NCBI GenBank assembly: GCA_009838765.1
Contig: VXQX01000040.1
Span: forward strand, 1 to 64,000
Origin: Gemmatimonadales bacterium
GTDB taxonomy: Bacteria > Gemmatimonadota > Gemmatimonadetes > Palauibacterales > Palauibacteraceae
Direction: 5' to 3'
DNA length: 64,000 nucleotides
How positions within the stretch are numbered: position 1 is the first letter of the stretch; every line of letters starts with the position of its first letter. The notes under the pieces are model-generated. The model searched no databases, was not told where the DNA came from, and worked only from the letters and a program-made list of their open reading frames with translations. This document shows positions 1 to 64,000 of this stretch, piece after piece. Both the position numbers and the translations under genes were made by a program.

Positions 1-102
1 AGGGTTCAGGGGGCCCGCGCGCGGGCGGACGCGAGCGGGGGAGCCGGCACCGTTTGCGACTCCGAGTTCATATCCCCGATCTTCGGTAAATATTCGGGCT
101 GA

Positions 103-226
103 GTCTCAACGCGGTCTCAACGCCCGACCGCGCCACGACCTCAACGCCCGATCCCGCCACGATCTCCGCCCGATCCCGCCGCGGTCTCAGCCCGATCTCG
201 CCGCGGTCTCAACGCCGCGACGCGTA
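103..226. repeat. Degenerate tandem repeat in the leading intergenic region
   Basis: About five imperfect copies of a 20-26 base unit built on GTCTCAACGCCCGATC followed by CGCC(A/G)CG. The copies differ by small indels, so this is a decaying tandem array. The whole stretch 1-393 has no convincing gene: it holds this array, a palindrome and a 15-base triplicate, then the ribosome binding site of the first gene. Confidence 0.55.
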
Positions 227-238
227 CGTGACCCCGAG

Positions 239-256
239 ACGTTCCCGCGGGAACGT
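239..256. promoter_or_regulatory. 18-base perfect palindrome, possible operator
   Basis: ACGTTCCCGCGGGAACGT reads the same on both strands. Its 16-base core recurs exactly at 16094-16109. It lies about 140 bases before the hydrolase start. A dimeric regulator site or a small mobile repeat could both explain it; no function is shown. Confidence 0.35.
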
Positions 257-300
257 CGGCGGTCAGTCCGCCGGCGGTTAGTGCGCCGGCGGTCAGTCCG
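256..300. repeat. Three copies of a 15-base tandem repeat
   Basis: Three adjacent 15-mers of the form CCGGCGGTCAGTCCG at 256, 271 and 286, with one to two substitutions between copies. They directly follow the 18-base palindrome. There are no spacers, so this is not a CRISPR array. Confidence 0.6.
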
Positions 301-393
301 GGGAAAATGAGCGAAGCGAGGGGACAGCCCGTGTCGCGCATCGTAGGTTCGTGCCCGGGGGAAACCGCAACCATTCGGAAAGGAGGACCCCGC

Positions 394-1533
394 ATGCCGA
401 TCGTCCGCCACGCCGGAATCCGTCCACCGGTCCGCGCGAGCCGCGCAAGCCGCGCGCGACCGGGCCGCTGGCTTCTCGCCGGAGCGACGGTCCTCGCCGC
501 TGCGACGGTCCTCGCCGTCACCGGACCCCTCTCGGCCCAGACGAGGCCGCCGACGCAGCCGCCGACGCAGCCGCCGGCGGACTGGGAGGCGACGGCGATC
601 GACTACAGTAACGTCCCCTACCCGCACCCGGTGTCGTACCTCGATGTCGAGGTCTACGGGAACGACTATCGGCTCGCGTACATGGATGTGACGCCGGCCG
701 GCCCCGCGAATGGCCAGACGGTCGTCCTCTTCCACGGGATGAACTTCTTCGCGGCGGGATTCCGGCCCACCATCGAGGCGCTCAGGAACGCGGGGTTCCG
801 GGTGATCGCGATCGACCGGCTGGGCTTCGGCCGGTCCTCGAAACCCATCATCCACTACAATCTCCACATCCCCGCCCGGAACGCGAAGCGGCTGCTCGAC
901 GCGCTGGAGATCGAGCGCGCCGCGATCGTCGGACACTCGATGGGCGGGATGGTGGCGACCCGATTCGCTTCGACGTATCCCGAGGCGACGACCCACGTCG
1001 CCATGGTAAACCAGATCGGCCTCACCGACTCCCGTCCGGGCCGGGGGTGGACCGACGCCGATGAGAACTATGATTCGGTACTCAACGGGACGACGTATCA
1101 GTCGATCCTGCGGGGACATATGCGGTACTACCCGAACGGCTGGCGCCCGGAGTACCTCGAATGGGTGAAGGTCCAATACGGCCTCACGCTGAGCGGTGAC
1201 TGGCCGCGCATGGCGCGGGTGCGGGCGGCGCAGCGCGCGATCCTGTACGAGGATCCCGTCGTCTACGAGTGGCAGCACATCGCGACGAAGGCGCTCGTCA
1301 TCGGCGGCGCCGAAGACCGCCTCGTGGCCGACTACCCGGCGCTCGCCCGAAACGTCGCCGAACAACTGCAGAACGCCGAACTTTTCCTCTTCCCGGAGGT
1401 CGGACACTCGCCGCAGTTCGAGATCCCGGAGCGCTTCCACGCGGAGCTGGTCCAGTTCCTGCGCTCCGACCCGGACGAGCCCGCCGATCAGTCGTGGCGG
1501 GCAACGGACGTCGGCCGCCCGCCGGGTTCGTAG
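394..1533 (+). CDS. Exported alpha/beta-fold hydrolase
   Basis: Predicted secreted alpha/beta hydrolase of 379 residues. The ATG at 394 is preferred over an upstream in-frame ATG at 307 because AAAGGAGG lies just before it and because it gives a clean signal peptide (Arg-rich start, hydrophobic core, ending L-S-A-Q near residue 49). The fold's elements are visible: oxyanion stretch FHGMN, nucleophile elbow GHSMGG with Ser182, acid Asp308 in GAEDR, and His338 in VGHS. A proline/threonine-rich linker follows the signal peptide. The substrate cannot be told; esterase and epoxide or haloalkane hydrolase relatives share this plan. It is first in a same-strand run with a cytochrome and two DUF6644 proteins. 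Confidence 0.85.
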   Translation: MPIVRHAGIRPPVRASRASRARPGRWLLAGATVLAAATVLAVTGPLSAQTRPPTQPPTQPPADWEATAIDYSNVPYPHPVSYLDVEVYGNDYRLAYMDVTPAGPANGQTVVLFHGMNFFAAGFRPTIEALRNAGFRVIAIDRLGFGRSSKPIIHYNLHIPARNAKRLLDALEIERAAIVGHSMGGMVATRFASTYPEATTHVAMVNQIGLTDSRPGRGWTDADENYDSVLNGTTYQSILRGHMRYYPNGWRPEYLEWVKVQYGLTLSGDWPRMARVRAAQRAILYEDPVVYEWQHIATKALVIGGAEDRLVADYPALARNVAEQLQNAELFLFPEVGHSPQFEIPERFHAELVQFLRSDPDEPADQSWRATDVGRPPGS

Positions 1534-1568
1534 CGCGGGCGCCAATGGCGCGAATAGGTTGCCCGGCC

Positions 1569-2183
1569 ATGAAGAACTCCAGGCTGCCGCTCCGCACGCT
1601 GCCGCTCCTCGCGCTGCCGCTCCTCGCGCTCTCGGTCACCGCCGGGTGTACCGGAGAGGCGCCGGAACGGCCGGTCCCCGTCGCGGACATGCAGGAGTTG
1701 ATGGTCTCCGTAATGGAACCGGCGGCGGAGGCGTACTGGGACGGCGTGGGCGAGGTCCTCACCGAGGAGGGCGTGCACCAGTTCCGGCCCCTGACCGAGG
1801 ACGACTGGACCTCGCTCCGCAACGCGGCCTTCGTCCTCGCCGAATCCGGCAACCTGATGATGATGGATGGCCGGGCGCGCGACCGCGGTGACTGGATGGA
1901 CCACTCGCGGACGATGGTCGAGGTGGGTCGCCTGGCGCTGGACGCCGTGGACCGCCGCGACCCGGACGCCGTGTTCGACGCCGGTGCGGAGGTCTACTAC
2001 GCCTGTCGCGACTGCCACGCCCGCTACGCGACCGAGACGCTCAGGCCGAGCGATCCCCACAGCGCTCCGGGATCTCAAGGAGCTCCGGCGTCTGGAGGAA
2101 CTCCGGATCCCGGCGCGCCCGCGACGCCCGCGACGCCCGCGGCGGACGCGACGGACGCGACGGACGACGCGGACGGACGCTAG
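1569..2183 (+). CDS. c-type cytochrome lipoprotein, cytochrome c-prime-like
   Basis: A 204-residue lipoprotein: hydrophobic leader ending S-V-T-A-G-C with Cys27 as the lipidation site. A single haem motif C-R-D-C-H sits at residues 146-150, after a largely helical stretch. A CxxCH towards the C-terminus of a helical domain is the plan of cytochrome c-prime and related four-helix haem proteins, so a membrane-anchored periplasmic electron carrier or gas sensor is likely. After the haem motif comes a low-complexity Ala/Thr/Pro/Asp tail. An ATG at 1545 is in frame but gives a poorer leader. The gene lies 35 bases after the hydrolase and 12 before the first DUF6644 gene. Confidence 0.75.
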   Translation: MKNSRLPLRTLPLLALPLLALSVTAGCTGEAPERPVPVADMQELMVSVMEPAAEAYWDGVGEVLTEEGVHQFRPLTEDDWTSLRNAAFVLAESGNLMMMDGRARDRGDWMDHSRTMVEVGRLALDAVDRRDPDAVFDAGAEVYYACRDCHARYATETLRPSDPHSAPGSQGAPASGGTPDPGAPATPATPAADATDATDDADGR

Positions 2184-2195
2184 CCCCGCCAGCCC

Positions 2196-2750
2196 ATGGA
2201 ACGGTTTCTCGAGTGGCTGGGGAACACCCCCTGGAGCATCGCCCTGCTGGAGTCCACGCTCGCATGGCCGCTCATCGAATCCTCCCACGTCCTGGCCGTG
2301 GCCCTCTTCTTCGGCACCGTGATGATGAACGACCTCCGGCTGCTGGGCTGGACGATGCGTCGTGTGCCGGTGTCGGAAGTCACGGGCCGGCTGCTCCCGT
2401 GGACCCGGATCGGATTCACGGTCATGGTGGTCACCGGGCTTCTCATCTTCTACTCGAACCCGGTTCGCTACTATCACAACGTCTTCTTTCGGCTGAAGGT
2501 GCTGCTGTTCGTGGTGGCGGGACTCAACGCCTTCCTGTTTCACCGGGGGATCCACCGGCGGGTGCTGGAATGGGAGCGGCGGCCCGTTCTTCCGGGACGG
2601 GCGCGGGCGGCGGGCGCCGTCTCGCTCGCCGCGTGGGCGCTCATCATCGTGGCGGGCCGTCTCATCGCCTACAACTGGTTCGACTGTGACATCCCCGGGC
2701 AGCCGGGCTGGGTGAACTGGGCGGCGGGCTGCCCCGTGGCGGGGGATTGA
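2196..2750 (+). CDS. DUF6644-like four-helix membrane protein
   Basis: A 184-residue inner membrane protein with about four hydrophobic segments (near residues 27-45, 70-92, 99-117 and 138-160). It matches the DUF6644 pattern by eye: an N-terminal amphipathic E-x-L-x-x-T stretch, E-S-S-H-V-L at the second segment, D-L-R-L-L-G after it, and R-Y-Y-H-N before the third. The family's function is unknown. The histidine in ESSHVL is shared with the downstream paralogue (EAVHLL), so a buried cofactor ligand such as haem is possible but unproven. It follows the cytochrome by 12 bases, so the two are probably co-transcribed. Confidence 0.75.
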   Translation: MERFLEWLGNTPWSIALLESTLAWPLIESSHVLAVALFFGTVMMNDLRLLGWTMRRVPVSEVTGRLLPWTRIGFTVMVVTGLLIFYSNPVRYYHNVFFRLKVLLFVVAGLNAFLFHRGIHRRVLEWERRPVLPGRARAAGAVSLAAWALIIVAGRLIAYNWFDCDIPGQPGWVNWAAGCPVAGD

Positions 2751-3250
2751 TGGGAGGGCGTCAGCTCGCGCCGGAAGCGTGGCTCCCCTTCTTCGAGCGC
2801 TTGGAGAACACGGCCATCGGGACGGCCGTGCGCGAATCGATCTGGGCCTTCCCCATCATCGAGGCGGTCCACCTGCTCGGGCTGGGCCTTCTGGGCGGGG
2901 CGGTGCTGCTCGCCGATCTCCGGCTCCTGGGGACGGGGCTCACGCGGCAGCCGATCGCGAACGTCGTGCGGCACGCGCACCCGTGGCTCGTAGCGGGGGT
3001 GGCGCTGATGTTCCTGACCGGGATCCCGCTGTTCCTCTCGGAAGCCGTGAAGTGCTACTACAACACGTCGTTTTGGGTGAAGATGATCTCGCTCCCCGTT
3101 GCGCTGGCGTTCACCTTCGGGGGCCGGAAGTGGGTGGTCGCCGCCGCCCCGAGTCGCGCGAACTGGCGGACGCGGCTCATCGCCGCAATCTCGCTGGGGC
3201 TCTGGTTCACGGTCGCTGCCGCCGGACGCTGGATCGGCTTCTCCGCCTGA
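2750..3250 (+). CDS. DUF6644-like membrane protein, second paralogue
   Basis: A 166-residue paralogue of the preceding gene, with the same landmarks: I-E-A-V-H-L-L-G, D-L-R-L-L-G-T-G, a TGIPLF segment, K-C-Y-Y-N-T and a final W-x-x-x-A-A-A-G-R segment. The ATG at 2750 overlaps the previous stop as TGATG, which points to translational coupling and a fixed one-to-one ratio. A TTG one codon earlier is possible. Four membrane segments are expected. A heteromeric membrane complex of the two paralogues, perhaps working with the cytochrome lipoprotein, is inferred from this arrangement only. Confidence 0.75.
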   Translation: MGGRQLAPEAWLPFFERLENTAIGTAVRESIWAFPIIEAVHLLGLGLLGGAVLLADLRLLGTGLTRQPIANVVRHAHPWLVAGVALMFLTGIPLFLSEAVKCYYNTSFWVKMISLPVALAFTFGGRKWVVAAAPSRANWRTRLIAAISLGLWFTVAAAGRWIGFSA

Positions 3251-3296
3251 ACCGCTGAACCGCTGAACCGCTGAACCGCTGACCCGCCGAACCGCT
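3250..3296. repeat. Tandem 8-base repeat between convergent genes
   Basis: Four exact copies of AACCGCTG, one variant copy (ACCCGCCG) and a partial copy fill nearly all the space between the stop codons of the convergent genes ending at 3250 and 3295. The array reaches both stop codons and is likely length-variable by slippage. No terminator hairpin is evident. Confidence 0.8.
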
Positions 3297-3831
3297 AGTC
3301 GTGCTCCTCGAGAATGCTGCGGCTCGTGACCTCCACGACCTCGCCTTCCCAGCCGGGGGGCGGCTGGCAGGGGTTGGCGTCGTAGCCGGGATCGTTGGGC
3401 CGCGGCGCGCCGCCGGGAGGGGCGCCGGCACCGGATGATCCCATGAAGAACTTGCTGCCGTCGGTGAAGGTGACGTCGCGGCCGTTGGCGCGCTTGAGCG
3501 AGTGGTCCTTGGCCTGGTAGCCGTCCACGATCAGCTCGGTGCCGGGCGCGAGGCAGTCCCGCTGGAGGCCGCGGCGCAGGAGCGTGTTCGGCGTCCCGCC
3601 CTCGACCATCCAGACCTCGGAGCCCGCATCGGTCTCGACCTCGAGGTGAATCCACGTGTGCGGGTTCACCCATTCGAGCCGCACGACGGCGCCCCGGAGC
3701 CGGATGGGGGCGTTGCGGTCAAACTCCGCCCCGAAGGCGTGGTGCGCGATCAGCGGCGCGGCGGCGGCCAGCGCGATCCCACCCGCCAGCGCGATCCCGC
3801 CCGCCAGGAGGTACAGAGGCAGCTTCCTCAT
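3295..3831 (-). CDS. Exported DUF6152 family protein
   Basis: A 178-residue exported protein. The ATG at 3831 gives M-R-K-L-P-L-Y-L-L and a hydrophobic leader; an in-frame ATG 24 bases upstream is less likely. The mature part shows the DUF6152 hallmarks: A-H-H-A-F-G-A-E-F-D after the leader, L-R-G-x-V-x-R-L-E-W-V-N-P-H-T-W-I-H-L, and a W-x-x-E-G-G-T-P-N-T-L-L-R-R-G block. The family is a small periplasmic OB-like domain of unknown role, often seen near DUF6644 genes, as here. The C-terminal third is Gly/Pro-rich. It converges with the DUF6644 operon. Confidence 0.8.
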   Translation of the reverse strand: MRKLPLYLLAGGIALAGGIALAAAAPLIAHHAFGAEFDRNAPIRLRGAVVRLEWVNPHTWIHLEVETDAGSEVWMVEGGTPNTLLRRGLQRDCLAPGTELIVDGYQAKDHSLKRANGRDVTFTDGSKFFMGSSGAGAPPGGAPRPNDPGYDANPCQPPPGWEGEVVEVTSRSILEEHD

Positions 3832-3944
3832 CGATCCCACCCGTGTCTTGACCAACCATCCGGCACTACAACGCCGGCACTTCCACGATTCGATTCTTCG
3901 GTTCAGAGTAACAGGATCGCTCGACTCGGCGCGACCGGGCTCGT

Positions 3945-4283
3945 TTACGGGGCGAACATGCGCTGCAGCACGTCGAGAACCTCCGTCATGGCGCCGGAAG
4001 ACAAGCGGCCAAGTCGTTGCATCAGGCGGACGCGGTCAATGGTGCGCAACTGATCGGCCACTACGAAGCCGTCTCTGTCCCGGAACCGGCAGGCGATACG
4101 GAAAGCGTACGCGCGACCGCCGGTGGTCATCGGCGCGACGAGATAGGTGCCGAGGGCCGGATTCAGGTCATCGGGAGAGACGATGACGCACGGGCGCGTC
4201 TGCCTGATCTCGGAGCCAAGGGTGGGATCGAGCGCAACCAGGTATACGTCACCGCGTCGCGGTTCCGTCACTCCCATTCCCAT
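3945..4283 (-). CDS. mazF: MazF/PemK family endoribonuclease toxin
   Basis: A 112-residue type II toxin of the MazF/PemK family, which cleaves mRNA at short sequences. Family landmarks are clear: P-R-R-G-D-V-Y-L-V at the start, the Q-T-R-P-C-V-I-V-S strand, V-A-P-M-T-T and the D-Q-L-R-T-I-D-R-x-R-L segment near the end. The start overlaps the stop of mazE by 16 bases, so the pair is translationally linked with the antitoxin first. The length is normal and nothing is missing, so it is probably active when unbound. Confidence 0.92.
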   Translation of the reverse strand: MGMGVTEPRRGDVYLVALDPTLGSEIRQTRPCVIVSPDDLNPALGTYLVAPMTTGGRAYAFRIACRFRDRDGFVVADQLRTIDRVRLMQRLGRLSSGAMTEVLDVLQRMFAP

Positions 4284-4519
4284 TCGGAAGCGTCGAAGGC
4301 CGTCGGCGATGGGGCATCCAGGAGTCCGCTCTCACCTCGGTCCCGAAGTTCCCGCGCCGCCTCCGCCCAACCCTCTCTTGGGTTGTCCGCGCGTTCGATG
4401 AGCAGACCCGAGTCCACAACCTTCAGTCGCAGCGGCGTATCGAGCCCGGCCGCTTCGACCAGCGCTTTCGGGATTCGAATCCCGCGCGAGTTTCCGATCT
4501 GAATGAGCCTGGTCTCCAT
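4268..4519 (-). CDS. mazE: MazE-like AbrB-fold antitoxin
   Basis: An 83-residue antitoxin. The N-terminal half is a swapped-hairpin AbrB/MazE DNA-binding domain (I-G-N-S-R-G-I-R-I-P-K-A-L-V-E-A-A-G-L). The acidic, flexible C-terminal half ending S-E-W-E-W-E is the part expected to wrap and block MazF. The complex should bind and repress its own promoter; a 6+2+6 inverted repeat lies just upstream of this gene. Confidence 0.92.
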   Translation of the reverse strand: METRLIQIGNSRGIRIPKALVEAAGLDTPLRLKVVDSGLLIERADNPREGWAEAARELRDRGESGLLDAPSPTAFDASEWEWE

Positions 4520-4544
4520 TTCACCTTATCTCTGCCAACGTTAC

Positions 4545-4564
4545 CGCCTGGACAGGCGATTATC
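4545..4564 (-). promoter_or_regulatory. Putative mazEF promoter and operator
   Basis: On the minus strand a GATAAT box (4559-4564) precedes mazE by about 40 bases. An inverted repeat CGCCTG-TC-CAGGCG (4545-4558) directly follows it, over the expected transcription start. Autorepression by the MazE-MazF complex would fit this placement. No good -35 box is visible at normal spacing, so the promoter call is tentative. Confidence 0.4.
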
Positions 4565-4617
4565 GTGCATACAAAGTAATCACGTCCGGCGATGTGCGCT
4601 AAACTACCCACGGTCGG

Positions 4618-5700
4618 CTAGCGCTCCTGGGCGCGGGCGCCGCTGAGGACGTTGGAGAGGGCATAGTTGCCTTCGTGGCAGGCGTACTCGTAGAGCTGTC
4701 CGTCGAGGCGCGTGAAGGGCACTTCCCCGCCCCAGCGGTCGACGAACGTGTCGGGGTCCTCGACGGTGAACTCGTAGTGGATCGTGTGCGCGTCCGCGCG
4801 CGTGAAGCGCTCGGTCACGGTCATGTTCCCGGAGCCGGGGCCGAACAGGTAAACGTACGCGGCCAGTTGATCCGGGTTCAGCTTCGTCGTGCGGACGACC
4901 AGCGTGTCGCCGGCCCAGCGCCCCCACGATTCGCCGAACCACGGGCGCACGCCGGCGGCGGCGGGCCGCGGCTCGCCCATGCGGATGATGCGGACGTCGT
5001 GCACCATCTCGGTCAGGATCATGACGTGATCGGGCGTCTGCACGATCGTGTAGTTGTTGTTGTAGAAATAGTTCGGCAGCATCGGCGGGCCGGCGTTGGA
5101 ACCGAAGGAGAGGATGCAGCGCTCGCCGATGGGCCGGTTCTCCGGGTTGTCGAACTCGCCCGCCAGCCGAGCGAACGCCTGCAGCCGACGCCGTCGGCCC
5201 TCGGGGGTGAGCTCCGGGATGCGACCGTCTTCCGGGTACGTGAGAAGAGAGCTTCGGGGCTCGCCGTCGAACACCGCGACCCGGTCGCCCGCGTCGATCC
5301 AGAAGTAGTTGTAGCCGCCCACGCCGCCGGCCGCGCCCGTGGAGCCGTCTCCCCCGACGGGCGGGGCCTCGCGATCGGGGTCGCTGGGCGCGTTCCGGTC
5401 GTCGATGTACTCGCGGCGCCGCCCCTCGCGGATGGCGACCTCCTCTGCCGTGAGCACGAGAGCCTCGCCCTCGGGGCGCTGCAGCGGGGTCATGGTCCCG
5501 TTCGTCCAGTCGCCCTGCAGATCGGGACGCCCGTCCGCGGTCCGCGGGACGACCCACCCGTCCGCGCCTCCCCCGGGGGTATCGCCGGGACCGCCGCCGG
5601 TCCCGCCGCAGGCGGCAAGAGCGACGGCTCCGAGCAGGGCCCCGAACGGCAGAACGCCGGGGCGCCCCGGCGGGCACGGTCGACGACTCGCGGACCTCAT
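4618..5700 (-). CDS. Secreted lipoprotein with PDLxGxW motif, paralogue 1
   Basis: A 360-residue lipoprotein. The start at 5700 gives a leader with lipobox A-L-A-A-C; longer in-frame starts run through a non-coding-looking N-terminus. The mature protein opens with the motif T-A-D-G-R-P-D-L-Q-G-D-W, found at the N-terminus of a large uncharacterised exported family in Acidobacteria, Gemmatimonadota and relatives. Later landmarks are G-R-W-x-G-D-T-L-V-V-R-T and M-T-V-T-E-R-F-T-R, a beta-rich repeat resembling a lipocalin-like barrel. The role is unknown. It lies 35 bases downstream of its paralogue, in the same operon. Confidence 0.72.
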   Translation of the reverse strand: MRSASRRPCPPGRPGVLPFGALLGAVALAACGGTGGGPGDTPGGGADGWVVPRTADGRPDLQGDWTNGTMTPLQRPEGEALVLTAEEVAIREGRRREYIDDRNAPSDPDREAPPVGGDGSTGAAGGVGGYNYFWIDAGDRVAVFDGEPRSSLLTYPEDGRIPELTPEGRRRRLQAFARLAGEFDNPENRPIGERCILSFGSNAGPPMLPNYFYNNNYTIVQTPDHVMILTEMVHDVRIIRMGEPRPAAAGVRPWFGESWGRWAGDTLVVRTTKLNPDQLAAYVYLFGPGSGNMTVTERFTRADAHTIHYEFTVEDPDTFVDRWGGEVPFTRLDGQLYEYACHEGNYALSNVLSGARAQER

Positions 5701-5735
5701 CGGCGCTGACGCGGGGCTTGCCACGGGCCGCCCGG

Positions 5736-6623
5736 CTACCGGATCGGGTTCTTCCGGAGGTGGCCGTACATCAACTCCTCGACGAAGGGCACGCACTTGA
5801 ACTGCCCCAGCCGCGCGTCGGGATCGACGTTCCGGTACAGCGGCAGACGGATCGTCCACGGCTCCGAGAACGTCTCGGGGTCCTCCATCGTGGCTTCGTA
5901 CATGAGGTGGTCGGGCCCGAGCATCGTCCACCGTTCCGTGACCGTGAGCCGGTAGCCGTGGTGGTTCCCGGCCCGGTCGAACCAGGTCTGGCCGTTGAAC
6001 CCGTTCACCGTGACGACGAAGGTGTCCTCCTCCCAGCGCCCCACCGATTGCCCCATCCAGGAGTCCACCTGCGGGGGACCGGGGTCCTCGAGATAGATGT
6101 CGCGCACCGCCCCGGCGTACTCGTAGGCGATGAAGAACTTCGACTCGCTCTGAAAGATCTGGAACGGGAGGTGCATGTAGTTCGCGCGCGGCACGCCGGG
6201 CAGGTAGCAGCGGATCTCGGGGTCGCGCTCAAGCCAGCGTTCGCGGTTCTCGTCGCGTCGCTCCAGGGCCTCCGGGAGGTAGGGGATGCTGCCGCCGACC
6301 ACGATGCCCTGCCCCGACGGCACGGACCCCACGGCGCCGAGGGCGACGACCTCGCCGGCGGGGACGGGCACGACGGGGCCTTCCCGCATGGCCAGGGCGG
6401 GACGCGCCATGTGCGGCTCGATGTCCCAGTACGCGTTTCCGAGCGCCGCCCAGATGCCGTTGAAGTCCGGACGCCCCGAGGCCGTTCGCGGGATGTCGTC
6501 GCCCGGCGCGCAGGCGGCGACCGTCCCCAGCCCCAGGACGAGGAGGGCCTTCGGGACACGGCTCCCGCGACGGGGATTTCGCCTCGCGCGACACCGCTCG
6601 CGCCTCCTCGGGAAGTTCGCCAT
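5736..6623 (-). CDS. Secreted lipoprotein with PDFxGxW motif, paralogue 2
   Basis: A 295-residue lipoprotein and paralogue of the next gene: Arg-rich N-terminus, leader ending G-T-V-A-A-C, then T-A-S-G-R-P-D-F-N-G-I-W. It shares the later core G-R-W-E-E-D-T-F-V-V-T-V and L-T-V-T-E-R-W-T-M. The start at 6623 was chosen because it gives the lipoprotein leader; upstream in-frame sequence is low-complexity. It is the first gene of the two-gene minus-strand unit and is divergent from the NHL-propeller gene at 6835. Function is unknown. Confidence 0.72.
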   Translation of the reverse strand: MANFPRRRERCRARRNPRRGSRVPKALLVLGLGTVAACAPGDDIPRTASGRPDFNGIWAALGNAYWDIEPHMARPALAMREGPVVPVPAGEVVALGAVGSVPSGQGIVVGGSIPYLPEALERRDENRERWLERDPEIRCYLPGVPRANYMHLPFQIFQSESKFFIAYEYAGAVRDIYLEDPGPPQVDSWMGQSVGRWEEDTFVVTVNGFNGQTWFDRAGNHHGYRLTVTERWTMLGPDHLMYEATMEDPETFSEPWTIRLPLYRNVDPDARLGQFKCVPFVEELMYGHLRKNPIR

Positions 6624-6748
6624 CGGCACCGACCTCCGTTCTGACCGTTCCGCCCGTTCCGCCCGTTCCGCGCGTGTCGGGTCGAAACTGCGACCCGGCC
6701 CATTCTCTGGCCAGATCGACAGCTCGGAGGCACATTTCGAGAGGCGGG

Positions 6749-6789
6749 GCGACGCGCTGCTGGTGGCGACGCGCTGCTGGTGGCGACGC
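6749..6789. repeat. 17-base direct tandem repeat
   Basis: Two exact tandem copies of GCGACGCGCTGCTGGTG and the first seven bases of a third, in the intergenic region between the divergent lipoprotein and NHL genes. This is probably a recent slippage product; no coding or regulatory role is visible. Confidence 0.65.
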
Positions 6790-6834
6790 AGGGCGGGGTA
6801 CGGGTTGCGCAACACCGAACGACCGGGAGGAGAC

Positions 6835-7956
6835 ATGAAGAACCCGCGCGTAACCGGACTGGCACTCTTCACCGCACTGGGGGCCGCATTCCTCGGTGTC
6901 GCGGCCTGCGGCGCGGAGGACGCCGCGGACGACGAGATGATGGATCCGGCCGAGGTCGCGGATCCGGCGGCCGCGGGTCTCCCGAACCCCACGCCCAACG
7001 TCATCAAGGACTGGGCCCGGCTTCCCGATGGACGCGAATGGGGCTCCACCGCGGGCATCGACATCGACCCCATCGACGGTCACATCTGGGCCTACGACCG
7101 CTGCGGCGGGATCGCGCTCGCCGGCGGGTGCGCGGAGAACCTCGTCGACCCCGTGTTCAAGTTCCACCGCGAGACGGGCGAGGTCATGGCCAGCTTCGGG
7201 GCCGGCCTGTTCGTGCTCCCGCACGGCATCCACGTGGATGACGACGGCAACGTGTGGATCACCGACTCCATGGGCACGCTCGACAAGGGGCACACGGTGG
7301 TGAAGTTCTCGCCCGAGGGGGAGGTGCTGATGACGCTCGGCGTGCCGGGCCGGGTGGGCACCGAGCCGGGCTACTTCAACCAGCCGTGCGACGTGATCAC
7401 CGCCTCCGACGGCTCCATCTTCGTCTCGGACGGTCACAGCGGGCAGAACGCGAACCCGCCTGCAGGCTCCACGGGCCGCATCATCAAGTTCTCCCCCGAG
7501 GGCGAATACATCATGGAGTGGGGCGTGGTCGGAGACGGACCGGGCGAATTCCGGACGCCGCACGCGCTGGAGCTCGATTCGCAGGGGCGGCTGTTCGTCG
7601 CGGACCGCGGCAACCACCGCGTCCAGATCTTCGACCAGGAAGGGAACCTGCTCGATACCCATTACCAGTACGGCCGGGTGAGCGGACTGTTCATCGACGA
7701 CGAGGACAACGTGTACGCGATCGACTCGGAGTCGAACCCCAACCAGCACGCGGACTGGCTGACCGGCGTCCGGATCGGGCACGCGTCGGAGGACCTGGTC
7801 ACGGCCTTCATCCCGCCGCACGAGTCCGACGATCCGCAGGGCGAGGCGGGCGAGGGCGTCGCGGTCGATGCGGATGGGAACGTGTACGCGGCGGAGGGAC
7901 CGAACTCGCGGGCCGCCGCCGAGGGCGGAGTCACGAAGTACACGCGCAATAATTGA
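6835..7956 (+). CDS. NHL-repeat beta-propeller lipoprotein
   Basis: A 373-residue lipoprotein. GGGAGGAG precedes the ATG, and the leader ends G-V-A-A-C. The mature chain contains NHL repeats recognisable as L-P-H-G-I-H-V-D-D-D-G-N-V-W-I-T-D, F-N-Q-P-C-D-V-I-T and P-H-A-L-E-L-D-S-Q-G-R-L-F-V-A-D-R-G-N-H-R-V-Q-I-F, consistent with a six-bladed propeller. The nearest characterised relatives by pattern are peptidyl-alpha-hydroxyglycine amidating lyases, but many exported NHL proteins only bind ligands, so no enzymatic activity is claimed. It is first in a plus-strand run leading to the TonB-dependent receptor. Confidence 0.8.
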   Translation: MKNPRVTGLALFTALGAAFLGVAACGAEDAADDEMMDPAEVADPAAAGLPNPTPNVIKDWARLPDGREWGSTAGIDIDPIDGHIWAYDRCGGIALAGGCAENLVDPVFKFHRETGEVMASFGAGLFVLPHGIHVDDDGNVWITDSMGTLDKGHTVVKFSPEGEVLMTLGVPGRVGTEPGYFNQPCDVITASDGSIFVSDGHSGQNANPPAGSTGRIIKFSPEGEYIMEWGVVGDGPGEFRTPHALELDSQGRLFVADRGNHRVQIFDQEGNLLDTHYQYGRVSGLFIDDEDNVYAIDSESNPNQHADWLTGVRIGHASEDLVTAFIPPHESDDPQGEAGEGVAVDADGNVYAAEGPNSRAAAEGGVTKYTRNN

Positions 7957-7997
7957 TGTGCAACGGATGCAGGGCTGCTTGCAGGAGGGAAGACACG

Positions 7998-8780
7998 ATG
8001 ACGACGAAGAGATTCGCGTCGTGGATGACGGTGAGTGCGGTGGCGCTGGCCCTCACGGGGTCGGCCGCCGTCGCGCAGGAACTCAGCGAGGTGTGCCCGG
8101 ACTCGCCGGATATGACCGGCGCGCTATGGGGGCTCGTCTCGGACGGGGACACGCAGATGGGACTGCCCAGCGCGACGGTTGTCGCCAGTTGGGAGAAGGA
8201 CGGCGAGTCGGGACAGATGGAGGGGCAGACCGCGCTGGACGGCGGCTACACGCTCTGCTACGTGCCGCTCGGCGTCGAGATCTCGATTCAACCGGTGTTC
8301 ATGGGCACGGGAGGGGCTGCCCTCACGGCCAATCTCACCGAGGAGATCACCCGCCTCGACCTCCCCTTCTCGCTCTCCGATGTCGGAGGAGGAGCGGGCG
8401 GCGGCGGCGGCGAGGACCGCATCTGGGCCTGCTTCGAAGGTACCACGGACAATCAGATCAACCTCCAGAATTCGCGACTCCTTCGCTGCGATCCCGGCTG
8501 GGAGGGAATCGACCGTTGTCCGAAGGATGCGGAACTCGGCCAGGTGCAGGCGACGATTTCGGGCGCAACCATCGCGGCCGATATCACCGGAGACCAGCGT
8601 GAAAGAGAGGAGCGGGAAAGGCAGTTGGCCGGGAGTTCCGAGTTCCGCGAGGCACTCGAGAAGACCCTCGAAGATGCCAGGAGGCTGGGCGCGAACGCGT
8701 TGATCAACTGGAGGCTGAACCGGAACTCGCTGACCGCCGAGGCGGTTACGATCTCGGTCGATCCCAGCACCTGCCGCTGA
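7998..8780 (+). CDS. Exported protein with carboxypeptidase-like and YbjQ-like regions
   Basis: A 260-residue exported protein not assignable to a named family. GCAGGAGGG lies upstream of the ATG at 7998; the leader ends V-A-Q. Residues about 30-115 look like a carboxypeptidase-regulatory-like beta-sandwich (A-L-W-G-L-V-S-D-G-D-T, then Y-T-L-C-Y-V-P-L-G). A Gly-rich hinge follows. The C-terminal part contains an Arg/Glu-rich helix and A-R-R-L-G-A-N-A-L-I-N-W-R-L, reminiscent of YbjQ/UPF0145 domains (G-A-N-A-V-x-N-V-R). Six cysteines suggest periplasmic disulphides. It ends four bases before the serine hydrolase start. Confidence 0.65.
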   Translation: MTTKRFASWMTVSAVALALTGSAAVAQELSEVCPDSPDMTGALWGLVSDGDTQMGLPSATVVASWEKDGESGQMEGQTALDGGYTLCYVPLGVEISIQPVFMGTGGAALTANLTEEITRLDLPFSLSDVGGGAGGGGGEDRIWACFEGTTDNQINLQNSRLLRCDPGWEGIDRCPKDAELGQVQATISGATIAADITGDQREREERERQLAGSSEFREALEKTLEDARRLGANALINWRLNRNSLTAEAVTISVDPSTCR

Positions 8781-8783
8781 TCC

Positions 8784-10835
8784 GTGACCCGCATGCACAC
8801 GCGTTCCGTTCGCCGTCCCGGTCGCCCGCTCGGCTTCGCCTTTTCCGCGCTCTGCGCCGGACTTCTCGCCCTCCTCGCGGCCGCGGAGACCGCGGCGCAG
8901 AGCACGGAACTCGAGGTCGGCCGCACCTTGCAGGGCACGCTCGCCGCGGGCGACACGGCGCGCTACACGATCGAGGCGGACGAGAACGACTTCGTCCTCG
9001 GCGAGGTGGACCAGATTTCCGTCGACGTGACGGCGCGGGTCCTGGATCCCGAGGGCACGCAGGTCGGCCGCTTCGGTGGGCTGGGGCGCGGCGTCGAGCG
9101 CTTCGGCGGGCGGACGTCCGGCGCGGGCGTCCACACGCTGGAGTTGTTCGCGGCGGGGGACGATGACGAGGCCGGAGGGCGCTACGAGATCACGCTGCTG
9201 CGGCACGAACCCGTCGCGACGGACCCGGAGGAGCTCGCCGACCAGATCATGTCGCGCTTCGACGGGCCGCATTCTCCGGGAGGCGCGGTGCGCGTATGGC
9301 GCGACGGCCGCACGCTCTTCTCGAAGACCTACGGGATGGCGAACCTCGCCTACGGCCTCCCCTTCGAGGAGGACACGCGGACGAACATCGGCTCGACCTC
9401 GAAGCAGTTCACCGCCTTCGCGATCATGCTGCAGGCGGAACGCGGGCTCCTCTCGCTCGACGACGACATCCGGAAGCACATTCCCGAACTTCGGGAGTTC
9501 CCGCACACCATTCAGGTGAAGCACCTGATCACCCACACGTCGGGACTGCGCGAATTCCTGAACCTGCTGCGGATGACGGGACGCCGCCTCGACCACGGGG
9601 ACTGGATCGACCGCTCGGAACTCATCGACATCGTGCGGCGGCAGCCGGCGCTCCAGAACGAACCCGGCGCCGAGTGGAACTACAACAACACGGCGTTCGG
9701 CCTCGCGGCGGTCATCGTCGAGCGCACCTCCGGGCAGGACTTCCACGTCTTCATGCGGGAGAACGTGTTCGGGCCGCTGGGGATGACGGGGACCATGGTG
9801 CGGCCCTCCACGCGCCACATCGTCCCCAACATGTCGGAGGGATACACGCCGGGCCCGGACGGATACCGCCAGATCGGCGACCTCGGCGGCGCGGTCGGGG
9901 CGGGGGCGATCTACAGCACGATCGGCGACCTCCAGACGTGGGCCGGGAACTACGCCAATCCGCGGGTCGGCACGCGCGAGAGCATCGACGAAATGACGAC
10001 GTCCTTCGTGCTCAACGATGGGGAGGAGACGGGCTACGGATACGGGCTCAGCGTGGGCGAGCAGGGCGGACTCAAGCGGGTGAGCCACGGGGGCGCGGAC
10101 GTCGCGCACCGCTCGATGTTCGTCTACTTCCCCGAGATCAACGCCGGCCTCACGACCCAGAGCAATCACGCGCAGTTCAACAGCGGCGTCGCATACGAAC
10201 TCGCCGCGGCCTTCTTCGAGGACGCGATGGAGGAGGGAGAGGAGGATGGCGCGGCGGACGCCGGCGAGTTCGATCCCGCCGACTACGACCCCGAAGCGTT
10301 CGACGAGTTCGCCGGCCGCTACGCGCTCGACGCGGCGCCGAACTTCATCCTCACCTTCACACGCGAGGACGACACCTTCTACGCGCAGGCGACGGGCCAG
10401 CAGCGGCTCGAGATCGTCCCCACCTCCGACTCGACCTTCCGCCTGCTCGCGGTCGAGGCATCGGTCACATTCCTGAGGGATCCGGAGGGAGATGTCGAAG
10501 GGCTCACGCTGCACCAGAACGGGGACAACCACGCCACGCGCCTCGAGGACGACGAGGCGGCGGGATGGGAGCCGACGGCGGAGGACCTCGCCGACTTCGC
10601 CGGTCGCTTCTTCAGCGACGAGCTGGAGACGTTCTACACCCTCGCCGTGGAGGATGGAACGCTCGTCCTGCACCAGCGCCGGCTCGACCGGACGGAGCTC
10701 GAACCCGGTGAAGAGGATCGATTCTCGGGCGGCAGCCTGTCGTTCGCCTTCGAACGGGACCGCAACGGCCAGGTGATCGGCTTCTACCTCTCCAACGTCC
10801 GCACGCGCGACGTCCGCTTCGGCCGGGTGCGCTGA
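8784..10835 (+). CDS. Exported serine hydrolase, class C beta-lactamase fold
   Basis: A 683-residue exported enzyme. Order: signal peptide (to about residue 38), a beta domain resembling a bacterial pre-peptidase (PPC) domain (about 40-145), the penicillin-binding/beta-lactamase fold (about 150-480), then two DUF3471-like lipocalin modules. The catalytic motifs are intact: S-T-S-K with Ser204 and Lys207, Y-N-N with Tyr300, and H-G-G at 435-437. Such proteins are usually D-aminopeptidases, esterases or peptidases rather than resistance enzymes. The GTG at 8784 is four bases after the previous stop; an ATG three codons later is equally possible. Confidence 0.85.
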   Translation: MTRMHTRSVRRPGRPLGFAFSALCAGLLALLAAAETAAQSTELEVGRTLQGTLAAGDTARYTIEADENDFVLGEVDQISVDVTARVLDPEGTQVGRFGGLGRGVERFGGRTSGAGVHTLELFAAGDDDEAGGRYEITLLRHEPVATDPEELADQIMSRFDGPHSPGGAVRVWRDGRTLFSKTYGMANLAYGLPFEEDTRTNIGSTSKQFTAFAIMLQAERGLLSLDDDIRKHIPELREFPHTIQVKHLITHTSGLREFLNLLRMTGRRLDHGDWIDRSELIDIVRRQPALQNEPGAEWNYNNTAFGLAAVIVERTSGQDFHVFMRENVFGPLGMTGTMVRPSTRHIVPNMSEGYTPGPDGYRQIGDLGGAVGAGAIYSTIGDLQTWAGNYANPRVGTRESIDEMTTSFVLNDGEETGYGYGLSVGEQGGLKRVSHGGADVAHRSMFVYFPEINAGLTTQSNHAQFNSGVAYELAAAFFEDAMEEGEEDGAADAGEFDPADYDPEAFDEFAGRYALDAAPNFILTFTREDDTFYAQATGQQRLEIVPTSDSTFRLLAVEASVTFLRDPEGDVEGLTLHQNGDNHATRLEDDEAAGWEPTAEDLADFAGRFFSDELETFYTLAVEDGTLVLHQRRLDRTELEPGEEDRFSGGSLSFAFERDRNGQVIGFYLSNVRTRDVRFGRVR

Positions 10836-10910
10836 CAGAATCCGGGCTTCGGCTTAGCTTGTAGCGGAGGGCTGCCGGCAGTTTCAAACCGAAGGCGGGA
10901 GGCGTTCGCG

Positions 10911-13829
10911 ATGACGGGATTCGGAGTTCGTTTCGGTCGGGGAACCTTGGTTCTGGCAGCGGTCATCGCGTGCGGGGCTCTCCCCGGCGCCGCGTGGGCG
11001 CAGGGTCGAATCGCGGGCTCTGTGACGGATGACGCCACGGGCGCACCCCTGGCGGCCGTGCTGGTCGAGGTTGTGGGCGCGCAGGGCGCGGTTGCGGCGC
11101 GAGCCACCACGGGTCCGGGCGGGACCTATGCCATCGACGGTGTGTCGGCCGGCTCGTATTCGGTCCGGTTCACCGCGCCGGGCTGGGTGACCGTCGTCAT
11201 GGAGTCGCAGGGCGTCGCGGCCGGCCAGTCGACGTCCGCATCGACGACCATGGAGGAGCAGGCCTACGAGCTGAACCCGCTCACCGTGACGACCTCCCGC
11301 ACGTACGAAAAGATGCTGGAAGCCCCGGCGGCGGTGGAGGTCGTCTCGACGCGCGATATCGAGGAACGCCAGGTAACGTCTCCGATCGAACACGTGGAGC
11401 ACCAGCCCGGCGTGGACGTGGCCCGCACGGGAATCCGCGGCCGCACCGCCGTGTTGCGCGGCTTCAACAACGTCTTCTCCAGCCGCACGCTGTTCATGAC
11501 GGACAACCGGATCGCGCGGGTGCCGTCGCTGCGCGTGAACCTCTTCTACCTGAACCCGACGTCGGAACTGGACATGGAGCGGGTGGAGACTGTCCTCGGG
11601 CCCGGGTCGGCGCTCTACGGACCGAACGCGGCGGGCGGCGTCGTCCACTACATGACGAAGTCCCCGATTCGCTCGCCGGGAGCCAGCTTCTCGGTGGGCG
11701 GCGGCCTCCGTCAGCAGGGCGACGATGCGGGGCTCGGCTCCGGCCCCATCCAGGGCGAGGACGCCGGGCTGTTCCAGTTCGACGGGCGCATCGCGGTGGC
11801 CCCGAGCGACAAGTTCGGGTTCAAGATTTCGGGCCAGTACTTCGACGCGACCGAATACGTGTTCAACGACCTGACCGAGGCACAGGTGCAGGGCGCGGGG
11901 CAGGCCTGCATCGGAGCCGGGTTCGACCCCGCCTCGCCGGGCTGCCAGCCGTTCACGTCGGGACTCGACCTGACGAACCCGGCGGACCGGGGCATCCTGG
12001 CGCAGTCCGCCCGGAACGTGGCGATGGGGCGTGACGACGGACACAGGAACTGGGGCGTGGACGCGCGCATGGACTTCGAGCCGTCGCCGGCGACGTCGCT
12101 CATTCTCGCCGCGGGGCGCAACGTCGCCGCCCAGGCGACGGAGCTCACGGGGCTGGGCGCGTCCAACGTCACCAACTGGGGCGTCACCTACGGGCAAGCG
12201 CGGCTGCGACACAACGATCTGTTCGCGCAACTCTTCTACAACTACAACACGAACGACGAGGCCTTCCTGCTCCGCTCGGGCCGTCCGATCTTCGACAACT
12301 CGTCCCTGCTCGTGGGACAGCTCCAGTACCAGTCCCTGATCGGGTCGGCGCACCGGCTCATCTACGGGGTCGACTACCTGGGGACGAACCCGGACAGCGA
12401 GGGGACGATCAACGGGAAGTTCGAGGACGACGACGAGACGACGGAGGTCGGCGGGTACCTGCAGTGGGAGTGGGCGCTGAGCCCGAAGTTCGATCTCACG
12501 GGCGCCTTCCGGTACGACTACAACAGCAACCTCGCGGATCCCGTCTTCTCGCCGCGCGCGGCGCTGGTCTTCAAGCCGGACGCTTCGAACTCGTTCCGGC
12601 TGACGTTCAACCGGGCGTTCTCGACGCCCACGTCCACGAACCAGTTCCTGGACATCTCGGGCGGGACGGTCCCGGTCACCGGCACGCCGTTCTTCTACGA
12701 CCTGCGCGCCACCGGCTCCGCGGGCAACGGGCACATGTACATGCGGCAGAACGGGATCCCGATGCACATGTCGCCCTTCAACGTGCTGGGCGGCGGGAGC
12801 CCTCGGGAATTCCTGCCGACGACCACGGCGCAGTTGTGGGCCACGGCGACGGATCTGATCGCCGCGCTCCTTCCGTCGGCCGCTCCGCTGGTGCCGCTGA
12901 TCCCCGTCCCGTCGGCGGATCAGGTGGGCGTGCTGGCGCTGCTGCTCGATACGGAGGTCGCAGGCGGTGGCGCACCGCCGGAGGGGTGCGTCGCGCCCCC
13001 GTTCTGCGAGGCCGTCGACCTCGCGAATCTCCAGGACATCGAGGCGCTGGGGCCGACGGTCCGCAACACGTTCGAGTTCGGCTACAAGGGCGTGTTCGGC
13101 GACAACGTTTCCGTCGGAGCCAACGCCTGGTTCACGCGCTTCGACAGCTACATCGCGCCCCTCCGGATCATCTCCCCGCACGTCTTCCTCAACGGTCCGC
13201 AGCTCGGCGCATATCTCTCCAACGTGTTCCGGCAACTGGTGGGCGTGGCGTTCGCGACCGAGGCGGAGGCGCTGGGGACGGCTCAGTTCATTGCGAACCA
13301 GGCGGCGCAGATTCCGCTCGGGGCCGTGACTCCCACGAGCGCCGGCGGCACGGCCGCTGCGATGGTGGCCGGATACCAGGATGCCGGCGGGTTCGACGTG
13401 ATGGGGGGCGAGCTGGGCGCAGGTTTCCTCCTGAGCGACCAACTGGAGATGGCCACATCCCTCTCGTTCATCAGTCGAAACACCTTCGAGACCGCGGGCG
13501 AACTCCTGAGCGAGGTGTCGCTGAATTCGCCGACGGTGCGCGGGACGGCGTCGCTGACCTACCGGAACGACGAGTCGGGGGTCAACGGCGGCCTGCGCTT
13601 CCGGGCGCAGAACGGCTATCCGTTCAACTCCGGGCCGTGGGTGGGCGATCTCGAGGCCGTCACCACGCTGGACGCGAACTTCGGCTTCCGCATCCCGGGG
13701 TACGAAGACCTCTGGTTCCAGGTGGACGTGTCCAACGTCTTCGACCAGGCGTACCAGAGCATGGTGGGAGCGCCGGCGATCGGCCGCGTCGTGCTTGCCC
13801 GGATGCGCTGGGACTTCAGCCCGTTCTAG
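10911..13829 (+). CDS. TonB-dependent outer-membrane receptor with carboxypeptidase-like N-domain
   Basis: A 972-residue outer-membrane receptor for TonB-energised uptake. The order is: signal peptide ending A-W-A-Q; a carboxypeptidase-regulatory-like domain opening G-R-I-A-G-S-V-T-D; a plug with E-R-V-E-T-V-L-G-P-G-S-A-L-Y-G-P-N-A-A-G-G-V-V; and a 22-strand-type barrel ending M-R-W-D-F-S-P-F with the terminal Phe used for BAM insertion. The substrate cannot be read from the sequence; relatives in this phylum take up oligosaccharides, peptides or metal chelates. There is no SusD-like partner nearby. A strong hairpin lies just after the stop. Confidence 0.9.
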   Translation: MTGFGVRFGRGTLVLAAVIACGALPGAAWAQGRIAGSVTDDATGAPLAAVLVEVVGAQGAVAARATTGPGGTYAIDGVSAGSYSVRFTAPGWVTVVMESQGVAAGQSTSASTTMEEQAYELNPLTVTTSRTYEKMLEAPAAVEVVSTRDIEERQVTSPIEHVEHQPGVDVARTGIRGRTAVLRGFNNVFSSRTLFMTDNRIARVPSLRVNLFYLNPTSELDMERVETVLGPGSALYGPNAAGGVVHYMTKSPIRSPGASFSVGGGLRQQGDDAGLGSGPIQGEDAGLFQFDGRIAVAPSDKFGFKISGQYFDATEYVFNDLTEAQVQGAGQACIGAGFDPASPGCQPFTSGLDLTNPADRGILAQSARNVAMGRDDGHRNWGVDARMDFEPSPATSLILAAGRNVAAQATELTGLGASNVTNWGVTYGQARLRHNDLFAQLFYNYNTNDEAFLLRSGRPIFDNSSLLVGQLQYQSLIGSAHRLIYGVDYLGTNPDSEGTINGKFEDDDETTEVGGYLQWEWALSPKFDLTGAFRYDYNSNLADPVFSPRAALVFKPDASNSFRLTFNRAFSTPTSTNQFLDISGGTVPVTGTPFFYDLRATGSAGNGHMYMRQNGIPMHMSPFNVLGGGSPREFLPTTTAQLWATATDLIAALLPSAAPLVPLIPVPSADQVGVLALLLDTEVAGGGAPPEGCVAPPFCEAVDLANLQDIEALGPTVRNTFEFGYKGVFGDNVSVGANAWFTRFDSYIAPLRIISPHVFLNGPQLGAYLSNVFRQLVGVAFATEAEALGTAQFIANQAAQIPLGAVTPTSAGGTAAAMVAGYQDAGGFDVMGGELGAGFLLSDQLEMATSLSFISRNTFETAGELLSEVSLNSPTVRGTASLTYRNDESGVNGGLRFRAQNGYPFNSGPWVGDLEAVTTLDANFGFRIPGYEDLWFQVDVSNVFDQAYQSMVGAPAIGRVVLARMRWDFSPF

Positions 13830-13849
13830 CAGCCCCGGCCCGCGGTGAC

Positions 13850-13889
13850 GATGAGGGGGGCGGGGGCGTGACCTCCGCGTCCCCTCATC
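13850..13889. terminator. Hairpin between receptor gene and tRNA
   Basis: GATGAGGGG at 13850-13858 pairs perfectly with CCCCTCATC at 13881-13889; the GC-rich loop can pair further. It lies 20 bases after the receptor stop and 16 bases from the 3' end of the convergent tRNA gene. No T-run follows on the plus strand, so it is a bidirectional terminator candidate judged on structure and place only. Confidence 0.5.
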
Positions 13890-13904
13890 AGGGATGGGCC
13901 ATGA

Positions 13905-13989
13905 TGCCGGGGGTGGGGCTCGAACCCACACGGGGATGGACCCCCTCGGATTTTAAGTCCGATGCGTCTGCCTATTCCGCCACCCCGGC
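13905..13989 (-). tRNA. tRNA-Leu (anticodon UAA)
   Basis: An 85-nucleotide class II tRNA on the minus strand. The acceptor stem GCCGGGG pairs with CCCCGGC; the T arm reads GTGGG-TTCGAGC-CCCAC; the anticodon stem-loop is CGGACTTAAAATCCG with UAA at the wobble-to-36 positions (plus strand 13953-13955). A long variable arm (GGGGGTCCATCCCC) is typical of leucine tRNA. The discriminator is A, and the terminal CCA is not encoded. It reads UUA and UUG codons, which should be rare in so GC-rich a genome. Confidence 0.95.
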
Positions 13990-14105
13990 GCGCGTCGAAT
14001 CCCAAAGCTAACGCCTGGCCCGCACCCGGGGCAGAAGCGCCTCCGCTTGCGGGTGAGGTGGCGCCGGACCCAGCATGGACATGAGGATTTCGCCCGGAGG
14101 CCATC

Positions 14106-14765
14106 ATGATTCGATCCCTGACGCGACGTGACGCCGTCCGCACCTTCCCGGGTCTCGGCGCGCTGTCGATCCTGCTCCTCGTCCCCGGCCACGCGGCCGC
14201 GCAGGCGCATCCCAACCCGGCCACGCCCGACTCGCTGCGGCAGATCCAGACGATGGAGCCCCGGATCGGGCCGCCGGGCACCGAGGTCAGCCTCTACACC
14301 GAGAACATCCCGCTTCAGGCGAGAGTGGTCGTCGGCCTCGGAGCCATCGGCACCGGCTTCGAGGAGCTGGGAACCGGCGATCAGGGCGAGTTCGGCGAGA
14401 TCGGCGCTACGGTGAGCGTGCCGGAGACGGCGACGTGGGACCGCGCGGTCGTCTTCATCATCTTCAACGGGAACTTCGCGCCCACGGGACTCTCCGACCC
14501 GTTCCACGTGACGGATGAGGCCGGGCGCATCCAGCGCACCGGCTCGATCGCCGGACAGGAGAACGGCTGCGTGACGTTCGAGGATCGGGACGGGTACTTC
14601 TACACGCTGGCCGGCGACCTGGAAGGCGCGGAGACCGGGGATTACCTCATGGTCGAGGGGGCCGCGTCGCGGTCGGTCGCCTGCCCGCACGCGGACACGA
14701 TCGAGGTCGACCGCCTGGAGGAGACGGAACCGTTCGAGCGCCCCCGCGCCGAGCCGTTCCGCTAG
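14106..14765 (+). CDS. Exported beta-sandwich protein, DUF5818-like C-terminus
   Basis: A 219-residue exported protein. The signal peptide ends H-A-A-A-Q-A. The middle (about residues 45-140) has the P-R-I-G-P-P-G-T-E-V-S-L-Y opening of an IPT/TIG-like immunoglobulin fold. The end (about 145-200) reads G-C-V-T-F-E-D-R-D-G-Y-F-Y-T-L-A-G-D-L and L-M-V-E-G-A-A, a pattern of small OB-like DUF5818 domains. Two cysteines there could form a disulphide. It is monocistronic as far as can be seen. The role is unknown, and both family assignments rest on visual pattern only. Confidence 0.6.
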   Translation: MIRSLTRRDAVRTFPGLGALSILLLVPGHAAAQAHPNPATPDSLRQIQTMEPRIGPPGTEVSLYTENIPLQARVVVGLGAIGTGFEELGTGDQGEFGEIGATVSVPETATWDRAVVFIIFNGNFAPTGLSDPFHVTDEAGRIQRTGSIAGQENGCVTFEDRDGYFYTLAGDLEGAETGDYLMVEGAASRSVACPHADTIEVDRLEETEPFERPRAEPFR

Positions 14766-14810
14766 CCGCCGGCCGGCGTCGCCGGTAACCCCTCGCCGGT
14801 GCGGGGCGCT

Positions 14811-14906
14811 TCAGCGCCTGGACGAGCCGGTGACTTCGACGAGGAAGATGACGACCAGCGTGATGAGGACGGGGATGGCGAGGAGCCATTCCTGCAGTTC
14901 GGGCAT
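14811..14906 (-). CDS. 31-residue single-pass membrane peptide downstream of dut
   Basis: A very short gene: M-P-E-L-Q-E-W-L-L-A at the N-terminus, a continuous hydrophobic stretch over residues 7-23 (I-P-V-L-I-T-L-V-V-I-F-L-V), then E-V-T-G-S-S-R-R. The ATG at 14906 lies 12 bases after the dut stop, with GGAGAAG immediately after the dut stop codon, so it is probably translated from the dut mRNA. Length and layout fit a one-helix membrane micropeptide with a positively charged end. No family is recognised. Confidence 0.6.
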   Translation of the reverse strand: MPELQEWLLAIPVLITLVVIFLVEVTGSSRR

Positions 14907-14918
14907 CGCGTCTTCTCC

Positions 14919-15449
14919 TTATCGTTTGCCGGTGCTGCCGAGCCCGCCGGCGCGGTCCGTCGAGATCGCGACCGGCCCCTCCTCCCAGCGCGCGACCCGG
15001 TACCGGTGGAGGACGACCTGGGCGATCCGTTCGCCGTGTTCGATCCGAATGGGGTGCGGCGCCGAGTTCAGGACGAGGACGAACCACTCGTCCGGATAGT
15101 CGGCGTCCACGGTGCCGGGCGCATTGGGCACCGTGAGCCCGCGCTTCCACGCGAGCGAGGACCGCATGCGGATCTGCGCCTCGTAGCCGTCGGGCAGACG
15201 GGCGCGGAAGCCGGTGGGGACGAGCGCCCGGTCGCCGGGTTCGAGGGTGATCGAGGGGGCGCCCTTCCCCGTGGAGGTCGCGGTCACGGTGAGGGTCTCG
15301 CGGCTGGCTCCGCGATGGACGCGGACCGGACCGCACGTGAGATGCGCCCGGATGTCGTAACCGGCCGACTGCTCCGTGGCTCGCGTCGGAACGCGAACAT
15401 CGTCCGCCAGCTTCTCGAAGATGACGCGGGCGCCGTTGGCGTCGGACAC
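14919..15449 (-). CDS. dut: dUTP diphosphatase
   Basis: Trimeric dUTPase, hydrolysing dUTP to dUMP and pyrophosphate, which supplies dTMP precursor and keeps uracil out of DNA. All five family motifs are seen in order: A-G-Y-D-I-R-A (from residue 29), R-S-S-L-A, G-T-V-D-A-D-Y, E-R-I-A-Q-V-V and the P-loop-like G-G-L-G-S-T-G at the C-terminus. The GTG at 15449 is chosen because GGGAG lies nine bases upstream; an ATG at 15500 would overlap the FMN reductase and has no ribosome binding site. At 176 residues it is slightly longer than usual, from an insertion after motif 1. Confidence 0.9.
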   Translation of the reverse strand: MSDANGARVIFEKLADDVRVPTRATEQSAGYDIRAHLTCGPVRVHRGASRETLTVTATSTGKGAPSITLEPGDRALVPTGFRARLPDGYEAQIRMRSSLAWKRGLTVPNAPGTVDADYPDEWFVLVLNSAPHPIRIEHGERIAQVVLHRYRVARWEEGPVAISTDRAGGLGSTGKR

Positions 15450-15478
15450 GAACCCTCGCTCCCGTCTCCGTGAAAGAT

Positions 15479-16033
15479 CTATCGGAACCGACGTGCCCAT
15501 TCTGCGGCGGCGGACATGAATCTGTCGAGATGCCTGCCGGTCGCCTCGTCCGCCAGTTCGAGGTCGTCGTCGAACACGGCGCCCGCCGCCGAGAGGAGGA
15601 CGCGCGGCTGCGGCATCACGTGGGCGTTCAGCCCCGCGAGCGACTCGCGCAGGGAGCGCTGGGCCAGCGCCGTCCCCAGGCGGCCCGGCGTCGCCCCCAT
15701 GATCGCGACCGGCCTCCCGTCCCACGCCTGCGGACGCGGGGGCCGCGACCCCCAGTCGACGGCGTTCTTGAGCACGGCCGGCAGACCCCCGTTGTACTCC
15801 GGCGTCACCAGCAGCACGAGGTCCGCGGCGTGAACCGCGGCCTTGAATTCCGCCACCTCGTCCGGATCGCCCGCAGCCTCCACGTCTCCGTCGTAGAACG
15901 GCAGCCGCGACGGATCGAAATCCCGGACTTCGACGCCTTCCGGCGCCCGCAAGATAGCGGCCCGCAGGAGCGCCCGATTGAACGACCGCCGGCGGCAACT
16001 GCCCGCGATGGCGAGCACGGATACAGGATTCAT
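15479..16033 (-). CDS. NADPH-dependent FMN reductase family protein
   Basis: A 184-residue flavodoxin-fold flavin reductase. It opens with V-L-A-I-A-G-S-C-R-R-R-S-F-N, the phosphate-binding loop for FMN, and carries the family signature T-P-E-Y-N-G-G-L-P-A-V-L-K-N-A-V-D-W. It should reduce flavin, quinones or azo compounds with NAD(P)H in the cytosol. The start at 16033 puts the beta-1 strand at the N-terminus as expected; longer forms add a non-family Arg-rich extension. It ends 29 bases before the chosen dut start, so the pair is likely one transcript. Confidence 0.85.
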   Translation of the reverse strand: MNPVSVLAIAGSCRRRSFNRALLRAAILRAPEGVEVRDFDPSRLPFYDGDVEAAGDPDEVAEFKAAVHAADLVLLVTPEYNGGLPAVLKNAVDWGSRPPRPQAWDGRPVAIMGATPGRLGTALAQRSLRESLAGLNAHVMPQPRVLLSAAGAVFDDDLELADEATGRHLDRFMSAAAEWARRFR

Positions 16034-16093
16034 GGCCGGAGAGTGCATGGCGGCGGCGCGACGCGCAAACCGGGCGGCGCGGCGGTCCACCCA

Positions 16094-16109
16094 CGTTCCC
16101 GCGGGAACG
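16094..16109. promoter_or_regulatory. Second copy of the CGTTCCCGCGGGAACG palindrome
   Basis: A 16-base perfect palindrome identical to the core of the one at 239-256. It lies 60 bases upstream of the FMN reductase start and just past the break of the propeller remnant, so it could be an operator for the reductase-dut unit. Confidence 0.35.
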
Positions 16110-16139
16110 CGGAGGGACCTCGTCTCGGGCAGTCGCGGA

Positions 16140-16341
16140 ACCACTCCCGGCCTCGATCACCCACCCGGTACGCTTCCGGGAAGTCCTCGCTCAGGATTCG
16201 GTCTTCGAGCGGCAGTTCGATGACCGGCTGCGCCGCGGCGTCCCCGGCGACGCTCGCAAGTCCGGCCCACATGCAGGCGATCGCGGAGGTCCGTCGGCGG
16301 GTGCGGGGTCTTTCGTGCTTCGCCGCAGGCAACGTATGCAT
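16140..16341 (-). pseudogene. Remnant of an exported six-bladed beta-propeller gene
   Basis: A minus-strand reading frame starts at 16341 with M-H-T-L-P, a signal peptide ending A-G-D-A-A-A-Q, then P-V-I-E-L-P-L-E-D-R-I-L and F-P-E-A-Y-R-V-G. That is the usual opening of the large exported six-bladed propeller family of this phylum (V-I-E-L-P, D-x-x-F-E-E-V-Y-R-V-G). Likeness stops after about 65 residues; no propeller blades follow in any frame before the FMN reductase begins. It reads as a 5' stub left by deletion or recombination. The family call is by pattern and moderately sure. Confidence 0.45.
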
Positions 16342-16575
16342 CGACACAGAATCGTCCGTTTCGGGTGCGGTACAGCCAGCCACCACGACGCTACGAGGAT
16401 TCCGACTGATGAAAGAGCGTCCTATCCTGCTACACGCCGCGCCCGGGGTCTACTCCCTGCCGCTGCCCGTCGATCGCGCCGTCTCCATGGACAGCCGCCG
16501 GCCCCGCTCTGGTGGTGGGACGACGAGCCCGAGAGGCTCCCGGGCGTGACGTCCCGCTGAGGGGAAGGCGGATCG

Positions 16576-17799
16576 GTGCGGAGCGGTTACGACTTCGCGA
16601 TCGCGGGCGGGGGCGTCATCGGCGCCTCCATCGCCTTCCACCTGGCGGAGCTGTCGGACGCCTCGGTCGCCCTCTTCGACCGCGGAGAGATCTGCAGCGG
16701 GGGCACGGGCCGGTCGTGCGCGATCATCCGCAGCCACTACTCGGTGGCGAGCAACACCGCGCTCACGCTCCGGAGTCTCGAAGTGTTCGGCGACTTCCGG
16801 GAGGCGCTGGGCGAGGAGGACGTGACGTGCGGCTTCGTGAACTCGGGCTACCTCATCCTCGCGGGGCCCGGAGACTTCGCCGACCGGCTGGCCGACAATC
16901 TCGCCCGGCAGCGGGAGCTGGGCGCGGACACGTCGTCCATCGGCCGGGCGGAGGCGCGGGAGCTGCACCCCTTGCTGGAACTGGAGGAAGTGGCCGCGAT
17001 CGGCTGGGAACCCGCGTCCGGCTACGCGGACCCGGTCGCCACAACCCTGGGGTACGTGTCGGCCGCGCGGCGGCGGGGGGTCGCGGTGTTCGAGCACGCG
17101 CCCGTGGAACGGCTGCGCCTCGGGCGGGGCGGCGGTCCCGCCGAGAGTCGCGTGACCGGCGTCGTCACGCCCGGTGGGACGGTAGAGGCCGGGCGCGTCG
17201 TGAGTGCGCTGGGCCCCTGGACTCGCGGTCTCTACGCCGATTCCGGCCTGTCGGACGCCGCCGCCGAAGCACTCCGGCTGCAGGTGTCGCGCCACGTGGT
17301 GCTGACGTTCGGCGGCACAGCTTCCTATGGTTCTGAGCTTCCCACCGTCAAAGATCTTACGGTCGACAACAAGATGTATTTTCGGCCCGCCGATGGGGGT
17401 GTCGTGCTCGTGGGGACGGGAGACTTCGGAGACCCGCTGGAGGACCCCGACCGCATGACCGCCACGGCGCCGCGCGACCTCGTCTCCCTGCAGCAGACGC
17501 AGATCGGAGCTCGCATGCCGGCCTTCGAGGGCGCGCGCCTCACGGACTCGTGGGTGGGGCCCTACGACATCACGCCGGACTGGAACCCGGTGCTGGGCCC
17601 CGCGCCCGGCCTGCCCGGTCTGTACCTCGCCTATGGGTTCTCCGGGCACGGGTTCAAGCTCGCCCCGGCGATCGGGCGCTGCGTGGCGCAATCGCTGCTG
17701 GGCGAGGCGCCCGACATCGACCTCGCGCCGTACCGCCCGGAACGCTTCAGCGAAGAAGCGCTGCTCCTGGGCGCCTACGGCGTCGGATCCATCTCGTAG
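16576..17799 (+). CDS. FAD-dependent amine/glycine oxidase-type oxidoreductase
   Basis: A 407-residue member of the DAO family (glycine oxidase, sarcosine oxidase beta, D-amino acid dehydrogenase). The FAD-binding Rossmann motif G-G-G-V-I-G starts about residue 11, followed by the acidic ribose-binding end of strand 2 (A-L-F-D-R-G). The C-terminal family signature is G-L-Y-L-A-Y-G-F-S-G-H-G-F-K-L-A-P-A-I-G. The GTG start at 16576 follows GAGGGGAAGG. It probably oxidises a secondary amine or amino acid to an imine and passes electrons to oxygen or quinone. The exact substrate is not readable, and no partner subunits flank it. Confidence 0.85.
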   Translation: MRSGYDFAIAGGGVIGASIAFHLAELSDASVALFDRGEICSGGTGRSCAIIRSHYSVASNTALTLRSLEVFGDFREALGEEDVTCGFVNSGYLILAGPGDFADRLADNLARQRELGADTSSIGRAEARELHPLLELEEVAAIGWEPASGYADPVATTLGYVSAARRRGVAVFEHAPVERLRLGRGGGPAESRVTGVVTPGGTVEAGRVVSALGPWTRGLYADSGLSDAAAEALRLQVSRHVVLTFGGTASYGSELPTVKDLTVDNKMYFRPADGGVVLVGTGDFGDPLEDPDRMTATAPRDLVSLQQTQIGARMPAFEGARLTDSWVGPYDITPDWNPVLGPAPGLPGLYLAYGFSGHGFKLAPAIGRCVAQSLLGEAPDIDLAPYRPERFSEEALLLGAYGVGSIS

Positions 17800-17853
17800 C
17801 GGCTTGGCGGTCCGTGCCAAGAGCCTCGTTGCGTTCGAGCGGCGCGAGGGTCG

Positions 17854-19083
17854 CTAGCGATGCTCTCGGTGTTCGCGGTATCGGAACGGCACCGGCAAGT
17901 GTTCAGGCGCGTACGGTTCGCCTTCATGACCCCGCACTCCCTCGTGTTCCCGCGGCTGCAGGTGCTCGGAAGGACGCCCGTCTTCGTGGGGAAGGTCTCC
18001 GGCGGGAGCCACGGCAGGAGCGAGCAGGGGGGCAAGCGCAAGGAGGCCGACGACGCTCATGCCTCGCCGGCCGCCCGCGGGCGGCTGTGGCAAACCGCGT
18101 TCGTTCAGCAGGCGCCGGACACGCCGTTCCAGCTGTGAGCGACGCCGCCCGATGCAGGGCACGGGGATGCTCCGATCGCGCGGGACGACCCACCCGGCCA
18201 CTTCGGTCAAGCAACTCGCCATGGCGAAACGGTCTTCGAGCTGGCTCGCCGCCCAGTCATCACACTGCTCTTCGGTGGCGAGGCGCACCTCACGCACCGC
18301 AAGCCGGATGAGAGGCTGAAAGAAGAAGACCGCCTGCAGGACGTTCAGGATCCCCAGCCGGATCGTGTCGCGGCGCCGATGGTGCGCGACCTCGTGCCCC
18401 AATAGCGCGGTGAGTTCGCCATCGTCCAGCTCGTGGAAGGCACGAACCGGCACACAGATCTCGCGACGGGGTCCCACGCCGAGCGCCAGCGGCGAACCGA
18501 GCGCGTGGCACTCGGTCAAGCGCGGCGGCGAGTCCAACGCCGCCCTGCGGCTGAGCGACGCCAGCGCACGGGAGGCCCGCGGGTGGGCCACCGGCTCGCG
18601 ATGGACGAGGCGGCGCCGGAGCATCGCCAGCCGAAGGAGGTAGAAGGCGAGCAGGCCGCTCGCGAGAATGAGCCACGCGGCGCCGGCGGGCACGGACCAG
18701 CCCGGGCTGACCGCGGCATCGCTGTGGGCCGCCTCGCGGTCGCCGTGGGCCGCTTCGCCTGAGCCGCGGCGCTCATCGCCCGCGCGCAGGGGGATCGGCG
18801 CGACGACCACACCACCGTTGTGCTCACCCTGTTCGCCCTCAGCGTCGGGTCGCTCCGCGCCGCTGACGAAGGCAGGCGCCGGAAGCCGCCACATCGCCGC
18901 CTCCGGCGAGATGAACGCCCGGGTCGTCGGCGTGATGAGGCTCGCGGCGAGCGCCGTGCACCAGATCGTTTCCTTCAGACGCGGATGCGTCCGGGGGAAG
19001 AGGCGCAGACCGAGCCAGGCGGCGCCGCACCACAGCGTGCTATGCACGAGGAACGCGAGAAGCCACGCCGTCACGCCGTTCAT
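17854..19083 (-). CDS. BlaR1-like M56 membrane metallopeptidase
   Basis: A 409-residue membrane zinc protease of family M56. There are hydrophobic segments at the N-terminus (two), around residues 135-155, after the active site and near 345-365. The zinc motif is H-E-V-A-H at 230-234, and E-E-Q-C-D-D about 40 residues later supplies the third ligand. Unlike BlaR1/MecR1 it has no penicillin-sensor domain; the C-terminus is a short His/Glu-rich tail (H-E-G-V-R-G-H-E-G-E), so the inducing signal is unlikely to be a beta-lactam. It overlaps blaI as ATGA, the standard arrangement in which the protease triggers cleavage of the repressor. Confidence 0.85.
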   Translation of the reverse strand: MNGVTAWLLAFLVHSTLWCGAAWLGLRLFPRTHPRLKETIWCTALAASLITPTTRAFISPEAAMWRLPAPAFVSGAERPDAEGEQGEHNGGVVVAPIPLRAGDERRGSGEAAHGDREAAHSDAAVSPGWSVPAGAAWLILASGLLAFYLLRLAMLRRRLVHREPVAHPRASRALASLSRRAALDSPPRLTECHALGSPLALGVGPRREICVPVRAFHELDDGELTALLGHEVAHHRRRDTIRLGILNVLQAVFFFQPLIRLAVREVRLATEEQCDDWAASQLEDRFAMASCLTEVAGWVVPRDRSIPVPCIGRRRSQLERRVRRLLNERGLPQPPAGGRRGMSVVGLLALAPLLAPAVAPAGDLPHEDGRPSEHLQPREHEGVRGHEGEPYAPEHLPVPFRYREHREHR

Positions 19084-19466
19084 CGCGCGCCGCCCTTCCG
19101 TTTCGCGGCGACGAGGGCCCGGAGATCATCGAGATCATCGACGTCGACCTCGCCGGATTCGATCAAGTGGTTGACCAGCGCCGTGCTATCGCCGGAGAAC
19201 AGGCGCTGCACGAGGTCGCCGACCATCCCGTCGCGAACATCCGTCTCGGCGATCACGGGCCGGTAGATGAACTGTCGGCCGTTCAATCGGTGGCTGACGC
19301 ACCCGTACTCCTCGAGCTTGCGCAGCATCGTCTTGATCGTCGTGACGGCAAGACCGCGCTCCTCGAGCAGTGCCCTGTGGACCTCGATCGCCGGCGCTTC
19401 ACCGCGTTCCCACAGCACGCGCATGATCGCAAGCTGCAGGTCTCCGAGTCGACGTTTCCGTTTCAT
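19080..19466 (-). CDS. BlaI/MecI family repressor
   Basis: A 128-residue winged-helix repressor. G-D-L-Q-L-A-I-M-R-V-L-W starts the DNA-binding domain; T-T-I-K-T-M-L-R-K-L-E-E-Y-G-C-V is the recognition helix and wing entry; the acidic C-terminal part dimerises. It should bind 16-base GACTAY-N4-GTAGYY dyads and be inactivated through the M56 protease encoded next to it. A matching site lies 30 bases upstream of its own start, and two abutting sites precede the exported protein gene at 20478, so a small regulon can be read from the sequence. Confidence 0.9.
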   Translation of the reverse strand: MKRKRRLGDLQLAIMRVLWERGEAPAIEVHRALLEERGLAVTTIKTMLRKLEEYGCVSHRLNGRQFIYRPVIAETDVRDGMVGDLVQRLFSGDSTALVNHLIESGEVDVDDLDDLRALVAAKRKGGAR

Positions 19467-19495
19467 GGCTGGCCCTCCGGCGCATTGGACCTCGC

Positions 19496-19511
19496 GGCTA
19501 CCCGGATAGTC
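19496..19511 (-). promoter_or_regulatory. BlaI-type operator upstream of blaI
   Basis: On the minus strand, GACTAT-CCGG-GTAGCC: a 6-4-6 dyad with the same half-sites and spacing as the two sites at 20536-20567 and close to the known BlaI/MecI operator core (ACTAC-N4-GTAGT). Its position 30 bases before the blaI start indicates autoregulation. Confidence 0.7.
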
Positions 19512-19581
19512 ATATCCATCACCTGCTGCTCAGCTTCCGGGTCCAATGATTTCGATGCGCACATCCGCGACGGACGCGAGG

Positions 19582-20478
19582 CTATCGCGACCTCGCCTTC
19601 AACTCGGCCTCGAACGCGTGCATCTCGCCGCGCAGGATCCGGAGTTGGTTGTACAGTGGACGGTAGGCCGCGTCTTGAGGACGGGCCTCATCGCCGCCGG
19701 CTTCGCCACCGCCCTCGCGGCCTCCGTGCTCGCCCCGGCCTTCGCGGCCGCCGTGGCTTTCGCCGCCCTCTTCACTTCCGGTGCCGTGGCCTCGCTCGAC
19801 GCCGGCCTCGGGATGGCTGACCCAGGAACTGAATTCCTCGCCGAACGTCCCGAGCTCGACCGGAACCGTCTGACCCGGCCTCACGTCGATGCGCTTCGTC
19901 GGACCGAGCTCCGTGCCATTATCCAGGTGAATCTCCACGCGCACCTGCGACAGCGTCGTGGCCGTCGTGTTCGTCACCGAACCCGCGAAGACTTGCGTGT
20001 TCGGGTTGAACTGAAGGACGAGGCGAGCACCGTTCGCAAAGACCTCGTCCAGCCGCCTCATCTTCGCCAGATGGGCGCCGCCTTCCTCGCCCCCTTCGCC
20101 GCCCTCCCGGCCGCCGTGCTCGCCACGACCCTCCTGGGCACTGTGCTCGCCACGACCCTCCCGACCTCCGTGCTCGCCACGACCCTCCCGGGCACTGTGC
20201 CCGTCACGGCCGTCTCGGCCCTCCCGGCCTGCCGGCGAACCGGCCTCCGGGCTGGCCGGATAAGCGCTGAGCCCCGCGAGCACACGCGTCTCGCGGAGCG
20301 CGGCGCGAGCCTGTTTCACCATGCGGTAAAGCGCGTCCGCGTCCGCGCTGTTCCCGACGGCCTGCCGTTCCTGCCCCTCCTGCACGGAGGGCGCCTCGTC
20401 CCTCCCGCCGCCCACCAGGGCGGGCACACCTGCTCCCGCGGCCCCGAGCAGCATCAGCGATACGATCGCGGTCTTCAT
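19582..20478 (-). CDS. Exported Gly/Glu/His/Arg-rich protein with FxLYD-like domain
   Basis: A 298-residue exported protein. AAAGGAG lies 8 bases before the ATG at 20478; the leader is short and hydrophobic (A-I-V-S-L-M-L-L-G-A-A-G-A-G). After a helical stretch comes a repeat tract of G-R-E-G-R-G-E-H-G units (about residues 95-140). Then comes a beta domain with F-N-P-N-T-Q-V-F-A-G-S-V-T-N-T-T and V-R-V-E-I-H-L-D-N-G-T resembling FxLYD domains, another G-R-E-G-R-G-E-H tract and a final helix. It may bind metal through the Glu/His repeats. Two abutting BlaI-type operators 58-89 bases upstream make it the probable main target of the neighbouring BlaI-BlaR1 pair. Confidence 0.7.
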   Translation of the reverse strand: MKTAIVSLMLLGAAGAGVPALVGGGRDEAPSVQEGQERQAVGNSADADALYRMVKQARAALRETRVLAGLSAYPASPEAGSPAGREGRDGRDGHSAREGRGEHGGREGRGEHSAQEGRGEHGGREGGEGGEEGGAHLAKMRRLDEVFANGARLVLQFNPNTQVFAGSVTNTTATTLSQVRVEIHLDNGTELGPTKRIDVRPGQTVPVELGTFGEEFSSWVSHPEAGVERGHGTGSEEGGESHGGREGRGEHGGREGGGEAGGDEARPQDAAYRPLYNQLRILRGEMHAFEAELKARSR

Positions 20479-20535
20479 CTCCACACTCCTTTCCGCTTTT
20501 CCGGTTCGCACGGGACTGTTTCGCCCGTCCGAATC

Positions 20536-20567
20536 GACTACCGTAATAGTCAACTACTCTAGTAGTC
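20536..20567 (-). promoter_or_regulatory. Two abutting BlaI-type operators
   Basis: Minus strand: GACTAC-TAGA-GTAGTT (20552-20567) directly followed by GACTAT-TACG-GTAGTC (20536-20551). Both are 16-base 6-4-6 dyads. A TTGACT hexamer (20548-20553) spans their junction and could be the -35 box of the downstream exported-protein gene, which would make bound repressor block polymerase. Confidence 0.72.
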
Positions 20568-20669
20568 TACGTGGATTCCAGGAGAGAAGCAAGCGTGCCG
20601 GCCGCCTGAGGGTGCCAGTCGCGTGAGGGAGCGACTCGAAGGGGGCTGACCCCCTCCGGCGGTGGCCTG

Positions 20670-22643
20670 CTAGTCTTCGGGAGAGAGCACGAGCCGGACG
20701 GCGCCGAGCGGTCGGCCGGCCGTGTAGAGCGCGAGTTCGATCCTGCCGGCCAGGAGGTCGTCCAGGTCGGCGGCGCTCAGCGTCACGCTGCCCTCGGCCG
20801 ACGCGTGGCCCGGGCCGGAGAGATGTCGCACGACGGCGTTCGGCCGCGTGCCGCTGCCCCGGCGCTGGAGCACGATCGCGTGGGCGTCCGCCGGCCCGAG
20901 GCCGGACGTGGAGATGAGGTAGCGCAGGGTGCCGCGCGGCAGGTCGAGGCTGAAGCTGCCGGTGAGGTGAGGGGCGGCGGGCCGCCCGGCCCATCCGCCG
21001 TCGCCGGCGACGCTGAAGCGGTGCGGTGCCGGCGCGCGGCCGTCCACGAGCGGGGGCGTGCGGTGGGGGGCGCGGCGCGGCTCGATCGCCCGTTCGAGCG
21101 CGTATGCGAACGAGACCAGGCGTGCATCGTCGAACGGGCGGCCGATCAGCTCGACGCCGGTCGGCATCCCGGTCCGCGTGAAGCCCGCGGGCGCGCTGAT
21201 CGCCGGGAGCCCGCTGTGCGCGGCCAACTGGCACGTCCCCCCGACCGGCGGTGAGCCGATCCGCGCGGGATCGCGCCGCAGCGTCGGATAGGCGATCGCG
21301 TCGAGCCGCTCCGCGTCCATGAACGCCACGATCGCCTCCCGCAGCGCGGCCTGCCGCTCCAGCGCCTCGGCGTAGGCCGCCTCGTCGCGCGGGCCCGCCT
21401 CGCTGCGCCGCCGGAAGGTGCCGTCGAGCTGTTCGTGGTGCAGTCCCAGTTCCACGATTTCGCCGAGCGACGCCACCGGCGCGCCGCCGGCCGCGGCCAG
21501 GTAGTCGGCGAGATCCACGGCGAATTCGTGCCCGATCACGCTTGTGTTCGCGAGCAGCGAATCCTGCTCGGGGATCTCGACCTCGACGATCTCCGCCCCC
21601 GCCGCGGCCATCGCGTCGAGGGCGGTGCGCACCGCCGCCGTGACCGGAGCTTCCGCGCCCGAGTCCGACAACCAGTCCGTCAGGGCCCCGATGCGCGCCC
21701 CGGCCAGCGACCCCGCATCGAGCGCCGCGCGGAAGCCAACGGGCTCCCGGCCGCGCATCGCCTCCGTGGCCCGATCCGCCGCATCCGCGCCGACCGTCGC
21801 GTCGAGGGCGATCGCGAGGTCCACGACGGAGCGCGCCAGCGGCCCGCCCGTATCCTGCGTGTGCGAGAGGGGTATGAGCCCGTCGATGCTCGACAGCCCC
21901 TTCGTCGGCCGCAGTCCGACGAGGTTGTGGACCGACGACGGGATGCGGATCGACCCGCACGTGTCCGACCCCCACCCCACGGCGCCGAAGCTCGCCGCGA
22001 CCGCGGCGCCCGTGCCGCCGGAGGAGCCGCCGGGGTTCCTCGCCGGATCGTACGGGTTCCGCGTCTGCCCGCCGAGCGAGCTGATGCTCGTGATCCCCGC
22101 CGCCAGCTCGTGCATGTTCGTCTTGGCGAGGATGATCGCCCCCGCCGCGCGCAGCTTCCGCACCTGGAAGGCGTCGTCCGGCGGCATCCAGCCCGCGAGC
22201 GCGACCGTCGACCCGGCCGTCGGCATGTCGAAGGTGTCGTAGTTGTCCTTGAGGAGGATGGGGATCCCGTGCAGCGGCCCCCGCACCTGACCGGCCGCGC
22301 GCTCCGCGTCGAGCCGCCGCGCCTGTTCCCGCGCCGTGGGATGGAGGCGGATGATCGCGTTCAGCGTCGGCCCCGCCCGGTCGTACGCCGCAATGCGGGC
22401 GAGGTAGGCGTCCACCAGGCCGGCCGAGCTCACCCGGCCCGACTCGAGCGCCTCCTGAAGCTCGGGGATCGAAGCCTCCCATACCTCGAACGGCGCAGAG
22501 CCGGCGGCGGCTTCCGCCGTCTGCGCGGAGAGCCGTGCCGTCGACGAGGCGGCCCCCGCGAACACGAGACCCCACAGGGCGAGGTTGCGGACGACGGGCC
22601 TCCGGGTACCGGGGATTCGAGCGACCGCGTTATCGGGTTCCAT
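20670..22643 (-). CDS. Exported amidase-signature enzyme fused to a CHRD-like domain
   Basis: A 657-residue exported amidase. The leader ends R-L-S-A-Q. The amidase-signature core shows catalytic Lys132 in I-L-L-K-D-N, the cis-Ser in G-G-S-S-G-G near 207, and the nucleophile Ser231 in C-G-S-I-R-I-P. The core ends near residue 510. The last 120 residues form a separate beta domain (L-R-Y-L-I-S-T-S-G-L, G-S-V-T-L-S-A-A-D-L-D-D-L-L-A-G, then L-Y-T-A-G-R-P-L-G-A-V-R-L-V-L) resembling a CHRD domain. The substrate could be an amide, a peptide amide or a urea derivative. Its start overlaps the thioesterase stop by 14 bases. Confidence 0.82.
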   Translation of the reverse strand: MEPDNAVARIPGTRRPVVRNLALWGLVFAGAASSTARLSAQTAEAAAGSAPFEVWEASIPELQEALESGRVSSAGLVDAYLARIAAYDRAGPTLNAIIRLHPTAREQARRLDAERAAGQVRGPLHGIPILLKDNYDTFDMPTAGSTVALAGWMPPDDAFQVRKLRAAGAIILAKTNMHELAAGITSISSLGGQTRNPYDPARNPGGSSGGTGAAVAASFGAVGWGSDTCGSIRIPSSVHNLVGLRPTKGLSSIDGLIPLSHTQDTGGPLARSVVDLAIALDATVGADAADRATEAMRGREPVGFRAALDAGSLAGARIGALTDWLSDSGAEAPVTAAVRTALDAMAAAGAEIVEVEIPEQDSLLANTSVIGHEFAVDLADYLAAAGGAPVASLGEIVELGLHHEQLDGTFRRRSEAGPRDEAAYAEALERQAALREAIVAFMDAERLDAIAYPTLRRDPARIGSPPVGGTCQLAAHSGLPAISAPAGFTRTGMPTGVELIGRPFDDARLVSFAYALERAIEPRRAPHRTPPLVDGRAPAPHRFSVAGDGGWAGRPAAPHLTGSFSLDLPRGTLRYLISTSGLGPADAHAIVLQRRGSGTRPNAVVRHLSGPGHASAEGSVTLSAADLDDLLAGRIELALYTAGRPLGAVRLVLSPED

Positions 22644-23100
22644 GTGCCAGGTGTCCCTCCTTGATGGCCACGAACGTCCCCGAGCAGGTGGCCGTGCACT
22701 CGCCGCCGGACAGCAGCTCGGCTTCGACCACGACCTTGCGCTCACCCGCTTCGGCGATCCGCGCCCGGAGTTGCACCGGAGCGTCGGTGGGCGTCGGCTT
22801 CCGGAGCCGGATCGTGTATTCGGCCGTCACGGTGACGGGGGGATGGTCCAGGCCGCGCGCACGCATGAAGTAGTGCGCGGCGCACCAGTTGCACTGGCAG
22901 TCGAGCAGCGTCCCGATGATCCCTCCGTTGAGGATGCCCGGGAACGACCGGTGGTTCGGCCCGGGCGTCCATTCCGCCACCACCTCGTGGCCGCCGTCCG
23001 CCGCGGGGAAGCTGCGCAGCCGGAGCCCCTCCGAATTCGCCGGGCCGCAGCCGAAACAGATCGACTCGGGCGCGTATCTCTCCTGCAGCGCCTCGCTCAC
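22630..23100 (-). CDS. PaaI-type hotdog-fold thioesterase
   Basis: A 156-residue single hotdog domain of the PaaI/YigI-type acyl-CoA thioesterases. C-F-G-C-G at residues 16-20 is common at the start of this subgroup; G-I-L-N-G-G-I-I-G-T-L-L-D marks the hotdog helix, with Asn and Asp as candidate catalytic residues; the V-T-V-T-A-E-Y-T-I-R-L strand follows. It should hydrolyse an acyl-CoA. The GTG start overlaps the ligase stop as GTGA, so ligase, thioesterase and amidase form one operon, suggesting metabolism of an aryl or acyl acid released by the amidase. Confidence 0.8.
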   Translation of the reverse strand: MSEALQERYAPESICFGCGPANSEGLRLRSFPAADGGHEVVAEWTPGPNHRSFPGILNGGIIGTLLDCQCNWCAAHYFMRARGLDHPPVTVTAEYTIRLRKPTPTDAPVQLRARIAEAGERKVVVEAELLSGGECTATCSGTFVAIKEGHLAHGTR

Positions 23101-24722
23101 GACCCCGCGGCCCGCTCGCGCTCGACGAGGAACCGCCGGAGGATCTTGCCCGACGCCGACTTCGGGATCTCATCGAGGAACTCCACGGCGCGCACCTTCT
23201 TCTGCGGGGCCACGCGCTTCGCCACGTACGCCATGATCTCCTCGCCGCTCACGTCGCCGCCCACGTCTTCCGCCCGCACGATGCACGCCTTCGGGATCTC
23301 TCCCGCCTCCTCATCCGCCACCGGAATGACGGCGGCATCGGCCACGGCCGGGTGGGAGAGGAGGAGGTCCTCGAGTTCGGCGGGAGCCACCTGGTAGCCC
23401 TTGTACTTGATGAGTTCCTTGGCCCGGTCGACGATCGTCACATAGCCGTCCTCGTCGGCGCGCCCCACGTCACCCGTATGGAGCCAACCCTCGGCGTCGA
23501 CCGTGCTTGCCGTGGCCTCCGGATTGTTCAGGTAGCCCTTCATCACCTGGGGGCCGCGGACCCACACCTCCCCTTCCCCGCCGGGTCCCAGCGCTTCCCC
23601 GGACTCCAGATCCACGATCATCATCTCGGTGCTCGGAATCGTCGGTCCGATCGTCCCGATCTTGTCCGCATCGACATTCTCCCCGAAGCAGACGTGCGTC
23701 ACGGGACTCGCTTCCGTGAGGCCGTAACCCTGAAACACGCGGCACCCGATCCGGTCCTGGCAGGCGAGGGCGATCTCCTCTCCGAGCGGGGCCGCCCCGG
23801 ACATGATCCAGTTCACGGACGAGAGGTCGTAGCCGTCGACTGCGGGGTGCCTGGCGAGGCCGAGCAGGATGGGCGGCACGAGGTAGAGGCAGGTGGCCCG
23901 GTACTGTTGAATCGCGCCGAGGAACTCCTCGAGATCGAAGCGCGGCAACGTGACGACGGTCGCGCCCGCCTTCAGGGCGCCGCTCATGACGACGACCATC
24001 CCGTAGATGTGGAAGAAGGGGAGGACGGCAAGCACGACGTCGTCGGCGTCCACGAGGCCCACGGCGCTGAACTGCTCGATGTTCGCGACGAGGTTCCGGT
24101 GCGTGAGCATCACGCCCTTCGAAACGCCCGTCGTCCCGCTCGAATACGGGAGCGTGAGAAGGTCCTCGGCGGGATTGAGGAGGTCCGCCGGTTCCCCGTC
24201 CGTCCCCGTCCCGCCCATCAGCCCGAGTGTCATCCTGTCCTTCAGCCCGTCTTCGATGAGGTCGGCGAAGGCGGTGGCGCCCTCGGCCTGTCCGAAAACG
24301 AGGATTTCCTCGATGCTCGTCCGTGCCGCGACCGCTCGCGCCCGTTCGAGGAGCGGCGGCACCGTGATGAACCAGCGCGCGCCGGAATCGGTCAACTGCG
24401 AGACGAGTTCGTCGTCCGTGCCGAGAGGGTTCAGCGTCGTGCTGCAGCCGCCGGCCATGCCGGCCGCGAGGAACGCCGTCGCGTACTCGGGCACGTTCGG
24501 GCTGCAGATGGCAACGACGCCTCCCCGCGCCAGCCCGCGGGCCGCGAGGCCACGCGCCGCGGCGCGCGCCTGATCGCGGAGTTGCCCGTAGGTCAGCGCC
24601 CGGCCGCTCGGCCCTTCGATGAAGGCGGGTTTGTCCCGGCGATCCCCGAGGGAACCCAGGAGGTAATCGGAGAACGACTGCTCCGGCACGGAGATCGGGG
24701 GGTGGGGGCTCCGGAAAATCAT
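23097..24722 (-). CDS. AMP-forming acyl-CoA ligase, 4-coumarate-CoA ligase-like
   Basis: A 541-residue ANL-superfamily ligase: acid + ATP + CoA gives acyl-CoA + AMP + PPi. Motifs in order: P-loop Y-S-S-G-T-T-G-V-S-K-G, Q-G-Y-G-L-T-E-A-S, W-L-H-T-G-D-V-G, the hinge K-E-L-I-K-Y-K-G-Y-Q-V-A-P-A-E-L-E and catalytic Lys in P-K-S-A-S-G-K-I-L-R-R. Spacing and motif forms resemble 4-coumarate or medium-chain ligases. The start at 24722 is the first that gives a normal N-terminus; the longer frame upstream is non-coding-looking. It is the first gene of the operon with the thioesterase and amidase. Confidence 0.9.
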   Translation of the reverse strand: MIFRSPHPPISVPEQSFSDYLLGSLGDRRDKPAFIEGPSGRALTYGQLRDQARAAARGLAARGLARGGVVAICSPNVPEYATAFLAAGMAGGCSTTLNPLGTDDELVSQLTDSGARWFITVPPLLERARAVAARTSIEEILVFGQAEGATAFADLIEDGLKDRMTLGLMGGTGTDGEPADLLNPAEDLLTLPYSSGTTGVSKGVMLTHRNLVANIEQFSAVGLVDADDVVLAVLPFFHIYGMVVVMSGALKAGATVVTLPRFDLEEFLGAIQQYRATCLYLVPPILLGLARHPAVDGYDLSSVNWIMSGAAPLGEEIALACQDRIGCRVFQGYGLTEASPVTHVCFGENVDADKIGTIGPTIPSTEMMIVDLESGEALGPGGEGEVWVRGPQVMKGYLNNPEATASTVDAEGWLHTGDVGRADEDGYVTIVDRAKELIKYKGYQVAPAELEDLLLSHPAVADAAVIPVADEEAGEIPKACIVRAEDVGGDVSGEEIMAYVAKRVAPQKKVRAVEFLDEIPKSASGKILRRFLVERERAAGS

Positions 24723-24818
24723 CGCGGGAAGATCGGCGTATCGGCGGCGGTGCGGCAAGGCGGCCGCGAACCCGCGTGCGGCTGCGTTCGCCACCCCGAC
24801 CGGATAGACTCGTGTGCC

Positions 24819-25637
24819 GTGACCATCAACCGAAGGATCCTGCTGTGCGCCGTGGCCCTCGCGCTGGGGGCGCTCTTCGTGCGGCTCGGGTTCTGGCAAC
24901 TCGACCGGCATGGCGAACGGAGTGCCGGGGTGCGCGCGCGCGCCGAGCGCGCCGACGCCCCGCGGCTCGAGTGGCTCGGCCCCGGCGACGTGCCTCCCGA
25001 CACGGCGGGCCTCATCGGCCGCCGCGCGCGGCTCGCCGGCCGGTGGGACCGGGCCGGCGAAATCATCCTCCGGAGCCGCACCCTGGACGGGCGGGCCGGC
25101 GCGGAGGTGCTGACCCCCTTCCTGGTCGGCGGCGATGCCGGGCAGGTCGTGATGGTCCTGCGCGGCTGGCTGCCCGCGCCCGACGGCCTCCGCCCCGACC
25201 TCGCGTCCGGGTGGGCGGATTCGCCCGGCGACATCTCGGAGGCACGCCGCGCGGCCGAGGTCGAGGGGGTCTTCGTGTCCTCGCGGGACGGGCGCGGCGG
25301 GCAGCCGCTCCGCATCGAGGTTGCCGGCGCGCAGCACCTCGCCATCGCGGGGCTCGACCTCGCCCTGATCCGCGAACAGACGGGCCTCGATCCCACGCCC
25401 CATGTCCTGCGCCGGGACGATTCTCCCCCGGGCGGCGTCCTGCGTCCCGCCCGCGCGCTCGAGATCGATGCCGGGCCGCACCTGTCCTACGCGATCCAGT
25501 GGTTCGCGTTCGCCATCATCGGGCTGGGCGGAACCGCGATCCTGCTCCGCTCCTCGAGCGGCCGGACGTCCCCTTCCGGCGGCCGGACGTCCCCTTCCGG
25601 CGGCCGGGCGTCCCCATCCGAAAGGAAGCGATCGTGA
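24819..25637 (+). CDS. SURF1 family cytochrome oxidase assembly protein
   Basis: A 272-residue inner membrane protein: one hydrophobic segment at the N-terminus (residues 7-22, followed by G-F-W-Q-L-D-R), a periplasmic domain with V-L-R-G-W-L-P-A-P, and a second segment in the classic L-S-Y-A-I-Q-W-F-A-F-A. SURF1 helps insert haem a into subunit I of cytochrome c oxidase. The start is a GTG at 24819, since no ATG fits. The C-terminus carries three copies of a seven-residue G-R-T-S-P-S-G repeat not typical of the family. No oxidase genes are nearby, so the gene is detached from its usual cluster. Confidence 0.85.
   Translation: MTINRRILLCAVALALGALFVRLGFWQLDRHGERSAGVRARAERADAPRLEWLGPGDVPPDTAGLIGRRARLAGRWDRAGEIILRSRTLDGRAGAEVLTPFLVGGDAGQVVMVLRGWLPAPDGLRPDLASGWADSPGDISEARRAAEVEGVFVSSRDGRGGQPLRIEVAGAQHLAIAGLDLALIREQTGLDPTPHVLRRDDSPPGGVLRPARALEIDAGPHLSYAIQWFAFAIIGLGGTAILLRSSSGRTSPSGGRTSPSGGRASPSERKRS
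25560..25622. repeat. In-frame 21-base tandem repeat in the SURF1 tail
   Basis: Nearly three copies of a 21-base unit (GGCCGGACGTCCCCTTCCGG plus C) encoding G-R-T-S-P-S-G. The first two are identical and the third has substitutions. The unit length keeps the frame. Confidence 0.8.
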
Positions 25638-25966
25638 GCCATCGAAAGTTCCGGGACCGCCGGGGGAATCGCTGGGAGGTGCGCGTCGCCTCGCGGTCCG
25701 AGTGGCGGTTCGAGCCGCTGCCGGGAAACCCGGGCCCGCCGCACCGCGTACGTCCCCCACTCTACGCCGGGGACGACCCGTTCGAACTCAGCGAGCAGGA
25801 ACTCCACTCCATACTCGGCGCCGCGACGCCGGAGGCGAGGACCGATCGGGGCATTCCGCGCGCCTCGCCCTTCGGGGAAGGGCACGAGCCGCGCAAGAAG
25901 AAATCACCCTTCCTCGATGATCATGACGATGACCATGACGGTGATCATGGCGGTGATCACGACTAA
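25634..25966 (+). CDS. Small hypothetical protein with His/Asp-rich tail
   Basis: A 110-residue protein with no recognised family. The GTG at 25634 overlaps the SURF1 stop as GTGA, so the two are coupled. The body is Arg/Trp-rich and soluble-looking (K-F-R-D-R-R-G-N-R-W-E-V-R-V, P-P-L-Y-A-G-D-D-P-F-E-L-S). After a basic patch (R-K-K-K) it ends in a run of D-D-H-D repeats containing five histidines and about ten aspartates. Such tails bind divalent metals. Given the coupling to SURF1, a link to oxidase metal or haem delivery is possible but inferred. Confidence 0.65.
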   Translation: MSHRKFRDRRGNRWEVRVASRSEWRFEPLPGNPGPPHRVRPPLYAGDDPFELSEQELHSILGAATPEARTDRGIPRASPFGEGHEPRKKKSPFLDDHDDDHDGDHGGDHD

Positions 25967-25983
25967 CCCACAGGAGGCACGCG

Positions 25984-26748
25984 ATGTCTGAAACGCCGCT
26001 CGGCCGCTTCTGCTGGTACGAGCTTCTCACGACGGATCTCGAAGGCGCACAGGACTTCTACCGGCGGATCGTCGGCTGGGAGACGGGCGCCTGGCAGGGG
26101 GAAGGCCCGGAGTACATCACGTGGAACAACAACGGCACCCCGATCGGCGGCGTGATGCAGCTGCCGGCCGAAGCCCTCGCCGACGGAGCCCCGGCCCACT
26201 GGATGCCGTACGTGTCGACGCCGGACGTGGACGCGACGGTGGCGCGGGCGGAGCGGCTGGGAGGCGGCACGATCCACCGCATGGAGATCCCCGAAGTCGG
26301 CCACATCGCGGTCCTCCGGGATCCCGGCGGCGCGGTGTTCACGGCCTACCAGCCATCCGGCGACACGCCCGGACACGACGGGCCGCCCTCCCTCGGAGAG
26401 TTCTCCTGGCACGAACTGATCGCCGGAGACCTCGAGGCGGCGTGGTCGTTCTACGCCGACCTGTTCGGGTGGGAGAAGACGACGCAGATGGACATGGGCG
26501 AGGCCGGCATCTACCAGATGTACGGGCGCGACGGCAAGGAACTGGGCGGCATGATGAACCGCAGCGACGACATGCCCCCGCCGTGCTGGGGGCTCTACAT
26601 CCTCGTGTCCGACGTGCACGCCTCGGCGGAGCTTGTGAAGGAGCTGGGCGGTTCGGTCGTCGTGGGGCCGATGGAAGTCCCCGGCGGTGAGTTCATCCTG
26701 CAGGGCATCGACCCGCAGGGAGCCGCCTTCGCCCTGCACAGCCGGTAG
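25984..26748 (+). CDS. Two-domain VOC (glyoxalase/dioxygenase fold) protein
   Basis: A 254-residue protein with two vicinal-oxygen-chelate modules, each starting with F-x-W-x-E-L and T-D-L-E-G-A-Q-D-F-Y or G-D-L-E-A-A-W-S-F-Y, and each with a G-W-E strand. CACAGGAGG precedes the ATG. The double-module layout with P-x-G-x-F-x-W-Y-E-L resembles the CFP32/hydroxylase-like VOC group seen in many soil bacteria. A divalent metal and a small organic substrate are expected, but the reaction is not identifiable. It is 17 bases after the His/Asp-tail gene. Confidence 0.82.
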   Translation: MSETPLGRFCWYELLTTDLEGAQDFYRRIVGWETGAWQGEGPEYITWNNNGTPIGGVMQLPAEALADGAPAHWMPYVSTPDVDATVARAERLGGGTIHRMEIPEVGHIAVLRDPGGAVFTAYQPSGDTPGHDGPPSLGEFSWHELIAGDLEAAWSFYADLFGWEKTTQMDMGEAGIYQMYGRDGKELGGMMNRSDDMPPPCWGLYILVSDVHASAELVKELGGSVVVGPMEVPGGEFILQGIDPQGAAFALHSR

Positions 26749-26778
26749 CTGTCGCGGGCTCCGGCCTGCCGGGCCCGT

Positions 26779-27396
26779 TCAGGCGTCCCGGTCGTCGGAC
26801 AGACCCGGCGGCCGGCCCAGTATCTCGGAGAGGATCACGGCGCGAGCGAGCGAGGGGTAGCGCTCAAGACGTTCCAGCGGCCCACCCTGCCGCGCCGAGC
26901 CATGCCGGCTTCCCGCGACGGCCCCCCGCGGTTCCCGGAGCGGACTCGCCGCCGCGCGCCCGAGCGGCGGTCGCCGCGGGCTTTCGCGCACGGGAGCCGC
27001 CGGTGCCGGCGCGCTCGCGGCGGGACGCGGAGCGGGTGCCGGATCCGGCCGGATGAACGGCGGAGGCTCGGGGGCCTCCTCCGGGTCTCGGTGACCCACC
27101 ATGCTGCCCGGCCGGCCCTCCTCCGCGGCCTGCTGCATCTGCTGCTCGAGCTGGCGGCCCATGTCCTGCAGTTGCTCGCGCAACGTCGGCCGCCGCGCCA
27201 GAGGCGGCGCCTCTCCTCCGGCGGGCTCGGCGGCCTGAACGCTCGACGCCTCGATCTCGAACTCCGGGGCCGTCCCCGCCTGCTCGAGCGCCTGTTCCTG
27301 CCGCTGCCGATTCTTCTTCATCGCGGCGCCGATGCTGCGCACCCACAGGAAGATCATCAGCAGGATGAGGGGCAGCGCCCCCTCGAGATCGGGCAT
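26779..27396 (-). CDS. Membrane-anchored protein co-encoded with FloA
   Basis: A 205-residue protein: a short N-terminus, one membrane segment (L-P-L-I-L-L-M-I-F-L-W-V-R, residues 8-20), a basic coiled-coil-like stretch (K-K-N-R-Q-R-Q-E-Q-A-L-E-Q-A; then L-R-E-Q-L-Q-D-M-G-R-Q-L-E-Q-Q), a long Pro/Ala/Arg-rich disordered region, and a conserved-looking end Y-P-S-L-A-R-A-V-I-L-S-E-I-L-G-R-P. That end recurs in uncharacterised proteins of related genomes next to flotillin genes. Its ATG overlaps the floA stop as TGATG. A cytoplasmic partner of FloA microdomains is a reasonable inference. Confidence 0.65.
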   Translation of the reverse strand: MPDLEGALPLILLMIFLWVRSIGAAMKKNRQRQEQALEQAGTAPEFEIEASSVQAAEPAGGEAPPLARRPTLREQLQDMGRQLEQQMQQAAEEGRPGSMVGHRDPEEAPEPPPFIRPDPAPAPRPAASAPAPAAPVRESPRRPPLGRAAASPLREPRGAVAGSRHGSARQGGPLERLERYPSLARAVILSEILGRPPGLSDDRDA

Positions 27397-28379
27397 CAGC
27401 CGTCCTTGTCGCTCTCCGGCGGCTTCGCGATGGACCTCCGCATCTGCGTGTCACTCTGGATGTTGCGGTACTTCATGTAGTCCATGATCCCGAGGTTCCC
27501 CTCACGGAACGCCTCGGCCATCGCGAGGGGCACTTCCGCCTCCGCCTTCACGACTTCGGCCTGCATCTGCTCGACGAGCGCCCGGTTCTCCTGCTCCGAC
27601 GCGACCGCCATGGCCCGGCGCTCCTCGGCCTTCGCCTGCGCGATCCGCTTGTCGGCTTCGGCCTGATCCGTCTGCAGCTCCGCGCCGATGTTCTTCCCCA
27701 CGTCGACATCGGCGATGTCGATGGAGAGAATCTCGAACGCGGTCCCGGAGTCGAGCCCCTTGGCGAGGACGGTCTTCGAGATGTTGTCCGGGTTCTCGAG
27801 CACCGCCTTGTGGGATGAGGCCGACCCGATCGTCGACACGATCCCCTCGCCGACGCGCGCCAGGATCGTTTCCTCCCCCGCCCCGCCGACGAGGCGGTTG
27901 ATATTCGCCCGCACCGTTACCCGTGCCGTCGCGATGAGCTGGATCCCGTCCTTCGCCATCGCGGCGACCTTCGGCGTCTGAATGACCCGGGGGTTGACCG
28001 AGACCTGCACCGCGTCCAGCACATCCCGCCCCGCGAGGTCGATCGCGGCCGCCTGTCGGAACGGCAGTTCGATCTGCGCCTTGTCCGCCGAGATGAGCGC
28101 GTTCACGACCCGCTCCACGTCGCCCCCCGCGAGGAAGTGCGACTCCAGCTCGTTCGTGTGGAGCGGCAGCCCCGCCTTGTAGGAGCTGATGAGGGGATAG
28201 ACGATCCGCGGCGGAGGGATCTTCCGCAGGCGCATCCCCACCAGGCTTCCGAGGCCCACGCGGACCCCCGACGCGATCGCCGTGACCCAGAGCCGGATCG
28301 GCACGATCCACGACAGAATGAGCACACCGAGCGCGATGGCGATGAGGATGATGATGCTGGTTCCCGCCAGTGGTTCCAT
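27396..28379 (-). CDS. floA: Flotillin-like protein FloA
   Basis: A 327-residue bacterial flotillin that organises ordered membrane microdomains. The N-terminal hairpin membrane segment ([16 protein letters not shown]) is followed by the family block [11 protein letters not shown], the SPFB core ([23 protein letters not shown]) and the Ala/Glu-rich coiled coil ([16 protein letters not shown]). The length is typical. It follows nfeD by one base, the standard nfeD-floA pairing. Confidence 0.95.
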
Positions 28380-28380
28380 A

Positions 28381-29826
28381 TCAGGCCTCGTTCCTGTGTT
28401 CGGATTCGGGAGATTGCTTGGCGCGGCGCACGAGAACCCGCCCGCTCGCGACTTCGAGTACGCGTATGGGGGTCCCGGCCTCCAGCCAGGGACCTTCGGT
28501 CACGACGTGGATGCGCTCATCGTTGATGATCGCGACCCCCGTGGGACGCAGGTCGGTCGACGTCACGCCGAGCTCGCCGACCAGGTCCTCGCGCGGAGGC
28601 ACCGAGAGGTATCCCGTCTCGCGGCTCGTCGAGTCGCGGAGGAAGAGTCCGGAGAATCGGTTGCTGCGGGGCAGGTGCCGCACCAGCGCCCATCCGGCGA
28701 CGCCCACCAGGATGATCGACAGGGAGACGAGCCCCGCCGCGTTGAACACCTGGTCGAAGGTCGGCACCTGGCCGACCATGCCCATGACGGCCGCCCCGAG
28801 TACCGCGACCGTCCCCAGGATTCCGGCGATCCCGAAGCCGGGGATGACGAGCACTTCGAGCGCGATCAGCACGGCACCGGCGCCGAAGAGGAGAATCTCC
28901 TCGATGCCGGCGAGGTGGACGAGATGGTGGGCGCCGAAGAAGGCGGCCAGCGATGCGAGTCCCACCGCGCCCGCCACCCCGAAGCTCGGCGTGCGCACCT
29001 CCACGATGAGTCCGAGGAAGCCGAGGCTCAGAAGGAGAGGCGCGACCGCCGGGTTCGTCAGGAAGCGGACGATCGCTTCCGCCCAGTTGGGCTGGATTTC
29101 CCGCACCGGGGCCGCCGGAAGCCGCGTGACCTCCAGGAGTTCGATGAGATCCCGGACCTCGGCGTCCGCAACTCCGATCGCCGTGGCCTCGTCCGTCGTC
29201 AGGGTGAGCAACCGGCCGGCTTCGCTCACGCCGGGGACCTCGATGCTCTCGTCCACCATCGCTTCCGCGACCAGCGGATCGAGCCCCCGCTCCTCGGCCA
29301 GCGCCCGGAACTCCGAGCGCATCGCGCTCACCATCTTCTCCGGGGCCTTCTCGCCCTCGCCCGTGACCGGCGTCGCCGCGCCGATCGTGGAGCCCGGCCG
29401 CATGTAGATCCGGTCCGTCGCGAGCGCGATCATCGCGCCCGCCGAGAGGGCGCGGCGGTTCACGTAGGCGTAGGTCGGGACCTCCGCGTCGCGCAGGTCG
29501 TCGATGATCTTCCACGCCGCGTCGACCCGGCCGCCGGGCGTGTCGAGTTCGATGATCACCGCGGGCGCCCCGGACTCCGCGGCTTCCGAGAGCGCGCGAG
29601 CCACGAAGGGGGCCACGCCGAGTTCGATCGTGCCCGAGATCGGCACCCGAACGACCGTCGCTCCGGACTGCGCCGACGGCGCGGAGGGCGCGACCGGCGT
29701 GGATGGCGCGAAGACGGCGCCCACGCCCAGTCCCGGCGGCACGGGCCCGCCCGACGCGGACGCCGCCACGACCGCCAGCCCGAGGGCAAGCACGGGTGCC
29801 GACAGCCCCGTCATGGGTGATTTCAT
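28381..29826 (-). CDS. nfeD: NfeD family membrane-bound ClpP-class serine protease
   Basis: Long-form NfeD, about 481 residues. A signal peptide is followed by a ClpP/SDH-class protease domain: [10 protein letters not shown], catalytic Ser in [10 protein letters not shown], and a Lys in the G-E-K-A-P-E-K segment for a Ser-Lys dyad. Then come about four to five membrane helices and a C-terminal NfeD OB domain ([15 protein letters not shown]). Known relatives cleave stomatin-family proteins or act with flotillins. Starts at 29850 and 29814 are also in frame; 29826 gives the most regular leader. Confidence 0.88.
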
Positions 29827-29915
29827 CGCTCGTCTCGTCGTGTATCGCATGGCCGCAATCTATCGGTGCCCCGAGCCGGCCGCCCGTCCGCCGCCCGTCG
29901 CCCGTCAGCCGCCCG

Positions 29916-32900
29916 TCAGCCGCCCGGCCGGCCCGGCACCGCGATCGGCTCGCCCGCCGATGGCCGCACGCCTTCGGCGTACAGTTGCGCGTTCAGCGCC
30001 GGCACGCGCGTTTCGATGAGCGCGTTGAGCCGGTCGAGCAGCTCCGGCATCACGCTCCACACCTCGTCGACCTGCCACAGGTGATCCTCGGTGGGAAGCG
30101 TCGAGGAACCCTGGATCGCGTTCGCGACACCCGCGTTCCGGCGCGCATCTCCCAGTTCGTCCCGGATCTCCTCGATCTCCTCCTCGATCGCCTCAAGCTC
30201 CTCTTCCAGTCCTTCCGGCGCCTCGTCCGCGCCCTCGATGAGGTCCGCCGCGGCCGACAACTGCTCCTCGAGCGCGTCGAGGGCCTGTCCCGCCTCGTAA
30301 ATCGGACCCGCCATGGCGTGAAGGCTCATGAGCGCCTCCTGCCGCGCCATCCGGTCCGCCCGGTTCATCGGCCGCCGCGGCTCCGCGACGACCTCCACCG
30401 TGGCGGAGAAGGTCTCGCCCCCCGCCTCCATGCTCACCGTGTACCAGCCCGGCAGGACGATCGGACCCTGCGGCGCGCCGCCGAAGAACCCGCCTCCACC
30501 GCCGGGGCCACCGCCAGGGCCGCCCTCACGCTCGTACGGCGCGTCGTGACGCCAGTCCCAGATCACCTCGTTGACGCCGACCTCCGCGGGCGCGTCCAGC
30601 GTACGTACGTGTACCCCCGAGGCGTCGCTGATCTTCAATGAGAAGGAGTCCGCGCCGTCGTCCCCGGGGCCGCCTGCGCCTCCAGCGCCCGAACCGTCGC
30701 CGTTCTCGTCGCCGTCCTCGTCCCCTTCCCCGTCATCTTCGTCATCTCCGTCGTCGTCTTCGTCCGTTCCGGCGGCCTCCCCATCCTCGTCCGCGGTCAC
30801 GTCCTCGGCCGGAGCGTCCCGCAGGAAGTAGCGGATCCGGGCCCCGCGCGGCGGGTTCGGCGCGCTGTACGTGGCGCCGTAGAAGGGCCAGTCCCCCTTC
30901 TCCGTCCACATGATCGAACGGTCGCCGAACACGCGGCCCGCCTCCGCCAGCATCCCCTCGGAGAGGGCTTCGAGCGGCGCCACGTCGGCCAGGATCCAGG
31001 CGCTGCGCCCGTGCGTGCCGACGATGAGGTCGTTCTCGCGCGGGTGCACGAGGATGTCGTCCACCGGGACCGTGGGCAGGTTGTTCTTGAGCTGAACCCA
31101 GCTTTCGCCGCGGTCCACGGAGACGAACACACCGACCTCGTTCCCGATGAAGAGGAGGTTCGGCGCCCGGTGGTGCTCGACGATCACGTTCACCGACCAC
31201 AGGTCCGGCAGCCCGTTCGCGATCGCCCGCCAGCTCTGCCCGTAGTCTTCGCTCACGTAGGCGTAGGGCGCGTAGTCGCCGTTCCGGTGTCCGTCGAAGG
31301 TGGCGTAGACGCGCCCCTCCACGTGGTGCGACGGCTCCACCCGGCTCACATAGGTCCGCTCCGGGAGGCCCGGGATGCGGTCGACGACGTTCTCCCACGT
31401 CGCCCCGTCGTCTCTCGACACCTGCAGGTTTCCGTCGTCCGTCCCCGCGTAGATCAACCCGCGCGCGAGCGGCGACTCCTCCACCGAGGTCAGGTTCCCG
31501 TACGTCGAGATCCCGTCGTTGAGCGACATCTGCGGCTCGGAGCCGGGGACGCCCATGATCTCCAGCTCCTCGCGGTCGATCTGCTTCGTGAGGTCGAGCC
31601 CGCCGACCTCCTCCCAGGACATCCCGTAGTCCCGCGAGCGCAGCAGGTAGTTCGCGCCCAGGTAGACCGTCGCCGGATCGTGCGGCGAGAGCAGGAGCGG
31701 CGAGTTCCAGTTGTAGCGATAAGCCTTCGTCGTGTCCCCGTCCGCCCGCGGCCCGACGATGGGCCGCATGGGGATCTTCTCCCCGGTCGTCAGGTCGTAG
31801 CGGTTCATGTTCCCATGCTGCGACTCCGAGTACACGATCGTGGAATCGGTGGGATCCACGATCGTGAAGAAGCCGTCTCCGTACGCCGTCTCGTACCAGT
31901 CCTGGTGGCGGATGCCGTGGAAGGAGCGCGTGTTCGAGGGTCCGCACCACGCGTCGTTGTCCTGCAGCCCGCCGCACACGGCGTAGGGCGTCCGCATGTC
32001 GTACCCGATCGTGTAGAACTGGCCGAGCGCGATGTTGTCGAACATGCGCCAGTGCGCGGCCCCATCCCACGAGGCCGCGACCCCGCCGTCGCTGCCCAGG
32101 ATCAGGTGGTCGGGATCCTCCGGATTGATCCACAGCTGGTGGTGGTCGACGTGGATCTGCACCGCGCCGTCGTTGCGGAACGTCCGGCCCCCGTCATCCG
32201 AAATCGAGAGTTGCGTGCCGAGTACGTAGAGGCGGTCGGGGTTGCTCGGGTCGATGCGAACCTGGGAGTAGTACATCGGCCGCGGGTTGGTGTCGGACAC
32301 CTTCTCCCACGTCTCGCCGCGGTCGGTGGAGCGGAAGAGCCCGCCCTGGCGCGGACCGCCGCCGCCGCCCCCGAAACCCTGGCCGGGCCGGCGCGGATCC
32401 GCCTCGACGAGCGCGTAGACGAGGTTCCCGTCCTGCCGGTAGATGTCGATGCCGATGCGGCCCTTGTCGCCCTCGGGCAGCCCTTCCGTCAGTTCCGTCC
32501 AGTTGTCGCCGCCGTCGACCGTGCGGTAGAGGCCGCTCCCCGGACCGCCCCCGTTGAACCCCCAGCCCGTCCGCTGCCGCTGGTACATGGCCGCGAAGAT
32601 CGTGTTGGGGTCGGCGGGATCCATGGCCAGGTCGATGGCCCCCGTGCGGTCGTCAACGTACAGGACCTTCTCCCACGACTCCCCGCCATCGGTCGTGCGG
32701 AAGACGCCGCGCTCGGGGTTCGAGCCCCAGAGGTCCCCCATGGCGGCCACATGGACGACATCGGGGTTGCGCGGGTGGATGAGGATGCGGGCGACGTGCT
32801 TCGTCGCCTCGAGCCCCATGTGCATCCAGGTGTTCCCGCCGTCCGTCGACTTGTAGACGCCGTTCCCCCACGGGGAGGACTGACGGTTCTGCGGTTCCCC

Positions 32901-33239
32901 CGTCCCCACCCACACGAGGTTCGGGTTCGCCTGGTGGAGCGTGACGTCCCCGATCGAACTCGTGGGCTGGTCGTCGAACAGCGGGGTCCATGAAGTGCCG
33001 TGGTTCTCCGTCTTCCACAGTCCGCCGGTGGCCGTGCCCAGGTAGAAGATCTGGGGTTTCGCCTCGACGACGGCGATGTCGGCGATCCGTCCGCCCATGA
33101 GGGCCGGGCCGATCTCGCGGTATTCGAGGTGGGAGATCGCCGTCTCGAGCGCGGACTGGGCCGCGCCGCCTGTCGCGCCGGCCGTCGCGCCGAAGAGGAG
33201 ACCGGCCGCGGAGAGCGCGAGAACTCGGGCTGCTTTCAT
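29916..33239 (-). CDS. Giant exported BNR/sortilin-type beta-propeller protein
   Basis: A 1107-residue exported protein. The leader ends G-G-A-A-Q. Two VPS10/sortilin-like or BNR propellers follow, with many Asp-box repeats of the form S-T-D-G-G-x-T-W or T-T-D-G-G-E-S-W-E. A Gly/Asp/Glu-rich acidic spacer sits around residues 830-865, then a beta domain and a helical end with E-E-E-I-E-E-I-R-D-E-L coiled coil. Such proteins are often annotated as glycosyl hydrolases, but catalytic residues of sialidases are not evident, so ligand or peptide binding is as likely. It is divergent from the binding-protein gene at 33385. Confidence 0.82.
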   Translation of the reverse strand: MKAARVLALSAAGLLFGATAGATGGAAQSALETAISHLEYREIGPALMGGRIADIAVVEAKPQIFYLGTATGGLWKTENHGTSWTPLFDDQPTSSIGDVTLHQANPNLVWVGTGEPQNRQSSPWGNGVYKSTDGGNTWMHMGLEATKHVARILIHPRNPDVVHVAAMGDLWGSNPERGVFRTTDGGESWEKVLYVDDRTGAIDLAMDPADPNTIFAAMYQRQRTGWGFNGGGPGSGLYRTVDGGDNWTELTEGLPEGDKGRIGIDIYRQDGNLVYALVEADPRRPGQGFGGGGGGPRQGGLFRSTDRGETWEKVSDTNPRPMYYSQVRIDPSNPDRLYVLGTQLSISDDGGRTFRNDGAVQIHVDHHQLWINPEDPDHLILGSDGGVAASWDGAAHWRMFDNIALGQFYTIGYDMRTPYAVCGGLQDNDAWCGPSNTRSFHGIRHQDWYETAYGDGFFTIVDPTDSTIVYSESQHGNMNRYDLTTGEKIPMRPIVGPRADGDTTKAYRYNWNSPLLLSPHDPATVYLGANYLLRSRDYGMSWEEVGGLDLTKQIDREELEIMGVPGSEPQMSLNDGISTYGNLTSVEESPLARGLIYAGTDDGNLQVSRDDGATWENVVDRIPGLPERTYVSRVEPSHHVEGRVYATFDGHRNGDYAPYAYVSEDYGQSWRAIANGLPDLWSVNVIVEHHRAPNLLFIGNEVGVFVSVDRGESWVQLKNNLPTVPVDDILVHPRENDLIVGTHGRSAWILADVAPLEALSEGMLAEAGRVFGDRSIMWTEKGDWPFYGATYSAPNPPRGARIRYFLRDAPAEDVTADEDGEAAGTDEDDDGDDEDDGEGDEDGDENGDGSGAGGAGGPGDDGADSFSLKISDASGVHVRTLDAPAEVGVNEVIWDWRHDAPYEREGGPGGGPGGGGGFFGGAPQGPIVLPGWYTVSMEAGGETFSATVEVVAEPRRPMNRADRMARQEALMSLHAMAGPIYEAGQALDALEEQLSAAADLIEGADEAPEGLEEELEAIEEEIEEIRDELGDARRNAGVANAIQGSSTLPTEDHLWQVDEVWSVMPELLDRLNALIETRVPALNAQLYAEGVRPSAGEPIAVPGRPGG

Positions 33240-33384
33240 CGTACTGCCTCGGAAACGGGGAGATGACGGGACTTCCGCCCGCAAACTGCACTACGGACAT
33301 GCGCGCGCAATACGCCGGTGACGCTGCGTGGCTTGACCGACCGTCATATTCTTCGGGCGTGTCGGGCGTGAAGGAGAAGACAGA

Positions 33385-34500
33385 ATGAGAGAAGGAGTTG
33401 CGATGCGTTATCGGGCGGTGACCACCCTGGGGCTCGTTGCGCTCCTTGCGCTCCTTGCCGGCGTTCCGCCTCTCCCCGTCTCCGCGCAGTCGATCACCGT
33501 CGTGTCCTGGGGCGGCTCCTACGGCCGCGCCGTCCACGAGGGCGCCAACATTCCCTTCACCGAGGCGACGGGCATCCGGGTCGGCGTGGAGGACTACAAC
33601 GGCGGCCTGGCCCAGATACGGGCCCAGGTGGACGTCGGGAACATCCACTGGGACGTGGTCGACCTGGAGATCGCCGATGCCGTGCGCGGTTGCGACGAGG
33701 GGCTGCTCGAGCCGGTAGACATCGACGATCTGCCTCCCGGACCCGACGGCACTCCCGCGGCCGACGACTTCGCGGCCGAGGCCCAGACCGAGTGCGGGGT
33801 GGGCAATCTGTACTGGTCGACCGTGTACGCGTACAACGATGAGAACTTCGCGGGCGAAAAGCCCAACACCATGGCCGACTTCTTCGACCTGGCGAAGTTC
33901 CCGGGCCGCCGCGGGATGCGGCGGGTACCGCAGGTGAACCTGGAGTTCGCCCTGATCGCCGATGGCGTGCCGCTCGACGAAGTGTACGCCACGCTGAGGA
34001 CGCCGGAGGGCCTCGACCGGGCCTTCGCCAAGCTCGAAACCATCAGGGATGAGGTGGTCTGGTGGGAGGCGGGCGCCCAGCCGCCGCAGATGCTGGCCGA
34101 CGGGGAAGTGGTCATGAGCACGGCGTACAACGGCCGCATCTTCAATGCCCAGGTCATGGAAAACCAGCCGTTCGTGATCGTGTGGGACGGGCAGTTGCTG
34201 GACGTGGGCCAGATCGGGATCGTCGCGGGCACCCCGAGGCTGGAGGAGGCACTGCGGTACGTAGCCTTCAAGACCAGCGCCGAGTCCCTGGCGCGGATCG
34301 GCCGCCGCATCTCCTATTCGCCGGCGCGCAGATCGGGCATGCCGCTGGTGACGACCCATGTGGTCGCGGGGGTCGAGATGGCGCCGCACCTGCCGGCCAG
34401 CCCGGGCAACGTGGATCGTGCGCTGCGTTACGACTGGGCGTTCTGGGTCGACCACCAGGACGAACTGAACGAGCGCTTCAGCGCCTGGCTGGCGCGCTAG
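33385..34500 (+). CDS. Orphan PotD-like ABC transporter substrate-binding protein
   Basis: A 371-residue periplasmic binding protein of the spermidine/putrescine class. The signal peptide ends V-S-A-Q; the mature chain opens with the diagnostic I-T-V-V-S-W-G-G-S-Y, then W-D-V-V-D-L-E-I-A-D, L-Y-W-S-T-V-Y-A-Y-N and M-S-T-A-Y-N-G-R. Polyamines, amino sugars or thiamine-like cations are typical ligands. No permease or ATPase of this class lies within the window, so it is an orphan. Both the ATG at 33385 and one at 33403 have an AAGGAG upstream; the second gives a shorter n-region. Confidence 0.85.
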   Translation: MREGVAMRYRAVTTLGLVALLALLAGVPPLPVSAQSITVVSWGGSYGRAVHEGANIPFTEATGIRVGVEDYNGGLAQIRAQVDVGNIHWDVVDLEIADAVRGCDEGLLEPVDIDDLPPGPDGTPAADDFAAEAQTECGVGNLYWSTVYAYNDENFAGEKPNTMADFFDLAKFPGRRGMRRVPQVNLEFALIADGVPLDEVYATLRTPEGLDRAFAKLETIRDEVVWWEAGAQPPQMLADGEVVMSTAYNGRIFNAQVMENQPFVIVWDGQLLDVGQIGIVAGTPRLEEALRYVAFKTSAESLARIGRRISYSPARRSGMPLVTTHVVAGVEMAPHLPASPGNVDRALRYDWAFWVDHQDELNERFSAWLAR

Positions 34501-34534
34501 AAGGCGGGCGCATCGAGGCCTGTGTGCGCGGGCG

Positions 34535-36775
34535 TCAGAACACCACCCGGTAGACGACGTTCAGGCTCCGCCCGGCCTCCGGCATGATCTCCTTCACCCG
34601 GGAGAGGTGGTTGCGGTACTCGGTGTTCGCGGCGTTGGCGAGGCTCACGGTCAGGACATTCAGGCGCCCGCCCAGCGTGAACCGCACCCCGGCCGCGGCG
34701 TTGAAGACGGTGTATCCGGGCGTCGGCGTCTCGAATTCACCGACCCGGTCCTGCTCGTCCGCCATCTCGGCCTCCGCCCGCACATACCACGACGGCCTCT
34801 CGTACTTCAGGGCCACGTGGCCCTTGAGCGGAGGAACGAGAGGCAAGGGCCGGCCGGTCTCCTTGAGACTGCCCTTGACCGATGAGGCCACGCCCTCCAG
34901 CGCCAGCCCCCGCCCGGCGTCGACGTCCGCGCCGAGTTCGACGCCGCTGAACACGGCGTCGTTGCCCTGAAACTGATAGATCGGGAGGCGGACGCGGCTC
35001 AGGCGACCCGTGTCCTCCCCGTAGATGTGGTTCCTGATGTCGTTGTGGAATCCGGTCACCTCGGCCCTCAGCCGGTCGGACTCGAAACGGAGGAAGACAT
35101 CCAGCCCCTGCCCGACCTCGCCCTCCAGCGACGGGTTGCCCACTTCGAAGACGTAGGCTGCCAGGTGCGGCCCTTCCGAAAAGAGTTCGGGGACGTCGGG
35201 TGTGCGAAACGCCCGGGCGACGCTGGTACCGAGCACCAGCCCCGAGGCCGACTTGTAGAGGATGCCCACCGACCCCGACAGGGCCTGGAAGGTGCGGTCG
35301 CGAATCTCGCCGATGTCCGACACCCGGTCTTCCGCCGGATCGGTCCGGGTCCAGTCGTAGCGCAGCCCCGACTCGATCAGGATGGCACCCAGGTCGATCT
35401 CCTCGAGCAGGTACAGGGCCGCCTTCAACCGACGCGTGTCCGGCGTGTGCAGGGATCCCCCGTATGAAAAGTCTTCCCGGGACACGCGGCCGCCCATCGC
35501 CCCGGCCGTGAAGGGTCCCCACCTCCCATGCCGGCCCAGGACGTCCGCGTTCGCACTCTCCTGATCGAAGAGCGTGCCCACGATGTCCGCTGCTTCGATC
35601 TCGCGGTGCGTGTACGAGGTGTAGGTCGCGTCGAAGCGGAGGTTCCGGAAGGGTCCGACGGGATCTTCGACCACGGTCCGGAACTTCGATGCCACTCGCT
35701 CCATTTCGATGCGCACCCCCTCCTGATGCCCGCCGACGAAGCCACCGGGGATGCCGTAGTAGTTGCGGTAGCCGCGGAAGGAAGCCCCGAGGCGACCCCA
35801 ATCGGCCACGTAGGCCGTCCCGGCGCCCCCGCTCAACATCTCGCCGTCGGTGTTGAGAAGCGTGCCGACGGGCGTCTTCAGGTCCCCCGCCGTCCGTGCG
35901 GCCACCTCCATGCGCAGCGGCACGCGCGCCGCGATGGGGAACACGGTCGTCGCGCTGCCGGCCAGCGAGCCCGTCGAGGTCTGCGTCTGCAGCGTCGCCG
36001 CGCCCGTCACGCGGTGCGGCATGGACGACGGAATCTCGTCGCGGATGACGTTGATGACGCCGCCCAGCGCGTTGCCCCCGTAGAGCAGCGCGCCCGGACC
36101 CCGCACCACCTCGATCCGCCGCGCGGAGGACGGATCGAGGGCGGTGGTGTGGTCCGCGCCCGAGTTGGAGGCGTCCCCGACCGCCGTACCGTCCTCCAGC
36201 ATCAGTACCCGATCCCCGCTCAGTCCCCGGATCACCGGTTGCGCCACCGACGGACCCATCCTGGTGGCGGCGAGCCCCGGCATTGACGCCAGGGTTCCCG
36301 CTACGGTCGTCGTCATCTGGCGCTGCAGGTCGTCGCCCGTCATGACGCTGACCGGCCGGAGCGCCTCGGCCGCGGCCCGCTCGCTGATGGTGGCCGTCAC
36401 GACCAACTCCCCCAGCGCGAGGGGAGACGGTGACAACTCGATCACGACCTCTCCCGACTCCGCCACCGCCCGGCGCGCGCGCACCGTCCCCACGGTGACT
36501 TCCACGGTGGCGCCCCGGTACCCCAGGCGCTCGGCTCGAAGGGTGTGCACCCCCGCGGTCATCCCCGTCAGGTGGAAGGTGCCGTCGGCGCGAGTCACCG
36601 CCCTGGTCTCCCTACCGACCACCGATACGCGCGCTCCCGCCAGGGGGGAACGGGTGTTCGCGTCGCGCAGGCTGCCCTCGAAGACATACCGTCGCTCCGG
36701 CTCCTGTGCGGAAGCCCGGGGAACGACGAGCGCGGGAGCGATCGCAAGAGACAAGACGAGCGCCGGCATTCGCAT
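34535..36775 (-). CDS. ZnuD-like TonB-dependent receptor
   Basis: A 746-residue receptor: leader ending A-S-A-Q, a carboxypeptidase-regulatory-like domain (L-R-D-A-N-T-R-S-P-L-A-G-A-R-V), a plug (R-R-I-E-V-V-R-G-P-G-A-L-L-Y-G-G-N-A-L-G-G-V-I-N-V-I) and a barrel ending V-V-Y-R-V-V-F. The plug run A-D-H-T-T-A-L-D-P and the final N-T-E-Y-R-N-H-L-S-R-V-K-E resemble ZnuD-type zinc/haem receptors; that likeness is by eye. It is last in the unit with the ABC ATPase and four permeases, 24 bases after the last permease, so import across the outer membrane is likely tied to that ABC system. Confidence 0.85.
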   Translation of the reverse strand: MRMPALVLSLAIAPALVVPRASAQEPERRYVFEGSLRDANTRSPLAGARVSVVGRETRAVTRADGTFHLTGMTAGVHTLRAERLGYRGATVEVTVGTVRARRAVAESGEVVIELSPSPLALGELVVTATISERAAAEALRPVSVMTGDDLQRQMTTTVAGTLASMPGLAATRMGPSVAQPVIRGLSGDRVLMLEDGTAVGDASNSGADHTTALDPSSARRIEVVRGPGALLYGGNALGGVINVIRDEIPSSMPHRVTGAATLQTQTSTGSLAGSATTVFPIAARVPLRMEVAARTAGDLKTPVGTLLNTDGEMLSGGAGTAYVADWGRLGASFRGYRNYYGIPGGFVGGHQEGVRIEMERVASKFRTVVEDPVGPFRNLRFDATYTSYTHREIEAADIVGTLFDQESANADVLGRHGRWGPFTAGAMGGRVSREDFSYGGSLHTPDTRRLKAALYLLEEIDLGAILIESGLRYDWTRTDPAEDRVSDIGEIRDRTFQALSGSVGILYKSASGLVLGTSVARAFRTPDVPELFSEGPHLAAYVFEVGNPSLEGEVGQGLDVFLRFESDRLRAEVTGFHNDIRNHIYGEDTGRLSRVRLPIYQFQGNDAVFSGVELGADVDAGRGLALEGVASSVKGSLKETGRPLPLVPPLKGHVALKYERPSWYVRAEAEMADEQDRVGEFETPTPGYTVFNAAAGVRFTLGGRLNVLTVSLANAANTEYRNHLSRVKEIMPEAGRSLNVVYRVVF

Positions 36776-36799
36776 GCGTTCTCTCCGGTTGAGGGGGCT

Positions 36800-38206
36800 T
36801 CAACTCTTGGCCGCTCCGACTGACTCCCGCAAGGTGGGTGGCGACGCCCGGCGGACGGAGCCGGCCGCGAGCGCGAGGATCGAGGCGAGGACGAGGGCGG
36901 TCGCCGCCGGGAAGCCGGCCCGCGTCGCGCTTTCCTCGGTTGCGGCCGGCTCGAAGACGGGCACGCCCTCCCAATCAACCGCATCGATGGGCGTGGCGGC
37001 GAAGAAGTGCGGGTAGAAGTAGGTCTTCAACCGCTCGTGGTGCCGGCGGACGGCGTCCTGGTAGGCGAGTTGCGCTTCAAGATCGGTCGCCGCGAGGCGG
37101 TCGAGGGCGAGCTGGGCGGCGAGCGGGGGCACGAGCAGCGACCAGCGCCGCGCCCACCGTTCCCGCTCCCGCAGCACGCCCCGGTACGCGCCCGACGCCT
37201 CGCGCGCGGCCCGGTCGCCCCGGTGGTTCATGGCGTAGTACCAGGCCCAGGTGAACACGTCCTCCGGAACCTTCCGGCCGCTCCACTCCGGATAGTCCTC
37301 GTAAAAGCCCTGCATCGTCTCGTCCTTCGTCAGGTCCCAGGCCTCGTGATATCCCTGCCGCTGGCGCACGGTGAGTTCCAGCGCCTCCGGGACGGGGTGG
37401 AGGATGGCGTTCGCGAGGCTGAGCGCGGCGGGGGCCAGGAGGGTGAGCCCCACCCAGGTCCCGACGAGGATCATGGCGTTGGCGGTGGAGGATCGGCGCC
37501 CGGACGCGACCCCGAGGCAGAGCGCGAACCAGAAGGCGGTGTGCAGCGCGATGAGCGCGATCGCCCATCCGGCCCGGCCGTCGAGGGGGACACCCGCCAG
37601 CGACGCCGCAACCGCGACCGGCACGGCCACCAGCGCGCCGACGAGACAGGCGCGCGACGCGAGCTTGAGGGAGAGCAGCCGCCGCGGCCGGGCGAAGAGG
37701 CGGACGAGGTTCCAGGTGCCCCCTTCCCGCTCGCTGGAGACGAGGTCGTAGGTGAGGGCGATGATGAAGAGGGGGAGGAGCGCGATGAGGAGGAAGGCGA
37801 GGTCGAGGTCGCCCGCCGCGGCGAGGCGCGGGTTCACCGTCTCGTGTTCGTAGAGTTGTCCTTCGAGCGCCAGGAGCCGGATCCGCAGGCTGGCCGTCTC
37901 GACCTCCGTCCGGCCCCGGGCGAGCCCCGCCAGAGGCAGGGACGGCTGCGGGGCCGGGAAAGCCAGGTAGTAGAGCACCTCCCCCGCTTCCGTCGTGGGA
38001 GGATAGGTGGAGAGTAGGTAGGCCAGCTGGTCGCGGTAGGCGGTCTCCGCGGCGATCGCGGAAGACGCCGCCGCTTCGACGTTGCGGCCGCCGCGCCACG
38101 CCGCGTAGACCCCGATCGCCAGGAGCAGGACGACGGCGACGGCGACGCCGGTGGAGCGCGTCAGCCGGAGGATGTCGAGCCTGAGCAGCCTGAGCCGCGC
38201 CTTCAC
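36800..38206 (-). CDS. ABC-2 permease, DUF3526-like, type B copy 2
   Basis: A 468-residue permease. The first helix (V-A-V-A-V-V-L-L-L-A-I-G-V-Y) is followed by an extracytoplasmic loop of about 120 residues, then a cluster of helices including L-P-L-F-I-I-A-L-T-Y-D-L-V-S-S-E-R-E-G-G-T-W, the coupling segment of ABC-2/NosY-type permeases. A second large loop precedes the last helix. The GTG start overlaps the previous stop as GTGA. It is most like the permease at 39717 (E-R-E-Q-G-T-L-A-L-T-L). Confidence 0.8.
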   Translation of the reverse strand: MKARLRLLRLDILRLTRSTGVAVAVVLLLAIGVYAAWRGGRNVEAAASSAIAAETAYRDQLAYLLSTYPPTTEAGEVLYYLAFPAPQPSLPLAGLARGRTEVETASLRIRLLALEGQLYEHETVNPRLAAAGDLDLAFLLIALLPLFIIALTYDLVSSEREGGTWNLVRLFARPRRLLSLKLASRACLVGALVAVPVAVAASLAGVPLDGRAGWAIALIALHTAFWFALCLGVASGRRSSTANAMILVGTWVGLTLLAPAALSLANAILHPVPEALELTVRQRQGYHEAWDLTKDETMQGFYEDYPEWSGRKVPEDVFTWAWYYAMNHRGDRAAREASGAYRGVLRERERWARRWSLLVPPLAAQLALDRLAATDLEAQLAYQDAVRRHHERLKTYFYPHFFAATPIDAVDWEGVPVFEPAATEESATRAGFPAATALVLASILALAAGSVRRASPPTLRESVGAAKS

Positions 38207-39666
38207 TCTGCGGCCCGATCCACCCCGACGCGCGCGAGCCGCGTCCGCGCCAGGCCGAGGCCGAGGAGCGGAAGGAGAAGCCACAGGCCGAGCGCGGCCA
38301 GGGAGAGCGTGCGGCCGGCGAGCGCTCCTCCGAGCGGAGGCGGCCGCGTCCCGAAGGTCGGGAATTCCGCCCAGCTATCCCGCGGCAGGCGCTGGGCGCG
38401 GTCGTTCTCGTAGCGGATCTCGTTGATGTGGAGATCGTTGAGACGCTGTATGAGGTCGTACCGGTGGGCTTCGGCCTGCGCCCGGAACGCCTCCACCGCC
38501 TCGGGCCCGGTCCCGGATACCGCCATCGAGAGGTCCCTCGCCGCGAGATAGGGGGAGAACAGCCCCGCCCACGACAGGACGCGGTCCTGACGGCGCTGGC
38601 CTTCGACGAGGTCCTGCTGCTGCTCCTCGTGGATTCGGCTGGTGACGGCCTCCCCTTCGCGGCTCACCACGCCGCCCCAGTTCAGGGGAAGCTCCTCGAC
38701 GGAGCCCACGTCGTAGCGCGCCAGGTACTCGTCCCGCAGCGAACGGAAGAAGGGGTCCTGCGGGTTGTGGCTGTCCCCGACCTCGTTCAGCGCGCGTTCC
38801 ACCTGGGCGGTGAACTCGGCGCGGGAGGGCAGCGGATGCAGCGCCCCGGCGACAGAGGCCCCGAGGCGCGGCACGGCGACGCAGAGGACGACCCATACCG
38901 CGATCAACTGCGCGAGCGCGCTCCGCGAGGAGGCCCGGAAGGCAGACGCCAGGACCGTCAGCAGCACCCAGCCCACCAGGTAGGCCGCGTAGATGCCCGC
39001 CAGGCCGGCGATGCGTCCGGGCGAGACCGGGCCCACCGCCCCGGACCCGGCGATGGCGACCGCGGCGACACCGATGGGAAGGGCCGCGAGGGCCGCCACG
39101 GCCCCCGTGCCCAGCACTTTGCCCGCGAGGATCTGGGCGGGCGTCGCCCCCTGGGCGAGGAGGAGTCGAAGCGTGCCCCGCTCCCGCTCGGCGCTCACCG
39201 AGGCGAAGCCCGCGACCACGACGAACAGCGGCAGGAGGAGCGCCAGGACGGTCGCCGGAGTGAGGCGGCCGAAGCGCAGCATCCCGGTCGCATGCCGGGC
39301 ATCGCCGAAGTTGGCCGTGTTCTGCCGGTGACCTTCGAGGAAGAGCGAGGTCCCCGCCCACGCGCCGACCCCTGGGTCGAAGAAGGCGAGCGGCGCCTCC
39401 TCCCGAAAGACGAGGAACCCGTAGTGGATGACCCGGTGCGGATGCCGGTCCGGCTGCTCCAGCCACTGGCGCTCGACCATCGCCTGGTAGCGGGCGCGCT
39501 GCTCCGCCTCGCTCGCGGCGTGATGCCGCGCTCCGAGGACCGCGACCACGCCGAGGGCGATGACGAGCCCAAGCAGGAAGATGACGTACCGGTCCTCACG
39601 GACCGCGCCCACCTGCCGGCGGGCGACGAGCAACGTGTTGCGGAGACCCGCTCTCCATGTACTCAT
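38203..39666 (-). CDS. ABC-2 permease, DUF3526-like, type A copy 2
   Basis: A 487-residue permease with the same plan: one helix, large outer loop, five or so helices, large loop, last helix. Its first loop holds H-Y-G-F-L-V-F and G-V-G-A-W-A-G-T-S-L-F-L-E-G-H-R-Q-N, matching the permease at 41149 (G-V-D-P-Y-T-G-T-S-V-W-L-E-A-H-R-Q-N). The coupling segment is S-A-E-R-E-R-G-T-L-R-L-L-L-A. The ATG at 39666 was chosen because M-S-T-W-R-A-G begins the family alignment; the frame upstream is a shadow of the next gene. Confidence 0.82.
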   Translation of the reverse strand: MSTWRAGLRNTLLVARRQVGAVREDRYVIFLLGLVIALGVVAVLGARHHAASEAEQRARYQAMVERQWLEQPDRHPHRVIHYGFLVFREEAPLAFFDPGVGAWAGTSLFLEGHRQNTANFGDARHATGMLRFGRLTPATVLALLLPLFVVVAGFASVSAERERGTLRLLLAQGATPAQILAGKVLGTGAVAALAALPIGVAAVAIAGSGAVGPVSPGRIAGLAGIYAAYLVGWVLLTVLASAFRASSRSALAQLIAVWVVLCVAVPRLGASVAGALHPLPSRAEFTAQVERALNEVGDSHNPQDPFFRSLRDEYLARYDVGSVEELPLNWGGVVSREGEAVTSRIHEEQQQDLVEGQRRQDRVLSWAGLFSPYLAARDLSMAVSGTGPEAVEAFRAQAEAHRYDLIQRLNDLHINEIRYENDRAQRLPRDSWAEFPTFGTRPPPLGGALAGRTLSLAALGLWLLLPLLGLGLARTRLARVGVDRAAE

Positions 39667-39716
39667 TTGTTCGATCCTACCGTCCGACGAAGAGGGAACT
39701 GGTCGTGAGCAGGGCT

Positions 39717-41147
39717 TCAGGTTGCGCCCCGCACTCGGCCGAGTCGGACGCCCGCGCCCGCAGCCACCAGGCCGAGGAGCGCGCCCAGGACGGCAAGGGG
39801 CACGGCGGCGCGGCGCGCGACCTCGCCGGACGCCTCGTCGGCGAGACGGAATTGCGGCACGCGGGAAAGGGCGCTGGCGTCCATCTGCTCGCCGGCGACG
39901 ATGGCGGGCACGAAGAAGTCCCGCCAGCGCTCGGCGAAGGCGCGTACCTGCGACTGGAAGCCGGCGAACCGCGCGTCCCCCGTCCCCGCCGCGTCGAGGA
40001 GCACTTCCTGGGCGAGGAGCGCCGGCGACAGGAAACGGTAGCGGCGGACGAGGGCGATCTGCTCCGCGCGGCGCGCATCGTGTTCCGCCGTCACCTCCTC
40101 CAGGCGGCGGTTGACCGCGTCCGTGGCGGCCCACGCCAGCGCGCCGAGGCCGGGCTCTTCGGCCACCACACCCTCGGCCATCTCGGGATGATCCTCCAGG
40201 TACCGGGCGAGGAGTTCGCTGCGGCGGTTCACGGCCTCGTTCGAGGCCTCGCGCTGGGCGGTGATCATCTGCACGCGCGACGGCAACGGGTGCAGCAGGC
40301 CCGCCGCGATGTTGATCGAGGCCGGGAGCACGACGACCAGGACCAGCCACGCGCCCACCAGCACCGTGGCGTTCCAGGCGGAGGACCGGCGCAGGCTGTT
40401 CACCCACGCCGCGAGCACGAACCAGAAGAGCGCGTACGCGACGACGGCGGCGCACCAGAGGAGGATCCGGCCGGGCGCGCCGAAGCCTCCCGTCACGAGG
40501 AGCCCGACCAGCGAGACCGCCAGCACCATGCCCACCGCCAGCAGAGCGCGGAAGGCGAGCTTCGCCGCCACGACGCCCCGCGCCGAAACGGGCTGCGACA
40601 GGGTCAGCGCCAGCGTCCCCTGCTCGCGCTCCTCCGAGAGAACGTTGAAGCTCAGGGCCAGCACGAGCAGCGGCAGCAGGTAGATGACCACGAAGGCCAG
40701 GTCGAAGCGCCCGACCATCAGGTTGAGGGGGCTCTCGACCTCTCCGTTCTGCTGGAACGACGACTCGTTGGTGTAGATGTTGACGTCGTAGTAGTACGGC
40801 AGCAGGTCGCTCTGCCCGACCGTGAGCGCCGTCAGGGGGCCCGGCGTCAGCACCGCCGTGTGGCGGCCCCGCGCCCCGCCCAGCACGTTCGGGAGCCGTG
40901 GATCGGAGAAGCGCGAAGCGGGCTCCGCTCCGGCCTCGATGTCGGCCAGTTCCTGTGCGAGGGCCTGCGCGCGCTCGACGTTGCCGGCCTGCGCGGCCTC
41001 CACGGTACGCTCCTGAAAGCGCGTCCAGACCACGCCGTTGACCAGCGCGTAGACGAGCAGGAGCGCGAAGAGCCCGAGCGCGATCCGGAGCGGCCGGTCC
41101 GCCATGAGCAGACGCCACTCGTTCCGGAGTACGGTGCGCGCGGTCAT
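39717..41147 (-). CDS. ABC-2 permease, DUF3526-like, type B copy 1
   Basis: A 476-residue permease. N-terminal helix after L-R-N-E-W-R-L-L-M-A-D; a first outer loop with Tyr/Asn-rich D-V-N-I-Y-T-N-E; coupling segment L-S-E-E-R-E-Q-G-T-L-A-L-T-L-S; second outer loop rich in charged helix; final helix. It starts one base after the stop of the type A permease upstream, so the A-B pair is translated together. It probably forms a heterodimer with that protein, served by the ATPase at 42592. Confidence 0.82.
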   Translation of the reverse strand: MTARTVLRNEWRLLMADRPLRIALGLFALLLVYALVNGVVWTRFQERTVEAAQAGNVERAQALAQELADIEAGAEPASRFSDPRLPNVLGGARGRHTAVLTPGPLTALTVGQSDLLPYYYDVNIYTNESSFQQNGEVESPLNLMVGRFDLAFVVIYLLPLLVLALSFNVLSEEREQGTLALTLSQPVSARGVVAAKLAFRALLAVGMVLAVSLVGLLVTGGFGAPGRILLWCAAVVAYALFWFVLAAWVNSLRRSSAWNATVLVGAWLVLVVVLPASINIAAGLLHPLPSRVQMITAQREASNEAVNRRSELLARYLEDHPEMAEGVVAEEPGLGALAWAATDAVNRRLEEVTAEHDARRAEQIALVRRYRFLSPALLAQEVLLDAAGTGDARFAGFQSQVRAFAERWRDFFVPAIVAGEQMDASALSRVPQFRLADEASGEVARRAAVPLAVLGALLGLVAAGAGVRLGRVRGAT

Positions 41148-41148
41148 C

Positions 41149-42573
41149 CTACGTCACCTCCGCGCGCCGTACGCGCGCCGCGGCCATCAGGATCGTTCCC
41201 GCGAGCCATCCCCCGAGAACGACGAGCGACAGGATCCGGTTGCCGAGCACCCAGGCCAGGGTCGGGGCATCGTACCGCAGCGGCGGGGTCGACTCCCAGA
41301 GTTCGGCTCCGGCCTGGTAGGAGAAGTCGCCGCTGACGGAGTTCTCGGTGAGGTCGCCATTCATGCGCCGCATCAGATCCCGGCGGTAGGTCTCCGCGGC
41401 GCCCGCGAAGTGCCGGTGCTGCTCGACATCGGTCCCGGCCAGTCCCATGGAGAGCGCGCGCACCGCGAGCAGCGGCGCCGCCACCGCCATCATCTCGTGG
41501 ACGGCCCCCTGGCGCTCAAACGTATCCCAGAGGGCGCCGTAGTTGCGGTCGAAGATCCGGTTGCCGAACTCCTCGCTCGCCTGGAGCAGGACGCCCGACT
41601 GGTTGATCGGCAGATCTTCGACCCGCTCGACCCCGTACTCCGTCAGCAGGCCCTCGGTCAGCGCCTCGTTGTCCGGACGCGCGATGTCCTCGGTGCCGGA
41701 GGCCATCTCCCGTTCCACCGTCCGGGCGAACTCGAGGGCGGATGGCGTGGGGTGCATCCACTTCGACAGGTCCACCGCCACGCGCGGCGCGACGAGCCCG
41801 TTCACCACCCACACGCCCAGGAGAATCACCAGCGCGGTGCGCGTCGAGCGGGCCCAGGCGGAGACGGCCAGGGAGAGCGCCACGAAGGCGGCGAAATAGA
41901 TCAGATAGACGACGGCCAGGACCGCGGCCCGGGCCACGGGGGATGCCGCCGGACCGGGGCTCCCGACGACGAGCGCCGCCGCCCCCACCGCCGCCGCCGG
42001 CACCAGCAGCAGCGCCAGCGCGCCGGCGATGCCGAGCGTTTTTCCGAGCGCCAGATCGCGCCGCCCCACCCCGGTCGCTAGCAGTTGACGCAGCGTGCCC
42101 CGCTCCCGCTCGCCGGCGAGCGCGCCGAAGGTGAGGAGGATGATGAGCAGGGGCACGAGGTGCTGCAGCACCTGCGCCGCCGTGAGGGCGCCGATGCGCT
42201 GGGCCGCCGTCGCGTCCTGGGCCGGTCGCAGCAGGAAGTCGTTCTGCCGGTGCGCTTCGAGCCACACCGATGTCCCGGTGTAGGGGTCCACCCCTTCGTC
42301 CACGAAGGACAGCGCGAGGCGAGGCTTGAACGCATAGATGCCGTAGTGGGCCGCGGAATGGGGATTCTTCTCGCCCTGCGACTCCCAGTGGTCGCGGGCG
42401 GTCGCCTGTGCGGCCGCGTGCTCCCGCTGCGCCTCCCGCGCCTGCACCCATCCGTGGCCCAGCGAGACGAGCAGCAGCGCTCCAACGAGGATGGCGCACC
42501 ACCGGAAGCGGCCGTCCCGAAGGACGTCGGTGAATTCCTTGCGGATGATATGACGGATACTGTGCCTGATCAT
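41149..42573 (-). CDS. ABC-2 permease, DUF3526-like, type A copy 1
   Basis: A 474-residue permease following the ATPase by 18 bases. It has an N-terminal helix, an outer loop with H-Y-G-I-Y-A-F-K-P and G-T-S-V-W-L-E-A-H-R-Q-N, helices around G-E-R-E-R-G-T-L-R-Q-L-L-A-T, a second outer loop with the polar motif N-Q-S-G-V-L-L-Q, and an end helix. DUF3526 permeases belong with NosY/GldF-type systems, which tend to move or expel material at the envelope rather than import solutes. The ligand is unknown. Confidence 0.82.
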   Translation of the reverse strand: MIRHSIRHIIRKEFTDVLRDGRFRWCAILVGALLLVSLGHGWVQAREAQREHAAAQATARDHWESQGEKNPHSAAHYGIYAFKPRLALSFVDEGVDPYTGTSVWLEAHRQNDFLLRPAQDATAAQRIGALTAAQVLQHLVPLLIILLTFGALAGERERGTLRQLLATGVGRRDLALGKTLGIAGALALLLVPAAAVGAAALVVGSPGPAASPVARAAVLAVVYLIYFAAFVALSLAVSAWARSTRTALVILLGVWVVNGLVAPRVAVDLSKWMHPTPSALEFARTVEREMASGTEDIARPDNEALTEGLLTEYGVERVEDLPINQSGVLLQASEEFGNRIFDRNYGALWDTFERQGAVHEMMAVAAPLLAVRALSMGLAGTDVEQHRHFAGAAETYRRDLMRRMNGDLTENSVSGDFSYQAGAELWESTPPLRYDAPTLAWVLGNRILSLVVLGGWLAGTILMAAARVRRAEVT

Positions 42574-42591
42574 CTACGCCTCCCAGTCGTG

Positions 42592-43332
42592 CTAGTCGTG
42601 CATGTGTTCCAGGTAGACGCGCTCGAGATCCGCGTGGCCGATCTCGTCCGTGCCCAGCTCCGTGACGAGGCTCCCGTAGCGCATGATGCCCACACGCGTT
42701 CCGGTCTCCTTGGCGCGAAACAGGTCGTGCGTCGCCATGAGCACCGCGACGCCGCCATGCCTGAGCCGTTCGATGAGGGCCGAGAACTCGTTGGAGGCCT
42801 TGGGGTCGAGACCGGACGTCGGCTCATCGAGCAGGAGGGCGTCGGCTTCCTTGGCCATCGCGATCGCGATGCCGACCTTCTGCCGCATGCCCTTGGAGTA
42901 CTCGGACACGCGGCGGTCGACCGCGTCGCGCTCCAGGCCGGCTTCGACGAGGATGTCGGCGAGCCGTTCGCGCCCCAGCGACCCCTTCCCGCCCAGGGCG
43001 GCGAAGTACTCGAGGTTCTCGAGTCCGCTGAGGTTGCGGTACAGCATCACCTGTTCCGGGATGTAGGCGAGCCGGTGCTTCGTCTCGCGGTCGTGGGTGG
43101 ACACGTCCATCCCGGACACCAGGGCCTGACCCGCGGACGGCGGCACGAAGCCGAGAAAAAGGTTGATCGTCGTGGTCTTCCCCGCCCCGTTGGGGCCGAG
43201 GAGGCAGTAGACCTCTCCCGGCTCGATGGCCAGGTCGAGGGCGTCGAGGGCCTGCGTGGCGCCGTAGCGCTTGCTGAGCCCGCGGGCCTCGAGGAGGGGC
43301 GGTCGCCCCGCACCCGATTCGGCGGTCTGCAT
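42592..43332 (-). CDS. ABC transporter ATP-binding protein
   Basis: A 246-residue ATPase and the only one for the four permeases downstream. Walker A G-P-N-G-A-G-K-T, Q-loop region P-E-Q-V-M-L-Y-R-N-L-S-G, signature Y-S-K-G-M-R-Q-K-V, Walker B A-L-L-L-D-E-P-T-S-G-L-D and switch His in M-A-T-H-D are all present, so it should be active. It is closest in form to NosF/CcmA-type ATPases that pair with ABC-2 permeases. It starts 105 bases after the stop of the small His/Cys-rich protein and heads the transport part of the operon. Confidence 0.92.
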   Translation of the reverse strand: MQTAESGAGRPPLLEARGLSKRYGATQALDALDLAIEPGEVYCLLGPNGAGKTTTINLFLGFVPPSAGQALVSGMDVSTHDRETKHRLAYIPEQVMLYRNLSGLENLEYFAALGGKGSLGRERLADILVEAGLERDAVDRRVSEYSKGMRQKVGIAIAMAKEADALLLDEPTSGLDPKASNEFSALIERLRHGGVAVLMATHDLFRAKETGTRVGIMRYGSLVTELGTDEIGHADLERVYLEHMHD

Positions 43333-43437
43333 GGATTTCCATCTCTCGCGTTGGCCGCGCCGTCACCGGCGCAACGGTCGACTAGTCTCCTGCCGATCTC
43401 CCGGACCGGCAGGGCGTCGTTTCGGTACAGCTTCTGG

Positions 43438-43770
43438 TTACAGAGAGATGGGAAGCGGGGGAGCGCGGCTGCGGTGAGGGGAGAGGTGGACGGCCCGGAC
43501 GTTCAGCCGGCGCCAGCGAAGGGCGGGACCCTGCACGAGGCTGAGTTCGCCGACGCTCGGGGTCGCCGAGGAAGCCACCGGCCCCATGTTGTGCGGCAGT
43601 TCGCAGATCAGACACGCCGCCGGGGCATGGCCCCCTTCGTCGCCCCCCTCATCATCGTGCGCGTGCGAACCTTCCGCGAGACCGACGACGACGAGCGAGA
43701 GGGCGACCGGGATTCCGGCCAGCGAGCGCGTACGGCCCCAGGATCGTCCAACGTCGACCTGGTTTGCCAT
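43438..43770 (-). CDS. Small exported His/Cys-rich, probably metal-binding protein
   Basis: A 110-residue protein. GAGGGGAG lies just before the ATG at 43770. A hydrophobic leader (I-P-V-A-L-S-L-V-V-V-G-L-A) is followed at once by S-H-A-H-D-D-E-G-G-D-E-G-G-H and then C-L-I-C-E-L-P-H-N-M: a His/Asp/Glu cluster plus a CxxC, with a Met-rich end. This is the layout of small periplasmic metal-binding proteins (DUF2946-like) often found beside metal receptors. The C-terminal half is basic. It is first in the run leading to the ABC genes and the ZnuD-like receptor, which supports a metal-related role for the whole unit. Confidence 0.65.
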   Translation of the reverse strand: MANQVDVGRSWGRTRSLAGIPVALSLVVVGLAEGSHAHDDEGGDEGGHAPAACLICELPHNMGPVASSATPSVGELSLVQGPALRWRRLNVRAVHLSPHRSRAPPLPISL

Positions 43771-43836
43771 GGCTCCCCTCCCCTCACGCGATCGGCGCGC
43801 CGGCCCGCCCGAGAGCGGCCGCGTCGGCGGCGGCAC

Positions 43837-43863
43837 CTTATAAAACGCACCGCTCCCGGTCAA
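43837..43863 (-). promoter_or_regulatory. Candidate promoter of the ABC/receptor operon
   Basis: Minus strand TTGACC (43858-43863) and TATAAG (43837-43842) with a 15-base spacer, about 65 bases before the His/Cys-rich gene. The -35 box overlaps the end of metB. The short spacer suggests an activated or weak promoter. Confidence 0.4.
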
Positions 43864-45077
43864 CGTTGAGCCGCGGGCACCCGCCAGGCACGCGCTGACG
43901 CGCGGTCAGCCGCGGCGAGCGCCCGCTTCAGATCGGCCTCCAGGTCCTCGGCGGCCTCGATTCCCACGGACAACCGGAGCAGTCCCTCGCCGATCCCCGC
44001 GGCCAGGCGCGCGGGCTCATCCATCGACGCATGCGTCATCGTCCAGGGGTGCGCGACCAGGCTCTCCACCCCGCCCAGCGACTCGGCCAGCGCGAAGTGC
44101 TCGATCCCGTCCACGAAGGCATCCACCGCCGGCCGTCCTCCGCGCAGTTCGAACGAAACGAGGCTGCCCCACCCCGACTGCTGCCGCCGCGCCGTATCGT
44201 GCCCGGGGTGATCGGGCAGGCTCGGGTGATGGACGCGCGTGACGATGTCGCTGCGGTCCAGCAGATCCACGATGCGGAGCGCGTTCGCTTCGTGGACGCA
44301 GGTGCGCGCGTGCAGGGTCCGCATCCCCCTGAGCGTCAGATACGAGTCGAACGGGGCCCCCGACACGCCCATGACGTTGGTCCACCAGGCGATTTCTTCG
44401 AGCAGATCCCCATCCGCGGCGACCACCGCCCCGCCCACCACGTCTCCGTGGCCGTTCAGGAACTTCGTCGTCGAATGCACCACCAGATCGGCGCCGAACG
44501 CCAGCGGACGCTGGTTGACGGGCGAGAGGAAGGTGTTGTCGGCCACGCAGATCGCCCCGATTTCGCGCGCCATTCGCGCCCACGCGGCGATGTCGGTGAT
44601 CCGCAGGCGCGGGTTGCTGGGCGTCTCGATCCAGATCATCCGGGGCCGGAGTCGGCGGGCGACCTCGAGCGACGCCGGGTCCCACGTATCGATGAACTCG
44701 ACGCGATACCCGCCCCGGTTCGCCTCGGCGGAGAAGAGGCGGTAGCTGCCTCCGTAGCAGTCGCGAGGCGCCAGGAGCAGATCGCCCGCCGAAAGCAGGC
44801 GCGTCGATACGGCGATGGCCGACATCCCGGACGAAGTGACCACCGCTCCGCACCCTCCCTCGAGTTCGGCGATGGTTTCGGCCGCGAGGTCGCGCGTCGG
44901 GTTGGCCGTGCGCGTGTAGTCGTACTTCGCGTACACGCCCGGAGCGTCGAAGAAGAAGTTGGTGGAGAGGTGGATCGGCGGCATGACCGCCCGGTGGGCG
45001 GTGTCGGCGCCGAGTCCCGCGCGCACGGCACGGGTGATGGGGGACGAGGCAACGCGAGCGGCAGAGCGGTTGGCCAT
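43860..45077 (-). CDS. metB: Cystathionine gamma-synthase-type PLP enzyme
   Basis: A 405-residue Cys/Met-metabolism PLP enzyme. Landmarks: Y-D-Y-T-R-T-A-N-P-T-R, S-S-G-M-S-A-I-A, W-I-E-T-P-S-N-P, and the PLP lysine in H-S-T-T-K-F-L-N-G-H. It joins an activated homoserine (succinyl or acetyl) to cysteine or sulphide on the way to methionine. GGGGAGG precedes the ATG. The SAM-I riboswitch in its leader shows it serves methionine supply, which favours synthase over lyase. The exact acyl donor cannot be told. Confidence 0.9.
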   Translation of the reverse strand: MANRSAARVASSPITRAVRAGLGADTAHRAVMPPIHLSTNFFFDAPGVYAKYDYTRTANPTRDLAAETIAELEGGCGAVVTSSGMSAIAVSTRLLSAGDLLLAPRDCYGGSYRLFSAEANRGGYRVEFIDTWDPASLEVARRLRPRMIWIETPSNPRLRITDIAAWARMAREIGAICVADNTFLSPVNQRPLAFGADLVVHSTTKFLNGHGDVVGGAVVAADGDLLEEIAWWTNVMGVSGAPFDSYLTLRGMRTLHARTCVHEANALRIVDLLDRSDIVTRVHHPSLPDHPGHDTARRQQSGWGSLVSFELRGGRPAVDAFVDGIEHFALAESLGGVESLVAHPWTMTHASMDEPARLAAGIGEGLLRLSVGIEAAEDLEADLKRALAAADRASARAWRVPAAQR

Positions 45078-45169
45078 GGTGACCTCCCCGGGTCTCGAGT
45101 GTACCTCATCGGACTCCGGAGATTCGACACCCTGTGACTGCGGCTACCGCCTCGAAGGGCGGCGGGCGG

Positions 45170-45286
45170 TTCATCTTCACGGTGGAAGCGAGTCCACCGC
45201 AGGAGTTGGCACCTTTGCGGGAATGCCACTTTCCGCAGGTTGCCCCGGCGTCAACGGGCCTGTCCCTCAGCCGGTCTCGATGAGTT
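45170..45286 (-). ncRNA. SAM-I riboswitch in the metB leader
   Basis: Reading the minus strand from 45286: P1 strand CTCATC, then GAGA, CTGAGGGACAGGCCCGTTG with ACGCCGGGGCAACC, a P3 hairpin (TGCGG..CCGCA), AAGGTGCCAACTCC, a P4 hairpin (GGTGGA..TCCACC) and the closing P1 strand GATGA. The core GAGGGA, GGCCCG-TGA-GCC, GGCAACC and AAGGTGCCAA-TCC matches the SAM-I (S-box) consensus in order. It ends 93 bases before metB. No U-run terminator is visible, so control of translation start is more likely than attenuation. Confidence 0.85.
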
Positions 45287-45363
45287 GTCGTGCCGGCAGT
45301 TCTATGGGAGTGACCGCCGGATGTCAAACCGCGCCGGGGCGGCCGCGCCCGGCGCCGGCGGCG

Positions 45364-45846
45364 CTAGTACAGCGTTCTGTCCCGCTTCCGGGTCCAGCGC
45401 TCGAAGGCGTCCCGCGCCCGGTCGGAAGGGATCCGCACGAGTGAGACGATCCGGCGCTCCTCGGGCGGCAGGGAGAACTCGTCGTAGATGTCTTCGTCGC
45501 TGAACCGGATGCGCGCCGCGTCCCGGCGGGTGTTCGCGTAATAGACGCGGCGGATGCGGCTCCAGTAGATCGCTCCCAGGCACATGGGGCACGGTTCGCA
45601 GCTTGCGTAGATCTCGCAGCCGCCGAGATCGAACGTGCCCAGGCGGTCGCAGGCGCTTCGAATCGCCTGGATTTCGGCGTGGGCCGTGGGGTCGTTGTCC
45701 AGCGTGACGCGGTTCGTCCCCTCCGCCACGACCTCGCCGTCCTTCACCACGACGGCGCCGAACGGCCCGCCGCCCTCCTCCACGCTGCGCTCGGACAGGT
45801 CGATGGCCCGCCTCATGAACTCGTCATTCATCACGTCATTCATCAC
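45364..45846 (-). CDS. guaD: Guanine deaminase (cytidine deaminase fold)
   Basis: A 160-residue zinc deaminase: guanine to xanthine and ammonia. Zinc motifs are T-A-H-A-E with catalytic Glu, and S-C-E-P-C-P-M-C-L-G-A-I-Y-W. Sequence around them (G-G-P-F-G-A-V-V-V-K-D-G, D-N-D-P-T-A-H-A-E, final acidic/aromatic tail) resembles the Bacillus-type GuaD rather than TadA. Three in-frame ATGs at 45846, 45843 and 45831 come from a small ATGAATGACGTG duplication, so the start is uncertain. It is divergent from the DMT transporter. Confidence 0.88.
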   Translation of the reverse strand: MMNDVMNDEFMRRAIDLSERSVEEGGGPFGAVVVKDGEVVAEGTNRVTLDNDPTAHAEIQAIRSACDRLGTFDLGGCEIYASCEPCPMCLGAIYWSRIRRVYYANTRRDAARIRFSDEDIYDEFSLPPEERRIVSLVRIPSDRARDAFERWTRKRDRTLY

Positions 45847-45903
45847 GACGCTCGTTTCGCCAGGGGCGTGCGCGGTCGATTCCGGCCGGCCGTCTCACGG
45901 CGG

Positions 45904-45933
45904 TCGACTCGCGGAGCACTCCCCGAATATACT
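45904..45933 (+). promoter_or_regulatory. Candidate promoter of the DMT transporter
   Basis: TCGACT (45904-45909) and TATACT (45928-45933) with an 18-base spacer, about 64 bases upstream of the transporter start. The -10 box is strong and the -35 moderate. Confidence 0.4.
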
Positions 45934-45996
45934 CACCACGTCCCGTCCCCGGTTTCCGCCGGGGCGCCTTCTCCCCATACCCTGCGGCGTACGCGA

Positions 45997-46929
45997 TTGA
46001 CCAGCTCTTCGAGTGGCCGTCCGCCCCGGCGGCGAGCGCGCGACTACACGGTCGACCTCGGGCTCCTGGCGACGGCAGTCATCTGGGGCATCAACTTCTC
46101 CGTCGTGAAGATCGTTCTGCGGGAGTTCGAGCCGCTGGCGTTCAACGCCCTCCGCTTTCCGTTCGCGGCGCTGGCGGTCTGGTGCCTCCTCCGGGCCACG
46201 GGGCGCCGGGTGCTCCCGCCGCGGAGCGAGTGGGGGCGGATCGCGGGACTCGCGGTGGTGGGCCACGTGATCTTCCAGGCCGTCTTCATCTACGGCATCG
46301 ACCTGACGCTGACCGGGAACGCCGCCCTGCTCCTCTCCACGAGTCCCGTGTGGGTGCTTCTGATCGCGTCCGCGCTCGGGCGGGAGCGGTTCAGCCTCGC
46401 AATGCTCCTGGGCGTCGTCGCCACGCTCGCCGGCATGGCGATCCTCATCACCGGCGGCACGCAGGAAGTCGGAGGCGCCGGCCTCGGCGACCTGCTCGTC
46501 CTCGGCGCCGCGCTCTCCTGGGCGTCCTTCACCGTCTTCGGACGCCGCATCACGAAGCGCCGCGGAGCGCTGGAGGTGACGGCGTGGACGTTGTGGGCCG
46601 CACTTCCCGTGATCGTCATCATGGGGATCCCGGACCTGATGCGCGTCGACTGGAGTTCGATCCCCGTGGGGATATGGTTCGCGACGGCCTACACGGGCGT
46701 CTTCGGGATCGCGATCGCCTACCTGCTCTGGTCGCGGGGCATGAAGACCATCGGGCAGAGCCGGACGGCGGTGTACCAGAACCTCGTCCCGGTGATCGCG
46801 CTGGCGACGGCGTGGATGTGGCTGGGTGAGACGCCCACGCCGCAGCAACTCGCGGGCGCCGCCGTCATTCTCTCGGGCATCGCGGTGGCGCGCGGCCTCG
46901 CCGGGCGCCGGCGCCGGCGGGCGCGCTGA
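45997..46929 (+). CDS. EamA/DMT-family transporter
   Basis: A 310-residue inner membrane protein with ten predicted helices made of two EamA repeats (A-V-I-W-G-I-N-F-S-V-V-K near residue 30; G-A-A-L-S-W-A-S-F-T-V-F-G-R near 170). Members export amino acids, purine derivatives or other metabolites. No ATG lies before the first helix in frame; a TTG at 45997 gives a normal short basic N-terminus and is used. The ligand is unknown. A guanine deaminase is divergent next door, which is weak evidence for a nucleobase link. Confidence 0.82.
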   Translation: MTSSSSGRPPRRRARDYTVDLGLLATAVIWGINFSVVKIVLREFEPLAFNALRFPFAALAVWCLLRATGRRVLPPRSEWGRIAGLAVVGHVIFQAVFIYGIDLTLTGNAALLLSTSPVWVLLIASALGRERFSLAMLLGVVATLAGMAILITGGTQEVGGAGLGDLLVLGAALSWASFTVFGRRITKRRGALEVTAWTLWAALPVIVIMGIPDLMRVDWSSIPVGIWFATAYTGVFGIAIAYLLWSRGMKTIGQSRTAVYQNLVPVIALATAWMWLGETPTPQQLAGAAVILSGIAVARGLAGRRRRRAR

Positions 46930-46971
46930 ACTGCGCGGGGCGGGCCCGCGACCGGCGGAGGCTCGAATTCC

Positions 46972-47001
46972 TTGACATGCTCGCGACCTCCACGGGATAC
47001 T
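46972..47001 (+). promoter_or_regulatory. Sigma-70-type promoter
   Basis: A perfect TTGACA (46972-46977) and GATACT (46996-47001), spacer 18 bases. Transcription would start about 60 bases before the exported small protein at 47069 and probably continue into the barrel gene. Confidence 0.6.
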
Positions 47002-47068
47002 GCCCCCAAGCCTGGGCCACCTATCGGGAACCCACTCGTGACCCACTCGTCGGGAAGGGGCGTTTTCC

Positions 47069-47446
47069 ATGATTCGCTCAATGATTCGCTCATCGTTTCT
47101 GGCTGCGCTGCTCGCGGCCACCGTCGGCTTCATCCACGCGCCCGTCGCTCCATCCGGCTCGATCGGCACGGGTCCGGGCCAGATCAGCCCGCGCAAGGCT
47201 TACGCGCAGGGCAAGGCATTGACGTTCAAGGTGCTGGTCTGCGACGACTGCCCGCTGCAGAAGAGCGAACTCGACCGCGAGCGGGCGCTGAGCCTGACGG
47301 CCAGCCTCGAGGCGGTGTACGAGGAGGAGGAGACCGGGTCGCCGGACGAAGAGGCCGTGAAGGCGCTGTGCGGTCCCGGCGTCGACGACTGCGGCATCCG
47401 CATGGAGGTCGTGCACTACTTCCTCAGCCGCCGGTTCAAGCTCTGA
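47069..47446 (+). CDS. Small exported protein with a CxxC motif
   Basis: A 125-residue exported protein without a recognised family. The leader ends around A-Y-A-Q. The mature part has V-L-V-C-D-D-C-P-L-Q-K, an acidic helix (V-Y-E-E-E-E-T-G-S-P-D-E-E-A) and two more cysteines (A-L-C-G-P-G-V-D-D-C-G), so two disulphides or a metal site are possible. A duplicated M-I-R-S start is present. A good promoter lies upstream, and the barrel gene follows after 47 bases, so they are likely co-expressed. Confidence 0.65.
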   Translation: MIRSMIRSSFLAALLAATVGFIHAPVAPSGSIGTGPGQISPRKAYAQGKALTFKVLVCDDCPLQKSELDRERALSLTASLEAVYEEEETGSPDEEAVKALCGPGVDDCGIRMEVVHYFLSRRFKL

Positions 47447-47493
47447 TCCCGAGGATCCCGAGGAGCACTCCGACCGGGGAAGGAGACTCAGCG

Positions 47494-48447
47494 ATGTCTC
47501 ACGTTCGTCGAATGTTCGCAGTTGCCCTGACGTGCTCGAGTCTCGCGGCGTGCCTGTCCGCCCGACCGGGCCTGGCGCAGGGTACCGCCTGGATCGCGGA
47601 GCCGGGGACCGGCAGCATCAGCGTTTCGTACGTGAATCAGAACGCCACCGAGTTCTACCGCGCGACCACGGCCACCCAGGGACCGCTGGAAGCGACCGGC
47701 GCGAACCTCGCGCAGAATACGGTGTGGATCGGATTCAACTACGCGCTGCACGACGCCGTGGCCCTGGATGTGCAGAGCGCGTGGGCGCGGAGCTACGTGG
47801 CGGGAGGCGTCGGACCGTCCGGCGGCGAGGAGAGCTACAGCGGCCTCTTCGATTCCAATATCGCCGTGACGTGGCGCGTCGTCGACGAACTGGTCAGCAA
47901 CGCACCCAGCGTTGCGTTCCGGGTCGGCGCGATCATCGCCGGCGGCTACGACACGGGCTACATCAACTCGCTGGGCGACGGAGGCAGCGGCGTCGAGGCG
48001 TCGTTCATCGTCGGGAAGTTCTGGGACGCCGTCGGGGTCTCGGGGGAGGTCGGCTACCGAACCCGCGGGAGCACCGAAGTCAACCCCAACGCGGTCGGAC
48101 CGTCCACGGCCGCGGGCGAGACGGTCGACATACCCGATGACATGTTCGTCAACCTGTGGCTCTTCGTTCCGGTGAGCAGCCGACTGACGCTCGGCGTCGA
48201 TTACCGGATGGTCAACGCGTTGTCGGGTATCGACATCGGCGGTGAAGGGTTCTCGCCGAGCCGGTTTCCGGGACTGGAGGAAGACGCCCGGATCCTGGGC
48301 GGACGGCTGATCGCCGACCTGACCGGCACCCTCGGCGCGAGCGCATTTTTCGGCCAGGTCGTGGGCGGGAGAAACACGGCCAAGTCGCGCATCTTCGGCC
48401 TCGGTCTCAACGTCGGGTTCGGCGGGAGCTTCGGCGGCGGCCTCTGA
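47494..48447 (+). CDS. Outer-membrane beta-barrel protein
   Basis: A 317-residue exported protein. GGAAGGAGA precedes the ATG; the leader ends G-L-A-Q. The mature chain alternates amphipathic strands (S-I-S-V-S-Y-V-N-Q-N, T-V-W-I-G-F-N-Y-A-L-H-D-A-V-A-L-D-V, L-T-L-G-V-D-Y-R-M-V) in the way of 12- to 14-strand barrels such as FadL-like or transporter-type porins. No specific family is identified. It ends in a Gly-rich strand at a convergent border with a GC-rich hairpin. Confidence 0.68.
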   Translation: MSHVRRMFAVALTCSSLAACLSARPGLAQGTAWIAEPGTGSISVSYVNQNATEFYRATTATQGPLEATGANLAQNTVWIGFNYALHDAVALDVQSAWARSYVAGGVGPSGGEESYSGLFDSNIAVTWRVVDELVSNAPSVAFRVGAIIAGGYDTGYINSLGDGGSGVEASFIVGKFWDAVGVSGEVGYRTRGSTEVNPNAVGPSTAAGETVDIPDDMFVNLWLFVPVSSRLTLGVDYRMVNALSGIDIGGEGFSPSRFPGLEEDARILGGRLIADLTGTLGASAFFGQVVGGRNTAKSRIFGLGLNVGFGGSFGGGL

Positions 48448-48459
48448 TCGCCGCCGCCG
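48432..48459. terminator. GC-rich hairpin at a convergent gene border
   Basis: CGGCGGCGG (48432-48440) pairs with CCGCCGCCG (48451-48459) across a ten-base loop that contains the barrel gene's stop codon. It lies between convergent stops at 48447 and 48470, fitting a bidirectional terminator. It has no T-run. Confidence 0.4.
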
Positions 48460-48469
48460 ACTCCGGCGG

Positions 48470-49312
48470 TCACCGAGGATCCGGCGCGTTCAGATTCCAG
48501 TCGTACTCATGGTCGATGGAGCCGTCGAAATCGCGTAGCTGCTCCGCGAGGTCGCCCTCCGCGTACTCGCGCAGATGCTCCAGCACGCCGGCCTCGGAGT
48601 CCCCGAAGTCCTCCTGGTACCAGAAGTAGATGCTGGAAACGACGCCGAACGCCTCGTCCAGAAGCTCGGCCCCCCGCGGGTGGTTCACGTAGTCCCGCGC
48701 TCCCTGCTCCAGCAGCCGCTCGAGGTTCTCGGCCGTGTAGGCATCGGTCGCCAGGTTGGGGCAGCCGATGCTGGCGCAGTTCACGGCGTAGTGGATCCGG
48801 TTGTCCTGCCAGATGGGACGCAGGATGTCGTGCTCGATGTTGTCCAGCGTCAACGGCTGCCCGCCGACCATCGCGTGTACGTCGCCCCACGGCCCGGTGC
48901 CGGGGATCAGACCTTCATGGATGTCCTTGATCGAGTCCACGGGGTACTCGTCCAGAACTACCTTGACGGTCACCGCGTTGTAGAGATTGATCCAGTACGC
49001 CATCTGCACGTCCCTCGCGTACTGCCGCGGGTTCAGCCCCTGCAGGTAGTCGATGTACCCGTCGAGGCGCTGCCGGTCGGCCTCGTTCGCCTTCAGCGCC
49101 GCGTAGTCGACGAGGTAGACCCCGGACGGATCGTCGGTGATCACGTAGGTGTCGAGGAGCGCCTGCCAGTCGCCGTGGACGAGGCGCTCGGCATTGTTCG
49201 GGTCGTGGTCGGCCCAGGACGCATCGACGGACGGCCCGCCGCACGACACTCCGCCCAGCGTGAGAAGCCCGAACGCGAGGGGGCGTCCGGCCCGCGATAT
49301 CGAACGTTTCAT
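48470..49312 (-). CDS. DUF547 lipoprotein
   Basis: A 280-residue lipoprotein, lipobox G-G-V-S-C with Cys24. DUF547 landmarks: A-Y-W-I-N-L-Y-N-A-V-T-V-K-V-V-L, L-D-N-I-E-H-D-I-L-R, and I-H-Y-A-V-N-C-A-S-I-G-C-P-N-L. The last holds a conserved Cys, with the His earlier giving a possible Cys/His catalytic set; the family is distantly papain/transglutaminase-like and its activity is unproven. The acidic C-terminal part is longer than the domain itself. It lies 123 bases downstream of the glycosyltransferase gene on the same strand. Confidence 0.85.
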   Translation of the reverse strand: MKRSISRAGRPLAFGLLTLGGVSCGGPSVDASWADHDPNNAERLVHGDWQALLDTYVITDDPSGVYLVDYAALKANEADRQRLDGYIDYLQGLNPRQYARDVQMAYWINLYNAVTVKVVLDEYPVDSIKDIHEGLIPGTGPWGDVHAMVGGQPLTLDNIEHDILRPIWQDNRIHYAVNCASIGCPNLATDAYTAENLERLLEQGARDYVNHPRGAELLDEAFGVVSSIYFWYQEDFGDSEAGVLEHLREYAEGDLAEQLRDFDGSIDHEYDWNLNAPDPR

Positions 49313-49435
49313 CTTCGTTGGTTCCCTTTCGGTTTCGGCAAGTCCCGACTCCCACCTTCGACCGGCCGAAGCGGCGCCGCAAGGCGTTCACGGGCACTTG
49401 CACGACCCGCGGGCGGTGCGGGATCGGCCTTGACC

Positions 49436-50782
49436 TTACCGACCTTCGATCCGATCCGGCCTGCGAGGGTCCGCGCGCTGGCCTGCGCGCCGGCGTGCGC
49501 GCCGGATCGCGTCGCATCCCATGGCCAGCAGGATCAAGCCGTACTCCACCGGCCGCACCCAGGGCGGATGTCCGAAGGGTTCCATCTGCAGGTCGTTCAG
49601 ATTCAGTCCCGTCACGTACGAAAGCAGCACCGCCACCGACGCCGTCCAGGCCCACGCGCTCGGTCGGATCGCCGCGAAGGGCAGCAGCCACAGCAGGTAC
49701 CAGGCGTTGACCACCGGCCACAGCGCGAGCAGCCCGCCGTAGATCCAGTCGCCGCGGGGAACGGCCGCGGAAGCCGACCGCCGGTAGACCACAAGATACG
49801 AGGCCACGCCGGCCGCCAGCACGAGCCCGCAGACCGCGCGGGCGGCGGGATTGGACATCCACGGCTTGAGGAAGGAGAACAGGGCGGCGTTGAACTCCCA
49901 CTCCCGCGCAAAGACCACCAGCGTCGCCAGATCGGTGCCGCCCTGCCACGCGAACGGCAGGTAGAGCAGCAGCAGCACGCCCGCGAACACTCCCCAGTCG
50001 ATCGGGCGGGCGCGGGCCAGAACGAACGGCACCAGCAGGAGCGCCAGCACCTTTGCGCCGACGGCCAGCGCCATACATACGGCCGCGGGACGCAGGCGGC
50101 CTCGCTGCGACATCACGATCGCCGAGAGCAGCAGGCAGACGGCGATGCCGTCGGGATGGGCGGTAAACGCAATCTCCTTGACCACCAGCGGGCACCAGGC
50201 ATAGAGCAGCACGGCGCGCGCCGGCGCCAGCCGGAGCAGCAGCCCGATGGCGGCGAGGTCGACGAGGATCAGCGGCCCCTGCAGAGCCACTATGCTGCCC
50301 GGGCTCAGCGCATACCCCAGCAGGAAGATGAGCTGGGTCACGGGCCCGTAGATCGTCGGCAGCTCAGGGTAGTTGACCTGGTCGAGGATACGCTGGAACT
50401 GCGCCGGCACGGCGAGGTCGGTGAAGAAAGCTTCCGGCGGCACGCCGTAAGGGGTGCCGTCCTGCGCGAAACGATAGGCGTCCCAGAGGTAGCGGTAGAA
50501 GTCGTCCTCGTAGATCGGGCCGCCGAACAATCCGAAGATTCGGAAGAGGATGGCCCAGCCTATGAGCCGGCCCGGCGAAAGCGCCTCGGAGGGATGGCGG
50601 CGATGGTATGCGTACAGGCCGAAGGTGAGCAGAGCGGCCCACACGGCCGCGCCGAGGAAGAGGATCAGCGGCGGCTCGCCCGATTGCCGGGCGGACCACG
50701 CCAGCACGCCGTAGGCCAGCGCGCACCCGAGCCCCGCGGCGTCGACCGGTTTGAGTGAGGGCAGCACTCGCGGAATCCGCAT
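49436..50782 (-). CDS. GT87-like integral membrane glycosyltransferase
   Basis: A 448-residue protein with about ten to twelve hydrophobic helices. After the second helix region comes G-G-P-I-Y-E-D-D-F-Y-R-Y-L-W-D-A, an acidic first-loop motif typical of GT-C fold polyprenyl-phosphate mannosyltransferases (GT87/DUF2029). Later P-T-I-Y-G-P-V-T-Q and W-N-A-W-Y-L-L-W-L-L-P match the family. It should add a mannose-like sugar from a lipid carrier on the periplasmic side. The ATG at 50782 is preferred to a TTG 12 codons earlier. The C-terminus is an Arg-rich cytosolic tail. Confidence 0.78.
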   Translation of the reverse strand: MRIPRVLPSLKPVDAAGLGCALAYGVLAWSARQSGEPPLILFLGAAVWAALLTFGLYAYHRRHPSEALSPGRLIGWAILFRIFGLFGGPIYEDDFYRYLWDAYRFAQDGTPYGVPPEAFFTDLAVPAQFQRILDQVNYPELPTIYGPVTQLIFLLGYALSPGSIVALQGPLILVDLAAIGLLLRLAPARAVLLYAWCPLVVKEIAFTAHPDGIAVCLLLSAIVMSQRGRLRPAAVCMALAVGAKVLALLLVPFVLARARPIDWGVFAGVLLLLYLPFAWQGGTDLATLVVFAREWEFNAALFSFLKPWMSNPAARAVCGLVLAAGVASYLVVYRRSASAAVPRGDWIYGGLLALWPVVNAWYLLWLLPFAAIRPSAWAWTASVAVLLSYVTGLNLNDLQMEPFGHPPWVRPVEYGLILLAMGCDAIRRARRRAGQRADPRRPDRIEGR

Positions 50783-50892
50783 CCGCGCAAACGTGACGCG
50801 GGGCCCGGCGCCCGTCAACGCGGGGGGAACCGGCCGTCGGCGGTGTGGCGGGAGGCTCGCGGCGGTCGCCGGAGCCGGCCTACTTTGGAGCC

Positions 50893-51534
50893 ATGTTCGA
50901 CGAGCCCAGGGTAGACGCGCACAGAGTCGCGGGGATCGTGCCGGCCGCCGGGTCGTCGACCCGCATGGGGCGCAACAAGCTCCTGTTGCACGTCGGCGGG
51001 GAGGCGCTCGTGCGACGGGCCGTCCGTCTCGCGGGTGAAGCCGGTCTCGACCCCGTCATCCTCGTCACGGGACGTTTCCGGGAAGCCGTCGAGCGCGAAC
51101 TCCGGGAACTCGAATGCACGCCGATCTTCAATCCCGACCACGAGAGCGGCATCCAGACATCGGTAGCCTGCGGGGTCGCGGCCGTGCCGGCGGCCTGCGG
51201 GGCCGCCGTCGTGATGCTCCCGGACATGCCGTTCGTGACCGCGCGCATGGTGCGGACGCTGGTGGAGCGCCACGCGGAGACGGATGCCCCCCTCGTCGTG
51301 TCGCGCTACGGCGAGGTGAACGCGCCGCCGATCCTGTACGATCGCAGCCTGTTCGGCGAGATCTCCCGCATGCGGGCGGGGTGCGGACGCGAGGTCGTGC
51401 GTCGCCACCACGGGCGGGCGGTCCTGGTGGACTGGCCGGCCGACCGGCTCAGGGATCTCGACCGGCCGGACGAATACGAGGCCGTGCGGAGAGACTTCGC
51501 CGGGGTCGGGTCGCGCTCGGGGGCTCTCCCGTGA
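50893..51534 (+). CDS. mocA: MocA-like molybdenum cofactor cytidylyltransferase
   Basis: A 213-residue nucleotidyltransferase. P-A-A-G-S-S-T-R-M-G-R-N-K-L-L-L is the nucleotide-binding opening; V-M-L-P-D-M-P-F-V is the metal-binding Asp region. MocA makes the cytosine dinucleotide form of the molybdenum cofactor, which CO dehydrogenase-type enzymes need. It overlaps xdhC as GTGA and lies upstream of the cox genes, so it is best read as their maturation factor. TTTGGAG precedes the ATG. Confidence 0.88.
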   Translation: MFDEPRVDAHRVAGIVPAAGSSTRMGRNKLLLHVGGEALVRRAVRLAGEAGLDPVILVTGRFREAVERELRELECTPIFNPDHESGIQTSVACGVAAVPAACGAAVVMLPDMPFVTARMVRTLVERHAETDAPLVVSRYGEVNAPPILYDRSLFGEISRMRAGCGREVVRRHHGRAVLVDWPADRLRDLDRPDEYEAVRRDFAGVGSRSGALP

Positions 51535-52448
51535 ATCGCGACCTGCTGGATCTCGCGGCGCGGCTGATGGCCGAACGGGCGCCGTATGCACTCGCCACGG
51601 TGGTGCGGAGCGAGCGGCCCACGAGCGGGAAGCCGGGCAACATGGCGCTGATCTCGGCGGACGGAGCCATGCACGGCTGGATCGGGGGCAGCTGCACCCG
51701 GTCGGAGGTGATCCGCCACGCGCTGGAGACCCTGGACCAGGGGGAGCCCAGGCTGCTCGCCTTCGGGTCGAGTCCCGGGCGCCCGGACGACCTCGTCCCC
51801 GTGCCCATGTCCTGCGGCAGCGGAGGGAAGGTGGAAGTGCACGTGAATCCGGTTCTTCCGGCTCCCGTCCTGATCGTGGCGGGACGTTCGCCGGTCGCCC
51901 TCGCGCTCGTGCGGCTCGGCGGCGCGATGGGATACGCGACCGTGGCCGAGGCTTCCGAGGGAGCTGCCGAAGGTGAGGCGCTGGCGGCGGCTGCCGACGA
52001 ACTCGTGGACGACCTGGCGGAGACGGCGGCGCGTTACGCCGAGCGCCCGCGCGGTTGGAGGCTGTACGGGGTCGTCGCCACCATGGGACGGCGTGACGAG
52101 CGCTCGCTCGCGGAGTTGGCGGCCGCGACCCCGGACTACCTGGGCGTGATCGCCTCTCCCACCCGGATGGAGGAAGTGCGCCGCGTCCTGGCCGCGCAGG
52201 GACTCGACGCCGAAGCTGTCGCCCGCGTACGCGGCCCGGCCGGCCTCGACATCGGCGCCGAGAGCCCGGAGGAGATCGCCGTGAGCATCCTCGCCGAAAT
52301 CGTCCAACTCGAGGCGCAACCGGGGGCATCGGGGGCGGTCGCGCCCGGTGTCGCGTCCGGTATCGCGTCCGGTGTCGCGTCCGCGGACAAAGCCGCGACT
52401 GGAGAGCGATCCGGGGATGAGGCGAAGGATCCCGCGTGCGGATGCTGA
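51531..52448 (+). CDS. XdhC/CoxI family maturation factor
   Basis: A 305-residue protein of the XdhC/CoxI family, which binds molybdenum cofactor and hands it, sulphurated, to xanthine dehydrogenase or CO dehydrogenase. N-terminal domain: Y-A-L-A-T-V-V, G-W-I-G-G-S-C-T-R-S-E-V; C-terminal Rossmann-like part: V-L-I-V-A-G-R-S-P-V-A and Y-L-G-V-I-A-S-P-T-R. Towards the end is a four-fold repeat V-A-S-G, encoded by 12-base tandem units at 52338-52385, then D-P-A-C-G-C. The GTG start overlaps mocA. Confidence 0.88.
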   Translation: MNRDLLDLAARLMAERAPYALATVVRSERPTSGKPGNMALISADGAMHGWIGGSCTRSEVIRHALETLDQGEPRLLAFGSSPGRPDDLVPVPMSCGSGGKVEVHVNPVLPAPVLIVAGRSPVALALVRLGGAMGYATVAEASEGAAEGEALAAAADELVDDLAETAARYAERPRGWRLYGVVATMGRRDERSLAELAAATPDYLGVIASPTRMEEVRRVLAAQGLDAEAVARVRGPAGLDIGAESPEEIAVSILAEIVQLEAQPGASGAVAPGVASGIASGVASADKAATGERSGDEAKDPACGC

Positions 52449-52498
52449 GGGCGCAATGAATCCTTCGTGAGGGCCCGATAGCCGGCCGCAGCCGCAGA

Positions 52499-52527
52499 TT
52501 GATTCGTGTACCGCCATGCGGTACAAT
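52499..52527 (+). promoter_or_regulatory. higBA promoter with palindromic operator
   Basis: TTGATT (52499-52504) and TACAAT (52522-52527) with a 17-base spacer. A perfect inverted repeat GTACCGC-CAT-GCGGTAC (52508-52524) fills the spacer and enters the -10 box, so a bound antitoxin would exclude polymerase. Expected transcription starts at or beside the higB ATG (52533), so the mRNA may be leaderless. Confidence 0.7.
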
Positions 52528-52532
52528 GCTAC

Positions 52533-52811
52533 ATGATTCGGAGCTTCCGCCATCGCGGGCTCAGGCGGTTCTACGAGCGCGGCGATACGAGCCGCGTCGG
52601 GGCCGACCTGGCGGATCGGGTTGCGGTCGCCCTGGCGGACCTCGATGTAGCCCGAAAGCCCTCGGATCTGGACCTGCCCGGCTACCGGCTTCATCCGCTG
52701 AAAGGCGACTTGAAGGGGTTCTGGAGCATCTCGATTTCGGGCAACTGGCGAATCGTTTTTGGCTTCGACGATGGCGATGCCGTTCACGTCGACCTTGTCG
52801 ACTACCACTGA
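52533..52811 (+). CDS. higB: HigB-type RelE-fold ribonuclease toxin
   Basis: A 92-residue toxin of the HigB/RelE group, which cuts mRNA on the ribosome. Landmarks: [13 protein letters not shown] at the start, [18 protein letters not shown] and N-W-R-I-V-F-G-F at the end, including the basic and aromatic residues used by the family. Toxin comes before antitoxin, the usual higBA order. The gene sits between xdhC and coxG, breaking the CO dehydrogenase gene set. Confidence 0.92.
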
Positions 52812-52825
52812 CGGAGGCAGTGAAC

Positions 52826-53122
52826 ATGGCGATGAAGGATCCCCCACATCCCGGCCGCAGCATCCGGGAGAACTGCCTGGACGCGCTCGGCCTGAGCGTC
52901 ACTGAGGCTGCTCGAGTGCTCGGCGTCGCTCGCCACACGCTCTCTCGCGTCCTGAACGGCCACGCGGCGATTTCGCCCGAGATGGCCATCCGATTGGAGA
53001 AGGCGGGCTGGTCCGATGCCGAGTTCTGGCTGCGGCGGCAGAGCAGCTACGACCTGGTGCAGGCACGCAAGGGCGAAGACCGGATCAACGTCGAGCGCTA
53101 CCGGCCTCAGCCGACGGCATAG
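52826..53122 (+). CDS. higA: HigA-type helix-turn-helix antitoxin
   Basis: A 98-residue XRE-like antitoxin. [11 protein letters not shown] is the family opening (P-G-x-x-L-x-E); the HTH reads [32 protein letters not shown] follows as in HigA. ACGGAGG lies before the ATG. It should neutralise HigB and repress the promoter through the GTACCGC palindrome. Stop to coxG start is four bases, so read-through into the cox operon is likely. Confidence 0.92.
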
Positions 53123-53126
53123 GCCC

Positions 53127-53594
53127 ATGAGAATCGAAGAAGGGTTCACGATCGACGCGCCGGCCGACGAGGTGTGGGCGATCCTCTCCGACCCCCGGCA
53201 GCTCTCGGCCCTCCTGCCCGGGGCCGAAATCACGGAGCGGATCGACGACACGACCTGGGAGGGCGCCATGACCGTCAAGGTCGGACCCCTCGTCGCCGCC
53301 TATACCGGCACCGTATCCTTCGAGTTGAACGAAGAGGAGCGGTCCGCGGTGGTCCGCGCGCTGGGCCAGGGCAAGGCCGGCATGGGCACCGCCGAGATGA
53401 CGATGAACAGCCGGGTGGCGGCGCTTTCCGATGGTGGGTCCGAGGTGACGATGGACTCGGACGTGACCGTCACCGGAATCCTCGCGCAGCTCGGCCGCGG
53501 CATGACGCAGGTGGTCTCCAGGCGGATGCTGCAGGAGTTCGTCAAGAGACTGACCCGCGCCCTTGAGGACGAAGCGAAGGAGGAAGCGCCATGA
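53127..53594 (+). CDS. coxG: CoxG-like SRPBCC protein
   Basis: A 155-residue SRPBCC-fold protein of the CoxG family. F-T-I-D-A-P-A-D-E-V-W-A-I-L-S-D-P opens the fold, L-L-P-G-A-E follows, and R-R-M-L-Q-E-F marks the long C-terminal helix. CoxG is reported to recruit CO dehydrogenase to the membrane by binding quinone. The longer C-terminal tail of some homologues is missing here. ATGA overlap with coxM shows coupling. Confidence 0.88.
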   Translation: MRIEEGFTIDAPADEVWAILSDPRQLSALLPGAEITERIDDTTWEGAMTVKVGPLVAAYTGTVSFELNEEERSAVVRALGQGKAGMGTAEMTMNSRVAALSDGGSEVTMDSDVTVTGILAQLGRGMTQVVSRRMLQEFVKRLTRALEDEAKEEAP

Positions 53595-54529
53595 TTCCCC
53601 CGCAGTTCGACTACCACGCGCCGGCCGAACTGGACGACGCACTCGGCCTCCTCGGCGAACTCGACGACGCGAAGGTGATGTCGGGCGGGCAGAGCCTGCT
53701 CCCGATGATGAAGCTTCGCCTCGCTTCTCCCGCGAACATCATCGACATCAGCCGCATCCCCGGGCTCGATACGATCGAGGAGCGGGACGGCTTCCTCCGC
53801 ATCGGCGCGCTCGTCACTGAGACGCAACTCGAGGAATCCGCAGCGGTGGCGGAGCGCTATCCGATCCTGCTCGACACCGCCCGCGTGATCGCCGATCCGC
53901 TCGTGCGCAACCGCGCCACGGTGTGCGGCAACATCGCCCACGGCGACCCCGCGAACGACCACCCGGCGACGATGCTCGCGCTGCGGGCCCATGTCGTCGC
54001 CACCGGGCCGAATGGCGAGCGCACGATCGACATCGACGACTTCTTCCACGGCCTCTTCATGACCGCGCTCGGGGAGGACGAGATCCTCACGGAGATCCGG
54101 ATCCCGGTACCCTCCGCCGGCAGCGGCGGCGCCTACGTCAAGCTGGAGCGCAAGGTGGGCGACTACGCGGTGGCGGGCGTGGCCGTGCAGCTCACGCTGG
54201 ACGACGACGGGGTGGTGACGCAGGCGGGCGTGGGACTCACGAACCTGGGCTTCGCGCCCATCCGCGCGACCGCCGCCGAAGAGACGCTTCTCGGCGCGGA
54301 CTTCGTGCCGGCGGGCGGGCTGCGGGGCGCCATCGAGAGGGTCCGCGACGCGATCACGAAGGCGCCCGGCGCGGACGAGGTGATCGCCGCCGCCGCCCAG
54401 GCCGCGGCGGACATGACCGAACCGGTGGAAGACCGGCGCGGCTCCGTTGAATACAAGAGGAACATGGCTCGCGTGCTCACGGCGAGGGCCATCCGCAAGG
54501 CGCTCGCGCGCGCCGGGGCCGGAGGGTAG
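53591..54529 (+). CDS. coxM: CO dehydrogenase medium (FAD) subunit
   Basis: A 312-residue FAD subunit. The two FAD-binding motifs appear as S-G-G-Q-S (residues 31-35) and T-V-C-G-N (110-114) at the spacing of CoxM, where they read AGGHS and TIGGD in well-studied enzymes. Electrons pass from the 2Fe-2S clusters of CoxS through FAD to quinone. The C-terminal domain is of normal length. Confidence 0.92.
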
Positions 54530-54533
54530 AGCG

Positions 54534-55052
54534 ATGGCGACACATCAGATCAGCGTCACCGTGAACGGCGAGGCGCAGGCGGCCGAGGTCGAGTCGCGCA
54601 CGCTCCTCGTCCACCTGATCCGCGACGAGCTGAGGCTCACCGGCACCCACATCGGCTGCGACACGACCCACTGCGGCGCCTGCACCGTGTTGCTCGACGG
54701 GCAGCCGACGAAATCGTGCACCGTCCTCGCCGTGCAGGCCGACGGGGCCGAGATCGGGACCGTGGAGGGGCTCGCCGGCGCCGACGGCATGCACGCCCTC
54801 CAGGAGGGCTTCTGGGAGAAGCACGGCCTCCAGTGCGGCTTTTGCACGCCCGGCATGCTGATGACCGGCGCGGCCCTCCTCGAGGCGAACCCGAACCCAA
54901 GCGAGGCGGATATCCGCGAGGCGATCTCCGGCAATCTCTGCCGCTGCACCGGCTACGTGAACATCGTCAAGGCGGTGCAGTACGCTGCCGAGAAGATGGG
55001 CGCCGCCGCCGCCGAAACCGCCAACGCCGCGACCGACGGGGAGGACAGCTGA
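54534..55052 (+). CDS. coxS: CO dehydrogenase small (2Fe-2S) subunit
   Basis: A 172-residue iron-sulphur subunit with two [2Fe-2S] clusters: Cys42, Cys47, Cys50 and Cys62 ([10 protein letters not shown]) for the plant-type cluster, and Cys101, Cys104, Cys136, Cys138 (C-G-F-C-T-P-G and C-R-C-T-G-Y) for the second. The GGAGGG ribosome site is four bases after the coxM stop. An Ala-rich tail follows the core. Confidence 0.94.
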
Positions 55053-57418
55053 TGGCACCGAAGACTTCCGCCGACATCTGCGGCATGGGGCACTCCATGA
55101 AGCGCAAGGAGGACCCGCGCTTCCTGCAGGGCAAAGGCAACTACATCGACGACATCGTCCTCCCCGGCATGCTGTGGCTCGACATCGTCCGCAGCCCGAT
55201 CGCCTACGGGAAGATCAAGAGCATCGACTCGAGCAAGGCGCTGGAGGTGCCCGGCGTCCTCGCCGTCCTCACCGGCAAGGACCTCGAGGCGTACAACCTC
55301 CACTGGATGCCGACGCTCATGTCGGACACCCAGATGGTGCTCCCCACCGACACCGTCATGTACCAGGCGCAGGAGGTCGCGGCCGTCATCGCGACCTCAC
55401 GCTACGCGGCCGCCGACGGCGTGGCCGCCGTCGAGGTCGACTACGAGCCGATGAAGCCCGTCATCGACCCCTTCAAGGCGCTCGATGAGGACGCGCCCGT
55501 CCTCCGCACCGACAAGGAGGGCCAGACCGACAACCGCATCTGGCACTGGGAGGCGGGCGACAAGGAGGCGACCGACAAGGTGTTCGAGGAGGCGGACGTC
55601 GTCGTGCGCGAGAGCATGCACGTGCCGCGCATCCACGTCGCCTCGATCGAGACCTGCGGCTGCGTGGCCGACTTCAACCCCGTCGAGGGCCATCTCACCG
55701 TCTACATGACGACGCAGGCCCCGCACGCGATCCGCACCGTGCTCGCGCTCGTGGCCGGACACGTCGGCCTCTCCGAGGAGAAGATCCGCGTCGTGTCGCC
55801 CGACATCGGGGGCGGCTTCGGCGGCAAGGTGCCGGTCTATCCCGGCTACGTGGTCGCGATCGCGGCCTCCGTCGTGCTGGGTAAGCCGGTCAAGTGGATC
55901 GAGGACCGGATGGAGAACCTCCAGGCCGACTCGTTTGCGCGCGACTACCACATGGACGCCGAACTCGCGGCCGACGCTGACGGGAAGATCCGCGGGCTCC
56001 GCATCAAGACGCTCGCGGACCACGGCTATTCGGACGCCCAGGCGGCGCCCTCCAAGTTCCCGGCGGGCCTCTTCTCCATCTGCACCGGCTCGTACGACAT
56101 GGAGCAGGCGTACGCCGAGGTGGACGCGGTCTACACGAACAAGCCGCCGGGCGGCGTCGCCTACCGCTGCTCCTTCCGCGTGACCGAGGCCGTGCACTGC
56201 ATGGAGCGCGTCGTGGACACGCTGGCCCACAAGATCGGCAAGGATCCGGCGCAACTGCGCGAGGAGAACTTCATCCCGAAGGAGGCCTTCCCCTACCAGT
56301 CGCCGCTGGGCTGGGAGTACGACAGCGGGGATTACCAGGCCGCGATGGACAAGGCGAAGGAGATGATCGGCTACGACGACCTGCGCCGCGAGCAGGCCGA
56401 GAAGCGCGCGCGCGGCGAGTTGATGGGGATCGGCGTGTGCAGCTTCACCGAGGTGCTCGGCGCGGGCCCATCCAAGGACTTCGACATCCTCGGCATCAAG
56501 ATGTTCGACTCCGCCGAGGTGCGCGTACACCCCACGGGCAAGGCGATCGCCCGCTTCGGCACGAAGTCGCAGGGCCAGGGCCACGAAACCACCTACGCGC
56601 AGATCATCGCCGAGGAACTCGGCCTCCCCGCCGCCCACGTACAGGTCGAGGAGGGCGACACCGACACCGCCCCGTACGGCCTGGGCACCTACGCCAGCCG
56701 CTCGACCCCGACCGCCGGGGCCGCGGGCGCGATGGCCGCGCGCCAGATCCGCGCCAAGGCCGCGAAGATCGCCGCCCACCTGATGGAGGTGAGCGAGGAG
56801 GACCTCGAGTGGGAGCCCGGCAAGTTCTCCGTGAAGGGCGCCCCGGACCGGTCCGTCACGATCCAGGACTGCGCCTTCGCCGCCTACACGAACCTGCCCG
56901 AGGGGATGGAGCCGGGGATGGAGGCGACGAACTACTACGACCCGCCCAACCTCACCTTCCCCTTCGGCACGTACATCTGCGTGGTGGACATCGACCGCGG
57001 CACGGGAGAGGTGACGGTGCGCCGCTTCGTGGCCATCGATGACTGCGGCAACATCATCAACCCCATGATCGTGCAGGGCCAGATCCACGGCGGCCTCACC
57101 CAGGGCATCGGCCCCGCGCTGTTCGAGGAGATCCCCTACGACGAGGACGGCAACAACCTCGCCGGCTCGTTCATGGACTACCTCGTCCCCACCTCCATGG
57201 AGACCCCGGCCTGGGAGACCGGCCACACGATCACCCCGTCACCCCACCACCCCCTCGGCGCCAAGGGCGTCGGCGAGTCCGCCACGGTGGGCGCGCCCCC
57301 GGCGATCGCGAACGCGGTGGTTGACGCGCTCGCGCACCTGGGCGTCACGCACCTCGACATCCCGATCACCCCCGACAAGGTGTGGGAGGTGCTGAACGAG
57401 AAGGGGGTCGCGGAGTAG
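55052..57418 (+). CDS. coxL: Aerobic CO dehydrogenase large subunit, form I
   Basis: A 788-residue molybdo-copper subunit: CO + H2O gives CO2 + 2H+ + 2e-. The active-site loop is A-Y-R-C-S-F-R at residues 370-376, with Cys373 as the copper ligand; AYxCSFR defines form I, true CO dehydrogenase, as opposed to AYRGAGR of form II. G-G-G-F-G-G-K, the Q-G-Q-G-H-E cofactor loop and G-V-G-E-S with the base-like Glu are also intact. The start overlaps coxS as TGATG. Length is close to known CoxL. coxD, coxE and coxF, often needed for copper insertion, are not in the window. Confidence 0.94.
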   Translation: MAPKTSADICGMGHSMKRKEDPRFLQGKGNYIDDIVLPGMLWLDIVRSPIAYGKIKSIDSSKALEVPGVLAVLTGKDLEAYNLHWMPTLMSDTQMVLPTDTVMYQAQEVAAVIATSRYAAADGVAAVEVDYEPMKPVIDPFKALDEDAPVLRTDKEGQTDNRIWHWEAGDKEATDKVFEEADVVVRESMHVPRIHVASIETCGCVADFNPVEGHLTVYMTTQAPHAIRTVLALVAGHVGLSEEKIRVVSPDIGGGFGGKVPVYPGYVVAIAASVVLGKPVKWIEDRMENLQADSFARDYHMDAELAADADGKIRGLRIKTLADHGYSDAQAAPSKFPAGLFSICTGSYDMEQAYAEVDAVYTNKPPGGVAYRCSFRVTEAVHCMERVVDTLAHKIGKDPAQLREENFIPKEAFPYQSPLGWEYDSGDYQAAMDKAKEMIGYDDLRREQAEKRARGELMGIGVCSFTEVLGAGPSKDFDILGIKMFDSAEVRVHPTGKAIARFGTKSQGQGHETTYAQIIAEELGLPAAHVQVEEGDTDTAPYGLGTYASRSTPTAGAAGAMAARQIRAKAAKIAAHLMEVSEEDLEWEPGKFSVKGAPDRSVTIQDCAFAAYTNLPEGMEPGMEATNYYDPPNLTFPFGTYICVVDIDRGTGEVTVRRFVAIDDCGNIINPMIVQGQIHGGLTQGIGPALFEEIPYDEDGNNLAGSFMDYLVPTSMETPAWETGHTITPSPHHPLGAKGVGESATVGAPPAIANAVVDALAHLGVTHLDIPITPDKVWEVLNEKGVAE

Positions 57419-57571
57419 AAACACCGCGCCGGCAACCGGTTGAGGATCCGTTGACGCCGGACGCCGCCGACCGACTGGGCATCGAGACGTGCAACACGTT
57501 CGAACTCACGCGCCGACTTGATTTCAGAACCCAGTGGCGACCGTCCACCGAAGGCCGCTGAACGGAAGCCG

Positions 57572-57910
57572 ATGAAGGCGGATCTCAGTCCGAGCGCGCA
57601 GGCAATCCTTCTCTTGACGGCACCTTTGCTCGCGGGTGGGCGCAGGCGTTCCAAGAGACCGAAGACCGGGGGGACACGCACCCCGCTCCCGAATCCGAAG
57701 CCGTTGAGCGCTGTCGAATACCGCGACTTCGCCCGCCAGCTACGAGCAGTCCAGCGGGAGCCCGCCGACCTGCTCGGTAGCGATTCGACCGAGACGTTGT
57801 GCGCGTCGGGCACCAACCTGGACGGGGATAGAATTCGACGACTCCTCGGGCGCGGGTTTCTCCTTGCGCAGGCAATCGAGGGTTGGCGGGCCCGCGCTCT
57901 TCCCGCGGGA
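57572..57910 (+). pseudogene. 5' fragment of a DprA-like gene
   Basis: A frame from 57572 reads L-S-P-S-A-Q-A-I-L-L-L-T-A-P-L-L-A, K-P-L-S-A-V-E-Y-R-D-F-A-R-Q-L-R, P-A-D-L-L, L-D-G-D-R-I-R-R-L-L-G-R-G-F-L-L-A-Q-A-I-E-G-W-R-A-R. This is the N-terminal domain of large DprA-like proteins found in defence regions. It breaks off just where the Rossmann-like DprA core should begin, and what follows in any frame is unrelated. The frame runs on to 58801, antisense to the NTPase gene, but that part is not coding-like. It is probably a deletion remnant. Confidence 0.55.
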
Positions 57911-58002
57911 CAATCGGCGAGAGACAGCCAAAAACGGTCTCCTGCTCCATCCGCACTCAGATCCCCGCCCGGGCTCGTTGCATCGTGGCTGAGCGTTGTA
58001 CC

Positions 58003-60474
58003 CTATTCGTCCGGTCGGATCGCTCGGTACCCACTGCCCCTCTTCTTGATCATTTCGATCACGTCGTCGGCGATCCGCGAGACCTCCTCGGGCACCCGCA
58101 TGGGCCGTCCGCAGAGCTTGCGGAGCGCCGCGAGGAGCGGCAGCAATGCGTCTGAGTTCTCGGCGGCGCGGGCGACCTCATCGGCCAACGGTCCGGGCGG
58201 CGCGCCAAGGGCCAACAAATCCATCGTCTCCCAAACGAACTTGGGTAGCATCCCAGCGATCTCCTCATCGAACTCGCTGCAGATTGTTCCGAAAACGAGA
58301 AGAGCGGCCCGCTCGTCACCCCGCAGCTGGTGCGCAATCACCTCGACTCCCAGCGCTCGCCAACGCACCGGAACGCCGTCTCCATCTTCCAGCGCACCGA
58401 AGTCTCGGACGAGAGTTCGACATGTGGCGATCGCCTTGTCCGGAAGTCCCATGCGATTCTGGACGACAGCCTTCATCTCGAGAGCGTCCGCTACCTCTCG
58501 CAATACTCTCGAGTCCTCGCTGCCGCCGTACCGGTTCACGGCGGCGTCGCATTCCTGGACGGCTAGCCTGCCGTTGCCCTCGACGCTGGCGAGTGCCGCC
58601 TTCTTGACGAGCGCACCTGCTACCTGTTCTTGGACTTTCGGCGCCTCGTCGTCCATGAACCGCGTCGCGAGCTCATCCCAAACCACCCGTGCGGCGGGGT
58701 CGGGAGCCAGCACGGACCCCTTGTTGACTAGGGACATGGCCACGCACAACCGAAGCTCGGGCCGGTCGCTGTCGCCGAATAGGCGGACGGCCTCGTCGTA
58801 GGCGGCGACGGCCTCTTCAGGTTCTTCCATTTCACCGTGGAGGTGGCCCTTGTTCACGAGCGCAGCAGCGACGCACTCCCGCGCATCGGGCATCTGTAGA
58901 TCTGCAAACCTCCTCACAACTTCCGAGTATGCCTCCATGGCTTCCGGGAACTCGCCCAGCTGCTCTTTCGCCAAGCCGCGGTTCCTGTACGCCATCGCGA
59001 CCGCCGCCAGCTCCTCCGGGTCAGAGACGGACCCGAAACGCCGGATCACCTCGTCGCTGTATTCGACCGAGAGTGCGCACCGATCCGACTGTCCGAACCG
59101 AGATCCGATGTGGAGCAGCGCTCGAGCCACATAACGCCCCGCCCCTTCGCCGAAAGAGTCGAACGTGCTCTCGAGTTCCTCGTACGTCGCCGCAGCCATG
59201 CCCGGGCCGTATGGAGCCAAGTCTAGCTCCTCACCATCACCAAAGAACGCGTCGTGAAACGCCACATTGCCTAGGAGAGTACCTAGCATTGGTCCGGATT
59301 CATCGGGGCCGTAGAAGGTCACCATGAAGCGAATCACGCCGCGCACGACCGCCGCCTCGTCGCGTTGGTGTCTCAGCTTGTAGTAGATGCAGTAGAGGCC
59401 CTCGGAGACGCTGTACAGCCGGTTTCGTCCCCGGCCTTCGACCTTGATCGCGCCTCGCTTTCTCAGGCGGCCGAGAAAAGACGATACCTTCCGCACGTTC
59501 AGGCGCGCCCGGTCGGCGATCTCGCGCGTACTCGAGGGTCTCCACAGGTCGGCCGCGGCCAGGTACACCCGCCGTTCGGCCTTGGGCAGCGCATCCAAGT
59601 GTCCGCGGAAGTATTCGGTGTGGTCATCGATCAGCCCCACCATCTCTTCCATCAACTGGGGCGTGGACCGATGGCGACCGAACTCCGCAAGGATCACCAG
59701 CAGACGTGGACTCCCACCGGTGAAGATTTCGATCGGCCGCATCTGCAGGTCTTCCCGTTCCTCGCCGCTGACGACACGCCACAGACGACGGCACTCCGAC
59801 GTGCTCAGCGGATGCAACTGAACGATACGGAACAGCTCGAAGAACGGTTGCCCGGCATCCTCCAGCCCCTCGAAATGGCTCGTGGCGGAGCCCAGGAGGA
59901 TGATCTCAGGGTGCGACTGAAGAGACTCGCGAAGTTGCCACCCGAAGTCTTCGTCCACGTCATCGCAAAGGTCCTGCAGGTTCTCCACCATGAGCACCAG
60001 CCGCCTTCCGAGCTGGTCGGCGGCGTCGAGAACGCGGGCCCGCGCGGACGCGGCCACGTCCTCGCCGCGCCGTCCCGCGAGGTCGGCTCGCGTCGCAACG
60101 AGCTCCTCCGAGAGGTCGGCGTGATGTCGAGCACACTCCCGCGCCAGGTGGAACAGCGCCTCCAGCCAGAAGTCCTCGATGTTGAAGACCTCCAGGCTCT
60201 CCTCCATGAACCGCACGGGGAGCAACTTCTGGCTCAGATCCGGATCCGTTCGCAACTCGGCGGCGACGCGGGCGAGAAGCATCGTCTTGCCGCGGCCGCG
60301 GGGACCGACGACGAGCGTATGTTGGCATGAAGGTGCGTCGATATTCCCTCGGATCACGTCGAGGACTGTATCGAGTTCTCGATCCCGAACGACGAACTGC
60401 TCGATGATCTCCCCGTCGGACTGGAAGACCCCGGGGTTGAACTTGCGGATCGTGCGGGCCTGCGACTGGCTCAT
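58003..60474 (-). CDS. P-loop NTPase with winged helix and TPR-like repeats
   Basis: An 823-residue STAND-like ATPase. Walker A G-P-R-G-R-G-K-T at 57-64; a Walker B-like strand L-V-L-M-V-E-N-L near 160; a winged helix around 320-395 (S-T-R-E-I-A-D-R-A-R-L-N-V-R-K-V-S-S-F-L-G-R-L); then a helical C-terminal half with TPR-like units (A-M-A-Y-R-N-R-G-L-A-K-E-Q-L-G-E; A-L-V-N-K-G-H-L-H-G-E; A-M-S-L-V-N-K-G-S). NTPase + switch + repeat sensor is the plan of STAND defence and signalling proteins. The start at 60474 overlaps the upstream ATPase stop as ATGA. Its exact role is unknown. Confidence 0.75.
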   Translation of the reverse strand: MSQSQARTIRKFNPGVFQSDGEIIEQFVVRDRELDTVLDVIRGNIDAPSCQHTLVVGPRGRGKTMLLARVAAELRTDPDLSQKLLPVRFMEESLEVFNIEDFWLEALFHLARECARHHADLSEELVATRADLAGRRGEDVAASARARVLDAADQLGRRLVLMVENLQDLCDDVDEDFGWQLRESLQSHPEIILLGSATSHFEGLEDAGQPFFELFRIVQLHPLSTSECRRLWRVVSGEEREDLQMRPIEIFTGGSPRLLVILAEFGRHRSTPQLMEEMVGLIDDHTEYFRGHLDALPKAERRVYLAAADLWRPSSTREIADRARLNVRKVSSFLGRLRKRGAIKVEGRGRNRLYSVSEGLYCIYYKLRHQRDEAAVVRGVIRFMVTFYGPDESGPMLGTLLGNVAFHDAFFGDGEELDLAPYGPGMAAATYEELESTFDSFGEGAGRYVARALLHIGSRFGQSDRCALSVEYSDEVIRRFGSVSDPEELAAVAMAYRNRGLAKEQLGEFPEAMEAYSEVVRRFADLQMPDARECVAAALVNKGHLHGEMEEPEEAVAAYDEAVRLFGDSDRPELRLCVAMSLVNKGSVLAPDPAARVVWDELATRFMDDEAPKVQEQVAGALVKKAALASVEGNGRLAVQECDAAVNRYGGSEDSRVLREVADALEMKAVVQNRMGLPDKAIATCRTLVRDFGALEDGDGVPVRWRALGVEVIAHQLRGDERAALLVFGTICSEFDEEIAGMLPKFVWETMDLLALGAPPGPLADEVARAAENSDALLPLLAALRKLCGRPMRVPEEVSRIADDVIEMIKKRGSGYRAIRPDE

Positions 60475-61727
60475 TTCGGATCGGTCTCCGCAAGGGTGGC
60501 GCGTGATGCAACCGTCAGCGGGGTGTAGTGGCCGCGGAAGCGAGCCTTCCACCAGTCTCGAAGCAGGTGCGAGGCGAACCGGTAGCCCTCGGCATCGGAC
60601 TCCAAATAGCCATCGTGGACGAGGACATCCAAGGTCTCCACGACCTGCCGAGGGGCCCTGGACGGCAGCTTCGAGTACCGGGTCTCGAGATGCTGGCGGG
60701 CATCCGGCGTGAAGACACCTTGCACGGCCGCCTCCGCCAGAATCTCCATCGCGATCCCGTAACGGGTTTCGTCGCCCAAGCCATCTCTCAGGCGCGCTTC
60801 GTAGTGAGCGAGGTCGTTCTGTCCGGAGGGTCCAAGGAGTTCGGTGCGGTACACCGTATCCACGTCCTCCATCGTGATGCGCTGCCGATCATGTCTCAAA
60901 GCGTAATCGCGCAGGCGCGCGAAGAAGGACTGGACGTGCTGCGGGATACCGATCCCGAGGTGATCATATACCGCCTCCGCCACACCCTCGTCCACGACGA
61001 AGCCGCCGCTCGCGGCGAGTGCCTCGAAGCACGCTACCGATGTCTCACGATCCCACGGGCCAAGACGAAACGGATCCAAGTAGTTTATCCTGTCCGAGAT
61101 CCCCAGCCGCTGGACCAGGGGGGCGAGCCCGATGCTGCCGGAGACGACGAGGACCGGAGACGTGCCGGCCTGTTGCTGGAAGGCGGCCCTGAGCCAGCTG
61201 AGGAACACGTCCGCGCGGGCGGCGCCATTCTCCTGCCGCAGCAGCCTCGACAGGAAGATCGGCAATTCGTCCACGGCAAGGACGACGGGCTTGTCGAACG
61301 AAGCGCAGCGCCGGATGAGGTGGCGGCCGTGATGCCTCCAGTTGCCGGCGTCCAACACCGCCCGAAACTCCACGGCGAAGTCGCGGGCACCTATTTTCTT
61401 GACCCGCCGCCACAGCTCGGCCGAGCGACGCCCCACGATGTTCCATGCCCGTCGCGGAAGTGGCTGATACTGATGCACGGCTTCCGCAATCTTGGTGACC
61501 ACATCCTCCTCGGAGATGGCCCCCTCCACATCGGTCGGGAGGAAGATCCATCCGTCCTCCTCCAGCCGACGCCCCAGTTCTTGCAGGATGCTCGTCTTGC
61601 CCATTCGACGCTGGCCGGTCATCACGATGTGATTCCCGTCCCGGATTCGTGATTCGAGAATGCTCAGTTCCTCGTCTCGGTTGAAGAAATCGTCGCCGCT
61701 CACCCAGCGGCCGGTGGATGATCTCAC
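60471..61727 (-). CDS. Archaeal-ATPase-like P-loop NTPase
   Basis: A 418-residue AAA-type ATPase. Walker A G-Q-R-R-M-G-K-T at 38-45, preceded by F-N-R-D-E-E-L as in the archaeal ATPase (PF01637-like) group; Walker B K-P-V-V-L-A-V-D-E-L-P near 150; a sensor-like V-V-S-G-S-I-G-L; then a winged helix and the C-terminal F-A-S-H-L-L-R-D-W-W-K-A-R-F. The GTG at 61727 has CGGAG upstream. It is translationally coupled to the repeat NTPase, so the two likely act as one system. A defence role is inferred from company (DprA remnant, HsdM) only. Confidence 0.75.
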   Translation of the reverse strand: MRSSTGRWVSGDDFFNRDEELSILESRIRDGNHIVMTGQRRMGKTSILQELGRRLEEDGWIFLPTDVEGAISEEDVVTKIAEAVHQYQPLPRRAWNIVGRRSAELWRRVKKIGARDFAVEFRAVLDAGNWRHHGRHLIRRCASFDKPVVLAVDELPIFLSRLLRQENGAARADVFLSWLRAAFQQQAGTSPVLVVSGSIGLAPLVQRLGISDRINYLDPFRLGPWDRETSVACFEALAASGGFVVDEGVAEAVYDHLGIGIPQHVQSFFARLRDYALRHDRQRITMEDVDTVYRTELLGPSGQNDLAHYEARLRDGLGDETRYGIAMEILAEAAVQGVFTPDARQHLETRYSKLPSRAPRQVVETLDVLVHDGYLESDAEGYRFASHLLRDWWKARFRGHYTPLTVASRATLAETDPK

Positions 61728-61814
61728 GCAGTGCTCCGTTCTGGTGCAGGTGTGCAGGTGTCAGGCCGACAGGCCCGTGATCGCCAGTCGCGCACGGGGT
61801 TCTCTCGGAGTTTA

Positions 61815-61851
61815 GTTGTCAACAGATTTGTTGTCAACAATTCCGTTGACG
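61815..61851. repeat. 15-base iteron-like repeats, left copy
   Basis: GTTGTCAACAGATTT, GTTGTCAACAATTCC and GTTGACG start exactly 15 bases apart (61815, 61830, 61845). The centre contains TTGTTG-T-CAACAA, a near-perfect dyad. The same 33-base block recurs at 62217-62249, on the other side of the DUF2283 gene. Bases 61728-61937 hold nothing else. Confidence 0.75.
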
Positions 61852-61937
61852 AAGACGAGGCTTGTGTTGGGACGCTTGACGGCAGCGAGGCCAACCACAA
61901 CGCTTTCTTCGATCGCGGCTTCAGAAGAAGGGGCACG

Positions 61938-62141
61938 ATGAGACTGCACTACTACCCTGAAACCGACAGCCTCTATATCGAGTTCCATGAGGGTCCGGGC
62001 ACCGAGACGCGTAAGGTCGCCGACGGGGTCCGGGTCGACCTGGATGCCCGAGGCCACATCGTCGGATTCGACATCGATGACGCCTCGATCCGCGTGGATC
62101 TCTCCACGCTGGAAGCCAAGGCTCTGCCGCTGCGTTCCTGA
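61938..62141 (+). CDS. DUF2283 small protein
   Basis: A 67-residue DUF2283 protein: M-R-L-H-Y-Y-P-E-T-D-S-L-Y-I-E-F, then V-A-D-G-V-R-V-D-L-D-A-R-G-H-I-V-G-F-D-I-D-D-A-S. AGAAGAAGGGG lies before the ATG. The family is a compact beta fold, frequently next to DUF4258 or toxin-like genes and suspected to be an antitoxin or regulator; no partner is intact here. It is bracketed by the two repeat blocks. Confidence 0.85.
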   Translation: MRLHYYPETDSLYIEFHEGPGTETRKVADGVRVDLDARGHIVGFDIDDASIRVDLSTLEAKALPLRS

Positions 62142-62216
62142 CGCATCACGCGACGTGCGCCAGTGGAGTCACGCGGGCGGGTCTCCGACAAAGCGCCGGA
62201 TCGGTGTGTGCGTCCG

Positions 62217-62249
62217 CCAACAGATCTGTTGTCAACGATTTCGTTGACG
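62217..62249. repeat. 15-base iteron-like repeats, right copy
   Basis: Second copy of the block at 61819-61851, in the same orientation, differing at only a few positions: CCAACAGATCT, GTTGTCAACGATTTC, GTTGACG. It contains the perfect palindrome CAACAGATCTGTTG. The copies are 398 bases apart. Confidence 0.75.
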
Positions 62250-62551
62250 CGATGCGGGGACACCGCTATCACCTTCGATCTCATCCAGCGAAGGGGCGAT
62301 TCAAGAAAATTGACGTCATCCCCTCGGTATGGTAGCATGGTGGCTACTTGCTCCCCGCCCGACCCGCCGAAAGGCCTCGGACGGGGTTATTGCTTTAAAC
62401 CAGCCCATGACCCGCCAGCCGGAACCGCAGAGGAATCAACAAGACCGATTGGATTCCGATCGACCGTGAACTCTACGACCGGTGCCTTGACGGCCGGGAC
62501 TACCGCGGGAGCCCCTGATCGGGCGCTGACCTTCCCCAAGCTCCGGCTGGG
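62250..62551. other. Gene-free stretch after the right repeat
   Basis: No convincing gene on either strand. Frames are short, change strand bias and lack ribosome sites. The part near 62400 is less GC-rich than its surroundings. It lies beyond the 3' end of the hsdM remnant, where hsdS or hsdR would be expected, and neither is present. Confidence 0.5.
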
Positions 62552-64000
62552 TCAGGACTCGGAGCCGTAGGGGATCCGCGCCACCTCCCGCAGCATCTCC
62601 ACGATCTCGGCCCCGATTGCCCCGATATCGGCCTCGATCTCCTCGAGCGGGCGGGGCGGCTTGAAGCGGTAGAAGTAGCGGTTGAAGTTGATCTCGTATC
62701 CCACGAGACCGACCTCGCCGTCGCGGCGGTCGCACTTCGTCGTGTCGATCCAGGCGTCGTCCGCGTGCGGCTTGACCTCTCGCTCGAAGAACTTTCGCAC
62801 GCTTTCCGGGACTCCGTCGTCGTCCACAGGGTCGTCGCCGTCGGGCAACGGCACGCGCTCGGTGTCCCGCAGTTCCGGATCGGGCTCGGGATGGCCGCGG
62901 GGGTCGCGGCAGATCTCCGCCGTCTCGTCTCGTTCCGAAAGCGCCTTGAGGACGGCCTTCCGCAAGGGAGCCCGTAGCTTGATTCCCGCCTTCTCCATGG
63001 CGGCATCCAGTTCGGCGGCGAACGCATCGCGATCCTTGGAGAGATCGTCCGGCATCGACTCGAGCGCCCTCTTGATCGCTGTCTGTAGAGCCCGGCCCTC
63101 CTCCTTCTCGCGCTCCCCGGCCTCACCCGTTTCCGCGACTTGGCCAGGTTCGCGAACGCCGTCTGCTCGTCCAGCCGTGCGATGCGCTCCTCGCTCGCCC
63201 GGAAGTTGAGTCGCAGTGGACATTCCACAGTGATCTTCCGGAACCCGAACCGGGTCGTGGGGAACACGCGACTGACCGGCACGTTCTCTTCGCTGTCGTC
63301 GCCGGCCACGGGGCAGGTCTCGCCATCCCGGAAGCCCCGGAGGAGCGCCAGGATGTCGGCCGCCTTCTCCGCCGGAATGTCGCGCCGCTTGTCGCCGAGG
63401 CTCTTCTTGCGCGGCGCCCAGAAGGAGGTGGCGTCGATGAGTTGGACCTTGCCCGCCCGCTCCGGCGCCTTGCGGTTGGTGAGGAGCCAGATGTAGGTGC
63501 CGATGCCGGTGTTGTAGAAGAGTTGTTCCGGGAGCGCAATCAGCGCCTCGAGCAGGTCGTTCTCCAGGATGTGGCGGCGGACCTCGCTCTCGCCGCTCCC
63601 CGCGTCGCCGGTGAAGAGCGGCGACCCGTTCATGATGATCGCGATCCGTGTCCCGCCCTCCTCCGGTGTCCTCGCGCGCGCGAGCATGTGAAGAAGGAAG
63701 AGCGTCTGCCCATCGCTGATCCTCGGGAGCCCGGGACCGAAGCGGCCCGCCGCCCCGCGTTCGTGTTCGGCCTTGACCGCGTCCTTGTCCCGCTTCCAGT
63801 CCTTCCCGTACGGCGGATTGGCGATCAGGTAGTCGAAGCGCCGATCGGCGTGCCTGTCGTTAGAGAGCACGCTGCCGAAGGCGATGTTGCTCGCGTCGTG
63901 ACCCGTCGGATCCTTCATGAAGAAGTCCGACTTCGACACCGCCCACGTCTCGGGGTTCACCTCCTGCCCGAACAGGTGGATGTCCGCGTCGCGGTTGATC
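62552..64000 (-). pseudogene. hsdM: Type I restriction-modification M subunit, frameshifted, partial
   Basis: Adenine methyltransferase subunit entering from the right edge. The first part (64000 to about 63135) includes the catalytic motif N-P-P-Y-G, I-M-N-G-S-P-L-F-T-G-D-A-G-S-G-E-S, L-P-E-Q-L-F-Y-N-T-G-I-G-T-Y-I-W and L-T-N-R. Near 63130-63132 (AAA on the coding strand) the frame breaks; the rest, K-E-E-G-R-A-L-Q-T-A-I-K-R-A-L to F-N-R-Y-F-Y-R-F-K-P-P-R-P-L-E-E-I-E and the stop at 62552, is in the -1 frame. One extra A would restore a full gene. Either the gene is broken or one base was miscalled. The N-terminus is outside the window. Confidence 0.8.

Follow-up and report, generated by a model that had tools for sequence, protein, structure and literature searches.

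A translationally coupled AAA+ ATPase and STAND-like protein with a conserved tandem palindrome: probably an undescribed anti-invader sensing module

NLR immune receptors have their prokaryotic counterparts in the STAND proteins of bacteria. STANDs of known activity usually bear their effector within the same chain. For the archaeal SSO1545-PAB2304 ATPases (2fna, 2qen), we know of no assigned function. Here, two adjacent genes are described that encode an ATPase of this archaeal type (P1) and a STAND-like protein (P2). They are located in the window, i.e. the whole stretch of 64,000 nucleotides that was analysed. The solved STAND closest to P2, PH0952 (6mfv), is a predicted transcription factor according to PMC6468293.

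The sequence-only reading of this DNA had proposed a coupled pair of P-loop NTPases with a four-base overlap. This was borne out: Both ORFs are intact and co-directional, and the stop codon of P1 and the start codon of P2 share an ATGA that is kept in many relatives and predicts translational coupling. The GTG start of P1 is shared by its homologues. The alternative 849-aa frame of P2 in a mechanical ORF list uses an upstream GTG, whereas homologues begin at the ATG. The pair and its surroundings comprise the following features:

57420..64000, continuing to ~65,705 in the contig: foreign island, 8.3 kb, GC 0.64 vs 0.69
57584..57901, plus strand: DprA-like remnant, N-terminal part, 44-51% identical to DprA-like frames in loci L096 and L187
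58003..60474, minus strand: P2, 823 aa, ATG start, STAND-like protein
60471..60474, minus strand: overlap of P1 stop and P2 start
60471..61727, minus strand: P1, 418 aa, GTG start, AAA+ ATPase of the archaeal ATPase_2 / SSO1545 type with a C-terminal winged helix
61815..61850: operator-like tandem palindrome GTTGTCAACAGATTTGTTGTCAACAATTCCGTTGAC, 88-123 bp upstream of P1
61872..61937, plus strand: 3' end (~20 codons) of a DUF4258-type gene that seems to be truncated, identified by eye against positions 4490-4735 of locus L191
61938..62141, plus strand: DUF2283 gene, 67 aa, divergent from P1, Pfam E 4e-15
62218..62246: second palindrome copy, beyond the DUF2283 gene
62552..64000, continuing to 64716 in the contig, minus strand: hsdM (type I MTase), frameshifted

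The island site is cleanly empty in two congeners, and the pair is absent from the other sampled genomes of the source genus and family. The picture of an intact pair among decaying neighbours was partly right: The whole 8.3-kb block was recently inserted into a hotspot, and several relatives show decay of P1, too. Among the neighbours named earlier, the DprA-like remnant and the DUF2283 gene were found as described, but hsdM is nearly full length. The PADLOC model MTase_I matched it at 244-504 in one frame and at 500-660 in another, with the frameshift around 63.1-63.2 kb. Since one model is split over two frames, hsdM is a broken gene and not a short fragment. Neither hsdS nor hsdR was called beside it. 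DUF2283 genes are found near pairs at 6 of 31 loci vs 0 of 18 control loci.

P1 has canonical Walker A (GQRRMGKTS) and Walker B (AVDELP) motifs, the latter with DE in every aligned family member. Pfam matches to AAA_16 / ATPase_2 (E 9e-7 and 8e-5) are below the gathering threshold. Archaeal SSO1545-type proteins (2fna, 2qen) were matched by profile (about 1e-8) as well as by fold, and a PDB sequence search with P1 alone yielded no match.

P2 is composed of an NBD (residues ~20-235), a helical domain (240-294), a winged helix (~298-370), an arm (~373-480), a TPR array (~486-692) and C-terminal helices up to residue 819. Its earlier description as STAND-like with winged helix and TPRs agrees with Pfam (AAA_16 2.7e-10, a weak TrmB/MarR-like wHTH, TPRs 2e-12), an AlphaFold model (pLDDT 82) and Foldseek, whose top PDB matches are the STAND-TPR protein PH0952, Cdc6/Orc1, Avs3, Apaf-1 and EfAvs5. 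A PDB sequence search with P2 alone gave one weak TPR match. As in STANDs, an AAA+ NBD is followed by a helical domain and a winged helix, the helical domain carries a GxP motif (TGGSPR; P and R of GGxPR are kept in nearly all family members), and the TPR sensor lies C-terminal to the arm. Walker A reads GPRGRGKT. In Walker B (LVLMVENL), by contrast, the two acidic residues of STANDs are replaced by E/D followed by Asn, and this holds family-wide with the exception of one member that has DS. Because the second acidic residue is missing, P2 is claimed as STAND-like. The effector domain that STANDs carry at one end is not present either: The NBD starts at residue ~20, and neither end of P2 or of most relatives shows a recognisable domain of this kind. 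Fusion of an effector to the variable C-terminus was considered and rejected, as Pfam scans of 20 relatives gave essentially TPRs or nothing. In line with the first reading, Pfam scans of the pair and its relatives revealed no nuclease or membrane effector domain. Mean P2 identity is 62% for residues 1-392 vs 34% for residues 393-823, and the P2 gene of Thiococcus contains near-identical TPR repeats of 129 bp each. To judge from these comparisons, the sensor arm is fast-changing.

The order P1-P2 is kept in about 32 independent relatives from five or more phyla. All P1 relatives scoring 120 bits or more have P2 downstream on the same strand, except one plasmid copy (L103), the sole P1 without P2. 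Weaker P1-like proteins (L128-L131, less than about 61 bits) were excluded because P2 is not encoded downstream of them. P1 and P2 co-diverge (Mantel r = 0.988 for identities of P1 and the P2 N-domain; 0 of 2000 permutations). At several loci, P2 occurs without P1, which is lost or broken there. The objection raised beforehand, that the genes might occur mostly apart, clearly fails for P1, which is locked to P2, although P2 is also found alone. A third constant gene beside the pair was not found across loci; Rpn, DUF2283 and Phd recur only in some Gemmatimonadota loci. No relatives turned up in phage records, nor in viral contigs when both profiles were used as queries.

The tandem palindrome has the consensus CAAC-N6-GTTG-N-CAAC-N6-GTTG, which is matched exactly (16/16) at 61820-61848. 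Across phyla, nearly all close loci have a 16/16 match ahead of P1, or ahead of P2 if P1 has been lost. In unrelated phyla, its position relative to the first codon is about -30 to -140, and most loci with P2 alone have it at about -47 before P2. In Gemmatimonadota, the palindrome is present in 18 of 20 P2-bearing vs 7 of 278 P2-less genomes (Fisher 3e-21). Acidobacteriota show the same association; 4 of 7 palindrome sites are located one P1 length upstream of P2. In distant pairs, the corresponding position is occupied by different tandem palindromes (p about 1e-6 to 1e-7). Since the palindrome is conserved before the pair and distant pairs have different ones, the winged helices most likely bind their own promoter. 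The earlier idea that they act on DNA is thus backed by a conserved, putatively cognate operator-like element. The P2 winged helix is the favoured binder because P2-only loci keep the site. In some pair-less genomes, the palindrome also precedes DUF2283, HigBA, Rpn nuclease and DprA-like modules, so that another factor could bind it.

The presumed conflict or defence setting was supported by the neighbours, which are enriched for defence genes: 221 PADLOC families were matched among 118 pair neighbours vs 8 among 118 controls, the 221 being inflated by redundant HsdS/HsdM/RT models. RM, DRT, Ppl and SIR2 genes are located near pairs, and Qat, Pycsar and AbiE on plasmids. Many neighbours are ordinary genes, which counts against the defence reading. 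For the pair itself, PADLOC has no model and yielded only weak, mostly P-loop-level matches with E of at least 5e-4. Toxin-antitoxin (TA) genes (Phd, HigBA, DUF4258/DUF2283, AbiE) occur in the same niches. In the open-access literature on paired STANDs, AAA+/TPR two-gene systems and iteron-like operators, no account of the pair was found, which is weak evidence of novelty.

We lean towards the explanation that P1 and P2 constitute one mobile, autoregulated two-component STAND/ORC-like sensing module of defence islands, probably undescribed and directed against invaders. P2 would act as sensor and switch, with its STAND core and a variable TPR arm for ligand detection; the ligand would most plausibly be something that an invading element produces. 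Due to the Asn at the second acidic Walker B position, P2 should bind ATP, hydrolyse it poorly and switch its state by binding. P1 with its complete Walker B would be the obligate partner ATPase that loads onto, or is recruited by, activated P2. Because P2 lacks an effector domain, P1 would supply the hydrolysis or output step. The loci with P2 alone argue against this point, as P1 is not strictly required there. The lack of an effector domain and of copies in phage or viral collections also weighs against the preferred reading. In the resting state, one winged helix, preferably that of P2, would occupy the tandem palindrome ahead of the operon, thereby holding or tuning its expression. We infer both the anti-phage role and the effector step.

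Unlikely, in our view, is a MalT/PH0952-like transcription regulator, in which an ATP-gated sensor controls ordinary metabolism via the winged helices and the position in a defence island is incidental. The prediction for PH0952 and the conserved operator-like element are in favour of it. However, an own-genome regulon was not found: The source genome holds two palindrome sites only, both in the island, even with 2 mismatches allowed. Furthermore, no neighbour gene recurs constantly that could be a target, and patchy presence, plasmid carriage and hotspot insertion are ill-suited to a metabolic regulator. An addiction or TA-like module is quite unlikely; in this scenario, one of the two proteins would be a toxin kept in check by the other, and their complex would shut down the operon promoter via the palindrome. 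Two overlapping genes, palindromes of the autoregulatory type, mobile contexts and the TA genes sharing the niches would fit, but both genes encode large ATPases without known toxin fold, and a recognisable toxin and antitoxin that are always paired were not found. The persistence of P2 without P1 and its absence at L103 are hard to square with simple addiction, and the variable TPR sensor points to ligand sensing. Decidedly doubtful is the view that the palindrome is an insertion or recombination hotspot, or an unrelated host-factor site, used by many accessory modules instead of being the operator of the pair. Its occurrence beside DUF2283, HigBA and Rpn modules in pair-less genomes and the two copies bracketing the DUF2283 gene in the window speak for this view; the placement ahead of the first codon in unrelated phyla and before P2 when P1 is gone speaks against it, and the different, similarly built palindromes of distant pairs fit protein-operator co-evolution better than a single fixed site. 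A partition- or origin-like DNA-maintenance module that combines an iteron array, an AAA+ ATPase and a DNA-binding ATPase, as a relic of a plasmid or integrative element, is highly improbable: Orc1/Cdc6 folds are matched by both proteins and the palindrome arrays directly upstream are iteron-like (15-17-bp units), but most pairs are single chromosomal copies that lack relaxase, integrase or replication genes, just a handful of the 72,556 plasmids carry one, and the variable TPR sensor is left unexplained.

A bolder version of the preferred sensing module, tentative and rather unlikely, is a new class of bacterial two-protein immune receptors: Hydrolysis-impaired P2 and active P1 would be assembled on, or released from, a co-evolving palindrome array, and this DNA-bound AAA+ assembly itself would constitute the immune output, without nuclease, membrane or NADase effectors. 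The conserved two-gene split between a sensor with degenerate Walker B and an active ATPase, together with an own operator across phyla, would represent a different wiring of the STAND switch. The 29-bp element and the pair of Thiococcus pfennigii, which is carried by an isolate, are immediately testable objects. In addition, the palindrome can be used as a search key for relics and companions of the pair.

Among known systems, P2 resembles the STAND-TPR proteins of the PH0952, MalT and APAF1 clades with NBD-HD including GxP, WHD, arm and TPR sensor in the same order, and PH0952 is its top structural match. It differs from them by the lack of an effector at either end, a Walker B that ends in Asn, a second AAA+ ATPase encoded alongside and its own tandem palindrome. 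With Avs-type STANDs (Avs3, EfAvs5; matches 8dgc, 9jap), it shares the STAND core, a repeat sensor and the defence-island setting. Unlike these, it has no N-terminal nuclease, SIR2 or protease and no convincing PADLOC match, and the design comprises two proteins. Orc1/Cdc6 initiators also combine AAA+ with a winged helix (2qby, 2v1u and ORC4 are among the top matches of P1 and P2), and the upstream palindromes recall their origin repeats, DNA binding by the pair being predicted. In contrast to them, P2 has a TPR sensor and a degenerate Walker B, and the pair lacks an origin context and shows a patchy, mobile distribution. P1 is similar in profile and fold to the archaeal ATPase_2 / SSO1545-PAB2304 ATPases (2fna, 2qen), but unlike these it is locked to a downstream P2.

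P1, an AAA+ ATPase of the archaeal ATPase_2/SSO1545 type with a winged helix, and P2, a STAND-like protein with TPRs, are encoded on an 87.7-kb contig that contains the window and belongs to a draft genome of 3.6 Mb (G000, C46). Both frames are intact. The P1 gene is followed by the P2 gene on the minus strand, and the two are joined by an ATGA overlap. The sequence-only reading had placed a DprA-like remnant, a DUF2283 gene and an HsdM remnant next to this pair. All three are real and were located there, but hsdM is almost full and frameshifted rather than a mere remnant.

61727-60471, minus strand: P1, 418 aa, frame intact
60474-58003, minus strand: P2, 823 aa, frame intact
57584-57901: DprA-like N-terminal remnant
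61938-62141: DUF2283

Relatives were drawn from 298 Gemmatimonadota genomes, GTDB contigs, Pseudomonadota and plasmids. Those that carry a name are chiefly Gemmatimonadota MAGs. On GTDB contigs, relatives occur in Gemmatimonadota, Gammaproteobacteria including Thiococcus pfennigii, a Boseongicola MAG, Binatia, Acidobacteria and Aminicenantes. The pair is rare: P1 is present in 6 of 299 Pseudomonadota genomes (E <= 1e-30) and P2 in 8 of 247 Acidobacteriota genomes (E <= 1e-40). In the census, P2 comes immediately after every P1 relative of at least 120 bits, on the same strand and usually overlapping it by 4 bp or another short stretch; only L103, a copy on a Methylomonas plasmid, departs from this. 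The family reaches its edge at ~61 bits, below which P1-like proteins lack P2. Divergence of P1 tracks that of the P2 N-domain (Mantel r = 0.988, 0/2000 permutations). P2 is found without P1 at L092-L100, L104 and L105, and P1 debris is still visible at the P2-only loci L089 and L095. It is almost certain that the two genes form a genuine, mobile unit.

In L150 and L152, two genomes from this genus, only 24-39 bp separate the counterparts of window position 57,418 and contig position ~65,710. Therefore, the 8.3 kb that carry the pair are an insertion, located downstream of a CO/xanthine-dehydrogenase-like large-subunit gene (named by sequence reading). The GC content of this island is 0.64 vs 0.69 in its flanks. 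The matching site is occupied by DUF2283 with small genes in G292, by a DUF4258/DUF2283 pair in G162 and by a HigBA-like pair in G602. Empty in two congeners and differently filled elsewhere (L150-L154, L191), the site is thus an insertion hotspot. The pair was probably acquired laterally, because no relative of P1 or P2 exists among the 12 further genomes listed at genus level or among those sampled at family level, yet relatives with 56-66% identity belong to another family.

A repeated tandem palindrome, CAAC-N6-GTTG-N-CAAC-N6-GTTG, is located ~-40 to -140 upstream of P1 in virtually all close relatives across Gemmatimonadota, Gammaproteobacteria, Acidobacteria and Aminicenantes; most loci with P2 alone have it at ~-47 relative to P2. 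The observed 16/16 match was never attained by shuffled upstream regions. Among the 298 Gemmatimonadota genomes, the exact palindrome is present in 18 of 20 with a substantial P2 vs 7 of 278 without (tallied by hand; Fisher 3e-21), and the backward control pattern had no match. In Acidobacteriota, an independent sample, four of seven sites precede a P2 by the length of one P1 gene (1315-1372 bp). The window's genome has two sites, both within the island, even with 2 mismatches allowed. Distant pairs without this palindrome have other tandem palindromes with a 14-17-bp period before P1 (L101, L120, L121, L124, L126 and others; p = 2e-6 to 2e-7 vs three controls). A sequence that varies with the protein family, at a constant place and with a constant architecture, would be expected of an autoregulatory binding site. 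It is quite likely that the pair binds its own promoter. P2 is the favoured candidate binder, since P2-only loci keep the palindrome.

Exact copies away from any pair lie beside Rpn-like, DprA-like, TIGR04255-like, DUF2283 or TA genes or P2 remnants (several named by eye). Relics, shared operators and insertion sites are all possible explanations. At the following loci, the neighbours are an Rpn-like nuclease, DprA-like, TIGR04255-like and DUF4258/DUF2283 genes and a P2 remnant; the central base of orphan palindromes is often G/C instead of A/T.

L182, 4292: orphan palindrome
L184, 4319: orphan palindrome
L187, 4387: orphan palindrome
L188, 4643: orphan palindrome
L189, 4335: orphan palindrome
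L191, 4153: orphan palindrome

PADLOC has no model for P1 or P2. The 118 nearest neighbours in chromosomal relatives matched 221 PADLOC families (E <= 1e-10) vs 8 for 118 control proteins, mostly from the same genomes; as 221 is inflated by redundant models, single loci were inspected. Type I RM adjoins L065 and L069. Just upstream of the pair at L080 (4318-7803) are a reverse transcriptase of the DRT type (RT_UG21) and a gene with a SAP domain. Neighbours include PDC-S68 at L089 and a SIR2 protein at L117. Directly 3' of the divergent pair at L127, a Ppl-like gene and others (12543-19001) possibly form a larger defence operon. On plasmids, the Moraxella pair is flanked by Qat, N6-MTase and dGTPase, the Sphingobium P2 adjoins Pycsar, AbiE and a TIR/E1-E2/Mov34 cluster, the Agrobacterium P2 cyclase and ThiF genes, and the Methylomonas P1 HsdR-like and Abi-like ORFs (by eye). 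Since many other loci have ordinary neighbours, the defence neighbourhood is an enrichment, not a rule. In addition, the pair on a Moraxella osloensis plasmid is directly followed by two uncharacterised genes of very large size (1248 and 1586 aa; L107 7122-15681), the first without a Pfam match. A conserved protein of ~734 aa, GHKL-like by eye, is encoded near two pairs and near one orphan palindrome (L063 6452-8656, L064 2077-4278, L188 6344-8545); its L063 copy has no Pfam or PADLOC match.

The predicted structure of P2 (good confidence, pLDDT 82) comprises an NBD, a helical domain, a winged helix, an arm and a TPR solenoid. Its closest counterparts in the PDB are PH0952 (6mfv, STAND-TPR), Cdc6/Orc1, phage-terminase-bound Avs3, Apaf-1 and EfAvs5. 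The C-terminus changes much faster than the rest (mean identity 34% vs 62%) and varies in length and repeat number among relatives, as expected of a sensor under turnover. In Thiococcus pfennigii P2 (L068 12748-13987), 9.6 near-identical 129-bp TPR repeats (87% match) suggest a recent expansion of this putative sensor. The Walker B of the P2 family reads hhhh[E/D]N, in one member DS. In AAA+ proteins, loss of the second acidic Walker B residue should impair hydrolysis. As this residue is missing, hydrolysis by P2 should be impaired. P1, whose predicted structure is weaker (pLDDT 74, pTM 0.53), resembles 2qen and 2fna, two archaeal Walker ATPases, in profile and fold, followed by Cdc6/Orc1, and its family has kept Walker B as hhhhDE. 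The leading inference is that, after sensing, P1 would supply the active ATPase step lost by P2.

A role of the pair in conflict or defence is moderately probable. STAND proteins combine a NOD of NBD-HD-WHD with an arm, a repeat sensor, an effector at one end and a GxP motif (PMC6468293). P2 shares every one of these features except the effector. The pair is classed as a novel form of STAND system and is assigned to none of the named defence systems.
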